Shown: piece by piece, positions 1 to 64,000 of the stretch
Numbering within the stretch: the first letter of the stretch is position 1
Layout: each line of letters begins with the position of its first letter
Assembly: GCA_000697665.1 (NCBI GenBank)
Contig: KL197715.1
Span: 1,002,923 to 1,066,922, forward strand
From: Jaapia argillacea MUCL 33604
Lineage: Eukaryota; Basidiomycota; Agaricomycetes; Jaapiales; Jaapiaceae
DNA: 64,000 nt
Reading direction: 5' to 3'
Notes under the pieces: model-generated
The model's database searches: none
Told to the model about the DNA's origin: nothing
The model's input: the letters and a program-made list of their open reading frames with translations, nothing else
Translations under genes and position numbers: made by a program

Positions 1-425
1 AGCGCTTAGCGATAACACTCACCAACAAGAGGCACAATACTCTCATACTGCTCAATCTTCCCCTCCAACCAATCCACCAAACTCTTCCTCTCCGTAACAC
101 TCACAAAACCCACAGCAAAGCCATTCTCCCTAGCCATTTTCATATACTCTCCACCCGTCGCTGCATCTCTCAACAACCAAGCCAGCAACACGGCATCCAA
201 GGCGTAGAAATCATCAGGGTTGAGCGAGGGGTCGGTAGAGGTTGAACCTTGCTTGCGAAGACGGGTTGGGGTGGATTTGGGGAGTGGTTGGGAGGAGGGG
301 GAGAGGAGGATGTGGGATGCGGCTGAGAGAGTTGGGCAAGGGTCGGCGGAGGAGGGAGAAGAGGTGTATGTTATTGGGGATTTGGATTTGATGGATTGAC
401 GGAGGGCCAAGAGGGGATCAGACAT
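1..425 (-). CDS. CDC73: Cdc73/parafibromin, 5' exon (partial)
   Basis: First exon of the Paf1-complex subunit Cdc73, which associates with elongating RNA polymerase II and supports histone modification and 3'-end processing. The start is the ATG at 425. The N-terminus has the family opening (MSDPLLALRQSIKS), a T/P-rich stretch ending in STPTRLRKQG, then the conserved helix region FYALDAVLLAWLLRDA and the VTERKSLVDWLEG element typical of the CDC73_N domain. The coding exon ends at about 23 at a GTGAGT donor (17-22). The in-frame stop just beyond it is therefore intronic. The remainder, including the C-terminal Ras-like domain, lies left of the window. Recognition is from family memory, and the motif order fits well. 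Confidence 0.85.
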
Positions 426-959
426 CGTCGCTCGGTCGAATCGCTAGTGGCGGCAGAGGGTATGCGCCAAGTGGTTTTGAAGGCAGAAGCGTACTCGCTG
501 GTGTGCCCCTTGTCGTATATCTTTTTGAGCGCGCAATAAACCTGATGAACCACAATAGCTCCGGCAATTGAGACTTTGCGGAGCTCAGTCCTCAGTGCTC
601 AAAGAATGGCAGCCAATGCTGGGGTTGCCGGAGGTCAAGGTCGCGGGGGTCACGCAGGTCACAAATCACATATGGTAACATAGGGTAACGTCACATGTCA
701 CGCGAACAAGGGAACCATGCCAGTGCGGACAAGAATGGGCTCGTGAACTCTTACATTCCAATTCCTGAAGTACGTCCTGAAATCTGTAGCGATGCAGCTT
801 GATAGTCAAGGAAGAGGGCAAGGCAGCTCTCAAACATTGAAAAATCCCGACCTTATCCTCACTGTGCAAGAGTGACCCTCCATATCATATCAGAAGATCC
901 TAGGAAATGCCGCAAACACAACCATGCAACCTACGAAGCTAAACCCTCCCACCACGAAC
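426..959. other. Intergenic, CDC73 promoter side
   Basis: No supported gene. It holds the upstream region of CDC73 and the 3' flank of the inositol polyphosphate multikinase gene, both on the minus strand. Short frames here overlap each other and show no family motif. Confidence 0.6.
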
Positions 960-2497
960 CTACTCAATCCTACCATCCAACAACCTCAACACCGTATCCA
1001 AACCCTTCAACAACCCCTCATCACGTCCCATCCCAGGACACAATCTCGTATGAGCAAAATCAATCAGCTTGACAGTATATGGTGGACCTGGTTTCTTTCC
1101 GCTTCCATCATCGTCACCCTCCTCACCCGAATCAGAACCAGACCCCGATCCCAAAGGCGAATCTTCAGTCACCTCGTCATCAGCATCCTCGAAATTCACT
1201 CCTCGTTCGCCCTTGCCTTTCACTTCTTCTTCCATATCAACATCATCACCACCCTCCCCTTCGTCATCTCCCTCTTCCCCCTCTTCATCTTCATCTTCGT
1301 CCTCCTCATCCCCAACATGAGTCTCCATCCACTCAACACCCCGCTCAGCCCTCTCCCAATCACCCTCATAAATAATCAACAAACTCCCTCCCACCATCCT
1401 TAACTCAATCTCCTCCAAAACCTCTCTAATCTCCGCGACATCAGCTCGTAGAGAAATGAGGATGGGAAGCAAGGTCGCAAGTGGTAAACCGGTGTTAGGT
1501 GGATGTGATGAGGTGGATGGGATATTGATATGTAAACTGGGGTGGTGGCGCGTGGGATCGTGGGATGTAGTAGCAGCAAGGGGGAAGAATCGACGGAAAC
1601 CTTCCGGGAGATCGGAGGGTTTGATGGATTTACCGTATGACTTAGGCGTTACGATTGGTTCTCCAGTTGTATTATCATAAACCTACATAACCCACCTTCA
1701 ATCGCCTAATCCAGATAAAAAGATAGACTGTAAAACACACCTGAAAACCAGTCAACCGAACCCCCGTCTCTCCAGACGTAGTATGTTTCGCCGTCTTCTC
1801 CATCTTAGCCTTCTTCTCTGGTGGAGCGTCAAATTGGTCGTATAGTTTTGTTCCGAGTTTGATATCGAGGATATTGGGTTTCAGGAATGCGTAGGAGAGG
1901 TTTTCTAAAACGAGGGAATGTGTAGGGGGGCGGGGGTAAGTATGGTGAGTAGATGAGGAGAGGAGAGGGTAAGGAAAAGGCGATGCGCAACAAGTATCAT
2001 CTGTACTTTCACGAACCAGACTTGATGAGCATCACCTTCCCTCGAGAATCTTCAATAACGAAGAAGGTAAAACAAATCGGAGATTTGAGTGCGATGGTTG
2101 GCATCACAGAGTGAAACCGGAGCATGGAGACAAAAGAGAGGGACCAACACTTATCTTTATCCTCTCCCACCCCGGTCTTATCAATACCACCAACAACCAC
2201 CTGTCCTCCCCCAGCTCCATCAACACCCAACGTTAACCCATCCTCACCACCCTCCACCCTTCCTTCCAACTTCAAAGTCCCATAGAACTTCGGAATATAC
2301 CGTCTAAGCCTCGCAAATGCTGGATCAGAAACAGTCGTTTGATAAAATTGAAGCTCGAGCGGGAGCGAAGTCTTGATCAACAAAGACCCGTCTGGTGTTG
2401 TCTGAACTCCTGGATGACCACCAACTTGGTTGGCCAAAGGTAAAGGAGATGAAGTGCCTGAGGTCGGGCTGGATAATGTCGAATGGTCGTCGGTCAT
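960..2497 (-). CDS. Inositol polyphosphate multikinase (Arg82/IPMK type)
   Basis: Phosphorylates inositol phosphates (IP3 to IP5), feeding inositol pyrophosphate signalling, mainly in the nucleus. The start ATG is at 2497, followed by LANQVGGHPGVQTTPDGSLL, the usual opening of this family. The exon at 1741-1904 carries PNILDIKLGT, the PxxxDxKxG inositol-binding signature. The exon at 960-1682 carries GGSLLIIYEGDW (SLL region) and the C-terminal VKLIDFAHTRL block with DEGLLKGLDTVLRLL. Between the SLL block and DFAH is a long acidic, Ser-rich insertion (about 1080-1320 in DNA) that many fungal homologues also carry. Introns at 1683-1740 and 1905-2010 are clear. One or two short exons between about 2017 and 2150 are not fully resolved. 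Terminal stop at 960-962. Confidence 0.85.
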
Positions 2498-2804
2498 GTC
2501 GTATAATCAGAATTATATCGGAGAGCTGAGGAGGACGGAGGATTATAACATCAAGGTGGAGGTCCAGTCCGGCCTTCTGCGGTCAGTCAGCGAGCGAGAG
2601 ATTTAGCACATTCGCCGAACTGTCGTCATATTCATGGCCCAAGGGAACAGTCCAGATATCTCCAGAGTTACACTCAACGGAAGAACGTGGGTCATCGCAG
2701 TCAAAAAGGATAACTTTACACTGCAAACATCAAGTCCAAACTGAACCACCGCCTCGAACTTCAAGTTAGGTATAATCGCGTGCGATTCCTTACCAGTACC
2801 AGCC

Positions 2805-3098
2805 ATGTCAACGCCCCTTCAACTAGACTTTGCCTCCAACACATACTTGGCGGTTACTCTTTCTCGCTCCTCTCCGTACTACCAATCCCCCGCCGGTCTC
2901 GCAACCCACCCTTCCGTCACTCATATTGGCCCAGTCGGGGCGTTACCCGACGTCCAGCTGTTTAGCGTTCCCAACGGAGAGTGGGTGACGGATGGGGACG
3001 CGGTTGTGAGGTCGTTAGACTTGAGGAGGGAAGGAGTGGTCAGAGTTGATTTACAGAGTCCTCCGAGGGCGAGGGCGAAGCGGGGAGATGAACTTTAG
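2805..3098 (+). CDS. Small conserved-looking hypothetical protein (97 aa)
   Basis: An intronless frame starting at ATG 2805, divergent from the multikinase gene with about 300 bp between starts. The product opens MSTPLQLDFASNTYLAV, has a central segment GALPDVQLFSVPNGEWV, and ends with a basic tail (RARAKRGDEL). No signal peptide or membrane span is visible. Coding is supported by the clean frame, a start placed right after a divergent promoter, and even amino-acid use. I do not recognise a family. A 36-codon upstream reading frame at 2634-2744 precedes it on the same strand. Confidence 0.5.
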   Translation: MSTPLQLDFASNTYLAVTLSRSSPYYQSPAGLATHPSVTHIGPVGALPDVQLFSVPNGEWVTDGDAVVRSLDLRREGVVRVDLQSPPRARAKRGDEL

Positions 3099-3360
3099 GA
3101 TCGAGCAGGTGAGGAATTGTAATACGTCTTGTGGATTCACGACCGAAGACGATCTGAACGATTGTCGATAACTTATATTCATTATTAGGATAGACAAAGC
3201 GACACCATCCGATGGCAGGTCGTGGAGATCGCAGTGTGGGAGTGATGTCCCTGCCATCACAATCCGCCCTGTATATACCACGCTGGAGAACTCTGCCTTC
3301 TAGGGTACGAAAGAAATGCTACTTGCACGATCCAACGTCGTGAATCCGGTAAACGGGTGA

Positions 3361-5161
3361 TCACATGAACACCCCCCGCCGTAATACAAAAATCTGGAAT
3401 GTCAGAGTAATTAGTTGCTTCAGATTTGGTCGGCCCGACCCCCCCAAACTTCCTGCCCGTCCTCCCTCAATGACGTCTCTATGAATCTCCTCCATACAAT
3501 ACTCTCGAATCTGCTTCGATGCCTCCAAGACACCGTCCAACTTCCTGGTCGTCTCCCGACCTCGCAAAGCCCGTCTTGCCGTCATGATGTGGGCATGGAG
3601 TAGCTTTCTTGGAAATATAGTCGCCTCCCAATCAAGTGGCCGGACACCCGCCTGGGACGGCACAGCTTGGGTCATCTCTTCGATAACCTCATCATCGGGA
3701 GTCCCCAGATCCAACGTGAAGACGACCTCCGCCCCACTTTGCCTCAACCAATAAGCAACATTTTCCCAAATGCACCCCGCGTACCACCAACAGTTGTAAG
3801 TAAATAAATCATACACGGGCGCCTTTTCATTTAGCATTTGCTGGAGGTGTGCAATGTGTAACAGTGTGATGACGCTATACTGTTTGTCAAGAAATGAAAA
3901 GAGGTGTTGTGACGGTCCGGTATGAGCTTGACTCGGATGATAGGAATGTGGTTCACGAACCTGGTGTTGGGGGATTAAGATGGAGGCCATTAGCTTATCG
4001 GTTGGTCCGATCAACTTGAGTGAGTCCAGTCGTAGTGTCAGTTTGTCTTTGCAGTTTCGCCTGTCCTCATTTCGCTCTCCGAAGAGGGAAAACCATGAAG
4101 TGCTGTCTCGCTCGAGGCGGATCGTAAATGGAGATAACTTTAACGAGCGCGAGGTGAACTCCAGGAGAATATACTCGTGGCTCGGTACCGTGGACTCCTT
4201 GTACCAATGCATTGCAGAGAGCTGTAGATGATAATTGCCGAAGCCCCGGGTCCATCGGTAGAAACGATTCCATTCGAACCCATCAGACACCTCAAGTTGC
4301 GCCTCACTACCATGAGGCGGGGAGTGTTGAGCTTCTAGTCGACATTGTAGGGCGGCGATAATGCCAGAAATGCATACCTTAATAATAAGTACGTCATCAA
4401 AGATGCGAAGGTACCTCTCAACATGGGATTGCGGCTACGAGCGTTCAGCTTCACTTCGACACAGGAGGACAGCGGAAATGAGGCGCATACATTTGCGGAT
4501 TGACTATCAACTCCGGGGGAGATGCAAGTGGAGGGCTGAAAAAATGAGAGGATGAGATGAATCCGCTGCTGAGGCCGGACCTGAGAACGTCTCACACCTG
4601 GTAAACGCCCTCGCTGTAGGAGTCATGGTGTAAATTTGGGAACCCGGGTCTGCCAACGCTCGCAGTACTCTTTCTGCCAGGACTCTCTCTGCCAGAACCC
4701 TCTCTGCGGGAAAAATTCCAACGACGTCTTGGAACATCTCTGAGAGGAACAGGGGGAGGGTTTGTGGTAGTTGTCGGGTTCAACACCCTGTAAGGCCTCC
4801 AAGGGACCGAGGGGGGAAAACGAGAAAACAGGAGCTTAGAAAGTCGTGCTGTAGTGCTGAAAAAGAGAATCAGGGTTATCAGCGTTGGAAATTGTGGCAA
4901 GAAAGCGTCCACCTATCACGTCCGCAGCGCGATGAGGCAATGCGTTGGGTGCATGCTAGAATGAATGGCTAATGGGGAAACTGGGCGCGCGATTAGCGAT
5001 ACAATGGTAGGGTCATAATTGTCAATTTGAGTCTCTGTGACCCAGCGGTGCGCACGGACTACAATCACCGTCACGAGCCCAACAACAGAGGAGATAAACG
5101 AAGGTTTCGCGATCCACGCCTGCGCCTCGTTGCATAAATGGGCATGCACCATTGAATCCAT
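3361..5161 (-). CDS. Multi-exon hypothetical protein with N-terminal membrane anchor
   Basis: An unknown Agaricomycete-style protein. The main exon (3361-4290 and slightly upstream) encodes about 310 aa with a conserved-looking cysteine/aromatic core, FTYNCWWYAGCIWENVAYW, and a charged C-terminal half. Upstream exons splice in frame: a small exon reading HVERYLRIFDDVLIIK (about 4385-4440), another reading PSTCISPGVDSQSAN (about 4500-4545), and a basic exon ending HHDSYSEGVYQ at a GTGTGA donor near 4600. The start is uncertain. Either ATG 4912 (hydrophobic MDAFLPQFPTLITLILFF) or ATG 5161, whose exon encodes a single membrane helix FISSVVGLVTVIVV, is possible. The joint between the small exon and the main exon is not fixed. 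The minus-frame triplicate AERVL at 4660-4720 is out of frame with this model. Confidence 0.5.
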
Positions 5162-5551
5162 CTCAGATAAGCAGCAGGCATCTGCACCGAATATGCATGT
5201 CGGCTAGATGATTCTACCGAGTGAGTTGTATAGAGAGAGGAAACGTGCAAGCAGTGCAGCGAGTGCATTGGATTTAGGGGGTCTTCTGTACTTCTCCGGG
5301 AAGTCTCGTTAGGTGATATATCGACGTCCTTTTCTGTAGCCAGATAAAATTAGTCGCAAACCCACATCGATCAGAACTGGATATGATTTCTTCAACGATC
5401 CTCCAGTCACATCAGGCGACGAGGAGAACGAGAGATCTCGTCAGAGAAAAAAAGATAATTCAGCGATAAGAATATCTCTTCCATTGATTTGATGGATGCT
5501 CCCGCAACCTCGTCGTCCCACCACAGCCCTGTACACGTGGATATATGACGC
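5162..5551. other. Intergenic
   Basis: Lies between the hypothetical membrane gene (5' side) and the 3' end of the reductase gene. Nothing recognisable is seen. Confidence 0.5.
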
Positions 5552-7037
5552 TCATAGCTTCACCTTGGGAGCGATGGATCCTCTGGCCAGCGTGCCTCCA
5601 CCGTCAAGGACGATGTAGTTCCCAGTGACATGTGCAGAAGCAGGCGAGACCAAGAATAACGCGGTCCCGGCCATATCTTGCGGGATGCCAACTCGTCCTG
5701 TGGCAATTCAATTCAAGATGAGCATGATTCGGTAACTGTGGGGCTCACCAGTGGGTTGAGTTGCTGCCATCTTATCGCCAGCTTGTTCAAAGCCGTACCT
5801 CGTCATCCTCGAAGGAAATACTCTGAAGCATCCGCTAAGATATGTGAGATAAGCGATTCGAGACGATTACTCACCCTGGACAGATTGCGTTGACACTATT
5901 GAGATAGGTGAGCCAGGAGGAGAGTGGTAGGAATCAGAGACGTACGTGATGAAACGCTTGATTAGAGTAACGGCTAGTAATGATGTCAAGTGATTCGCTG
6001 TGATTTTGCGTCAAGTCAAATACCATAAAGCACTGTTCAGTCGGCCTCTTACCCGCAGCTTTACTCGTGTTGTCTGTGCCGTCGTTATTGGATTATGTTC
6101 CGTGAAGAGGCAAGTACTTTGCAACTTACAGCTCCAAAGTCCAGTCCCTTCTTCGGCGAGATAGCTCTCTTCTGCTTTGGCACTGAGTCCAGCCACAGAA
6201 GAGATGTTGATGACACGTCCGGGATCATAAGAAGTCGAGTCCTTTGCTAACAGATCCGACAAACTGCAAACAGGAGTCTTTAGAGACGATAGTGAATAAA
6301 CCGGAATAATCATTCAACTTACCCAGCTGTCACTGCACTCCCGAGATATAAGCATATGTATCAACGTGCATGGATAAAGGATGGCTCACTGTAGAATATC
6401 GCCTTGACATTCAAAGCTAACACGCGATCCCAACCTTGTGCTTCTGGAAAGTCGGTGAAGGGCGCTCCCCAGGTAACACCGGAATTATTGACGAGGATAT
6501 GTAACTTTGTCTCTCGTTTCTTGAACTCCGCTACGAGGGCATCACAACCTGCTCTTGACTGCGATGGTCAATCGAAGTGAAGACCATGACGTAGAATGGG
6601 TACGACATACACCGAGATTAGCAACGATATAGTGGCAGCTTCCAGGCCCAGTTTTGGTCAGCTCAGTGGCTGTCTGCCAACGTTTCGTTAAGACGGAAGG
6701 TTCTCGTTCGACCGGTGATGGAATATATATATATCAGGGCTTCACTCACCTCTTTCAGCTGAGATTCCTTCCGTGCAGCGATGTACACCTTCGCGCCGTT
6801 CTGGGTAAGGGCTGAGGCGATCATCTTGCCAATGCCGGTCCCACCGCCCGTGACGAGGGCTATTACACAAGTGAAAGGGTAGTAAGGTTCGGGTGATCAT
6901 GAACTCGTCTCAATATTTGCACGTACCAATTTTGCCTTTGACATTGTACAACGACGCGACGGACAGGTCTAATGATATCTCTGCTCAGCGGGCATTCCAG
7001 ACGCAGTGTCAAGACTCTATTTACCAGGAGCAGACAT
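5552..7037 (-). CDS. Short-chain dehydrogenase/reductase (classical SDR)
   Basis: An NAD(P)-dependent oxidoreductase of unknown substrate, similar in layout to fungal proteins named after RhlG-like 3-oxoacyl reductases. The start ATG at 7037 opens a 13-nt first exon (MSAP), spliced to LSVASLYNVKGKI. The Rossmann motif ALVTGGGTGIGK lies at 6750-6859. The ILVNNSG strand and a DRVLALNVKAIF helix follow at about 6400-6550. VINISSVAGL supplies the catalytic Ser, and splicing at about 6060-6135 gives WSYNTSKAA, restoring the Tyr-x-x-x-Lys pair. The C-terminus has VNAICPGG, the PTGRVGIPQDMAG block and HVTGNYIVLDGGGTL, ending at TGA 5552. About nine exons with 50-70 nt introns. It is divergent from the P450 gene, with 808 bp between the starts. 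Confidence 0.88.
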
Positions 7038-7845
7038 GAAAATCGGAAGGAAGATGGAGGAATGGGGTCGAAACTGGTGAGTGTGGGGTATCAAGAGCCT
7101 CGGACGTCAGGTTGCCGGTTGACTTCGCGGAGATGGAAATCGGACTTCTCCGCACTCGGGCTGGGGTTCGTCGCTAGCTCAAGGCATGGCACTTTCTGAA
7201 TTCTCCTCGTCTTCATGTGAATGTCCGGGAGGTCTTCATCTTCGGCGGAGGGGATTGTTGGCCGCAAGGGGTTCGACCTTAACGCCGTCGAAACTGTCTC
7301 AAGTTTTAATATCCGATCCGGGGGATGCCTCTTTGACGCCCATCTTGAGCGTTCACTGCACGCGGCATACGATGATCCTGTCCTTGTTGTATATCGGGCC
7401 CCACATCAGCTGGTCATGGGCGCTCCGCCCGGGGATGCAAGGGACGGTAAACCTCCTCGATAAGCTCACCTCGTTGGATATATTTGATTCACTCTTAGCC
7501 TCCTTGTCGCCGCATGTCAAGGATCAATGGGGTTTTTCTTCTCTATATGTGACGCAGGTGTGGCCTCCCCTCTATTCCAGGGTACAGGTGACTCACGATT
7601 CTGGCCCACGAACGTCCTAGCCCAATTCGCCGCAGGATGTGACCTGCCTTGCCTGACCTTGGCAGGCGAACTTCTTCTGTTGATCGGCACATTCAAGCGA
7701 AAAGCGAGTTACTCTGCTGAACAGATGAAAATCTGGGCATCGCCAAATGCTGCCCTTGCTCTCACATTTTCCCATGTTCATAAACCGAGGAAGATATAAG
7801 TACAGCTCATCTCATTTAATCAAGTTCTCGTCCAACGCGCTCACA
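7038..7845. promoter_or_regulatory. Shared divergent promoter region, SDR / P450
   Basis: An 808-bp interval between two divergent start codons. A TATA-like GATATAAG lies near 7792-7799, about 50 bp before the P450 ATG. Open frames of up to 144 aa on the plus strand (7186-7620) show no motif and are treated as chance. Confidence 0.45.
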
Positions 7846-9096
7846 ATGACACCCAATCTCATAGTCGCAACTCCAATCCTCGTCATCCTCTGTCTTTTGA
7901 TCTGGTTGCGATTACCTGGCGCCCGAAATACAGCAAAAGGAGATCCACCGACGACTGTCACGGCGTTGAATGAGATTCGAGAGATATTGGCCCCATCGAA
8001 GCGGGCCGTCTCTCTCTCGGTTCTCCTTCAATCGCGAGCAATCCCGAACCAAAGGCTTCGACGAGCCTTTCATATTAATAATACCTTCGTTTCCGCCGAC
8101 CCTCACGTCCACTCGCGTTTCGTAGCCGATGCCAGAAGGCTTCTCAGCGAGTTCTCATCCAGGGAGAGCGAACGTAGGTGGTCGGAGTTTAGAGAAGTCA
8201 CCTCACACCTCGTTAACTCCTACCTGCGAGGTCCGACGATCCCCTACGACGTCTTTGCCCAGACCATAACGTTCGGTGTCATCGTCGTCACTCTCCTCGA
8301 CGCCGAAGTATCTGAGCTCGAATTCGAGTCCGTCGCCATTGTCACAAAGGCCATCAACGACCTCTGGTGCCTGTCGAAAACAGCCGCAGAGGGTGATGTT
8401 ACTCACACCCTCCTTCTCGATATTAACACCCACCTTCACCGATGGATCCCAAAATACGACAACCCTCTCGAATTCATCCTACCAGCGTTTGAGACCCTCT
8501 GGAGGGTCGTCGCAGCTGCTTTACCCCACGTGTATGCCGACCCCGATATCACCGGTCGGGCATTTGCAGATTTCTTTGATAATCCAGTTGAGGCGCAGTT
8601 TGAATGTTTCTTGAATGATCGCCCAAGTGTCAGGGCTGTCATGCAAGAGACATTGCGTCTCTATCCCCCAACAAAACGTATCAAGCGATCTATCAAAAGG
8701 TTCGCCTTGACACCAATCGTCCCCACCTTCGTTCGGAACACGTTTCCGAACTTCTTCGATAAGACAGTCGTGGCAGACGTCGAGAGCCTTCAGAGGTCGG
8801 ATGTTTGGGATGCGTCTCATACATTCGATCCCATGAGGCACAGTGAGGGTAGGGTCACGGCCGAGAGTCAGAGGACTCTCCTTGGTTTTGGATATGGGAG
8901 ATTAGCGTGCATTGGGAGAACCTGGGCCCCGCGTGCGGCAGCGTTGATTGTCGCTGCTATCCTCGAGGGTCTTGATTCTGTCAATGGGGAGAGGTATGTT
9001 TTGATTCGCGGAGATGAGATGGGAGGGCGAGAGGGCTGGAAGGGGTGGGAGTTTAGGCTGGTGGCGAAGGATGAAGGTGTGTCGTGTTATCGATGA
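7846..9096 (+). CDS. Cytochrome P450, compact intronless (416 aa)
   Basis: A haem-thiolate monooxygenase anchored in the ER membrane by one N-terminal helix (LIVATPILVILCLLIWL). The start chosen is ATG 7846 because it directly precedes that anchor and follows a TATA-like box by about 50 bp. Upstream in-frame ATGs lack an anchor context. It has an I-helix-like PAFETLW (Glu-Thr kept, glycine pair missing), the K-helix ExxR in ETLRLYPPTKRIKR, and an exact FxxGxxxCxG haem loop, FGYGRLACIG, at about residues 344-353. At 416 aa it is clearly shorter than the usual ~500 of fungal P450s, and it has no introns in an intron-rich neighbourhood. Substrate unknown. The neighbouring SDR may act in the same conversion. 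Confidence 0.85.
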   Translation: MTPNLIVATPILVILCLLIWLRLPGARNTAKGDPPTTVTALNEIREILAPSKRAVSLSVLLQSRAIPNQRLRRAFHINNTFVSADPHVHSRFVADARRLLSEFSSRESERRWSEFREVTSHLVNSYLRGPTIPYDVFAQTITFGVIVVTLLDAEVSELEFESVAIVTKAINDLWCLSKTAAEGDVTHTLLLDINTHLHRWIPKYDNPLEFILPAFETLWRVVAAALPHVYADPDITGRAFADFFDNPVEAQFECFLNDRPSVRAVMQETLRLYPPTKRIKRSIKRFALTPIVPTFVRNTFPNFFDKTVVADVESLQRSDVWDASHTFDPMRHSEGRVTAESQRTLLGFGYGRLACIGRTWAPRAAALIVAAILEGLDSVNGERYVLIRGDEMGGREGWKGWEFRLVAKDEGVSCYR

Positions 9097-9655
9097 GGAG
9101 GAAGGGGAGTAAGTATCTTGGCTCCTATCACCCATTCCCGCCTACTTTCAGTTTGATTCGCGTGGTCTTTTCGCGCCTTCTGTGTCAGTTCGATGTTCTG
9201 TGTACGATTACATGTTCTTTGTATGATTTCGTTTCACCGTCCCACACGTTTGGTATAATGTACTTGTTTCTTTCGCATGATCAGGTGGTATACGATGGTT
9301 TCCTCGTAATATTTCACTTCGAGCAGCCGGACACAAGGACCAGGCACCTTTCTACACCTCCTCAACGGCCCAGACGGCTCGTAAGGGTGATTGGAGTCGA
9401 AAGCATGGAGTAGTCTGTTAAAGCCCAAGGTAGATCTGACAGCGAGGGAAAGCCCAAGGTAGATCCGATAGTGAGAAATGTATGGGCGCTGAAAATTTGT
9501 GCTCGCAACCAGGCCGCACATATTCATACTCCAAAGAGATCGCGAATTCAAATAGATGAAAAAGGTCATTAGTGGCACTACTGATATAGCTGGTACACGA
9601 AGTGATGTCCGTCTATGGTATCTTGTCAGAATCTCGAGCACTACAAGGAAGCTTT
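9097..9655. other. 3' flanks of convergent P450 and RTA1 genes
   Basis: Holds the convergent 3' ends. A short imperfect direct repeat (AAGCCCAAGGTAGATC twice) lies at about 9422-9465. No gene is seen. Confidence 0.5.
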
Positions 9656-11085
9656 CTACACGGCAGTATCGAGAGAATTTGTTCTGAGTGGCTTTTCGAG
9701 AGTTTGGGAGCCGGATTCAGAGGGAAGGGGGGCGAGAAGACGACCCGGGTGGAAGAAGTTGAGGGTATACATGGCGATGGTGATCATCCCACCGTCGAGA
9801 ACGTCTGGAAGGAGGTGACTAGGTTAGGAGAAAGGTGGCGAAACATGGGGCTGCTACTTACTGAAATAGACTTGGGTGCTGATGATACGGCCGTTCCAGC
9901 CGTCAGTGAGTTCAACGGTACGATACACCGACCTGCGGCAAGGTAAATTAATGTTGTCCAACAACATATACAAGGCGAGAGGGCTCACCGAATGAATATG
10001 GTGACTGTGCAAAGGGCAAGGCCCACGATCATGAGGCGGGTGTTCCTATCGATAGCGATGGCTCTCGACAGTTTGTTTTGGCTGCTGGACTCAACTTCGT
10101 TGAGGTAGACGGGGGAGGTAGCAGCGGATTCGACTTTGCGGACGGGCTTGTCGTGGTAGAAGCACCAGAAGAACTCGGCGGCACAGGCGACATAGACAGT
10201 GATAGCAGCTGGTAAGCCAAAGCGGGCGTAAGTATATTGAGAAGGGGAGGGAGAAGGCGTACGCACCCATTTGGAAAACGATACCGCCCAACATGATATG
10301 TCCTCCTGTTGCAGCATTCTTGTATTGACGAGCGGCCATGGAGGCTGAAGCACCACCGATAGCTTGGACGACGAGAGCAATGAGATCCTGGAGGGAGGAA
10401 GCGTTTAGTCACAGTCATCAGCAGCCGGAAGAATATGGGCGACTTACACAACTGCAGAAGACAATCATGTCTATGCACAACCATGAGTTCGACAGCACCG
10501 ATTATGAGGGGAAGAAACTTACACCACATGGGGCTCAGACGGCTGTACTGCGATCCAAGACGCTGAATGATCCTCCCAAGGATGATGAAATTTGCTGCAA
10601 CAAGGGGAGTGGGTGCAATGATGGTGGTGGTGATTCTATAAATGAAGGTAAATCTCGAGTTCCCGCGGAAAAAGTGAACGGCGCAATGCTCACTGCATGA
10701 GGAAAGGGTCAAGCAGAGTAACGTTTTGGCTTGACCACAGGCGTCCCGACCATCCGAGAACTTCAGCGAAACCAGCCAATGCAACGGTGGGGAACAACCA
10801 CCAGAAACGATAGCGAGTGGCTTGGGCTATATGGAGGACTATCCCGCGAGTTAGAGATGCTGATGTGCACAGAAGGGAAGAAAGCGCTTACTGGTGGTAA
10901 TGCTGAAGAGGACGACGAAGAGAATGCATATCCATTCCGTAGGAACGTAGTTGTAAGGATTGTGGGGAGGATGGATTGCGGTAGTCGTTGGGTGGGCCGC
11001 TGTGATAGCATCAGTCTATATTCGAGGGTGGCTGATGTCTCAGATGGATTTTGAACTCACCTGCAGTTGATGTTGTGCTTGACAT
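9656..11085 (-). CDS. RTA1-like 7-TM protein (324 aa)
   Basis: A member of the fungal RTA1/RSB1 family of seven-helix membrane proteins, linked in yeasts to lipid translocation and drug or stress tolerance. Nine exons splice in frame (25, 108, 145, 113, 23, 121, 220, 71, 149 nt, total 325 codons). Family hallmarks in order are LGWSGRLWSSQN after TM2, LDPFLMQ, IIAPTPLVAANFIILGRII, a short exon MIVFCSC leading into DLIALVVQAIGGAS, the loop AATGGHIMLGGIVFQM, RSVYRTVELTDGWNGRI, and the terminal NFFHPGRLL. Start ATG 11085, stop 9656-9658. The 23-nt exon at 10448-10470 is very short but needed for frame. Complete, with no damage seen. Confidence 0.88.
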
Positions 11086-12575
11086 GATGGTTGGGGTGAC
11101 TGTGTTGGTCTACTTGGCTATTCCTGGGTATCGTTTTATACTCCCAGGACGCCAGTGAGGATCGCCCTGGTCCTCCGGTTGATTCGGAAAGCGCAGTACT
11201 GTAGGTTTCTCCGACGGAGTCATCGTCAATCATGACATTTGCAGACAGACCTGCGCAGACCGAATTGGTCGTAAGGGGCGTCGATTGTGGCGGGGCATCT
11301 AGAGGGAAAGGAGGATTTACCTTGCGATTAGTCACTGAAATGACAAGTTCACCGGCAGCTATCGGACTTACCTATCCACCGCAGGATACCGTCCTTTGCT
11401 TGAGGTCGTCGCGTAGGCCGTAACAGATAGATAGATAGAGTGTTAGTCTAACAATACAGTAGGGAACAGGACGTTGGGCTTGTCGTCAGTTGCTCCTGGC
11501 AGTATGGAGGAGCTGCAAATTCAAACTCCGATGCATTCATCCATTCGAATCTGTTCCTGCCTCTTTTGGTATCCTCCCACCATTGGAATTATGGCCTTTG
11601 TACCTGAAGGTTATTGTGGCGAAGCAAATGGCTCCGAAATAGTGACTTTGACCTGGCGAATAGTCCTCAGATGTTTACAAAGTCATGGGTGCTGTGCAAG
11701 CTATGTCCCTCTAAGCCCGATGTGGCCTTCTGGATTCCTCAAAGCTCATCTGAGACTGCGGAAGTTGCACCGGAAGTCCGATACGAAAGATCTCGCGTGA
11801 TTGAAGCTTCATGCGCCCGGGATGCTGCCATCCTTCGCCTCAAGTATGCGTAAGTTCCCAACCACCAAACGTCGACTGTGATAGATCACCTGTTTGAGAA
11901 GTTGAGGGCGAGAAAGAGAACAGAGATGAAGCCCATTGCCGAAAGCGGACTTTGAACGATGACACAGTATCTCTTCGAAATTTCATGGCGAGGAAAAGAG
12001 TATACGGCGAGGTCGACGAGGTCGAGAGATTACACATGATACAAGAGCTCACGATAGGTGGATTCAGATGTAGTGATAGGACACCTTGTTGAGATGCTTG
12101 AGCAGTTGCCAGTGGGACACAGAAGAAGGCATATATACTTAAGCTATGAAGATACGCGCGACCACGTTCGGCGCGTCTATGTCAACAGGCTAAGTTTGAG
12201 GTGGAACAGTAGCAGGTTGGTGTGCCTTTGGACTGTCTGCAGAGCAGTTATGGGCGTGCAAAAGGCATACAACCGATCTCGACATCGGACGTCGGACTCG
12301 TGAGGGGAAAAAGTAAGGTATTGCTTGAGTATCATATGCCCTCGGTGACAATGGTTCGTGACGCTCGGTGTGACAAACGACTTGTACCATACGTTCCTGT
12401 GTTCTTCGACTTGCACATTTACATTGTCTCGTTCATTCCTCAGAGAAACGCGTGGAATACAACCATCCGCGAAACCACTGGCAATCCTGATCGTAACAAC
12501 TGAAATCCCCTCCGGCGCAGCACAAACCCCAGACCCGAGTGCCACCTGCTTATTCGGCGGACTGCCAGGAACTTC
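11086..12575. other. Intergenic, about 1.5 kb
   Basis: No supported gene. Contains a short (GATA)n-like run near 11425-11440 and scattered frames on both strands, the largest being 108 aa at 11474-11800 and a minus frame of 166 aa at 12177-12677, without recognisable motifs. The right edge meets the left arm of the inverted duplication. Confidence 0.5.
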
Positions 12576-12700
12576 TTCAAGGTCAGCTACTATTGTCCTG
12601 TAGCCACACATTGTCTCCCTAGCGAAAACCAATCGGAAGCCGCATACTGATGACCGTTCTTCCCGATTCTGCAGCATTCACCTCTGTGTTGGCTTTGTGA

Positions 12701-12830
12701 CGCGATCACGTGACCAGTTCATCGTTCGCAATTTCATTTGTGGCCCGCGTTGCTTGTGCTTTGATACACGGTGGACTGTGGCCTTGCGAGTCATCTTTGA
12801 AGGCCAAAGCGACGAACATATATAAAGGCT
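12701..12830 (+). promoter_or_regulatory. FunK1 copy 1 promoter with TCACGTGA palindrome and TATA box
   Basis: CACGTG at 12707-12712 inside TCACGTGA. Then AATTTCATTTGTGGCCCG, and TATATAAAGGCT at about 12819-12830, 40-50 bp before the ATG at 12871. The same ordered elements precede the other two FunK1 genes. CACGTG is the classical E-box for fungal bHLH factors (general knowledge), but the actual binder is unknown. Confidence 0.6.
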
Positions 12831-12870
12831 ATCATCTTTCATCAATCTTCCTGTGAGCCCTTTTCCCACA

Positions 12871-15457
12871 ATGCCTTGCTTCGATACCCCGATTAAACAT
12901 AGGCTTTCCTCCTATGCGACTAATAAGCTTCCAGCACCTCACCGAAAGGAACAGCTAGCTCGCGAGATGCGTTTGCATTTTGTCCCGGTGACCGTGGAAG
13001 CATTCCTGGCGGAATGGTTCCCCCCACCCGCAGGTGTCAGCGATGAGTCCATCCCTGACTTCCAAGGTGCCTTCAAAACTATGGTCGCAAATGTTGCCGA
13101 AGAGCAGATGTATAAAGCATTCGTAGGCCCGACCTTTATCGTACTGAATGACCCCACCTAACCATTTCTCAGATCAAGTGCGTTGAGGCGCGAGGCCTTT
13201 GTCCAAATCTCACACTCCGCGAAACACCTCACCGTGCTGAGAGCTCCGATCCGAAAGGAATCAAGGTTGATCTCTGCATATTCGAAGAGAACCACGTGTA
13301 TGGCGCCGGGAAGGAGAATACACAAGACTGGGGGAATCAGGTCATGCATGGCGAGTTCAAGAACTTGAAGGGTGCCACAGGTGGAGACCCATTCGACGAC
13401 ACTCGCTCGACTCCCCCCCTCAACGACGATGATCCATTCTTCGAAAGTGCCGCGATATCTCGACGGGACGCGCGTGGTCAGATAGTATCTTATGCCGCCG
13501 AACTTGCGCTCCGTCAGCACCGGGTGTTCTTCTTCACGTTCATGATACTGGGTTTCGAGGCACGTTTGATCCGATGGGATAGAGCCGGAACCATCGTCAC
13601 CAATCGATTCAACTATCAAACCCGTCCCGAGCTCGCCATCTTCCTGTGGCGCTTTTCCCAATCACCTCTTAAACGAGGATACGACCCCACGGCCACTCGA
13701 ATCCCCTTTGACAATCCTCTGGTCAAAGAAGCTATCAGGAACCAGCTCGATGAACGCAAAGATTACGTCCGAAAGATGTTCGAAAACGACGTTAGAGAAG
13801 GATGGCCACTTTACCGGCTTACGGTCGGGCGTCCCGGCACTCCCTCCGTTACTTCCGGTGTCCTTGGCCAAGGCACTCTGTCAACCACAATCGACGGACA
13901 GGGCCCGTCCACTACGACGGTCAAGCAATTTATCGTTGGCAGGCCGCATTTCAGAGACGGGGGCATCGTCGGACGGGCGACTCGGGGATATGTAGCCCTG
14001 GATGTTGAAACGAAAGAGTTCGTGTGGTTGAAGGACGTTTGGCGTATTGACGGCTTGCACAAGGAGGGCGATGTCATCCAAGAGATGAACGACGCAAACA
14101 TCCCTCATGTTCCGACTCTCATCTGTCACGGTGATGTGGAGAATCAAGTGACAGTCACCAATACCCGCTGGCCCGACTCGGACGAGGACACGCCGAATCC
14201 AACGCCGAATCCAATGAGGAGATTTACTCACTACCGTCTTGTCGTCAAGGAAGTCGGACGGCCTCTCGCCGAATTTGAGAATGGGAGAGAACTTGTAGGA
14301 ATTCTCAGCGATTGTTTACATGGTCAGTTTCTTTCAAATGCCCGTAGCCGGCCATTTTTCTCATTGATTTTCAGCCCATCAGGACGTATACGAAAAGCTC
14401 TCAATTCTTCATCGTGACGTCAGCGATGGGAATATTTTGATCGTCCCAGGCTCTGGCCGCGACGAAGGGGAAATGTTTGCCAACCGAGGCATGTTGAATG
14501 ATTGGGATCTTTGCAAGAAGATCTCAAAAGGGGAGGAGGGGGCGGGATCGGTCCTTGCGAGAGCACTTGACCGTACGGTGGGTATACCATATTACGCTCA
14601 TATTTCATCGCCACTTATGAACGTCGGTATAGGGAACTTGGGCTTTTATGTCCGCCGCTCTCCTCCGGGACGGTAAGAAGCCCGCCGTGCTCCAAGATGA
14701 CCTTGAATCGTTCTTCCACGTCCTCCTCTTCAATGCCGTGAAGTTTTTGAAGAACAGTTGCCAAGACATCCCCGGGTTTATCACCGACTTCTTCGAGTCT
14801 TATACGTTGACGAAGGATCGGTGCCTGGGGGGAAGAGGCAAGTATGATGCCTTCGAGCACAACAAACTTCAATACCCAGTGGACGAGCCCCCTTGGACTT
14901 TTGACTCTCACCCCTTGAAGTCTCTCACTACCACGATACTGTCCTGGTTTCACAACCATTACAAAGTTCAGGAAGCCCGGAAAGAAGCTCTACTTGCAAA
15001 GCAATCCGACAATTCTCTGCAACCCAATGCGGTGGCGCAACCATTTTTCATTCTCCCGGAGGAGGAAGTTGAAGCCGACGAAATCAATGCGATAACACTG
15101 GCTTTCGCTGAAAAACGAGCCGTATTCGTGGCATCTCATCATCATGTCAGGGCCGCGTTCGTGAAATGTCGTGGGATGGAAGGGTGGAGCGATGAGAAGG
15201 TTGCCGATCAGAGCGTTACCAAAACAACCAAGTATGGACGGGGTGTCAAGCGAGGTAGCCAATACACCATCGGGGATGGCTCACCTACTAGCAAGTTGTC
15301 CAAAACGAGCCAGTCCGTGTTCTCGTCGAGACCGCCAGCAGCTGTGCGAGAAGAAGAAGAGGAAGAAGGAGGAGGGGGAGAACGTGAATGTGAACGAGAA
15401 GAACGAGAACGAGAACGAGAAAGAGCGCGAGAAGAAGAAGAAGACGAAGACGAATAG
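12871..15457 (+). CDS. FunK1-type fungal protein kinase, copy 1 (809 aa)
   Basis: A fungal-specific kinase-like protein of the FunK1 family, expanded in multicellular basidiomycetes. Four exons (12871-13122, 13173-14322, 14375-14577, 14633-15457) sum to 810 codons. Kinase elements are a weak glycine loop VGRATRGYVAL, a putative ATP-site Lys in FVWLKDVWR, the alpha-C-like EGDVIQEMN, the catalytic loop HRDVSDGN across the third exon, a DFG replacement LNDWDLCKK, and GTWAFMS, followed by the family's DDLESFFHVLLF block. The C-terminus is a highly charged run of Glu and Arg-Glu repeats (about the last 40 residues), probably disordered. Intron 1 uses GTAGGC, where copy 2 has GTAAGC. Substrates unknown. 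Confidence 0.88.
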
Positions 15458-15861
15458 GACTGCGGAACAGTATTTCTCTATGCTATCTAATTGTTGTCGT
15501 TATCGTTTGCTGCATATTGTCGCTCTCACTCTTGTATCTAACCTGGCCTTGCAATGTCCTATTAATTTTCCATATGACCTTCACCATGATTTGCTCTTAC
15601 ATGTTTGTATACCTGGCCGCCGGAACGCGGGTCCTGAAAGCTACATAAGAATGGATATTACTACAACGGAACGAGCCAAAATATCAGCTACAACGATCGA
15701 CATAAATACGACCAAGGTAAGGCACGAGACGCCACAGCGAACTTTCCGAGCGTAAATCATCCTTCATGGATGGAGACTTCATCCATCAACACGTTCTGAC
15801 CATCTCTTCGACTTCACTCCCCTCAAACCCACCAATCTCGCTCAAAGTCTGAAAGAACAAA

Positions 15862-16525
15862 TCAAAGGCCTGCTGTAGGCCGAGTCGGTCCAAACCCAAA
15901 GTATAATCCTCTCCGTCGGTATCTAAGGCTGATAGCCATTCTTCCATCGTCTGGGCGCCCGTTATCAGGAGGGACCGAAGGCGTACGTTCGGTTTGGCTC
16001 ATTGTCGGAGTCGGAGGCGTTAGGTTAGGGTTGATTTCAGGGCTTGACGAGGGAGCACCGGGAGAGGGGGGTGTCGAATCTGGTGTGTTCTCCGAGATTC
16101 CAACCTTGGCCGCGAATGACAGCGAGTCATCCACGGTCCAACTCATCCACAACTCGCAACACAGGGGCAAGTGAGACGACGTCAGGTGGTTATCCTGCGA
16201 AACAGGTCAACACGCCTCCTGTGAGCCAGAATAACAGGGTGCTTCGGAATGAGTTTGAAATACGAGTGAGGGACGAAGGAGAGGAGGGTGAGCGGCTGTC
16301 GGGTATGATGGGAGGGAGGCTGCTCGACTTTCGAATAGTCGCCATCAATGGGTAACTTCGACACGGAAGATAAGGAGGGAAAAAGTACCGTCGCTTGAAT
16401 GTATAGGTAATATCGGGAAGTCGTTCGTCGAGGTCATCGGCCAGGAGGTGTTCTTGAGCCGGGATAGCGCAGGACGCATGTGAGACTCCCCTGGTTTACT
16501 CGAGTGGTCAATCCCGACGGTTTCG
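15862..16525 (-). pseudogene. Decayed copy of the FunK1-neighbour gene
   Basis: Collinear with the intact gene at 29698-30520. Shared blocks include DELDRGW-like, NPNLTPPTPTMSQTERT and the C-terminal LSEIGGFEG-type coding region, plus the intron region. This copy is not open. The ATG region has no counterpart, an in-frame TGA falls where the intact copy reads through GGATATCCACCCGTG (here GGATAACCACCTGAC), and several short indels shift frame, one of them inside TERTRLRS. It lies convergent to FunK1 copy 1, exactly as the intact gene does to copy 2. Confidence 0.75.
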
Positions 16526-17508
16526 AGATCGGAGGCCGGATTTCGTGATGGGGAGTGCGAATAGGATTATGTGCTGAGGGGGTATGTTGACCTTTGGGAG
16601 CAGAAACACAGGATCGACATAAAAAAAAATTCAGCTTTGGCATCTTGATTACCTGGCGGTCGATGGAGGCGACCAGCCACCGCCATCGAAGTCCGAGTTT
16701 TGGTCATAGTTGAACATTATAATCCACTGTAAGTGTGCCGGAAAAGTGTCGATCCTGGGGCGGGTGATAAACCTCCAGGTGAACTCCCTTGGCAACGCAT
16801 CCTGTTCAATTTGTGGAATAAGCTGTCTGTAGCTCCTACATACCACAAAGACGGGAAGTTGTCTTACGCGGGCTACAGGAGCCAACAAAGCCATCCGGTT
16901 TGGACCTTGGGGCGTTTGCCAGCTGCTTGCAAAGAGATGAGTGACCAAACTCTTGGTCTAAATCCTTTTCCCAGGTTGTACAAACCCCGTCAAAGGAGAC
17001 GGTCGCCGGGAGGAAGAACAGCACCCTCTCCACTGGTACGAGAGTGGCTGTAGATTTGAGGATCGCCTAGGTTGACGTTCGATGCATTGGGATCAATCAC
17101 GACGATCTCTCTCGAATAATTTTGCTTCAGGTGAGGCAGAGCGGAATTGGGCAGACAGTCAGATGTGAATGTGGTGTCGGTGGAGATGTGGCCGTTGGTG
17201 TCGTGTATGGACGGGATGTGCAGAAAGCCCCGGCGCAAGGCTTGAAATGTTGCGTTTCTTTTCCCCCTCTGTCTCAATGGCAATGGCTCTCTACATTTTT
17301 ATCGACTCTATGCCTCCGTCCCCACCTCTATACATAGCTGTTACGATCATTATCATTGTTTTCCTTTTACCGATATGTGCGAAAAGTTATCATGCACAAA
17401 CCCTCCTGGGCATCGGAGTTTAAAATGTCACCGAAATCATTGGCGCAGCCCACTGCGACTTGATATCATCGAACTCACTGTCATCCGCGTTTCTACCTCT
17501 CTAACATT
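16526..17508. other. Upstream region of the intersectin-like gene
   Basis: Between the duplication edge and the scaffold gene. Minus-strand frames of 65-99 aa at 16649-17283 could be remnants of a gene but show no family motif and no convincing splice chain. A TC-rich tract near 17230-17340 is promoter-like. Confidence 0.4.
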
Positions 17509-20500
17509 ATGTCGCAGTGGGGACAAGCCCCTGCGGGCTACCAGTACCCGATGCAAACCGGCTTTCCCGGTGCCAACCCCCAGTTACAGCAGGGCTTTCA
17601 GGGCGGTGGGCTTGGACCTCAACCCACCGGCTTTCCAGGTCAACAGCAGCAGAGACCAGGATTTCTGCAGTCACAGCCAACGGGTTTTCCTGGAGTGTCA
17701 GGTTTTGGCCAAGTACAACCACAGCCAACTGGATTCGGAGGGTTTCAGCAACGACAACAAATCCCACCTGTTCCGCCCATGCCATCACAATTCCAGCAGC
17801 AACCCAACCAATCAAGTTCATTCCTAGGCCAACCCCAACAGCAGCAGCAGCCACGCATGCTTAGCCCGTCTATATCCAGCTTACAAACCCAACCTACTGG
17901 GTTCGCTGGCGGGGGCGGGTTTTCGGGTTTGGGAAGGGGAGGTGGCTATCAATCTTCGCCTGCTCCACTCGTTCCTCAGGTTACTGGATATGCCGATCCT
18001 AGGCTGCAGATGATGCAGAGCACCTTCATGCCTGCCAACCTCTCAGCACCTTATGGTGCGGGCGGTGCACCGCAGCTTGCGCAGCAGCAATACGGGGGAG
18101 GCTCGTTACAGCAGTCGTTCCAGCAACTTAACGAGGAGGTCAGAGGCACGGCAGCTCCCAAGGTTCCATGGACCCTTTCGAAAGCCGAGAAGAAGAACTA
18201 TGACCAGATCTTCCGCGCTTGGGATGCTCAGGGTACGGGGTTCATTGACGGTGGAACGGCGAGGAATGTATTTAGTCAGAGTGGTTTGGACAATAATGAC
18301 CTTGCTAGGATCTGGTAAGTTGCGGCTTCTTCCCTCTTTGTACTCGAGATGACGATTTCACATCTTACAGGACACTTGCGGATGCTGATAATCGGGGAAA
18401 ACTGAACTTGCAAGAGTTTTACGTTGCAATGGGTCTCATTTACCGTCGTACGTTCGACTTTGTCTCACTTGCGGATCTATTCGCTCAAAGCTGAACCAGG
18501 ACTCAATGGCAATGATATTCCCGATGAGCTACCAGCCGAACTTGTCCCCCCATCTCATCGTGATCTGGACAGTTCCGTTAACTTCTTGAAGGACGTTCTC
18601 AAGAATGAAACCAGTCGAGCTCGATCTCCTGGAGCCCTCGATGCACCCATTTCTCGACTAAAGGAGCGCTCATTCCAGGGTGGGGCTTCGGCTGGAGCTG
18701 GAGGTCGACAAGATGCGACCGTGTATCGACACCAAGACACCGATGTTGGCGGAGTCTACCAGCCACGTTCACGTCACCTCGATCGAAGCACTGTCCGAGT
18801 TGGTAACGAGAGCCCAGCAGATGATCTCACGGACTTGAAGCGACAATTGGATAATACGGCCAAGATGTTAGACCAAGCTACAGAAGACGACGCATCTCGT
18901 TCCGCAGAGGATGAAGCTTTGGAGCGTGAAATGTCCGACCTCAGGTACAGGGTTAAGAGGGTACGCGAAGATTTGGATTATGTTTCGAGAGGACCTAGGA
19001 CCTCTGGGAAGGAGGAAGAGAGGAGGAGATTGGAAAGAGAGTTGTTGAACTTGATGCATGAGCGTGTGCCCGAGGTTGAGAGGAAGATTAAGGCTCGAGA
19101 GGAGAGACGAGAACGGGAGAAGAGGGACTGGGCGCGGGAACGAGATCGGCGAAATGACAGGTTAGCAAGGTTCGAGGATAAGGATGAAAACCGTTATTCT
19201 CCTTCGAGGAGATACGATGATGATGATGGTGACTCGGGTTACTCGAGGGGTGGTTATGAGAAAGACCATCGGGAGAGCGAGTGGAAGAGAGACCGCGACT
19301 ATGAGCGAGATCGGCCGTATCGACGAGATCGTGACTATGATCAGGAAAGAGAGAACAGAGACAGGGATTATGACCGACCTCGAAGTCCGCCCGTTCCTGC
19401 TCGCTCGCCCGCTCCTCCTCCCCCAGCTGCTCCTCCCAGCAGTATCGCCAAGCCTCCACCCCCGCCGCCTGCTCCAACCGCCTCTCCTGCTCCCAACACA
19501 AAGGACATGACGCCCGAGGAACGTAGAGCATACATGAAAGCAGAAGCTCAGAGGCGTATTCAAGCCCGGATGGCGGCTCTCGGTGTCACAGCACCATCAT
19601 CTACGTCCAAGACCTTGGATACCAGCGTTGAGGATCGGTTAGCTCAAGAGAAGAAAGAAGCAGAGGAGAAAGCGCAGGAGGCTGAGCGTTTAGCTGAGGA
19701 GAGGGAAAGGCTTCGTAAAGAACGTTTGGAGAGTGAGCGAGCACTGAAATCTCCCCAGCCTACTCCTACCACACCAACTCCGACAGCTTCGGCTCCAGCT
19801 CCGACCCCGACGCAAGTGCCACAACCTAGGAAACCAGCAGCGCCGCCCGCCCCTAAGAGAGCTCCAGCACCCCCACCTCCTCGAAAGGCGCCAGCTACTC
19901 GGCCGGCCGTCGTCACACGTTCTCCCGCGCCTCCTGCAGCACCACCAGCCATTGCAGTGACCTCACCCCCGCCCCCGCCACCTGCTCCTCCGGTCGCTCC
20001 TCCAGCACCTCGTGTTGATCCGGAGGAACAGAGGCTCAAGGAAAGAGAAGAGGCCCTACGGAAGCAGCGTGAAGCACGTCTTGAACGTATCAAGCAGTTG
20101 GAAAGGGAAGAGGAAGAAGCTCGTCTTGCTGAAGAACAATATCAGTCACGGAGGCAGGCATTCGTGAACGCCAGGAATACGCCTTCACCTGCTCCTCCAG
20201 TTTCACCTCCCGCTGCTGTTGCTGCCCCTCCTCCGCCAGAGCCAGAGGAGGAACAATTTGAGCCTGCCCCTTTCACTGCACCGCCGCCGCCACCACCTCC
20301 ACCACCTCCTGCCCCACCTGCGCCTGTTAGCAGTCCTCCCGCTGTCAGCTCCGAGAAATCGAAGACCAATCCATTCAGTCGCCTTATGAAGGAAGGCGCG
20401 TCGGCTTCGCCATCTCCTCCAGTATCAACGGGTAACGGGAGCACCAATCCCTTCTTCAGAAGTCAAACTGCCCCACCCCCTTCTGCTCCGTTTGCCCCGC

Positions 20501-23500
20501 CCCCGAAGAGTACGACTCCAGTCCCCGTGAAGTCGTCCTACAATACGGCACCAGACGACGACGACGATTGGGACGAAATTGAGGAGAAGGATGTTGACGA
20601 GAGTAGTGATGATGAGCTGAGCTCATCTCGAGACACTCGTAGCAAACTGGCCCAACAGCTATTTGGAAGTATTTTGCCCGCCCGACCCCAGTCTGCCGGA
20701 CCTACCGCTGGCGGACCGTCATCCAAACCCGCCACTCCCGTCTCAGCTGCTTCTCCTCCGCCACCTCCTCCGCCACCAGCTGCTCCTCCTGCTCCATTTT
20801 CTCAAGGTTCCTCGATTCCCCCTCCTCCCTCCGCTCCCCCCCCTCCATTTGCAGCACCAGTTGCTGTGGCTGCTGGAGGGGATGGTCGCAATGCACTCCT
20901 AAGCGCAATCCAAGGTGGTGCTCGACTTCGAAAGGCGGTAACGAACGACCGCAGTTCTGCACCAGTGTCTGGAAAGGTGCTGGGTGACACAGCCCCTCCC
21001 CCTCATATCAATGCTGCGCCAAGACCTCTGTCACCACCTTCTGTCTCTCCCCCGCCACCCGCTTCAGAACCTGTACCTCCAGCTCTCAATGTTCCATCCA
21101 TGAGCTCCCAATCCAGCAATAGACAGTCTGTTGATTGGTATGCTGGACTTGCGGCCGATCAAGAGGCTGTTTACCATGATCAGCTGCCCCCCATGGCCGA
21201 AGAGGATGAGGCCGAGCCGCCGACAGCCTCCCCTGTCCCTGATATCCAAGTCTCAGAGCATGGTGTAGAACCTGTTGATATCATGGATGACGTTGACAAA
21301 AGCGTCGGTGAGTCATATACCACGTGAAAACCTGTTTGGGATCCTGACCCTACGACCTCTAGAGTATCGTGTTCGCAGTTTGTATCCGTACGAGGGCCAG
21401 CGACATGAAGACTTGAGTGAGTGTCACTTTTTTCCACGCTTCCGGACCAGATAATTGACGAAATTCAGGCTTCGGGGAGAATCTTGTGCTCACTGCATAC
21501 CCTTCGAAGAGCGGAAGTGAGTGGTGGTACGGGTCACTCGTTCAAGACGGAAGGTCTGGTTTTTTCCCCAAGACCTACGTTGAGAAGATCGAAAACGGTG
21601 AGGAGGCCCTGGTCCTCTTATTACTGAACACCGTCTGACATTTATGACAGTCGTCAAAGCCACGGCCCTATATGCTTATACGGGAGGTAATGCCGATGAG
21701 CTCCCATTCGCCGAAGGTGACGAGCTCGTAGTGGTTGACAGGAGTGATGATGTCTGGTGGAAGGTTGAGCAGGGAGGCATGGTGTTCATAGCTCCTGCTG
21801 GCTATTTGCAAGTCGAGGGTTAGTCATACCACCATTTCCTTGAGTCTTTCTGTTCTCATATTCAGGTTCTGGCCCAGGCTAAAATTACTTTTTCTTTTCA
21901 TGTATGCTTGAATAAATTGAAACCTTACCATTGCAATGAATGCGTAGATTCTTCACTCATCCACGAAAGTGCGATTCTCCGTTCCTCGGTACATATCGAC
22001 CAAGGCGGCGAAGCTACTGACCGAGTTGCCACACCTCATGAACATGATTCTGACAGTGACTCTGATACCTCTTCTGCATATCTGTCTTTCGAAGATTCTG
22101 ACTCCGAGGATGACGACGTCCAATCAGAGGCAAAGCGGAAAGCAGAACGGGAAGCCAGAGAAATAGAGAGACAGCGTGTGTTGCAAGCCGCTGGCCTCGT
22201 TTTGAAATCAGATTCTGTACCTCCGGCTCGTCCTCGAATCCGACGACGGCCACCACCTGCGGTTCCAAACCGAAGCTCGGTGATCTCTGACTCGTCTGAC
22301 AAGCATCTCCCTTCCCTCCCATCCCCTGATGCAAATGATAATGTCATTCGGTTGGACGATGCCTATGAGCGTTACGAAGCGTTCAAGCAGGGCCATGTGA
22401 ACCGACTCTCTGTCGCTTCCTTCGAGACGATACCATCATCTCCAACCTCGCCAACAATGTCGATCGACCGTGCCAGCTCACGTGAAGGCGAAGGGACAAG
22501 AACAATCTCAAACTTATTGCACTTCCTGGGACGTAAAGCACCGAGCAATGACGGCGAGCGTCGAATGCCAGTCATCTCTGGTCCTATTTCAGGCCCAATC
22601 TCGGTGTCCATCTCGGCGCCCATTTCCGACCCTGCGAGTGGTCGACCAAGTAGTCCCTTACAACGAGAAAATAGTCCAAATTTTGGATCGGTGAGTACCT
22701 TACCGTATCGGTTTCCGCTTGTAGGCGTTAATGCAGTATGATGGTAGTCATGGTCGAGCCTGGTCGACAAGGCGGTATTGGAAGATATGCCTGCCGCGGA
22801 GCGACGCCGGCAGGAGGTTCGTTATCAAATCGTTAAGAACGTTGTTGTTTGCTGATTGTGCCATAGGCTACGTTTGAGCTCATCGCTACCGAAGCAGCAT
22901 ATGTTCGAGACCTACAATTGATTGTTGGGGTAAGTTACCGTCCACCGATTTCCTATCTTGCGCTCACGGAGCCTCCGGCGTGTTTTCCATCAGGTCTTCT
23001 ATTCTAGCATGCTTTCTCTCCTCGATCAGAAGGCCATCACAGTGATATTTGCGAACGTCGAAGACATTCTTTTGACAAATACTGTGAGCTGTTTCTTCTG
23101 CTGTGCATCACTGGTTCTGATTTTTGAGTCGCAGACGTTCCTTAGCTCTTTGGAGGAGAGACAGAGGGAGTGTCGTCTATACGTTGATAAGATCGGTGAC
23201 CTATTGGAAAAGAATATGTCGAATATGCAGGTGTACATGGTGCGACCTGGATCTGCCCCTCATCCTCGAGTCGTCTCAGCAATATGTGCAGGACTACTGC
23301 GTCAATCAAGGGGCCGCCATTCAGGTCTTACAATCATTAAGGACGTCGAATCCAGAGCTGGCTGCCCTCTTACTGGTTCGTTCTTTTCTTACCTCTGATG
23401 ACCGCCCTGTTTGACGTCTGCCTTTGTAGAACTTGCGTGATGATCCAAGCGTTCGCAATCTCGACCTCTCCAGTTATCTCCTCGCTCCGAGTAAGCATAT

Positions 23501-24335
23501 CTGATTCGCAGAGAATCATGCTCTCTCATCTGTGTTTACAGTGCAAAGAATCACTCGTTATCCGTTACTGATAAAACAGGTCAAGTCGGCTTCGTTCATC
23601 TTCTACACCTTTTCTCATTCTTTCCAGATTCTTCATTACACCGAAGCCGAAGATGAGCGCAAACAAATCGAACAAGCCCTTCACAAAGCCGAACGGGTCT
23701 TGGCTAATATCAACGAAAGTATCCGCGACCAAGAAGGTCGAGAGAGACTACAATCCCTCTCCCGAGATTTATGGATTGGCTCAGCGTGAGACAAACTCGC
23801 CTCCTGTTCTTCCTGTTCGCTGCTGATTAATTTCATTTTGATATTCTCGTAGCCGTCTTGATTTGACAGCACCAACACGCTATATGGGGCCTCGGAGGCT
23901 CTTGAAGGAGGGCACACTCATGAAAGCCAAGAGCGGGCGGAAACTGCGCGGGTTCTTGTGTAGCGACATTCTGGTGCTGACTGACGAGGGTGCGAAAACG
24001 CTATATCGCATGGTAATACTCCCTGTTACTACCCCCCGCTATACCACTCTGACCTCGTCGTTGGCAGCCCGTCCCGCTCGCCGAGGCTCAGGTCAGGGAA
24101 ACTCCAGGAGGGAGGGGTGAGCAGGTTCTCATTACATTTTATACTTCATCATAATCTCTTCGTAGATGATCTCACCTTCCAAATCTCACTGGCCTTTCCT
24201 CGAGGAGGCGATGTTATCAACCTTCGAGCGCCTTCTGTCCGCGAATGCCAAGCATGGGTGAAGACGATTGAATCGGTCAGTAGGAAGTGCAGAGAAACGG
24301 AGAGAAAAGCGATGAATGGAGCTTCATCGTGGTAG
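17509..24335 (+). CDS. Intersectin/Pan1-like endocytic scaffold with RhoGEF (Cin1 type)
   Basis: A multidomain scaffold linking endocytosis, actin assembly and Rho-family GTPase activation, with the layout of Cryptococcus Cin1 and animal long intersectin. My 18-exon model (17509-18314, 18371-18447, 18500-21307, 21363-21416, then short exons to 24335) sums to 1944 codons with no frame conflict. Order by residue: QPTGF-type repeats (1-150); one EH domain at about 220-320 with the EF loop DADNRGKLNLQEF; coiled coil and charged region; QRRIQARMAALG helix; long Pro-rich segments; a WH2 motif NALLSAIQGGARLRK near 1090; SH3-1 (1231-1290, ending GFFPKTYVEKI); SH3-2 (1292-1347, ALYAYTGGNADELPF); a DH domain (about 1620-1815, with TEAAYVRDLQLIVG and MQRITRYPLLIKQ); and PH (about 1825-1935). 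Only one EH domain is visible. Stop TAG 24333-24335. Confidence 0.88.
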
Positions 24336-24603
24336 ATGGCCCTACGAACTCTCAGCGGACATTCCTTCTCATACTATGGACGGTGGATTCGTATCTCCTT
24401 ATTTTTCGTCACGCTCTACATTCGCTCTTTTTCGGGGGACATTTAGTGAGAGGTTGGGTCGTATTATCCGGCCATGTCGGCCATCTGGATGGGACTGTAA
24501 GTAATTAGGTTAAGATATCACAGACGGAATGTAACAGGCCGCCAGTTACATAGAGCAGAGGCAGAGCCTACATCCCAACCTCACGATGTGACCATGGGCG
24601 GAA
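24336..24603. other. Convergent 3' flanks, intersectin-like gene and SUV3
   Basis: A short convergent gap. No gene is seen. Confidence 0.6.
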
Positions 24604-27179
24604 TTATGCGCTTAACCTCGACCCTCGTATTGCTCCCCGACTTCTCTTGATCCCAAACCCTCCTTCCTCGTCAATAGATGGTGAATCCTGCGTAGGCGAT
24701 GTCTCGAGATCCCCGACCTTTGCCTTCCCTTTTGCCTTCGATTTCCCATCCTTCAAGAACCTCGCCTTCAGACACCACTCCATAACCTTCTCCACTCTCT
24801 CCTTCAACACGAAACCTTCGTCTTGGTCTGGGAACGAGACCGGCGCCCGATACGTATACCACAAGTAGTGAACTACCACCTTGTGCAAGCTCTCCAGGAC
24901 ACTCAAAGTCTCAGCCGCATTGACCACCGACTTGTTCCCCTCCATCCTCCCGACAGTGTCTATGAGAACGTCGAACATCTCCGTGTCGCTGATAAGGGTC
25001 TTCAACGACACGCTTCGAGAGTTGCGATACATATGCATAAGGCGAGCGACACATTCCATCGCCCGTTCGTCTCTCCAAGTCACAGGACTCATCATGAACA
25101 CGACCATCTCGCTGAGGGTCAAACCACGTGCCTCCCTATCGAGGAAGGTGATGATACGCGCCAACTGGGGTTCATCCTCCAGCTGGAAAGGCGCCGGGAT
25201 GACTGAGAGGTATCGACGAGCTTCGAAAACGGTTGCGAGAGACGAGTTTGGTGGAAGCGCAGAAAGGATGGAACAAAGAAGGTCGCTTTGACAAATTGCA
25301 AGACGGGCGGCGGAGAGAGGGCTTGGGGGTTGTTCGAGGGCATGAGAAAGGTATGAAAGGTCCTCTGGATGACGAGTTGTGGCGATGCCGACCGAGGAAG
25401 CGTCATGGAGACCATAACGACCAGCGCGTCCTGCGATTTGTTTGATCTGGGAGACTGTTAAGAAACGATCCTTCGTTCCGTCCCATTTTGAAACGGCATC
25501 AAAGATGATTCTCTTGATTTTTCTGTGGAAGTAAAAGTCAACCGTCAAAAACAAAACCTGGCAAGAAGCGATACTGACAAGTTCAAGCCCATCCCAATAG
25601 CGTCGCTGCCAATGAGCACATCATACCCACTCCCCTGTTTATTGAACAACGCAGCTTGCTCCGTCCTGATCTCAGGCGGCAACCTCCCATATGCAACAGC
25701 ACACCTCAACCCAGTCTCTTCCTCTACCCTCTTCTTCAAGCCAAAGATCCCACTCCGACTGAAACTGACAACACAGTCCCCTTTCTGCACTCTCCCGAGA
25801 TTACCGCCAAGGGACGTCTCAGCGACGCGAAGCGGGGTGAGGCGTTGATACCTATTGATGACGAGCTTGTCGCCAGTGTGACGTGTCAAAGCTTCAATTA
25901 CAGGGATAGCAGTCTCTTCTCCACATAGATGAAGTTCCTTGGCGTCCAACCCGAGGAAAGCGTTGGTCCACGCCCCACCACGTTGAGAATCCGAGATCAT
26001 TTGGATCTCGTCGATAACAGCCACGTCGAAAGAAGTCGCCATAGGCACCATTTCGACAGTGCAGGAGATAAGACCTGCACCCTCTTCAACGATCCTTTGT
26101 TCTTCGCCAGTAAGGAGGTTACAAGCTCGGCTGAACTCGAGATTGCCTGATTTCGTCACAGCTGGAACTGGGTCCTTCTTTTCATCTACCGCCACGTCAA
26201 AATTCGAGTCTTCGTCGGGTTCCACGCGGATGGGGGGTTCTTCGACTCCGAGAGGAACGATTTGACCTTTGTTTAACCGCTCCCATATCTCATGGGCTAA
26301 TAATCTCAGAGGACCACAATAGCATCCCACCCTGGAGGCTGCAAGCGCTCGTAGGGCTGTATGGGTCTTGCCAGAGTTTGTGGGACCGACGTGCATGATG
26401 ATAGTCCGCGGACGTCGACGGGCTTGTGGGAACCATTCCGCTGGATTCGATTGGTCTGATGATTTAAGGAGATGGGACATGGCCGATAGAGTGGAATGGG
26501 GTACGGAAGGGACGAGAGACGGGTTGGAGGTGGTGTAGGCGTATAGTAGACGGGTTAAGACTCGATCAACGGGTTCCCTGGGAGCATCGCTGGGGTTGAC
26601 ACTGCCAGGTGAAGAGAGCTCGGAGGATATACGAGTGAGTTGTGGAGGTGTAAATGACGATATTTGGAAGGCATCGCCTGATTCGAGGCCTGCTAGGAAG
26701 GCGGTAACGAGGGGCTTAACGTCCTCTGGCGGGATGCCGAACGACTCGAGTCGGCGAATGTTTTTACCCTCCGTCGCCCACCTCGGAGCACGGCCTCGAA
26801 GGATAGCAAGAATTTTCTCGGGAGGCATGGGCTTGGGGACGCGAGGTTCGAGCGCGGCTTCAGGTGAATTCCGAAGACGTTGAGGACTGTATGAGGACCG
26901 TGATGAATTTTCACTAGCGTAGAGGGGTTGTCTGGTGTTTCGGTTCGGTCGGCGTTGGGAATCGCGATGAGGGATGTTCGTAGGAGGTGGTCGATGGGAG
27001 TTTGGTCGCATTTGGGTTGCGTGAGCCGCTGGGCGGACTGGAGGGTTAGAGTGGGCATGGGGAGGCGTGCGTGGTGATGGTTGGGAGGATATCAACCTGG
27101 TCTGACCGAGTTGGTGGAAGTGCCCTCGGCTGAGAGAGGTTCTGCATCGAGAGCAGACCTTGAGCGTTATTCGATCCAT
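24604..27179 (-). CDS. SUV3: Mitochondrial ATP-dependent RNA helicase Suv3
   Basis: The helicase subunit of the mitochondrial degradosome, unwinding RNA for 3'-5' decay. Two exons (25579-27179 and 24604-25522) give 839 aa across a 56-nt intron. The N-terminus is Arg/Ser/Pro-rich without long acidic stretches, as expected for a mitochondrial presequence. Motifs seen are HVGPTNSGKTHTA (Walker A), VAVIDEIQM (motif II), VSFSRSGIFGLKK, YDVLIGSDAIGMGLNL spanning the splice joint, and QIKQIAGRAGRYG (motif VI). The C-terminal Suv3 helical region and a basic tail follow (GIKRSRGAIRGSRLSA). Start ATG 27179, divergent from the mitoribosomal gene that begins 429 bp away. Confidence 0.93.
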
Positions 27180-27607
27180 ATTGGAGGAGGGAGGCTTTAA
27201 TTAGTCCCTTGACAGACGCTATCTCAGCATATCCCGTATTGAGTCAGGCGTCCAAGTGTTTCACTTCCAGGAAGTGATATACGTGCTAATGATCAAAGTG
27301 GTCAGTTTTGCGACCCCCCAACAGCACTGTCGCGACCTACAACTGTGAGACTCACATGGCTGTCGAATCAGAGCCCTTTCCTCAGCTATCAGACTACTGT
27401 TGGGACGTTGAAGAGCACAGCGAGCAGAAAATAACCAACAGGACTTTTGAAAGTTTGGAGTTCGCGTTTGGACAAAATTTGGCCTCCCGCCACCCGCCTT
27501 TGTTGTGGTCTGTTTGTTACGATCGGGACACAGCGCCAAAAACATCGTTGTCGCCACCATCACCGTCCCCAAGAGGTCAACTTCCTCGTCTAAAATAACC
27601 CGCTACA
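27180..27607. promoter_or_regulatory. Divergent promoter, SUV3 / mS33
   Basis: 428 bp between two divergent nuclear genes for mitochondrial proteins (an RNA helicase and a small-subunit ribosomal protein). Shared control is plausible but inferred only from layout. No TATA box is evident. Confidence 0.45.
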
Positions 27608-27953
27608 ATGGCGACCATGACTCCATCCTACCTAGCCTCCCTCACCCGCCTGCGATCCTCTATCTTTCAAACAGCCTACAACCCCTCCTCGATACGCACG
27701 GGCGCAAAATACCTCCGTCGTCGCCTTCGAGGTCCCTCCATGATCAAATATTACCCCATGAGGCTTACAATCTTGGAAATGATGAAGGGAGTCTCAACAA
27801 AAACGGGAAAGGAGAATGGTGTGGTCAAATATAATGCAGCGGGCGAGGAGGAGGATATGAGGGTATGGGATGAGAATGAGCTGCAGAGGCTGAGAGACGT
27901 TGAGGATAGGAAAATGAGGGGTAAGGGGGCGCCGAAGAAGGCCAGGAGTAAAG
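27608..27953 (+). CDS. RSM27: Mitochondrial small-subunit ribosomal protein mS33 (Rsm27), 3' end unresolved
   Basis: A protein of the mitochondrial 37S ribosomal subunit. The start MATMTPSYLASLTRLRSSIF is followed by the family signature QTAYNPSSIRTGAKYLRRRL RGPSMIKYYP, the hallmark of mS33/Rsm27, then an acidic stretch and the basic segment DRKMRGKGAPKKARSK. A GTGAGA donor follows AAAG at 27953. The family normally ends shortly after this point, so a small last exon is expected downstream, but I could not fix it. If the intron is not used, the frame runs to a stop at 28291, giving a 227-aa product with an unlikely tail. Confidence 0.75.
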
Positions 27954-28578
27954 GTGAGAGGCCGCTACATCTTTTCGCTTGGAGAGTTACTGATGCTGTT
28001 CATGAACCCAAGGGGAGGGTCGTCGTGCGTCCAGGAAGCGGTGATCCTTTGGCTTATCCCTTGCTATGTCAACTCTCCGTGTCGTCTTATTCTACAATAT
28101 CTATTTTTCGGATTCTGGCCTCCACCCGACGAAGAAAGACACGCCCCGTTACGACCTTCCATCAAAGGACTCCTGAGAACTGCGTGTCTACTCGCCGTCT
28201 AGCGAACAATATTCCGCGACAGCGTCTGTGTTCTCCCCGCCTCATCCGAAACTCCGTCAGGCTTGGGGCGGACTACCTTTTGGGATTCTAGCACAATCCG
28301 TATGTTCCACGGGATGTATCGCGTTTTATTTTCCGAACTTGTGTGGATCTGCGAGCATCAGACTGAACGAACGTGTTTAAAGGAGATCATTCCACCGACG
28401 AGGAGCGTAGGACTCCTTCTCGGCGATTGTCCTCCTAACCAGGCCCTGCGATCGGTCAGAAATCAACCTGAATTTCGCCAACGCAGGCGTGCCCCAAATA
28501 ATGGTCAAACATTCCAGGCGACACAAGCGCACCTCAAAGTATTGTACTACGCGAGTTCCCTATACGCTCCGACCCAAG
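27954..28578. other. Region with probable last exon of mS33 and unexplained frames
   Basis: Expected to hold the terminal exon of the mS33 gene. One plus-strand frame at about 28200-28300 (SEQYSATASVFSPPHPKLRQ) looks coding-like but has no clear start or splice partner. Confidence 0.3.
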
Positions 28579-29325
28579 TCAATGTTTCATCACCCCACCA
28601 TGCTTCGAACCTTGCCCATCTCTCTTTGGCGTCAACTCCTCCTTCCGTAAGGTCGCTTTCGTCTTCTTATGTTTGTTGGTCTTGAGATTTGTTTTGTTCA
28701 ACCGCATCGGATTTGTAGTGGGGACAGCACCAGTAGTCTCGGAAGAGCGAGGGATGAGCGTGATGGAAGTATTTGCCTTCGCAGTCGAGGGAAGCGTTGA
28801 CTGGGGAGTAGGCGTGGACGTAGGCATGCGAGGAGGTGGAGCTGGGCTTTCGTCTGACAGCATGTTTAGCGCTTTACGATTTGGCTCCGGTTCGTGTACG
28901 AGTGTGTCGCCGCGAGGCTCGAGATTCCCAAGAACGCTGTGATCTTCTCCGAGTATCTGCGGAGGGGATGGCATCGCGTCGTTCGACAGAGGGAGTAAAT
29001 GATTGAGATCGATTTCCGAAATTCCACGTTTGCTCGGCGGATCTTGAGGGTTGAGAATGTGGTGTACATCAGGAAAACGACCAGTTGGCAGATCTACTGC
29101 TTCTCGGTCGACTAGTGTGGTCAGAGTACGGACTTCTGGTTGGACGTCGCGACAGTTGACGTTGTGTACGGTGTACGAACGTCCCATGAGTGTACCAGGT
29201 TTCACGAGACTTGGATTGCGGTGTAGTAGAGATGTGGGTGTTTCTCGCTCCATTGTGGCCAAAGCTTGCACATGAAGGATCGCCAAAAGGAAAAGAACGG
29301 TGTTGAAGAGACTGGGAGTTGGCAT
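28579..29325 (-). CDS. Predicted small secreted protein (248 aa)
   Basis: An intronless frame with a clear signal peptide, MPTPSLFNTVLFLLAILHVQALA, then a mature part rich in Ser, Thr and Pro with a central SPAPPPRMPTSTPTPQSTLP linker and a Lys-rich C-terminus (NKTNLKTNKHKKTKATLRK). Only one cysteine remains after the signal peptide, so it is not a typical disulphide-stabilised effector. A TATA-like ATATAAAAC (on the plus strand TATAAAAC near 29399-29406) lies about 70 bp before the start. Dibasic sites (KR, RK) could serve Kex2-type processing. Function unknown. Confidence 0.65.
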   Translation of the reverse strand: MPTPSLFNTVLFLLAILHVQALATMERETPTSLLHRNPSLVKPGTLMGRSYTVHNVNCRDVQPEVRTLTTLVDREAVDLPTGRFPDVHHILNPQDPPSKRGISEIDLNHLLPLSNDAMPSPPQILGEDHSVLGNLEPRGDTLVHEPEPNRKALNMLSDESPAPPPRMPTSTPTPQSTLPSTAKANTSITLIPRSSETTGAVPTTNPMRLNKTNLKTNKHKKTKATLRKEELTPKRDGQGSKHGGVMKH

Positions 29326-29697
29326 GTTGTCGAAACGCTGCGAACTTTGGGACTAGAATGTATGCGAGAATCGAGGATCCAGCCGTCGAAGGGGCAGAAT
29401 ATAAAACGGCACGTTGAGGTCTTGGTGAAAGAAGTGAACGAGGTTTGTTGTGCCAGTTTCGACTTATAAGGGTTACCAAGTGGACTTATCACGGGTTATA
29501 ATATCAGTGAGGAAATTGAATGCTTATTCAATTATGACCAAAACGACTCCATCGACCGACCACGACGGCGGCTGGTTGTCTCAATCGACGCTCAGGTACT
29601 ACATCAAGGTCTAAAGGCTGAATTCTGGATGTCGCCACTGTATTTCTTCTCTTGAAAGTCAAGATCCCTCCCCAGCAAATAAACGTATCCGCACCCC
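29326..29697. promoter_or_regulatory. Divergent promoter region
   Basis: Between the secreted-protein gene (minus) and the FunK1-neighbour gene (plus). The duplication arm begins just inside the neighbour's first exon, so this promoter was not carried to the left arm. Confidence 0.4.
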
Positions 29698-30520
29698 ATG
29701 ATGGAACCTGACTTACCTACTACGACACCCAGTCCCCCCGTCGAAACCGTCGGAACTGATCACTCAAGTAAACCAGTGCGATCTCACATACGTCCTCCGT
29801 TATCGCCGGCTCAAGAACGCCGACTAATCGATAACCTCGACGAACGATTTCTTGACATCACTCGTGCGTTCAAGAAACGGTACGCCCTTGCCTTCCTCTA
29901 TTTCATGCTACCCACCGACGCCGACTCGACGAAAGTTTAGCACCCTCCCATCGTCAATTCTCCCAACCCTCCAATCATACCTAACAGCGACTCACACCCT
30001 GCTCTCCTTGATCCTCCAAATCCCACCCCTCACTCGCACTTCAATCTCGTTACGAACAACCTTGCTTTTACGGCTTACAGGAGATGTGATGACCTGTTTC
30101 GCAGGATATCCACCCGTGGTCGGCTCACTTGCCCCTCTATTACAATGGATGGACGAGTTGGACCGTGGATGGCTCGCGGTCATTCGCGGCCAAGGTTGGA
30201 ATCTAGAAGAACACACCGGATTCGACATCCCCCCTCTCCCTAACATTCCTTCGCCTAATGCTGAAATCAACCCTAACCCAACCTCTCCGACTTCGACGAT
30301 GAGCCAAACCGAACGTACCCGCCTTCGGTCCCTCCTGATAACGGGCACCCAGACGATGGAAGAATGGCTGTCAGCCTTAGATACGGACGGAGAAGATTAT
30401 ACCTTGGGTTTGGAGCGACTTGGCCTACAGCAGGGCTTTGATGATTTGTTCTTTCGGACTTTGAGCGAGATTGGTGGGTTTGAAGGGAGTGAAGTCGAAG
30501 GAATGGTCGGAACTTGTTGA
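29698..30520 (+). CDS. Conserved hypothetical protein beside FunK1 (intact copy)
   Basis: Two exons (29698-29879 and 29941-30520) joined by a 61-nt intron. The joint gives FKKRTLPSSILPTLQSYL in frame. The N-terminus is Pro/Thr-rich with PPLSPAQERRLIDNLDERFL, then an all-helical middle (THTLLSLILQIPPL, LRTTLLLRLTGDVMTC, LLQWMDELDRGWLAVIRGQ), a low-complexity linker, and a C-terminal block starting MSQTERTRLRSLL and ending GFDDLFFRTLSEIGGFEG. No catalytic motif is recognised. The gene is convergent to FunK1 copy 2 with about 320 bp between stops. Its left-arm copy is broken, so this one is likely the functional source. Confidence 0.7.
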
Positions 30521-30839
30521 TAGATGAATTGTCGATCTCTGAAGGTTGATTTACGCTTCAGAAAGTTTGCTGTGGCGTCTCGTGCCTTACCTTGGTCGTA
30601 TTTATGTCGTTGTAGCCGATATTTTGCTTCGTTATAGTAATATTCCATCCTTATGTAGCTTTCAGGACTCGCCTTCCGGCGCCCAGGGATACAAACATGT
30701 AAGACCAAATCACCGTGAAGGTCATGTGGAAATGATAGGGCATTGCAAGGCAAGGGTAGATACAAGAGTGAGAGCGACAATATGCAGCAAACGATAACGA
30801 CAACAATTAGATAGCATGAAGAAACATTGTTCCGCAGTC

Positions 30840-33403
30840 CTATTCGTCTTCTTCTTCTTCTTCTTCTGGTGCCCGTGCCCGTGCCCGTTCTCGTTCTTGT
30901 TCTCGTTCTTCATCTTCCTCTTCTTCTTCTCGAACAGCCGCTTCCGGTCTCGACGAAAATATGGACTGGCTCCTTTTGGACAGCTTTCCCGTGGGTGAGC
31001 CATCCCCGATGGTGTATTGGCTACCCCGCTTGACACCCCGTCCACTCCCGGTCGTTTTGTAAACACTCTGATCGGCAACTTTGTCATCCACCCATCCCTG
31101 CAGCTTGCGACATGCCGCAAACGCCTCGTTGGCACGGAGATGGGATGCCAAGTTTACTAGCGCGAGTTTTTCGTTGATGGCGAAAGTTTTCGCATGGAAT
31201 TCTTTGACTGCAGCAAGCATTCTAATCTCCTCCTCGGGGAGGTTCAGAAGGGGTCCAGACGCCGAAGTGGGCGAAAGAGGATGGTCGGGTTGCTCCGCGG
31301 CTAGTTGTTGTCGAGCCTTCGTCCGGTCATCCTCAACTTCGTAATAGGTGTGAAACCAGCCCAGTAACATGGTGATGAGAGTGTTCAAGGGTGTAGATTC
31401 AAAAGCCAAAGCAGGCGCCTTCACTGGGTACACAAGTTTGTTGGCCGTGAAGGCTGTCTGCTTGCTCTGTCCTCCCACGCACACCTCCCCTTGGTACGAA
31501 TAGGACTCGAAGAAGTGACTGATGAACCCGGGGACGTCCTGGCAATTGTTCTTCAGAAACTTCACGCCATTAAAGAGGAGGACGTGAAAGAACGACTCCA
31601 GGTCATCTTGGAGCAAGGCGGGCTTCGTTCCGTCCTGGAGAAGACCGGCGGACATGAAGGCCCAGGTTCCCTACGGAGACGTTTATAAATGGCGATAAAA
31701 TAGGAGCATAATGATTTGGGATACCCACCGTACGGTCGCGTGCCCTGGCGAGGACCGATCCGGCCCCTTCCTTCCCTTTTGAGATCTTCTTGCAAAGATC
31801 CCAATCATTCAACATGCCTCGGTTGACAATCCCTTCCCCTTCGTCGCGACCGGAGCCAGGGATGATCAAAATGTTCCCATCGCTGACGTCGCGATGAAGA
31901 ATTGAAAGTTTTTCATACGCCCCCTGATGAGCTGAAAAAAAATAAATAAGAAAATTGGCCAGTTATACGCATCGGAAAGGGACTGACCAAGTAAACAATC
32001 GCTGAGGATCCCTACAAGGTCTCTCCCATTCTCAAATTCGGCGAGAGGCCGTCCGACTTCCTTGACGACAAGACGGTAGTGAGTAAATCCCCTCATCGGA
32101 TTCGGCGGCGGGTCCTTGTGGGGCCAGCGGGTATTGGTGCGTGTCTTTTGATCCTCGACATCACCGTGACAGACGAGCGTCGGAACATGAGGGATGTTTG
32201 CTTCGTTCATCTCCTGGATGACATCACCCTCCTTGTGCAAGCCGTCAATGCGCCAAACATCCTTCAACCAGACAAACTCCTTCGTCTCAACGTTCAGGGC
32301 TACATATCCTCGAGTTGCCCGTCCGACGACGCCCCCGTCTCTGAAATGCGGCCTGCCAACGATAAATTTCTTGACGATCGTGGTGGATGGGCCCTGTCCG
32401 TCGATTGTGGTCGACGGACCCGTATCGGCGGCACGTCCGACCGTAAGCTGGTAAAGTGGCCATCCTTCTCTAATATCTTCTTGGAACATCTTTCGGACGT
32501 AATCTTTGCGTTCATCGAGCTGGTTCGTGATAGCTTGTTTGACCAGAGGATCTTCAAAGGAAATTCGAGTGGCTGTGGGGTCGTATCCTCGGTCGAGAGG
32601 GGATAATTGGGAAAATCGCCACAGGAAGATGGCGAGCTCGGGACGGGTTTGATAGTTAAACCGATTGGTGACGATGGTTCCGGCTCTATCCCATCGGATC
32701 AAGCGCGCCTCGAACCCTAGTATCATGAACGTGAAGAAGAATACGCGGTGCTGACGGAGCGCAAGTTCGGCGGCATAAGATACTATCTGACCACGCGCGT
32801 CCCGTCGACTTAACGCGCCACTTTCGAAGGGTGAAAACGGATCGTCGGGTTTGGGAGGGGCAGTTGCGCGAGTATCGTCGAATGGGTCTCCAGATGTGGC
32901 ACCCTTCAAGTTCTTGAACTCGCCATGCATGACCTGATTCCCCCAGTCTTGTGTATTCTCCTTCCCGGCGCCATACACGTGGCTCTCTTCGAATACGCAG
33001 AGATCGACCTTGATTCCTTTCGGATCGGAGCTCTCAGCACGGTGAGGTGTTTCACGGAGTGTGAGATTTGGACAAAGGCCTCGCGCCTCGACGCACTTGA
33101 TCTGAAAAATGGTGAGGTGGGATCATTCAGTACGATAAAGGGTGAGCTTACAAATGCTTTATACATCTGCTCTTCGGCAACATTTGCGACCATCGTTGTG
33201 AAGGCACCGTGGAAGTCAGGGATGGATTCATCGCTGACACCTGCGGGTGGGGGGAACCATTCCGCCAGGAATGCTTCCACGGTCACCGGGACAAAATGCA
33301 GGCGCATCTCGCGAGCTAGCTGTCCCTTTCGGTGAGGTGCTGGAAGCTTATTAGTCGCATAGGAGGAAAGCCTGTGTTTAATCGGGGTATCGAAGCAGGG
33401 CAT
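30840..33403 (-). CDS. FunK1-type fungal protein kinase, copy 2 (799 aa)
   Basis: A very close paralogue of copy 1. Exons 33152-33403, 31988-33101, 31729-31931 and 30840-31670 sum to 800 codons. All three introns are at the same positions and phases as in copy 1. The kinase landmarks are the same: VGRATRGYVAL, FVWLKDVWR, EGDVIQEMN, HRDVSDGN, LNDWDLCKK, GTWAFMS. Differences cluster in the linker before the kinase core (copy 1 has extra PGTPSVTSGVLGQG-type residues) and in the Glu/Arg-rich tail. ATG at 33403 follows the shared TATA and CACGTG promoter. No damage seen. Confidence 0.88.
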
Positions 33404-33445
33404 TGTGGGGAAAGGGCTCACAGAAAGATTGATAGAAAATGGCAG

Positions 33446-33573
33446 CCTTTATATATTTTCGTCGCTTTGGCCTTCGAAGATGACTCGCAAGGCCACAGTC
33501 CACCGGTGTATCAAAGCGCAAGCAACGCGGGCCACAAGTGAAATTGCGGATGATGAACTGGTCACGTGATCGC
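33446..33573 (-). promoter_or_regulatory. FunK1 copy 2 promoter with TCACGTGA palindrome and TATA box
   Basis: CACGTG at 33563-33568 and a TATATAAAGGCTGCC box at about 33441-33455 on the minus strand, with the AATTTCACTTGTGGCCCG block between. Near-identical to copy 1, as expected from the duplication. Confidence 0.6.
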
Positions 33574-33715
33574 GTTCCAAAGCCAACGCAGCGGTGAATG
33601 CTTCAGAATTGGGAAGAACGGTCATCAGTATGCGGCTTCTAATTGGTTTTTCTTGGTAGACAATGTGTAGCTAACAGAACAATGGGAGCTGACCTCGAGG
33701 ATGGCCCAAGTGTAT

Positions 33716-36700
33716 GTCGCAGTCAGGGTCTACCACAGTAAGTACCCTGTAGTACGTCCAACGATGATTGTGGTATATCGTTCTGTTGTTACAATCTCGA
33801 ATTTTGTATTCGAGTATGCTCGTATTTCAGGCGGTTCTCCGATGAAACACTAAGAAGAGATGAAGAGAACCCAGGTATTTCAGTGCGACACAAGTTTGGA
33901 GGAGGAGTGCTGCTAGTCACGGTGACATTACGCTTCGCGCATCACGGATACTTGTCACGCCTGCAGGGACTCCTTGTTACTCCTTGCTTGTTCACAGTAA
34001 CAGCCGTATTTCGTTGCCCCCCAACTCCGACCACTGTCAGGATCATTCCCGCTAAGAAAGCCAACTTGTGGTTCGATTACGGTGCCCTTTCGGATGCGGG
34101 GAGTCCGAGTCCGGTACATCCTATCTAGTATCTGGTTGACTCCAGAGTACTTGGCGCTCTCCTTTCCCCTCCTGCCAACTCGGACGAAGAACAGACGCTC
34201 CCGGATTACCTATGATAATTCTTCCCCGTTTGGTGCTCTGTCCCCGATATACCAGCATCCCTTGTGAATCTGTTCCACTCCTCCGCCATAGGACTCTGAA
34301 ACGATCGGTATCTCGTTGGAGGCAACAAATATACTATGTTCTTCTCGGGAGAACTCTTCGACATAGCTCACACAATGCTTCGTATGATCTTTCGCAAAGC
34401 CTCCCTTAACCATAACTTCGAAGAGCTTCTGTTTCCAAGGATGCTGCATCGCCCAGGCGGCAGCGAGTCCGAGATTCCAAGTTGGACCACTGACGTCGAT
34501 CTGAACACAATTAATCCCATTCCAGATTGACCACAGGGTTCGTATCTCCGTTGTCGGCTCGGAGTATGCGTTCAAGGAGGTGAGGACTCCTGACCACTCG
34601 GAGTCGGCGGACGAGGTGTGTACTTTTGGAGAGCGGACTTGCGGGTCATGGTGGAAGACCGCCAGGTGGCGGCATCAGAAAAAGTGGTGGAAAGCGCAAT
34701 ATGGGTACTTTCTACGATTCCAAAGGACTGGGAGGAAGGCCCTCGTCGAAGCAGCTTAAAACCCACGACGCGGCTCGGACCGAAGACTCGGACGTTGTGT
34801 TCTGCTCCTGCATGAATAATATTTTCCGTGCTACATTTCGACTGATTCGATATTGGATGAGTAGCAGATGCACACGCAAAAGTAACACGCAGAACATAAC
34901 AAAAAACAGGGTAGCTGAATCTGTTACTAGAGACTGGCATGACTTTGGGAAAACTTGAAAGCATTTACAGCAAAATCCTTTCGTAACTTTGCTCCTGGCG
35001 CTGGGAAGAAATAGGACTCTAAATGGTCAATATACGATAGGTCGGGCGAAACTACGGTGGTTGGGGAAAGAACGGTTGGCTAATAGGAACAAAACTCAGC
35101 AGGAAAGAGGTGCCGGTCATTATCGATTCATCCGCTATCGACCCGACGGCTATGTCGCAAGAAAAGAATACGCCGTGCGAGTTTGGGGACATTGGATCAA
35201 TGGGTTTGCATCTTGTATCGAATTGACGAAATTTCAACGAAATTGTCATATGCGTGTGGTGACCAAAGGACTTCTGAAAGACCACTGGGAGTTACAGCGT
35301 CCATGGATGTCGGTGAGGACGTACCGGTGGATGTCATTGTTCCCCACAGCATTGCCATTTGAAGAATATAGGCGCGCATGGATGTGAGATCGCACAAGCC
35401 TGAAGCCGATGGGGAAGACATCCAGGATCCACTACAATCATCAACATCGGAAGTATCGCCCGATAGACACAGAACGAGTCAAAGACAAGTACAGCATGCA
35501 AGCCCCCCAATTGGTGGAGATTTGTTCTACGGTGAAGAACCAAGGGGCTGGTTGAGTACACAAATCAGCAACCCATGCAACGCCGATTCCTTCCAGAGTC
35601 ACCAAAACACCATAGGTTGATTGCACCGTTGAGAAGGGTAGGATCGCTCACTGGATGGCAACAGAGGAGGAAAAGGACGTCCCTTAGAACAGATCCTGGT
35701 GGATAAGGATATCAGATAGGCGCACTCAAGTATGAGCTAGTATGAGTAATGGTCTCACTGTGGATCCTAAGGTAATGATCCTGCACCGGCGTAGAAGTGT
35801 CTCGTTGTGCCCTTGGCAGAAGTATCTTCATATTTTTCGGATGGGTGGAAATAGGGTGGGGGTGCAGGAGTTCGACTGGGCTTGCCATAGAAAACGCTCA
35901 GAGTGCGAGGGTACAAGCATGCTCGCTCGTTGCAGAAAGGACAGCAGATCAAAGTGCCCAGACGATACATACCACCCTGTCAGCAGATCGGCGACCAACT
36001 GATTCCAGGTGCGGCTAACAGGTGCTCACCGTCCTCTGGTGCTTCTAGCAGGAGTTCAGCTGTCCAGGTTCTTCAGCATCTTTGACGTTGCGAGGAATCG
36101 GTGATTGCAGCGTCCCCGTTTCATCATTCCTGGGGGATAGCGGGGCCACCGGCTGTGTAAATCCTATCGAGGAGACGAGGGGCCCGTAGAAAAACGCATC
36201 GACGAAAGAATACACGAACGACATCGACAGAGGCTACCAGATACTTAAGTGCAGACCTGAACTTGGGGAGACTTGAAGCTTGAAGGTCGGCAGTAGCCAC
36301 GAGCAACATTCCCACGGTCTGTCCTTGCCGCCACGTCGCACACCTGCAAGTTGAACTTGACTTCGCTCAGGGCTTGTGGATGCATACTCTCTTGTCGCCG
36401 CCAATATTCAATATGCTTGGAGCTGCATTTTCTTTCGCAGGGACACCATCGCCAGCATCCTACGAATCTCTTCATACAGGTCTCTGCTTCCGCCAGGAAT
36501 TTATGGGACATCGATGCCTGTACCTGTCTCCATCCTGGATCTGGCCGTGTTCGAGAACTTGAGTTGCGCCTGTGCGAGAGGACGCAAGTCACATACCCTC
36601 GTACTCTCCACGATGTGAGTTAGAATGATCCCATTTGTGTTTGCGCCTGATTGCAGGGCTGCTGCACCCCGTTACCGACGCCTGGTTATTTAGCCAAAAG

Positions 36701-37886
36701 TGCTCCTGTCTTCTCGACCCTCGAAGTACTTGCACACGGCCTCCTAACTGAAGCCATACCGTTTTCTGCGGGTCGACCGACTCTGCGCAAAGACACCAAA
36801 TATGGGGGAGCGCAGATCATCGGCGTTTGTCCTCCCAAACGTGGAACTTATGCAGGCTGAGTTAGCCTGCGTACCCCTCCCATGGGACAGGATTCTGAGT
36901 CATGTATCCCCAACAACCACATCGCGCGCGGATCGAGGACCGAGGTTACGTTGTTATGCAACGTTGCTTGAACGTTGCAGCCTTTTCATTACCGCAATCC
37001 AAGGTTCGCCCTTAATCCTCGTGACTTTAGATTACATGTAACTTTAACTTTTCAGGTACACATGTCATGCCACTGCAACAGCGGTTCGCGCCCGCCTCTC
37101 TCCTCGAGGACGGTTGCTTCAATGTGCGGGCTCTTCGGCTCTCGGGTCCGACTTTCCTTTTCTCGATTTGGGGGACCGATAGCCACGAGGCGTCCAGGTT
37201 TAGCCGTGCTTCTCCGACATCTATACTGCGAAACGTTACGCCGTTCTTTGTCTCTGCCCTCTGCCCATTCGAGGGTCCATCTCGCTAAAGACCACGCTTG
37301 CGTTTACGTTCCAAACATCTCCGAGCAATCCGACTTTATTCGATTTACCTTCGGACAAGCCAATCACCCAGAGCCTCGAATGTTGCTACCCCACCATCGC
37401 GTTGACGCGTTTTGATTGCCCTGCCGCGGTAATCTCCGCTTGTCCCACTAAAAGCCAGAAATAAGTCTATGTTACGAAACGGACCAATGCGACCGCGAGG
37501 CTGTCTTTTACCAAAAACGCCACCAGCTGATGCAAGCTCTCAAAATTTGGGGTCTTTCCGATTCTTTCGTCAATTCTCGACATCATCAAGGGGGGTTTTG
37601 CGCGGAGTGCCGTTCGGATTTTGGGGGATTGGCATCTTTGTGTCAACTTGTGTGCCCTTTTTCTTTTGGTTTTTTGCCCTGACGTGACTTGGTCGAGACA
37701 AATGTGAGGCATCTCCGTGCCAAACGTGCAAGCTACCTCCCGGGTGAGGTCGTCCGGAAGGGGTCGTCTAAAGAGTATAAAGTCGGGTGAAACTTATCAC
37801 ATTTCTTCACTAGACCGCACTGCACCTCCCATCTAAGGCCAGGAGCCCACTGAAGTACTTTGCTCTCGATTCCCACCTCCTTCATC
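33716..37886. other. About 4.2 kb low-coding region with possible gene remnants
   Basis: No complete gene is found. Minus-strand pieces look coding-like but do not join. Examples are LWSIWNGINCVQIDVSGPTW (about 34450-34540), GGLHAVLVFDSFCVYRAIL (about 35460-35520) and MSFVYSFVDAFFYGPPRLLD (about 36170-36230, in a frame different from its neighbours). They suggest one or more decayed, possibly membrane-protein genes. No transposase or polymerase motif was seen. Lowest gene density of the window. Confidence 0.35.
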
Positions 37887-38494
37887 ATGATGTTCCGTCT
37901 CTTCTTCATCCTCACCATCATCGCCTACGCCCTGGGCGCACCTGCAGTTGCCTCGTTTACCGGCCAAGGTTTTACTCTTCCGCAACACTTCGATCGGGCT
38001 TGTCTGACTTCGAGACTTATTCCAGGAACATTCTATGAGCCAGGATTGGGCGCTTGTGGCTTCACCAACTCTGCCTCAGACTTCGTCGTGGCTATCTCGC
38101 ATATTCTCTATGACAGTTATCAGTGAGTTCAATTTGCGGCCTTTCTCTCATTCATGTCCTTACCTTCTACCGTCAGGACTGCCTCTGCCGACCCTAACAA
38201 GTTTGTTGTTTTCGTCAATGGAATAACCCTCAGGATGCTGATCGATTGCAACGTTCTAGAAACCCTCTTTGCGGCGTAGGAATCACTGCGACCTGTAAGC
38301 CCCATTCGTTGACGAATTGCTTGGACCATTGCTAATCAATGGCGCTCTTAGACAACGGAAAATCCGTTGGCGTCACTGTCGTAGATAGGTGTGTTAGTTG
38401 CGCCGAGGGCGACTTAGATTTTTCCCCCACCGCTTTCAGCCAACTTGCTAGTCAAGACCTTGGCCGTATCTCGGGAGTCACTTGGTCCTTGTAG
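37887..38494 (+). CDS. Small secreted RlpA-like / double-psi beta-barrel protein (145 aa)
   Basis: A secreted single-domain protein of the RlpA/barwin-like fold, known in fungi as expansin-like or cerato-platanin-adjacent small proteins. Four exons (37887-38122, 38177-38200, 38260-38294, 38352-38494) sum to 146 codons. The signal peptide MMFRLFFILTIIAYALGAPAVA is followed by GTFYEPGLGACGFTNSASDF, the fold's opening with the GACG motif, then NPLCGVGITATYNGKSVGVT, and VVDRCVSCAEGDLDFSPTAF, whose DRC and DLDFS elements are diagnostic. Exon 2 is only 24 nt. The double-psi barrel core is complete, with no carbohydrate-binding extension. Confidence 0.85.
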
Positions 38495-39036
38495 ACCTAC
38501 GATAACTTAGAAAATATTTATGGCCCGGCGCTGTGTATCATGTACATGTACATATAGAAGGGGTCTCGACGATTCCACTCAAGGGTTTAGGGATGGGATG
38601 GTTTATAAAGCAATAATCCATGTCTGTCGTTTTCTTTCCATCGTTTGAGCGTTCCTTTGAGTCAGGGTTGCGTACGCCAAGGGAGTGATTACGCCTTTCA
38701 CAGTCAGCAAACCACCAGTCGTGTCCTTTTCTTTCCATTTTCCTTCATATATACGGGAAGCACCAGCTTTTCTTGCCTTTATGACTGACTCGCTAGCGTC
38801 AGCACCCGCCAACCACCCAGCGGCGAAGGTCAGAGGGCCAAGAACGTCAAACCCGAACCAAATTTAGGCTGCTCAATTTATCCCTTCTCCCTGTTTTTGG
38901 GTAGTAGCCACCGCGGTGAACTGGAAGAGTCTGGAGACTCCGTCAGTCACGATGGTTGGTTCAAAAGGTATAAGACGACGTTTGGTCAGCGGGCTTGAAC
39001 AGCTCAAACCGTCACTGCGATTCCCTGAATAACAAG
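38495..39036. other. Intergenic, RlpA-like gene to dioxygenase
   Basis: Tandem orientation. Holds the 3' flank of the secreted gene and the promoter of the dioxygenase gene. A TATA-like GGTATAAGACG lies near 38968-38978, about 70 bp before ATG 39037. Confidence 0.45.
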
Positions 39037-40399
39037 ATGGCCTCAGAACAACAAATGAAGAACCCCCTCTTGGTTGGCAAGGCTATCCGCGCCCAACTCG
39101 AACACGAGGTTCCACAAGATTTGCCTCTGGAGAAAGACTTTCGTGAAGGATCGAACTTCACCATCACTGATCAGTGAGTTCAACATGGTTATCTGGAAGT
39201 CCTCGCCCGGTGACCCTCATTGAATCCTATAGCGTCCAGAGCTTGCATACCCAACTCACGAAGAATCCGCGGACGCTTGAGATCTTCAACTCCCTGATTT
39301 CCCATCTCCATGCGTTTGCTCGAGAGATTCGGCCTACGCATGATGAGTGGTTAACTGCCATCAAGTTCCTCACACAAGCCGGGAAAGAGAGCACCGATTT
39401 CAAGAACGAATTCGTGCTCATCAGCGATTGTTTGGGTTTCAGCGCCTTGATAGACGAGCTGAACCATCCAAAGCCACCAGTTCGTGCAATTATTCATCTC
39501 TGGGACCAGGAAATACTGAGCAATCGACTGGTTATAGGGCTGTACTGATAGCTGCGAGGAGGGGCCCTTCTGGACGGATGATGCCCCGCATAAACCATCG
39601 GGATGCTCGCTTGCAAAACCTGAAACCAGTGGCGAAGCGATGTTCTTTTCAGCTTCAATCAAAGGTACCAAAGGGGAAGGCGTCCCCGGAGCCAGAGTCG
39701 ATGTTGTGCGTACCAATTGCTATCCGTCTGTTGTTTTGCGTAGGTGTTGAAGCATGACCCCAGTGGCAGACCGATGGAGACGGTGTATACGATGTTCAAT
39801 ACCCCGATCGTGAAGAACCAAACGATCGAGCGAAGATACTTGCCCAACCAGATGGGAACTTCTGTTACCGCGGCATTTTGCCAGTCGCCTATCCCATCGT
39901 ATGTCTCTTTTTAGACTGAATATTCTAAGTCTGACGAAGAGACGATATCAAGCCTAACGATGGACCAGTCGGAGATATGCTTCGTGCTCTCGGTAAGTCT
40001 TAGTCAACATCTGCCCAACCGGACCAAGCGTCATGAGGTCCACACTTAGGTCGTCATCCCCATCGCGCTACTCACCTCCACTTCCGCATTGACGCCCCGG
40101 GATACGATGAGTACGTGTTCTTACATCGATGCTGGATTTTCCATTTATGAAGGTTCATAATTAGTTTGACTACCGCCCTTTACCCTTCGCATTCTCCTTT
40201 CCTGGGGACGGACCCAGTTTTTGCTACGAAGAAATCTCTGATCTCGGAGGTCGTGCAAGAGACAGATCCGAAAAGATGGTTGGAGATGGGGTTCAAGGAG
40301 GGCGAGGTGAAGAGTGGTCGCGTATGGGTGTGGAAGTATGATTTCGTGCTACCCACAGTTGAGGAGGTAAACCAATTGAAGGCGAAGTTGAAGCAGTAG
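39037..40399 (+). CDS. Intradiol ring-cleavage dioxygenase (catechol / hydroxyquinol 1,2-dioxygenase type, 340 aa)
   Basis: An Fe(III) enzyme opening catechol-type rings between the hydroxyls, an end step of aromatic (lignin-derived) catabolism. Seven exons (39037-39173, 39233-39479, 39538-39705, 39764-39898, 39953-39992, 40050-40110, 40165-40399) sum to 341 codons. The N-terminal helical dimerisation domain has LHAFAREIRPTHDEWLTAIKFL and ISDCLGFSALIDELNHPKPP. The barrel has SCEEGPFWTDDAP, GARVDVWQTDGDGVYDVQY, FCYRGILPVAYPI and RHPHRATHLHFRIDAPGYD, supplying the Tyr/Tyr/His/His iron ligands. No signal peptide, so intracellular. Hydroxyquinol preference is a guess from family resemblance. Confidence 0.9.
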
Positions 40400-40544
40400 A
40401 TCTATGCTCGTTCTGATAGGAATGGACGTGCACGATGGTGATAACAGCGATATGTAACGAATACTTATATAGTGGATGTAGTATATACTCTGACATGTAA
40501 AGCGAATGAATGTACCGGCGAGGTTCCAGCCCCGCACAATCTAA

Positions 40545-42554
40545 TCATTCCCCAGCTGGATAGCCTGTGTTTCCTTTTACTTTCCCCCCGAGTAGAGAGA
40601 CGATTTCAAAACATAAAACCAATAATAACTGGCCGACAAGGTCCATGAGAGCAGAGTGAATAGGAATGGCGTAGATATCTGGATCGAGATCCCGTGACCA
40701 CAGGAAGTTGGTGAGGGCTCTAGCAACAAGTAGGGATACCGAGACCTACGCCAATGTAACCAACGAGGACGTCAAGCGGTCAGACGGTTTGTGTGAAGAG
40801 ATGAGATTGACGAGGAGGACTTACAGCGCAACAAAAGGACACCACAGACAAACCGATGAAGACGAATGGGAGATGCAACCAACCGAGAGCACTGAGGATA
40901 GCTAGAGTAATTATGACGACTGGGAGTGTTACGAGAAGGAGTATGATCATGACCAGTCGAGGGCTAGGATCGCCTCGGTCCTTTTCCAGCCGGGGCGATG
41001 GGAGGAGTTGGAACGCATGAAGGGCGGTGGAGAGTCGGGAGATAAATATCGAGCCAACGTTTCCTGATAAGCCTGATTACCATACGAGTGTGAACCGCGT
41101 CAATATGCAAGGTAAGAATATAAAATCGACGCACCAGTGAGAACAACAGCAAGTAACGCGTAGCCCTCATACCTACTAACGAACGTATCTAACACGATAC
41201 CAGTTCCGCTACTGATGACCATAGCACCAAGCAAAGGGCTCCAGCCTTCCTTCAATAAATCTTTGACCATTGGATTGCGAAGCGTGACGATTGTGCATAT
41301 GGCCGCTGAACATGCGATGAGAAGAGCAAGGATGAGGGGGAAAGGTGTGTTGATAAAGTTGATGAGGAGGGAGGAGACGAGGCCGAAGAGACTAAGGGTG
41401 ATGACGTCGCCGAGGCAGGAGGCTATTGGCGGGGCAATGTTGTCTGGGAATGATAGGGCATGGTGAATATTCAAGACGTCTGGGATCCCGGGAAGACTTA
41501 CCTGGATCGCGTCCAAATCGTCGACACATTACCACAAGGAGGCACATAAATGATCCCAGAACGATACTCGATAGACAGGCTGCCGACATTGCTGTTGATA
41601 CTACCATAATATATCTATATGTTTCAGTCGTGAAATCCAGGAAAGGTAAGGTGGCCCAGTATACTCACTCAAGGGCTCCGGTTTTAGGCCGACCGTCATT
41701 GATCGGTCGTGAAGGATGAGGTATCCGTGCGCGAGAAGTGAACGCATGGAATACCAAGGCTTCCAAAGTGTCTGTGGCATTGCCAGCAGAAAGGGGCCCC
41801 TGTGGAGGTGATGGGTTGGGCATGATGAGACCGATAACGTAGGCTACCAAAGCGGCCACGAAAGACACCACGGTAGCCTGTACTTGTAACAGAGACAAAT
41901 TCCCCAGAATCAGAGCATTTCGGGTCGTCGGTTTATCAAGTTCCCCTATGTTCGCAGCTGTTCCTAGACGAGCCGAGAGATTCATCTCTAGATTACCTTG
42001 TAGATTGAGCATGACGGGTATAATCATGATGAGCTCATCTACCCGCGTCATAGCTTTCCAGTGCTACGAGCCATCAAGGGAGATGAGGGTAAGGGAAGCA
42101 GACGAAGGGGACTGAGAGGCGCACCGAGATGTGATCTAAAAGTTCTCCAGTAAATAGTGATCCAATGGTAGTGAACAATAGCGTCGGCGCTGTCTGGTCT
42201 CCATTCTTTCAGAGGTTGGACCATGTGACGGCGGAAACGGCTCACCTCAATGACGATACTCCGGACATGGTTCCAAACGCCTCGTTCCTTGAACGTCGGC
42301 CGTTCCCGTCCCCTGGTCCGTTCCTCCGACCCCAAAAGAGCTCTCGTACCCTCATCACCCTCCGTCCAGTCCTCCACGTCTTCTTGGCTGTAGGAGGGTA
42401 GATTGAATCCGTGTCCATTTCCGACTTCTAGTCTCGGGTTCGGTGTCACCGCAACATCCTCAAGGTTCGCCAGTTCAATCCCGTCGTCAGAGCTGGAGTC
42501 TAGGGACGACGTGGACTGGATAGCATCAGGAGGTTCCTCATGGTGGGGTAGCAT
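40545..42554 (-). CDS. SLC41/MgtE-type divalent cation transporter
   Basis: An integral membrane Mg2+ (divalent cation) transporter with two MgtE-like halves. Start ATG 42554. The long acidic cytosolic N-terminus ends FKERGVWNHVRSIVIE, then splices to TAPTLLFTTIGSLFTGELLD (TM1). Half 1 signature: RVDELIMIIPVMLNLQGNLEMNLSARLGTAANIG. Half 2 signature: FPDNIAPPIASCLGDVITL, with the C-terminal DPDIYAIPIHSALMDLVGQ. These PxxxxLxGNxExxxxSRLxTxAN and PDNxxxPxxxxxGDxxT patterns define the SLC41 family. Several short introns. Stop TGA 40545-40547. It lies close to the 3' end of the dioxygenase gene (145 bp, convergent) and divergent from ADA3. Confidence 0.88.
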
Positions 42555-43176
42555 GGTAGATCCAGAGGAAAGGAGGACTAGCTGGCAGGGGGAAATGCAT
42601 TCACCTCATTTGTAGTAACTGTGGGAAATATTCGTTGGAGTGGGTCTGTGAGCGTGGGAACTCCGGAGATCGTGGAAAGGATGCACCGAAAGCGGACGAA
42701 ACCAAATACGAGCCACATGACGCTTCTTGTTCCCGTACGTGCAACTCGGTAATCGACCACTTCTTATATCTCTCTCGTGGCTCTCTAGAGTGTCTGTTTT
42801 CTGCTCGGAATCGGATTCAGCGGGTTGCAAAACCCTAGGACACTCGTTTACATCCCTCCGCTGTCATTTGATACGCGTCAAATTGACTTACACCTCGGCG
42901 GACCGTTGGAACATCCCACCTCTTCCGCTGTCAACTGGACTGTCTATTCTATTGTGCTAGCTCGACTCGGAGACCTGAATAACCTCCGGGGCCACGCTCA
43001 CGCTGGAGTTCTCTGACGAAATCCTTCCACTATTTCGGCCTTTTCGGTATCAATTCACTCTACTATCTCATCGGTGGCGAGCAAGAATCTTCTGTCAGTG
43101 GTGATCAAGGGACCGTAGGAGACTTTGGGATTTGTCTGCAGGAGGGTGTGGTGGATAGCGTCTCTGGGACAAGGCC
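42555..43176. promoter_or_regulatory. Divergent promoter, SLC41 transporter / ADA3
   Basis: 622 bp between divergent starts. No gene-like frame with motifs and no TATA box near either start. Confidence 0.45.
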
Positions 43177-45533
43177 ATGGCTTCACCTTTACACCCAAAT
43201 TATTCACAATCCCACTACCCGCAGTCACCGCTGTTCAAGAATCCCTCCGACTCTGTTCCGCCTACAGAGGAGCTAGAGGTCCTCCACAGCCAGTTGACTG
43301 TTCTGAAACAAAAGGCACTCGAAAAGGCCAAGAAGGCGGGAAATGATCTCCGATATATCGAAGAGTCAATGAAACGGATGAAGGAGAAGGAGAAGGGTAA
43401 GGCCAAGGCCATTGAGAAGGTGAAGAAGGAGCATGATTGTACGTCACGTTTCTTATTTTTGTATCGGTCAGATCATCACCTACTTCTCTTCAAATTTTCG
43501 GTACACCTTAAATCTCGAACTTATCGTCTCATCACCCTCTGGAATCCCTCCTACTTGATTTTGCCATGGCTGTATACCTATGTGCATTCATCGCTGGGTA
43601 GTCACACCTATCCCTGAGCCTCAGCGTCCCAGGGTGTCAACACCCGTCCAAATCTCCCCACCGAAACCTCGATTTCCCTCTGTTGCATCGATCCCATCAA
43701 CTTCATCTAAGCCTTCTGTCGAACCTCGCAAATCGTGCGGTAGTTTTTTGCTCTAGTCTACGGCGTCTGATCGACTTTTGAACAGGATGGACGACGTAAA
43801 GAAGAAAAAGAAGAAACGGAAACGAGAGCAAGGAGAAAGTGACGAAGAACCAGGTACATTGGTCGCTCCCTCATATATGCCCACCGTTCTTACTGGAAAT
43901 CAAGAATCCCAACGACCACGAAAAACATCCCCTTCTCCTGCACTACATTCACATCCACATAAGGCATCCAAAGCACCCCCCGTCGCCCCTCATCCCAAGG
44001 TCAACTCATTTGCACTTTATTTCACCTATTCATTCTCATATACCTCTCAGCCTTCCGCTCTCGGTCCAGATTTTTCCGTACCTCCGTCAGTCTCAATACC
44101 CAAACGCCCCCCACTAACTGCCCCTCCAATACCCGGCCCAAGTAAGCCAACAGACGTAACGGAGGATTTCAGCAAAATCAAACCACCAGCTCAAACACAA
44201 GTCACCTCCTTTTACACTTTGATTGATCCTTGGCTCCGACCCGTCAAAGAAGAAGATGTCGGTTTCCTAGAATATACCGCAGATGAAGTGGAACCCTACG
44301 TGATGCCCAAATTGGGTCGACATTACTCGGAAGTTTGGGAGGAGGAGGATATAGCGTATTACGGTGCACCTCTGACTGACATTCGCGCGCACCACGCCGC
44401 AACGTCCAGTTCCAATGCCACCATCGCCACGACGAAGTGGGATCCTTCGACTCTTAACGAGAGCGACCTGATCGTGGAGGAGAAGGGACATGGTCCTTTA
44501 ACTGAGCGATTAGTTAGTGCCCTTCTACCGATGCCTGATTCGACGGTTTGGAAGGGCGTGAAAGCTGCCGAGGATGCTATGGAAGGCAGACCTGGGATCA
44601 CTGGCGCTGCATTTGCGGCTGCCAAGGAACGGGTTAGCGTCGCTGCGCTTGAGGATCGGATAAAGGATACTATGCGGTTTCATGGATTGCTTGATGGCAA
44701 GGTGAGTCAACCCATCTACAACTCCTCTTGCGTCTTTTTTCGTTTACATTTTCGCCGATGTTCAGACCGATTACTCAGAAGCTGTAGATGACCCAATCTC
44801 AGCCGCTCTGCGCCAAGCTCAACGGCAACTCCGAAACGTTGTAGCCATAAACAAAGCTCGCAAATCGCGGCTAGCGGCCATCGCTCGAGATCGACTCGGG
44901 TATCAAGAGTATCTGGACTTGAGAGACAATTTGGATCGGAATCTTTGGTCGAGCTACTCGAAGGCGCAGAAGAAGGAGAGTCCCAAGTTGGGGCGGAAGA
45001 AGAAGAAGATCGTCGGTGGGGGTGTGGAGGTTAATGGTAACCTGAACGGAAGTGCGAATGGGAGTATCAACGGCAGTGTTGGACTCCCTGGCTCAGGGAC
45101 TCCAGCAAGTGGAGGCGTGGGAGGTGTGGCATCCTTGCCACCTTGTCCTGCGGCCCTCGGCATGGTCACCGATGAAGAATACCAGTTGGTCGTCCCGGAG
45201 AATGTCCAGCCACTGGTCAAGACTCGGAGGCAATGGGTTGATGTGGTTGGTAGCGTGTTTGATGAGAAGGAGAGGGAGTCGCCTGGGAGGATATATGGGT
45301 TGCCGAAGACTAGTGTTTTTGAGGGATTGGAGAGAGAGGTGAGGGAGGAGCTGGAGAGGACGAAGATCTCTTGGGGCCAGTCATCTTCTGGAGTCCCGGC
45401 TGCGTCAGGTTCTTCTGGAGCAGGTGCGGTTAATGTTGGTACTGGGATTAGTGCAGCTATTGGTATGGACTCACGGACTAATGGGAAGGGGAAGGGGAAA
45501 GCGCGGGTGGATGAGCCGATGATTCTCGGTTAA
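43177..45533 (+). CDS. NGG1: SAGA complex subunit Ada3/Ngg1
   Basis: An adaptor in the SAGA histone acetyltransferase module (with Gcn5 and Ada2). Start ATG 43177 (MASPLHPNYSQSHYPQSP). A coiled coil (EELEVLHSQLTVLKQKAL) and Lys-rich segment precede an intron at about 43440-43606, then FTPIPEPQRPRV. A further intron with a GTGCGG donor joins to MDDVKKKKKKRKREQ. The conserved centre is VTSFYTLIDPWLRPVKEEDVGFL followed by YVMPKLGRHYSEVWEEED. The C-terminal Ada3 domain runs from LEDRIKDTMRFHGLLDG through LRQAQRQLRNVVAINKARKSRL to YQEYLDLRDNLD, then a Gly/Asn-rich tail. Nuclear. Stop TAA 45531-45533. Internal intron borders near 43850-44060 are approximate. Confidence 0.85.
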
Positions 45534-46638
45534 TGGTACGCCACGGTGATAGTCAATCGTCGACATTGTTGCTTCACTTGTTATTGTTATTTTTACATGA
45601 TGCCACACCATCAGTATCCCTTGTGTCTAGTTGCTTTGTACGTTCTCTGCATTTGCATGTCGACTTCCTTTTAGTTTCCCTCGGAATCACGATGATAGAT
45701 GGACGGTCCATTGCCCTCGTCTCTTTGGATGTGATTGCTTTGGAGTCTGGAAATAACGCGAAAGGCCGCATGCGCGGCAAGAGACCGCTACCATAAACAT
45801 AGCAATTTCACTTATGCATCTTGAAGAAAATCAAGGGAATGCAATGCAGATTCTTTCTTAAACAGCTGCCAGTAGATGATGGCACAAACAACCAATACAT
45901 ATAGGAGAAGAACGAATAGTATACGACGACAGTAGTTCGACCTACACAAACTACAATGAAGTATGGAACGTGACTGGCGGGTACAAAAAAAAAGGAAACA
46001 AATCATTCCGCAAGAAAAGACGAAAAAACAAGCTTATGGCAATCGATCCAACAACGATTCATGCCTTCCAGCGTGTACACAACGACGGGACCTGATGCAA
46101 AGGAAACGACTGCTCTAGCACCCGAGGAGATTAAACGAGGAATGTTGTGGCGGTGGGCCAAGCTGATCGACGTCGACGCCATGAGATAGATAGGATCCAC
46201 GGGGGGATATTCGATTTGACATGAGGGGATAGTAGCTGGTGAGCACTGACAATCGTCGTGGATGAGGATAGCCACGGAAACACCCATGAGTTTTGGAGCT
46301 CAGACAAAAGACATGTCTCAGCTTTGTAATGGGGAGGCGCAATCCCGGTTCAAAATGTGTGCCAGCATGATCGTGTGAATATGCTGTCAGCGTCCAAACA
46401 GAGGTGATGGGATCAAGCAAATCTCAGATATGGATTTCACACCATCATTCTTCCTTGTTGGCAAGATTGGCACAATTACATCCACTTGCCCCCGAGCGAG
46501 GAAACATTTGTTGACGAAAGTCAATATTTTGCAAACGGAGAGAATCATCATTGAATTGAGGTTATTCAATGAGTGGTTGTGTGCCATTTGTGCTATATAT
46601 ACGCCGCTGCCATATCTCTTTAGGACGCTATGGCGTAG
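45534..46638. other. Region between ADA3 and the assembly gap
   Basis: The ADA3 3' flank and about 1 kb without a supported gene. A 94-aa minus frame at 46003-46287 has no motif. Any gene here may continue into the gap. Confidence 0.45.
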
Positions 46639-47392
46639 NNNNNNNNNNNNNNNNNNNNNNNNNNNNNNNNNNNNNNNNNNNNNNNNNNNNNNNNNNNNNN
46701 NNNNNNNNNNNNNNNNNNNNNNNNNNNNNNNNNNNNNNNNNNNNNNNNNNNNNNNNNNNNNNNNNNNNNNNNNNNNNNNNNNNNNNNNNNNNNNNNNNNN
46801 NNNNNNNNNNNNNNNNNNNNNNNNNNNNNNNNNNNNNNNNNNNNNNNNNNNNNNNNNNNNNNNNNNNNNNNNNNNNNNNNNNNNNNNNNNNNNNNNNNNN
46901 NNNNNNNNNNNNNNNNNNNNNNNNNNNNNNNNNNNNNNNNNNNNNNNNNNNNNNNNNNNNNNNNNNNNNNNNNNNNNNNNNNNNNNNNNNNNNNNNNNNN
47001 NNNNNNNNNNNNNNNNNNNNNNNNNNNNNNNNNNNNNNNNNNNNNNNNNNNNNNNNNNNNNNNNNNNNNNNNNNNNNNNNNNNNNNNNNNNNNNNNNNNN
47101 NNNNNNNNNNNNNNNNNNNNNNNNNNNNNNNNNNNNNNNNNNNNNNNNNNNNNNNNNNNNNNNNNNNNNNNNNNNNNNNNNNNNNNNNNNNNNNNNNNNN
47201 NNNNNNNNNNNNNNNNNNNNNNNNNNNNNNNNNNNNNNNNNNNNNNNNNNNNNNNNNNNNNNNNNNNNNNNNNNNNNNNNNNNNNNNNNNNNNNNNNNNN
47301 NNNNNNNNNNNNNNNNNNNNNNNNNNNNNNNNNNNNNNNNNNNNNNNNNNNNNNNNNNNNNNNNNNNNNNNNNNNNNNNNNNNNNNNNNNNN
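46639..47392. other. Assembly gap (754 N)
   Basis: A run of undetermined bases. Frames reported as open across it are meaningless. Neighbouring genes may be truncated by it. Confidence 0.99.
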
Positions 47393-47931
47393 CGCGACCC
47401 TATTCCTGTGCTATGAGCGTTCGCGAGCACTATTTTGCTCATAGGATCAAATAGAGCGAGATCAAAAAAATTCTGGCCCGAACGATTTTTTGTCCTGGCA
47501 ATTTACTACCATCCCCCCTGCAACAACCAAGCATATTTCGTGCTCTACGAAGCTACATCACCCCGACCTGCTTTTTGCTCTTTGATCAGTGACATCGAAG
47601 CGCCTTTTGGGACCCACAATTCGTGATGGGCTTTGATGGGCTATCATCCTCGCCAGACGGTTGATCTTGCCTTCTTGATTTCTTTCTCCTTATTTGGTGG
47701 CTGTCAAAATACGACAATACTCAGCCACTCGCACAACTTTTTTGGGAATTTCGGATGTCATTGCGCCTCCCCATTTGTAATCGAGCGAAAATCTGGCAGA
47801 GCGCCTGTAAAGTATACGACGGTGCAAGACCCACTACTAAAGTAGCGGGAATATTCGCCACGTGGGAGTCATAACTTTCTGCGCGGACATCCCTCCGGCC
47901 ATTCAACAGTTCATCCCATCCACCCCGAGCA
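47393..47931. other. Intergenic right of the gap
   Basis: AT-richer sequence with no motif-bearing frame. Includes the promoter of the RPA34-type gene. Confidence 0.45.
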
Positions 47932-48860
47932 ATGTCTACCGCTCCAGGTCCTCGAAAAGCGAAGAAGTCAACCGCTAACGGCAGGAAGAAACGACAGGCC
48001 GTAGCATCTTCCAGTGCGGTGCCAGCGCCTCCTGAGGCCAAGAACGAAGGTGAAAATCCTCACTGGGCATTCCAGCCGCCAGACGGGTCCACATTGCTCG
48101 ACCACGATGTGGATTTCGGAGAGTTTGACTGGGACGAGATCAACAAGGATGAAGATCTTGAGATTTGGCTTTTCCGTGTTCCGGAAGGGGTGAGCAGGTC
48201 TGTCTCATCGTGTCGAAAGCCTAGCATTGATTTCTCCATACAGCTGAAAGCAAAATATCTGGATAGCGCGAAGTTGGATACTCTCCCTTCGACCTCCCGC
48301 AACGCACGGATGGGAAGTGTCAGTAGAAAGCAAACGCAATACGACATCTGGTCGCTCGGTAACGACCCTGATCATGGTGGAGAGGATATTGGTGGGGAGG
48401 AAGTTCGAGGATTATCCTGTCTGTTGCCGAGGGGAAAGAAAGGTGGAAAGCTGTATCTAGGTGGGTCTCTTTGTCTCCCTCCAGGCAGTTCCATTGACCT
48501 CACATCTCTTGCATAGCCCCAAAACCCATCGCACGGCACGTCGTGATTGCCGCCAAACCAGCGCTTCCCACTCCCGAACCTTCATCCGACAATGATTCCA
48601 ATCCAACAGGCCAACCTAAGAAGTCTCAACGCTATTCCTACCCAGCAGAGCTTCTGACACATCGATTTATGCCCTACGGTTCCATCGCGGAAGTTGGTTC
48701 GACTGCCATGGATGTGGATACTGTCGAATCTCTCCCACCTCAACCCTCTCCATCTGGAAAGCCGAAGAAAACGAAGAAAGAATCACCGGAGAAGGGACAG
48801 AAGCGGAAGGTGGAGGTGGATACTCCCAAGAAGTCGAAAAAGGCGAAGGTGGTTTCATAG
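47932..48860 (+). CDS. Probable RNA polymerase I subunit RPA34 (A34.5 type, 272 aa)
   Basis: A likely subunit of the A49-A34.5 heterodimer of RNA polymerase I, nucleolar. Three exons (47932-48189, 48244-48460, 48517-48860) sum to 273 codons. A basic, Ala-rich N-terminus (PRKAKKSTANGRKKRQ) precedes WAFQPPDGSTLL and FDWDEINKDEDLEIWLFRVP, matching the family's start of the dimerisation barrel (F-x-P-P-x-G and DLEIWLIRVP). After splicing come PEGLKAKYLDSAKLDTLP and KPIARHVVIAAKPALPTP. The C-terminus is a Lys-rich tail (KPKKTKKESPEKGQKRK), also typical. The identification rests on motif memory, so moderate certainty. Confidence 0.6.
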
Positions 48861-49540
48861 GTCTGTGCCAGTCCTTCTGATCCACTGAAAGGTGAGCATA
48901 TACCCTCTTGTTCAGCTCCTTCCAGAGATATTAATAGTGTCGTCTTCGTTTACTTGCGACAGCTGAGCCGTGGGATCCCAATATACTTCGTACCCCCATA
49001 TATGCGCAAGTTTGTCGCTTCTTTTTGGTAGATCTACATTGCGCTCGCCACAGCCGCCGCTGTATGTGTCAATCGAAGACGCCTTACTTGGTTCGCCCCC
49101 TAACGTCTACTTGTTCCCGGGCCATTCTTCGCGGCCCCGTATCGCTTGACGGCATATCGGGATCCATATCGTCACGTCGGCGCAAGGCTTCGGCGGCCTC
49201 TTCCCCATGTAATACCAAAGCAATGTCTCTCAAATTTGATCCCTACGAACGTTCGGCGCCGGCTTGAGTTCTTTCCAGCCATTTAACTCAACTCACCCCC
49301 TGCCTGTGGGTAACCATTCGCCATCTACACTTCTGTGATCATCTGAACAACGCCGACTTCCCTCTTTCAACTGGTATGATCAGGGACGAAATAGTTTCGA
49401 GGCATGATACTGTTCTTTCTCCGTTTGTGCCATCTTGTCAGATGATTTCAGTGAATCATCTCTGCTCCCATCATAGCCGACGACCTCGCAATCCTCCAGT
49501 TTCATCGACTTGAAGTTCCGACGTAGTTTCGTTGCCTTGA
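48861..49540. other. Intergenic, RPA34-type gene to FunK1 copy 3
   Basis: No supported gene. Plus frame 49025-49267 (80 aa) lacks motifs. Confidence 0.45.
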
Positions 49541-49624
49541 ACGCGATCACGTGACAAGTCGCTTTGTGGAAGTTAATTTCATTTTCGTCTGTGGCCCGTG
49601 GCATGAGTGGCATGTATAAAGGCT
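49541..49624 (+). promoter_or_regulatory. FunK1 copy 3 promoter with TCACGTGA palindrome and TATA box
   Basis: GCGATCACGTGAC with CACGTG at 49548-49553, then TTAATTTCATTTTCGTCTGTG GCCCGTGG-like sequence, and TATAAAGGCTGTCT from 49615. The order is that of copies 1 and 2, but the CACGTG-to-TATA distance is about 67 bp instead of about 114 bp. Confidence 0.6.
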
Positions 49625-49717
49625 GTCTTCCCTCCTGTGAGTTCCAATCGATCCTCCCTGGACGTCGAGCTCGACCAACCTCCAGAACCAACCCGAGAAG
49701 AACAGCTAGCTCGCAAA

Positions 49718-52398
49718 ATGCGCCTATACTTTGATACAATCACCCCGGAAGACTTCTTGCGCAGGTTCATCCCTGCACCCACTGGCACTGGATCAGTTAT
49801 TCCGATTCCTGACTTCGAAGGGGTCTTCAGCGAGATGGTCACAAATACCTCCAAAAATATAATGCATAAAAAATTTGTGTGTTCCCATCTCTCATTGGAC
49901 CGATTGACACCACCTAAAGGTTTCTCAGATCAAATGTGTCGAGGCGCGAAACCTTTGTCCAAATTTCAAACTCATCGATACCCCGTCCCCCCCTGACGCC
50001 TCCTTTTCGTGTAGAAAGAAGGTTGATCTCTGTATCTTCGACGCGAGCGTCGTAGAGGACGCAAGTCGACCGGTCTGGGGATATCATGTTATGCATGCCG
50101 AGTTCAAGAACTGTAAAGCTGCCACATCTGGAGACCCTTTCGTTGACGACTGTGACACGACTGATATATATGAGGATGACGGATCCGCTGCCAGAAGACA
50201 GTACGCACGCTCCCAGATTGTAGCTTATGCTGCAGAATATGCGCTCCGCCAACAACACATGTTCTTCTTCACGTTCATAATACTCGGGGACGACGCACGC
50301 CTGATCCGCTGGGATCGAGCTGGAGCCGTTGTTACACATCGGTTCAACTATCGAAACCGCCCTGAATTGGCGATGTTCCTATGGCGCTTTCCCCGCTTGT
50401 CGAATCTCCAACAAGGATATGACCCCACGGCTAATCGAATTGACTTTGACCACCCTCTGATCAAACAAGCTATCGCCACCCAACTCGACGAACACCGAGA
50501 CTACATCCGACAGATGTTCCAGCGAGACATTGAAGCAGATTGGCCCCGTTATAAACTTACAGTAACACAGAGTGTCGCTCCCTCGACGGGCATTGATGGA
50601 GCTCCTGCCATTCCGTCAGACCAATCTGGTGAAGACTCGCTGTCAGCAGAAGCCGAAGGCCAGGAGCCACTTGCGATGAGGAACCATCAGTTCATCGTTG
50701 GCAGACCACATTTCCGTAACGACGATGTCGTCGGGAGGGCGACACGGGGTTACGTAGCTCTGAACGTGGAAACGATGGAGTTCGTGTGGTTGAAGGACGT
50801 GTGGCGGATTCGGGACCTACACAAGGAGGGCGACGTCATCTACGAGATGAATGAAGCCCAGGTACCAAATGTTCCGACTTTGGTATGCCATGGGGATGTC
50901 GAGGATCAACGCACACTCACCGACAAACTGTTGGAAAACAAAGTCCAGGATAGAAGGATGAAAGGATATATCCACTACCGTCTTGTCGTCAGGGAGGTCG
51001 CCCGTCCACTTTGGGAGTTCGAGAATGGGCAAGAGCTGGTCCAAATCCTTGGCGGTTGTTTACTCGGTTAGCACCACATCCCATTGTTCTGATGCACCAA
51101 CTAACAGACCTTTCTCTAGCTCATCACGCGGCGTACGAGAGGCTCTCTATCCTACATCGCGATGTCAGCGATGGGAATATCCTGATCGTTTTCGGGCCTC
51201 ATCGTGACGGAGAACCAGGAGCGGTTGGACGTCGAGGTATGCTGACCAACTGGGCAGTTTGCAAGAAGGTTTTGAAACACAAGGATTGGATGGGGGTGGT
51301 GCGTGGGCATGAACAAGCCCGGACGGTGGGTTTAACTAGCTACACCCTGATTTTGACTCATCGAGCGGTCGATAGGGAACATGGGAATTCATCTCTGCCA
51401 GCCTACTGGGGCATCCAACAAAGTCCCCCACGTGGCAAGACGACCTGGAATCGTTCTTCCGCGTCCTCCTCTTTTTTGCTGTGAGATTTCTGAGGAACGA
51501 TTGCCCAGATGTCGCCAATTTCGTCAGGTACTTCTTCAATGAGTGTACCATTCACAACGGCCGGTCTCTGGGGGGAAGCGGCAAGTGTCACGCGTTCATG
51601 TGCGAAAATCTTTGGATATGGGAAACTCCGTGGAGTTTCTTGGGTTCTCCTCTAGACGACCTCATCGCGGTGATGCTTTATTGGTTCCATCACTATTATC
51701 GAGTCGAGAATGCTCGAACCGATGCCGAAGAGACACTGGCGAAAAGCAAACCCAACCCCAGTGAAGCCCTTTTTTTACCCCCTGGCTCTAATAGGTCGCG
51801 CTGCGAGGTCGAGAATGGCCGAATTAATGCCGAAGATGCACTTGCGAAAAGGAGATCTGAAGACCTGCGAGCCAAGGCTGGGGCAATCAACGCGGAACTT
51901 CTGGCTAATTCAAACATCTCGTGCAGCTTCAAATGGCATCCCATCGCTGGATCATCACGGAGTTCTGCATGTGCAGCGAGTCTGGAGGATGGGGGGATGA
52001 TAAAGTTCCCGATCAAAACATCCCCAGAGACGTCGAGGATCAGTGGTGGTGTAATCACGGTAGAGTGTAGCGACTATGTGGAAATTCCAAGCGCCACAGC
52101 CTACATACGGAGGGCTCGCTCCAGGGACCCGAGGCGGGCGAGTCCATGTTGCGGTTCAGAAGTGGAGAGGTTTTCGGAGACGGTGATTGGACGGCAGACT
52201 ACTGTTTCTTTGTACTCTCGAAATCGGCTAGTTATTGTTGGCTATACCGATGCTACTGAGCCTCACTCTCGAGTCTTTGCTTACCACGTCCCAATATTCC
52301 CATATCACTCCGCCAGAGCGCCTTTCAGGGCTACCCTTGAGCCCATCAGCTATGAACGGTCACGGTTCAGCAATCGGGTGAGGTCTGTCGGTTTGTAG
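49718..52398 (+). CDS. FunK1-type kinase homologue, copy 3, likely pseudokinase
   Basis: A diverged paralogue with the same four-exon structure (49718-49876, 49929-51066, 51120-51325, 51376-52398). From the first in-frame ATG at 49718 it sums to 842 codons without a stop. Where copies 1 and 2 have their ATG just after the TATA box, this gene has none, so about 30 N-terminal residues are lost or another start is used. HRDVSDGN is intact, but the DFG-equivalent LNDWDLCKK of the paralogues reads LTNWAVCKK, replacing the metal-binding Asp by Asn. The C-terminal part has an internal near-repeat (VENARTDAEETLAK and VENGRINAEDALAK) and lacks the Glu/Arg tail of the others. A regulatory or decaying pseudokinase is the best reading. 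Confidence 0.75.
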
Positions 52399-53986
52399 GT
52401 CTCACAATTAATCGCTGCTGACATTTCGCCTGGATCTTATCGTAGCTGGCCGTACTCGAAGCCACATGCATCATCAGCCACTGGCAAGGGAAATATAAGG
52501 GCTAAATCGCCTTCAAGTTAACCTTTTCTAATACCCTGTACTGTCAATTGCCCAGATCTCGGCCACTCTAGCCTATTTTAGCATTATCTCCCTCAATCCT
52601 CCTGTAAATCCTTGGCTGTCTTTTGTAGTCTGTGGACCATCTTCGTAAACATGTAGGAGCGCCAGATCGATATTTTTTATGATGTATCAACAGGTGCTAC
52701 AAATATTTTGAGATGACGGGTACGAAATGCCCCGTGACCGGCAACCTGGCCACATGTTACAAGGAGAGGAAGACAACATACAGATGGGCCGTTTGGGCTC
52801 ACGGAGTATCATAGTGAACCCATAAACATAATACAAGAATATAAAAGATTTGGGTGGAAAGTATGGTCAGGTATTCGGGGGGAGTATAACGGGTGGCCGA
52901 GACGAAAAACACAAGTCAGAGGGGTGTGCAGCAAGAGAGCGCGTGTCGAAGAGCGAGGAATGATTCAAACACCACAAGAATTGCAGTATCATGGGCCCAG
53001 GATGTTAGAGATTCGACTGGAGGGTGACTGGGACTGATAGAGTGACGAGGGAAGCCAAATTTATTTCGTGATGGGAGAGGGGTAGAAAAATGGATTTTGC
53101 ACTTGAGAGCCGTGTCTACAAGCTGTAAATGATGAGAGATCCCTATAAAAAATTGTATCAGCTAGGGAGAGGTCGATAGAATGACTTACGATAGAGTCAC
53201 AGAGGTGAGTCTGCATACTCATCTCCCAATCCCCCATCCGAACCGAGCGCTCCAGAATTTGAGAATTGAAGTATCGCTGAAAAAATTCTGTGAAATAACT
53301 CGGTACTGGCTGCCATAGAGAGTGATTTGAGAAAGGATAAGATAGACCAGACCTAGCAGAGTAGACAAGACGTTGAAGTGAGCGATTTGAGGCAGTGTTG
53401 CGAGACGGAGAGACAGAACAAGGAGGAAGGGGCGTTTCTGCGCGTGTGAATTTCTTCCAGAATGGCCATTTGGCACTCTCGGCCAGACAATTTCTCTTTC
53501 AATACTGGGCGGATTCACTTCAAAATTGGAATGCAATGTGTTCAGGTTATTTACTCTGCGATCTACACCACAATTTCTGCATGTGAGGCATAGAACGATG
53601 TGGAGAGGCAAGGTGGGTGGGTTGCCGACTCTTGTCTTGCCACCAGCCAGAAGTTACCATCACTGAATCTGATGTCTCATAAAACACTAGTCTGTGACTG
53701 CACCAGCAGTTTTTCGGTGTAGGGAGAGCTCAAACGTAGGTGGTGATTTTCTGAATACTTACAACCCGGCGCCAAAGGAGAGCTAACTCGAGGTACTCCT
53801 AATCGTCTCCCCCGCAGATCTCCAAACTTCGACGACAGCGTGAACGAGAATGACGACAGGCGAGTGATACGATTCAGCTGTTCAATTGCAACCTTCGGTC
53901 CTGAATCCGGGCGACTTCTCCAGCGCTTATGTCTACCCACTATGGTGATAGTGACGAGAAATGCCCCAGTTCAACTTCAGCTCTTC
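52399..53986. other. Intergenic, about 1.6 kb, AT-richer
   Basis: No supported gene. A minus frame of 130 aa (53219-53611) has a hydrophobic stretch but no family signature. The right end is the promoter of the membrane-protein gene. Confidence 0.45.
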
Positions 53987-55639
53987 ATGGTGGCTCGCGT
54001 CGCGCTGTTGGTTATCCTCTCGGCTCTGCTGATCGACTTGGCTCAGGCCGTCCCTGCTCCATCACCTGTTCGCTGCTCCACCACAACCTTGCAAGACATT
54101 GCCACTTTTTTTCTTGCCAATTACGTGGCCCACGCTGCCACAATACCCACCGCTGCCGGCGCGAAGTGGTATGATACAGCATTCTGGACTGTATTTGGCC
54201 TTTTTCTGCCATACTCTGGTTTGGGAAGGGCTTTGGGTTTAATCTGGCGCCATTTAGCCGTGGGTCCGACGAGTCTCGAGAAGGCAGCAGCGCGCGACGC
54301 TTTGCTGGTTGTCGTTCGCTCTGATGGCTGGGAACCAACCGAGCAACCTGAAGAGCTTTACATGAAAATCCCTGATAATTTCCATGATATCGAGTAAGTG
54401 CTTTTGCCCTGGATGCCAAGTTACACGATCACTGACCCGCATATGTTCCTTAGTCCCGGCTCAGTGCCGTATGGTCGTATCACTTTCTGCGGAGTCTCCC
54501 ATGCTCCCGACCACTTTCCAGTTGACCACCGTCACATCACACTCCACGGTGCCGTTGCTCTACCAAATGGCTATATGCTCGCCTTTCCAAGCGTCTTGGA
54601 CCTTGGAAAATGCTTCCCATCCGGCAACATGGCCATGTTTGATCTAGGTCAATATTTCCCTTTTGAATCCAAGACAAACAGGAGTATTGTCATTGGTCGA
54701 TCTCAGAGCTGGCTCAAAGTTGCCGCCTCTGTCGCACAGCTCGTTTATACATCAATCACAATCTACCGTGCACGAGGTGATCAGCTCGATCAATATGGAT
54801 ACGCCGCATTTGGGTTGTCCGTGTTCCCTTATACCATTATGTCCCTGGTCAACTTGCTCTGCGTCGGGCTTGTCGGGGAGTACCCATGTTCGTACATGCT
54901 CCGAACTCCGATAATGTGCGAGGCTGAACGACGTGGAGGGTCGTTTTATGGTGCAGTTGGAATTTTGGACGACAAAGTAGATGCTGAAATGGAAATGGAA
55001 GTGAATGATGCGGGACAGGAGAGTTCAAACAATATTGAACACGGCCTTTGGGCTCGGTATAGTCAGGCGAAAGTGTCGTTGGTGGCTAAGGAGTCTCCAT
55101 GGGATGAGGGCGATCTCTTGGATAAAATCCTAGTCGTGGAAGTGGGGGACATCACCCGACGGTTCCGCTACACCTTGTCGAACGATTCAGGGTCACCTCC
55201 ACCGGCGTACGAATTCCAAATGTTACCTCACGCAAACCAAGGCGCCTTCCCTCACGGCTGTAGCCAACGATCCACCAAACACCCGCGGTTGACGTTCTAC
55301 TCGTTTATTGTCTTCGGACTCGTTGCTCTGGCGCTACCATCCATATTCATCGCTTTTCTAACACAATATAGAGCAGGCCGAAGTACGGTGGCGGAAAGAA
55401 GTTGGATGATGGCGTGGTTGTATGAGAGTCCGTACGTTTTCTTTGCGTGGGGAATAATTTCGCTTCTTATCCCCCACGTTTCTCCGTCTTGGTTGGAAGC
55501 GTTGACCGCACATGGGCATGTTGGCCCGTTTGTGATATTGGGTTTGTTCTGGGGTGGCATGCTTATACCGGCAATCGGGGGATTCGTTACTGTTGGGAGG
55601 ATGCTAAAGGATTATGGAACATGTTCGCCAGCGTCGTGA
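53942..55639 (+). CDS. Polytopic membrane protein of unknown function (530-545 aa)
   Basis: Two exons (to 54393 and from 54454) join as FHDIEPGSVPYG-type sequence, in frame (GA|T). The likely start is ATG 53987, opening a signal peptide VARVALLVILSALLIDLAQA; ATG 53942 would add 15 residues before it. Features: a Cys-containing luminal start (VRCSTTTLQDIATFFLANYV), a first membrane region near residues 60-90, the segment QSWLKVAASVAQLVYTSITI followed by YGYAAFGLSVFPYTIMSLVN, a cytosolic or luminal loop with acidic residues, and three closing helices (FYSFIVFGLVALALPSIFIA, YVFFAWGIISLLIP, GPFVILGLFWGGMLIPAIGG). The family resembles uncharacterised fungal membrane proteins. No transport motif is recognised. 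Confidence 0.7.
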
Positions 55640-56024
55640 GATCTACTAGCTCTGCCATCCTGAAGTACTTATTGCGGGTAAATTATATCTATTCATTCAA
55701 TCCGCTTGAGGGGAAGTTCATCAGTAAGATGCCAGGTTTGCGGATGAACGCGCATGTAGAAACATTCCCTAGTCGCCTATGAATTGATAAATAGTCATCA
55801 CAGGGAGAGATTAATATTAATGTCGGGAGGTTCGTTGACAACTACGGGGCGTTTGGAGGCAGCCTGCATGGCACCGCCTTCTCAAGTTGGCAACACTGTG
55901 TTCTCGTTCATATTTCATTCCCATGCGTATGGTAGGGACTGGGTTCGATTCTAGTGTTTGATCTAGTGTTTGATGATGGAGTTAGCATCGCAGAGTATGA
56001 GTTCACTCAAGGTTGAGGCTCGAC
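55640..56024. other. 3' flank of membrane-protein gene
   Basis: No gene. GGGTTCGATTCTAG near 55940 resembles a tRNA T-arm, but no cloverleaf can be built around it. Confidence 0.5.
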
Positions 56025-56590
56025 AGACCCCACGGACCGATTGCTGAACTATGACCTCGACCAGCAACCACATGCAAGGAAGCTTGTCCTCATCCTCCTG
56101 CTCTGTCTCTGCCTTCTCCTCGTCTCCGCCTCCTCGGGCGACAGATCCCGCGCCTTCCAATCCTGCCTCATAAAATGCTACTACTACACCTGCAAATATC
56201 TCTCCTCATCCTGGTCTCCCTCACTCGCACTCCGCCTAACAGGATGGATGTGTGCAGACGACTGTAAATACACCTGTATTCACGAAATCACTTCTCGTGT
56301 TCTGTCTTCCAGAAATGGGGAAGAAGTACAAGAATACTATGGGAAATGGCCTTTTGGAGACTTGGAGGAGTGCAGGAGCCGGCGTCGGTCGCATTTTCGC
56401 TCGCGAATCTCTATATGCACATACGCGGGATTAGAGCTGTTAGGAGAAGGGTGCCAGAAGATCATCCTTTGAAGATGTTTTATTTATGGTGGGGATGGGT
56501 GAACGTGAACGCTTGGATCTGGAGTGCGATTTTTCATACTTGAGGCGAGTGTTTGCGATTTGGTGTTGTCATTGGCAAAGGTCATTAAAA
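56025..56590 (+). pseudogene. Broken partial copy of PER1 (5' part)
   Basis: Matches the 5' end of the intact PER1 gene at 59869-61010, including about 50 bp of upstream sequence (GACCCCACGGACCGA), exon 1 and the start of intron 1. Two breaks are visible. The start codon reads AGG (56077-56079) where the intact gene has ATG, and one base is missing in TGGCCGTTTTGG (near 56350), shifting the frame inside YGKWPFWRLGG. The rest of exon 1 (LANLYMHIRGIRAVRR, WGWVNVNAWIWSAIFHT) survives in the next frame. Exon 2 is absent. The GC splice donor of intron 1 is retained. It lies in inverted orientation to the intact gene. Confidence 0.85.
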
Positions 56591-57530
56591 TGAGAAAGTT
56601 AACCAATGTTGTACCATTTAGATCTCCCAAGGACTGAGAAAATAGATCGTTTTCTCAGCAGTTGCCGTTCTGTTCGGCCTTGCTCCACCGTCCACTACTT
56701 CTTGACACAACCACTTGTTATGAAGCGACCTCTGGAGGTCGCTGGGGGTCCGTGATCTCATTCTTGGCCACCTTGCATCGGTGATGAACTCCACGAGGGA
56801 TCGTCGGCGGGCCGAATCTTCACTCCTTGTGACCCAGACATATCGTCAACCTCCAAATTTCCAAATCATCTTCCAGAAAACCAAGCTTGTGAAGGGTCGT
56901 GAACCCCCTCACGGCATCACGTGTCTCTACCCCCACTTCAATCTCGTTAGCCGCCTACTCGCAAAAGGATCTCCTTCCACCCGTTCCTTCACTTTCCCGT
57001 CAAACGCTATCGTCCCGATGTTTAACTCGACTTGATGGTCTCAGGACACATGATACTTCGACCCCACGGATCACAAGCTTCTGCCTTCGTCAGATCCTAG
57101 ACTTTTACGATCAACCACAGCACCCTCAATCTCACGCACCAATCAAACAGAGCCAACAACTTCCCCGCCCAACTCCCTTCACCTCTTCGACTCGACCCAA
57201 GTCTCACCGCGGCCAATAAGCACTAATTATCATTCAGCTCGACCTTCACATCCAAATTTTCAGAATCGGAGTAGCAACCACCCAATCGAGAAAGTGAACC
57301 ATCAAACTCACCAACAAAATAGCTTCAGTTCAACGACTTTTGCAGTCGTCTTCCACATCCGCCCGTACTCGGAGTCACTATCTCGGCTTGTAGGATATCA
57401 TTGGTCTTATCACCTCATGCGACTCCTGCGTGGCTCTACCCTGTTGGAGGAGAGTGATGTCCTGTGGCCGCGCAGAGCGGAATGGACCGATACACTTACT
57501 TGAAAATCCGGTTTGGGAGATGGCCTTGGC
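56591..57530. other. Between PER1 pseudogene and left tandem repeats
   Basis: No supported gene. Plus frames of 60-106 aa are Pro/Ser-rich shadows of repeat-like DNA. Confidence 0.4.
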
Positions 57531-58125
57531 CTACCCTTCACCTCTGTTGCTGAAGTTCCCGAAATGTTCACCATTCCTTCAAGACGTCCCCCCTCCTCCT
57601 GTCCATGCACCAGCATCTCAACCACTCACACCAATTCCAATCGTCGTACAAGTCCTGCTTCAACCTTTCCACCCCGTACAATTAGTTACTATTCGCTCGG
57701 CAAATTCGAATTCCCACCAGCCGTTACGAAGCATCCCGTGTGGTCTCCTCCAATCTCCAAAAATGAATGGTGCCCTCCAAACCCAATCATCAATTTCCCA
57801 GTTTTGGCACTGGTACGAATGACCTGATGGATGCTGCTCGCCTCCGTTCGTGAAGTTCCTCAAAATATCCCCCCGCTTCTACCAGCGTACTCCAAGACTC
57901 CGCCGCGTTCCAGATGGAACCAGTCTCATATTGTCACTCCTGCATGTGTACGGAGCCCCCCAAATGCCAGACTCCTGTAGCATCTAATTACGAAGCGGCG
58001 GCCCTCATGATCTATTCCAATCTCCACCAGGTCACGGTGCCCTTCAATTCAAACATCGACTTCATCTCCAGTTTTGGTGCCATTTCGGATCATTGTTCGC
58101 CTCCGCTACTGAAGTTCATATCCCA
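57530..58125. repeat. Diverged tandem repeat upstream of gene X
   Basis: At least three related blocks. Each contains a variant of TTCGCCTCCGNNNNTGAAGTTC, near 57535, 57836 and 58094 (spacing about 300 and 257 bp), with shared CCAGTTTTGGCAC/CCATT and Pro-codon-rich DNA between. The same unit, in the opposite orientation and better preserved, lies upstream of gene X' at 62690-63500. Confidence 0.6.
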
Positions 58126-58418
58126 AATCGATGGTAGCTCGTTGTCCAAGCACCTCTTCCGATTTCTCCTCCGAAACATCAAAGGAACTCACACTCCGGG
58201 ACCTTTTGTTCTGACCTCCACCAATCCCAGCCTCTCTTCCATTGCTGCACGACTCATGATCTTACATCACAGGGGAACTTCCATTCAAGATTCCATCAGC
58301 TTTCAGGTAACAGGCGTCGTCTACTCGAGGTCAAAGTCCTATAAAACCTTACACTGCCGCCTGCCAATCTTTATCCCCTCATCGGACGTGTATTTTCAAC
58401 CCAACCTCATCAACTAAG

Positions 58419-59389
58419 ATGTCCACTGCACCCTCCGCCTACGTCGTCGGCTCTGCCCTTCTAACCTTCCCGAAAGGATTTACCAAACAGAACCAAGTCA
58501 GTTCTCCGCCCACCTTCCTTCTCATCGTTCGCTAAAACCTCACCTTGATCATGATCGACATAGGATGCTGTGATAAACACGATACTCCTTGCAGACCTCG
58601 CTTCGAACAAAAGGTTTGGCACAGAAAGCTCTCAGCGGTATGCTTTCTTTCTCGATGTCGCCGAGACCGTTGGGTTGAAGAAAGAGTCCTTGAATCCGTT
58701 CGTCCAATCCTTCACTTCTTCATTCCCACCCCCCATTCATTTCATTTTGTCACCGACGATCCTTCAGACATCAATCCATCCCAAACGAAGGATCCACCGC
58801 CGTGAACGAACTAGTCATTACCACCTTGCAACAAGCTCTCCCCGACTCAGAGCTCAGCTCTATCAAGGATACCATTCAGGCCCTTGAAAGTGGGAATAAC
58901 TTCCCGGCGAAATTATTCGACGAGCAAGCTACAGGAACTAGTTCTGGCAAACAAGCTATTTTTGGTATTGGGTCATGCCGGTTAGTGATACCTGGGTTTC
59001 TCAAACAATTTCACTTACTTGCGAGTTATGGTTGTTTGTAGGATGGACGGTTCCAACCCCTCCTGCACGTTCAACTATTTCGACTTTACCTTCTCAGGAC
59101 CAACTACCTCCTCTCAAGGTGTCCTCTTCCGAGCAATAAATCAATCTGATGCGGTTTCAGGTTAGTTCTTGGAGCGTTGAGCAACCCCACAATGTATTGA
59201 TCATCTATCTTTCTGCCGCTCCTCGTGATCTGTGCAGGAGGCCAGATAAAGATGAAACTCGACACGAATCTCTTCGCCGAGACTCGGGACGCGTTAACCA
59301 AGAAAATATCGAGCAGCAGGAATTCATATATCAAGGAGATCACGTTGTGGTGCGTTCACACCTTTGATGTTGATAGTTCTCCAACGTGA
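58419..59389 (+). CDS. Gene X: hypothetical protein, paralogue of X' (231 aa)
   Basis: Five exons (58419-58496, 58564-58697, 58768-58980, 59042-59160, 59238-59389) sum to 232 codons. The product starts MSTAPSAYVVGSALLTFPKG, then DAVINTILLADLASNKRFG with a ETVGLKKESLNP segment, LVITTLQQALPDSELSSIKD, GKQAIFGIGSCRMDGSNPSC, FNYFDFTFSG, and GGQIKMKLDTNLFAETRDAL. No signal peptide or membrane span. It is a soluble alpha/beta-looking protein. I recall similar conserved hypotheticals in fungi but cannot name the family. A CCTATAAAACC box at about 58340 lies about 75 bp upstream. The stop codon of X' (TGG TGA) is TGG TGC here, adding nine residues to the end. Confidence 0.7.
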
Positions 59390-59868
59390 TATGCTCACGA
59401 ACTTTATGTAGAGGTCTGACAGGCAGGCGCCGAACATCAGGTTGTAATTGTGGAACCCATGTCGTTGTAACCTCTTGGATTATGGTTTTTGTAACAATCG
59501 TGGGCTCAGTCAGATCAATCAAGACGCGTGCCCAAGTACCTTTTCTGCTTTGTGGCCCAGCGCTTCCTGCAACGGGTGAAGGCAGACTTGACGCTTGCCA
59601 CCGCCACGACGAGGAACGAAAATAAGTCAGCGTTCGCTGAGATCGTCGGCAGCATCCCGAGTCAGGGTATGCTCAAGAAAAAAATGTACCGCAAAGGAAT
59701 ACATCGCCCGCAAATATCACGACTCCAATAATACAGAGTTCGGGTAGCACAACCAGCGCAGGTGCGGAAAACTAGAACCTTCTCCTAAGTAGCACCCCAG
59801 TCGATAGTCAATCTCCAGCAAATTTAACTACTGCGTGTGACACGCCCTAATAGTCTACCAACTGCAGG
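59390..59868. other. Shared downstream flank of gene X
   Basis: 59440-59530 is homologous (inverted) to 61130-61215 downstream of X', marked by GTGGGCTCAG(T/C)CAGATC and ACCC(A/G)TGTCGT. It is part of the duplicated unit. No gene. Confidence 0.6.
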
Positions 59869-61010
59869 CTAATCCTTAAGCTCATCCCTCCACCCACCAT
59901 ATCTCCAACCCTCATCTCTGGAATCCTGAACAAGAAAATCATACCACATCCCCACAATCGGAACAGTAGCCGCGTGCCACAAACTATGCGCATCGATAAT
60001 TCTCCACCAAGGTGCGAAATCAAACAACTCCAACGTCGTAGCCAATGTCGTAAGTACAACGAACCACGCTGCTTTACTAGCAAAAGTCGGTCGGTAGGAT
60101 ATTGGTGCGTGAGGGTAACGTTTGAGTGCAAAGAGGGAAGTGATTGAAGCGGGGAGGGAGAAGATGAGCCAGAGGAAGTTGTGCGAGAGGCCTAGGACGA
60201 GGTTGAATGTGATGTTGTACGCGTAGTCGAAACGCGGGAGGGAGGTTAGGTAGGTGATGTGTGCGACAATGATGAGCGTGCAGAGGGTGGACCATAGGCG
60301 ATATAAGTTCTTCTTCCAATGGGATGAAGGTTGACGAGAAGAGAGGGTTAGGGATGAGGGAGGTGGCGGGTAGATGTGTGTGAATCGGACGACGGTGGAG
60401 TATAGGCCATACATGATTGCGACTGCTGCTGAGAAATAATCCATTTTCTCTGTCCACGGGAGATCTAAATGGTTCAACACTAGTCAGTTTTCTCTCTTCG
60501 TGCCCTTTTGACAATGACAACACCAAACTGCAAACACTCGCCTCGCGTATGAAACACCGCACTCCAAATCCAAGCGTTCACATTCACCCATCCCCACCAT
60601 AAATAAACCGTCTTCAAAGGATGATCTTCTGGCACACTTCTCCTAACAGCTCTAATCCCGCGTAGGTGCATATAGAGATTCGCAAGAGAAAACACGACCG
60701 ACGCCGGCTCCTGCGCTCCTCCAAGTCTCCAAAACGGCCATTTCCCATAATATTGTTGTACTTCTTCCCCATTCCTCGAAGACAGAGCACGAGAAGTGAT
60801 TTCGTGCATACAGGTGTATTTACAGTCGTCTGTACACGTCCATCGTGTTAAGCGGAGTGCGAGTGAGGGGGACCAGGTTGAGGAAAGAGATTTGCAGGTG
60901 CGGTAGTCGCATTTTAGGAGACAGGATTGGAAGGCGGGGGATCTGTCACCCGAGGAGGCAGAGACGAGGAGAAGGCAGAGGCTGAGCAGGAGGATGAGGA
61001 CCAGCTTCAT
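59869..61010 (-). CDS. PER1: Per1-like GPI-remodelling protein (PGAP3 family), intact, GC-AG intron
   Basis: An ER/Golgi membrane protein required for lipid remodelling of GPI anchors. Start ATG 61010. The signal peptide KLVLILLLSLCLLLVSASSG precedes the family opening GDRSPAFQSCLLKC. Then come LRLTRWTCTDDCKYTCMHEIT, YYGKWPFWRLGGAQEPASVV, and VYLWWGWVNVNAWIWSAVFHT at the exon end. Exon 2 (59869-60464) has DLPWTEKMDYFSAAVAIMYG and the C-terminal membrane helices ending WHAATVPIVGMWYDFL, with conserved His and Asp positions. Exons 60542-61010 and 59869-60464 sum to 355 codons only if the donor is GCGAGT (GC-AG intron), giving HTR|DLPW in frame. Complete, 354 aa. Confidence 0.92.
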
Positions 61011-61415
61011 TGCGTGTGGTTGCTGGTCAAGCCATGGATCGGCACTCGGTCCGTGGGGTCCGTGAGGCCTTGGGGTTTGTCAGTCGAGGAAAGTCTCAGA
61101 AAGCCCTTGATGAGAAGAAAGAAACCATAGTTGGGCGTCGATCTGGCTGAGCCCACTATCGCCAAAAAAATTCACTCTCCAAGACGTTACTACGACACGG
61201 GTTCTGTATTCCGAACAACATGACGTCCGGCGCGATACTAGCCAACGATTGCCAAGATAATTCATTTCTCAAAGTTACTAGTACAAGTCATCCTGCATTC
61301 CGCATTCAAACTGATGGGTCATCGATCAGGCACAATGACATCTCTGCATAAAATCCGTCAGCCCAATCACCCAGCAGCCTAGAAAAACTAGAGGTATCAA
61401 AGGTATCACCATAAC
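61011..61415. other. Between PER1 and X'
   Basis: The PER1 promoter and X' 3' flank. The part at 61130-61215 pairs with the flank of gene X. Confidence 0.5.
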
Positions 61416-62362
61416 TCACCACAACGTGATCTCCTTGACCAAGTTTCCCGCGTCGGCCCCTTGTAATTTCTCGACTATCGAATCGCGAATCATGTTATAG
61501 ACATTAGCGTTGAGTGTCATCTTCACCTGACCTCCTATCACGACAAGAAGCAAAAAAAAACAGGTGATCAGTTCATACGTCAAGTTGCTCAACGGATCGA
61601 ACACTGACCGAAGCTGGTATCACCTTGACTCAATTCTTGAAAGAGGGCACCGGAGGAAGAAGTTGATCCGGAGAAGGTAAAGTCGAAAGCGTTGAACATG
61701 CACGAGGCGTTGTCATCGTCCATCCTACAAAAATCCATAACTTGGGATTAAACAACGGGAAGAATTTTGAAGGCTGAAACATCTGGTACTAACCGGCACG
61801 GCCCAATACCAAAATTAGCCTGCTTTCCAGAACCTCCATCTGTAGCTTGCCCGTTGAACAATTTCGCTTGGGCGTCATTCCCACTCTGAAGTGCTCGGAT
61901 AGTATCCCTGACAGAGTTGAGCTCGGAATCAGAGAGACTTTGTTGTAAGGTGGTAATGACGAGATCATCCACCGATGTGGATCCTCCGTTTGGGATGGAG
62001 TCGAATCTGGAAGATACGTTGGGGCGGGTGAGAGTCAATATTGGATGAGAGAGTGAAGAGTTGGACGAACCTAATCGACCCTTCATTCATCCAACCGATT
62101 TGTCCGAGGACAGTAAGGAAACTGGCATACCAATCGGAGCGTTGTGTAAGCCTGTTATACCGTCTGTTCGACGCGAGCTCTGAAAAGATGATGGAGTTGT
62201 TCACGTCATCCTGTTCCCAATCAATGAGATTTAGGACGATTTGATATTGAAAGAGATGAAGAAGAGGATAGGGGGGATACTGACTCGGTTCTGTTCGGGG
62301 AAGCCTTCAGGGAAGGTTAGGGTAGCGCAGCCGACGACGTAGGCGGAGAGTGCGGTGGTCAT
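61416..62362 (-). CDS. Gene X': hypothetical protein, paralogue of X (221 aa)
   Basis: Five exons (62285-62362, 62071-62210, 61794-62006, 61609-61724, 61416-61534) sum to 222 codons, with introns at the same places as in X. It reads MTTALSAYVVGCATLTFPEG, DDVNNSIIFSELASNRRYN, a GQIGWMNEGSIRFDSIPNGG joint, LVITTLQQSLSDSELNSVRD, GKQANFGIGPCRMDDDNASC and GGQVKMTLNANVYNMIRDSI, ending KEITLW and TGA. Promoter CCTATAAAACC lies about 65 bp upstream, as for X. Its C-terminal exon differs in length from X. No known catalytic motif; function not recognised. Confidence 0.7.
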
Positions 62363-62689
62363 CTTGGGTTAAAAGGCAGGTTCGTGAGGGAATAGGGGAA
62401 TGTTACAAGAGACTGGACGGTTTTATAGGATTTTGACTTCCAGAGGCAGACGCTTATTACTTGAATGATGATGGCATCTTGAATAGAAGTTGCATGAGGT
62501 GAATTAATAACATAGTCCTATTGACTAAAGATAATTCAGGAATGATGGGGGCGGTTCAGGGTTGACAGGGGTGCTTGGAAGCAGTGGAAGCGTTGGCACG
62601 TTGTTAGGCGGAGGCCCGAGCGCAGGGAAGGGACGTATCGAAGTATTCAGAAGACGCATTGAGGAATAGACTCTGGGCGCATCGAAGAA
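62363..62689. promoter_or_regulatory. Upstream region of X'
   Basis: Contains the TATA box of X' (GGTTTTATAGG on plus, about 62429-62439). No gene. Confidence 0.5.
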
Positions 62690-63500
62690 CTTCGCGACCG
62701 GAGGCGAACAATGTTCCATGTAAAATGGGGTGCCAAAATCGGAAATCAATTGTTGACTTGTAGTCTTGGAGGGCGGAAGATGAACTTTGCGGGTTTGAAT
62801 CCTTACGCAGTGAGGTCGCTGCTTCGTGATTGCACGTTGCAACAATATAGGGTTTTTTCCGATTGGAAAAGGCGGAGAGGTTGGGTATGCCAGCAGAGGG
62901 ATGGAAGGCGGGGGACGTTTGAGGGCTTCATGATTGGAGGCGAACAGTGTTCCACGGCCATCTCAAAGGGGTGCTGAGACCGGAAATCCATGGTTGACTT
63001 GTAGACGTGGCAGGCGCAAGATGAACTTTTGGGGTTCGAAATGCTTACGCCGCGAGGTCGCAGCCTCGTAATCGGAAGTTGCAGCAGGTAGGATTTCCAT
63101 GTATACATGTAGGAACGACAATATAGGACTTGATGTAATTGGAAGAGGCGGAGCGGTTGAGTATGGTAGTAGAGGGATGGAAGATGGGGGGCGTTTTGAG
63201 GGGCTTCACGTTTGGAGGCAAACAGTGTTCCACGGCCATCTATAATGGGGTGCCAAAACCGGAAATCGATGGTTGGTTTGGAGCCTTGGAGAGCAAGATG
63301 AACTTTGCGGGTTAGAATGCTTGCGTCGTGAGGTCACTTCGTAATCGGATGTTGCAGCAGGTAGGCTTACCATGTAGGAACGACAATATAGGACTTGATG
63401 TAATTGGAAGATGCGGAGCGGTGGGGCATCCTGGTAGAGGCATGGAAGATGGGGGCGTTTTGAGGGGCTTCACGATTGGAGGCGAACCATGTTCCCATCA
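62690..63500. repeat. Tandem repeat, four anchors, unit about 236-277 bp
   Basis: Anchors GAGGCGAACAATGTTCC and variants at 62701, 62937, 63214 and 63479 (spacing 236, 277, 265 bp). Each unit then reads ATGGGGTGCCAAAA-CGGAAATC, GATGAACTTTGCGGGTT, GTGAGGTCGC, GGTTGCAGCAGGTAGG and GGACTTGATGTAATTGGAAG, with indels. The later two units are closest. The same family in inverted, more diverged form lies upstream of gene X (57530-58125). No encoded protein. Confidence 0.75.
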
Positions 63501-63639
63501 GTAAATCGGCAAGTCTCTAAAGGTCTGAAACCTCTAATGAGGTATCTGATAGAGGTTTTAGATGCCTCAGGAACCATAGACTAAGTAGATAGGTAGACGG
63601 AAATCATTCACGTCGCAATACATGATTTAGACACTTAGA

Positions 63640-64000
63640 CTAGCGAATACATTCATGGGAGTGGTAGTCACCCCACTTATTGACATAAAATGACTGGAAG
63701 GCGTCGTGAGAGTACGAGAAATGAAAATCGATCGGAAGGAAGGTCTTCTTGTAGGCTGCTATCAGATGTACCGCCCGGATGATGCAGTCAGTGTGAACGA
63801 GTCCAATATCCCGATATCCATCAACCACCTCAGGTTTCACAACCCACATCCCCGTAACTGGATCAGGTTGGTCACCATCCAGCAAGAACCACTCGACAAG
63901 AGTACATGGATACTTGATCTTGTCATGGGTAAAGGAAAGAAATGCCATCACCCGCCCAACGGCCATTCCGCGCATACCCGTGTTCCCATCAGTCGAGGCG
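63640..64000 (-). CDS. C-terminus of a large repeat-type ORF (partial), possibly DNA-transposon linked
   Basis: Runs open from the right edge to a TAG at 63640-63642, so the 5' part lies outside. Reads TDGNTGMRGMAVGRVMAFLS, then DKIKYPCTLVEWFLLDGDQP, TGMWVVKPEVVDGYRDIGLV, HLIAAYKKTFLPIDFHFSYS and FQSFYVNKWGDYHSHECIR. This C-terminal pattern (GMRGMxVGRV, YPCxLVxWF, TGMWVV, FYVNKYxDxHxHE) is common in high-copy Agaricomycete ORFs that I associate with Plavaka/KDZ-like DNA transposons. That link is from memory and unverified. Confidence 0.5.
   Translation of the reverse strand, partial: ASTDGNTGMRGMAVGRVMAFLSFTHDKIKYPCTLVEWFLLDGDQPDPVTGMWVVKPEVVDGYRDIGLVHTDCIIRAVHLIAAYKKTFLPIDFHFSYSHDAFQSFYVNKWGDYHSHECIR

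Follow-up and report, generated by a model that had tools for sequence, protein, structure and literature searches.

Two inverted copies of a gene pair, a FunK1 kinase gene and the neighbour convergent to it, lie on either side of a 12.8 kb block in the basidiomycete Jaapia argillacea MUCL 33604. This raises the question of how the two copies arose and whether the block that they enclose can flip. The stretch analysed here (the window) comprises 64,000 nucleotides of contig KL197715.1 (C7:1002923-1066922), in a genome of 43.7 Mb and 95 contigs; positions are those of the window unless preceded by C7, which designates this contig. The inverted duplication is confirmed as real, old and local. 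Its best explanation is probably a four-step history consisting of an older duplication, the insertion of an arm, the decay of the neighbour and a partial gene conversion. The case is an ordinary though instructive local gene duplication, and provides a worked example of local FunK1 multiplication in which a kinase copy and its upstream region would have been carried into another gene.

The inverted arms

Comparison of the window with itself gives a single inverted match between 12574-16714 and 33701-29527 (4265 columns, 81.8% gapped identity, E=0); in a control in which the left arm was compared with the window reversed without complementing, the best match was 95 bp long (70.5%, E=1e-4). The left arm (12574..16714, + strand) carries FunK1-L and a decayed copy of the neighbour, and the right arm (29527..33701, - strand), its inverted copy, carries FunK1-R and an open neighbour. 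Within these bounds, a MAFFT alignment displays 3452 matches, 604 mismatches and 204 gap columns, i.e. 85.1% ungapped identity; the arms are 15% diverged and share a perfect match of at most 88 bp. The large inverted duplication of the gene pair proposed by an earlier, sequence-only reading is thus borne out, with arm coordinates that were correct to within about 210 bases. Homology ends sharply at both arm edges, where neighbouring 100-column blocks drop to 34-54%. Of the four flanks, three (16715-17463, 11500-12573 and 33702-35500) were searched against the genome, and none of them recurs at the partner arm.

The match spans the DNA upstream of FunK1 (28 of 290 sites differ between the arms), four exons, three introns (7/50, 12/52 and 11/55) and the 3' intergenic DNA (35/357, 9.8%). 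Aligned base by base, as the sequence-only reading had proposed, the arms therefore do not match in their coding exons only, since introns, upstream and intergenic DNA all align, as it had also claimed. This inverted match of coding, intronic and intergenic DNA makes the arms a local inverted segmental duplication. One might ask whether they result from an assembly artefact, in which the haplotypes of a dikaryon were misjoined, as the genome is a draft of 95 contigs. However, this is extremely improbable: the arms are inverted within one contig and 15% diverged, their flanks differ on all four sides and the decay state of the neighbour differs between them. An artefact is also unlikely because the mismatches occur all along the arms, the frames of both kinases are open and the window contains a single N-run, at 46639-47392.

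The FunK1 genes and their genomic setting

Both kinase genes are complete, with four exons and a stop-free translation. FunK1-L (12871..15457, + strand) has exons at 12871-13122, 13173-14322, 14375-14577 and 14633-15457, and FunK1-R (30840..33403, - strand) at 33403-33152, 33101-31988, 31931-31729 and 31670-30840. Both were identified from their translations and from PF17667 (Pkinase_fungal), which their main exons match with 74.2 bits (L) and 76.4 bits (R), above the curated cut-off of 24.1 bits. According to the available text of PMC3203195, FunK1 kinases are recognized by a Ser instead of the catalytic-loop Lys of typical kinases. Indeed, both translations contain HRDVSDGN, in which Ser replaces this Lys, and FunK1-L also carries the DWD motif. 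A third FunK1 gene, T (49607..52395, + strand), is an older paralogue that serves as outgroup; the start and tail of its model are uncertain.

Genome-wide, PF17667 gives 66 exon-level matches, a few of which may be other kinases, as 4 of the 14 bacterial controls also matched (2 above the cut-off), so that the model is not perfectly specific. In the 880-1054 kb interval of C7, seven FunK1 genes were counted, at 881, 908, 913, 992, 1017 (L), 1035 (R) and 1053 (T) kb. The region is therefore rich in FunK1 genes, and the event is a local segmental duplication of a kind already known. FunK1 genes are among the least understood of the expanded families (PMC6001611, in part). PMC3203195 traces their first description to Coprinopsis cinerea and, in its available text, reports independent lineage-specific expansions and ascribes FunK1 diversity to lineage-specific duplication. 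The genes described here resemble these expansions in being multi-copy, locally duplicated and provided with the Ser-for-Lys active site. They differ in that a single duplication event is resolved, including its bounds, the neighbour, the landing site and a probable partial homogenisation. Searches of the window found neither an Rfam match nor a tRNA and, as expected, no match in a plasmid collection.

The neighbour gene

The right-arm neighbour is an open ORF (main exon 29828..30520, + strand). The left-arm neighbour, delimited by alignment to the right copy (15815..16460, - strand), displays frameshifting gaps of 1, 20, 16, 2 and 2 bases and two in-frame stops. The earlier statement that one neighbour is intact and the other decayed thus holds, the right one being open and the left one carrying these five gaps and two stops. 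A third copy, X (C7:1240838-1241514), is also decayed, by a deletion and stops. X adjoins a 76 bp stretch that matches window 36764-36832, near the right arm, and is the only other genome-search match of that sequence.

The neighbour family has no Pfam match above a curated cut-off. An assignment to TFB6 (PF17110) was considered and rejected, as the scores (13.3 and 13.1 bits, E=0.074 and 0.084) are below the cut-off of 21 bits; a genome search with PF17110 gave no match, but its control likewise matched nowhere, so that this negative carries no weight. The neighbour also matches PF15751 with 14.8 bits (cut-off 27), which scores no worse than TFB6.

The likely insertion site and direction of duplication

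A broken gene copy flanks the left arm, with one piece on either side; an inverted paralogue of this copy, P, lies about 20 kb leftward. The left piece (11519..12049, + strand) matches C7:995946-996491; it contains a stop and gives only a 51% match to the P protein. The right piece (16736..17158, + strand) matches C7:995138-994671 at the DNA level only, with no match in Pfam or in a protein search. If the arm is omitted, homology to P reaches 12049 and restarts at 16736, the counterparts in P being 0.8 kb apart, and nothing in P matches the left arm sequence at E<=1. More largely, window segments 17158-16913, 12031-11519, 11357-9606 and 9055-8871 are collinear with, and inverted relative to, the P region (C7:994671-1001336), where their counterparts stand in order at C7:994671-994923, 995967-996491, 996650-998418 and 1001149-1001336. 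The block at 9606..11357 (- strand), which includes an RTA1-like gene, is 82.6% identical to its inverted paralogue over 1789 columns and was duplicated together with the interrupted gene in an older event.

P belongs to the DUF6697 family (PF20411), which matches C7:994702-995034 with 50.3 bits over domain positions 64-176 of 177, with one stop inside (cut-off 23.9; 41 bits with a hand-joined query). The pieces of this gene stand in order at P. Domain positions 1-63 were not recognised there and the reading frame shifts near C7 995.05 kb; P itself may thus be damaged. No paper naming DUF6697 was found in the literature searched.

The left arm most likely arrived second, copied from right to left, as it interrupts a gene copy whose paralogue P is devoid of it. 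The right arm had previously been regarded as the likelier source, and this is independently supported by the arm-less paralogue and by X, which adjoins a sequence otherwise found only near the right arm. Conversely, the left arm could be the original and the right arm its copy, provided that P lost its arm. The unclean left edge of the insertion would fit this reversed direction, as 524 bp (12050-12573) lack any match in P, of which about 0.8 kb is absent here. It is nevertheless improbable: in P, the counterparts of both flanks are separated by 0.8 kb and the coding pieces stand in order, the decayed neighbour copy is the left one, and X adjoins the only other genome-search match of 36764-36832, a sequence near the right arm.

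From these data, we infer that copying from right to left followed an older inverted duplication of a P450 piece, the RTA1 gene and the DUF6697-family gene, which would have brought the P region (C7:994.7-1001.3 kb) to about 8.9-17.2 kb of the window. A 4.1 kb segment carrying FunK1 and its convergent neighbour would then have been copied, inverted, from the right arm into the second DUF6697 copy, where it would have replaced about 0.8 kb of this gene copy. The route was probably double-strand-break repair or template switching rather than a transposon. Subsequently, the broken neighbour copy would have decayed while the right neighbour and both kinases stayed open.

A transposon origin was rejected, as the arm ends display neither a target-site duplication nor a terminal inverted repeat beyond chance. 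Their best shared words are 4-5 bp long (reached by 44-88% of random pairs) and their best inverted words 3-4 bp long (reached by 88-98%). Furthermore, no transposase domain was found among the selected window ORFs submitted to Pfam. Repeat-induced mutation was also rejected: the CpG observed/expected ratio is 1.06 in both arms versus 0.94 in the window, so there is no depletion.

Patchy divergence and probable gene conversion

Divergence between the arms is patchy. Over 1119 silent sites (four-fold, intron, upstream and intergenic), 162 of which differ between L and R, a scan delimits a more diverged inner block (13523..15481, + strand) with 25.1% silent divergence versus 9.6% elsewhere, and none of 1000 shuffles reaches the scan value. 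The longest run without difference covers 61 silent sites, which 49 of 5000 shuffles reach. Along the kinase gene, dS is 0.15 [0.09-0.23] in 12871-13450, 0.23 in 13451-14322, 0.47 in 14375-14770, 0.52 [0.34-0.77] in 14771-15215 and 0.35 in 15216-15457. The three neighbour copies give conflicting signals: the ratio of L-unique to X-unique sites is 74:47 over 29772-30302, as opposed to 12:24 over 30303-30709 (Fisher p=0.004, with stretch boundaries chosen after seeing the table), the R copy being nearer X in the former and nearer L in the latter.

The patchy silent divergence and the conflict between the neighbour copies suggest a later partial gene conversion between the arms, which is probable. 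This ectopic conversion would have refreshed the 5' half of FunK1 and the intergenic and neighbour 3' part, but not the 3' half of the kinase. Alternatively, there may have been no conversion, the patches reflecting differing constraint (conserved upstream and 3' regions) together with a faster kinase 3' half; the upstream and intergenic DNA could indeed be under constraint instead of converted. The four-fold sites alone (n=315) give a weaker scan, whose value 46 of 1000 shuffles reach or exceed, and amino-acid change is raised in the tail of the kinase, which is consistent with heterogeneous selection. However, dS climbs from 0.15 to about 0.5 and its bootstrap intervals do not overlap, the intergenic DNA (9.8%) is less diverged than the synonymous sites of the neighbouring exon, and the three copies of the neighbour conflict. 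An absence of conversion is therefore rather unlikely: heterogeneous constraint explains part of the divergence patterns, whereas ectopic conversion between the arms accounts for all of them at once.

Orientation of the middle block

The middle block (16715..29526, 12.8 kb) contains an 'intersectin-like' ORF with a WH2 motif (Pfam, 2e-10), SUV3 (6e-62), MRP-S33 (5e-23) and a putative 'secreted' ORF with no Pfam match at E<=0.1; SUV3 and mS33 had been correctly recognized from the sequence. This block had also been proposed to flip by recombination between the arms. Such a switch would invert it so that both orientations coexist among nuclei or strains. The arms are inverted and 4.1 kb long, the divergence patches suggest that they interact, and there is a fungal precedent: according to the available text of PMC3574095, a 3.6 kb region of the Sclerotinia sclerotiorum MAT locus is inverted in each meiotic generation via two identical 250-bp inverted repeats.

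The flanks of the arms provide a test of this proposal. After an odd number of inversions since the insertion, 16736-17158 would adjoin the right arm, and of the two left-arm flanks only the outer one would match P. In fact, the outer and inner flanks of the left arm are both still collinear with P, and the inner (28400-29526) and outer (33702-36000) flanks of the right arm have no match to P at E<=1e-3. Therefore, the present order is the order at insertion, and in this one genome the middle block appears to have undergone no net inversion, its orientation being that into which the left arm was inserted. The arms also lack the long, near-identical sequence of an invertible switch (ungapped, they are 85.1% identical, and no perfect run exceeds 88 bp). 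Moreover, the block holds housekeeping genes, and no switchable promoter is obvious at the arms. A flip switch is thus very unlikely, and flipping is not supported as a present property of this locus, although it may occur rarely or vary among strains. The presence of inverted arms does not in itself mean that a segment flips, and where a paralogue without the arm exists, the order of its flanks offers a test of flipping that needs no reads.

The resemblance to S. sclerotiorum MAT lies in inverted repeats around a fungal gene block; the repeats described in the available part of that study are identical, whereas the arms reported here are 15% diverged and come from one genome without net flip. 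Likewise, human inversions involve inverted segmental duplications that flank genes, with gene conversion considered, and the available text of PMC3961182 places their breakpoints in high-identity regions, e.g. 782 bp at 99.9%. Unlike these, the arms have no comparable high-identity stretch and are known from one genome. A combined scenario, in which continuing ectopic conversion keeps the arms in patchy concert and an occasional crossover flips the 12.8 kb block, would make the orientation of SUV3 and mS33 polymorphic within the species, with the kinase tails held apart under diversifying selection; this scenario is very unlikely.

Selection on the two kinases

Between FunK1-L and FunK1-R, the overall dN/dS is 0.39, and 0.14 to 0.30 before the tail. 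The two proteins share 409 of 453 residues (90%) over 12871-14322. A passenger neighbour would have decayed while two functional-looking kinases kept a conserved core, and the 150-residue tail changes fast. In this tail (14771..15215, + strand), 73 of 149 residues are identical (49%), with a dN of 0.37 and a dS of 0.52. Its replacement by the tail of another paralogue was considered and rejected, the tails of L and R sharing these 73 of 149 residues versus 25-34% identity to paralogues among the tail matches listed. In a 60-column stretch (14774-14951), dN/dS reaches 1.19, and the tail may be under relaxed constraint or diversifying selection.

Duplications in the region

Window segments 8871-11357 and 16913-17158 match C7:994671-1001336 (coordinates of the contig that contains the window) and form with it an older inverted duplication, which carries a P450 fragment together with an RTA1 gene and a gene of the DUF6697 family. 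This duplication copied the site that was probably entered later by the left arm, one of the two inverted copies of a FunK1 kinase gene and its neighbour gene.

Self-comparison of the window also revealed two nested inverted pairs, located in the same window as the FunK1 arms: 56023-56692/60391-61063 (87.6% identical), one arm of which overlaps a Per1-like ORF, and 58276-59356/61413-62491 (68.2% identical). Local inverted duplication is a recurrent process in the region. Within 62700-63495, the same comparison detected mutually overlapping direct repeats, which range in length from 254 to 532 bp and share 70-76% identity.

Other features of the window

Between the FunK1 arms, amino-acid divergence is sharply higher in the 3' part of the kinase gene (14771-15215 in the left arm), while the adjoining kinase core is conserved. 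Window 36764-36832 matches C7:1240761-1240836 (76 bp, 80%), which directly adjoins a decayed third copy of the neighbour gene; a genome search with this segment retrieved nothing beyond this match. Finally, the window includes a run of 754 Ns (46639-47392) and an ORF (47875-48513) whose RNA_polI_A34 match, 19.2 bits, is below the cut-off of 31.7.
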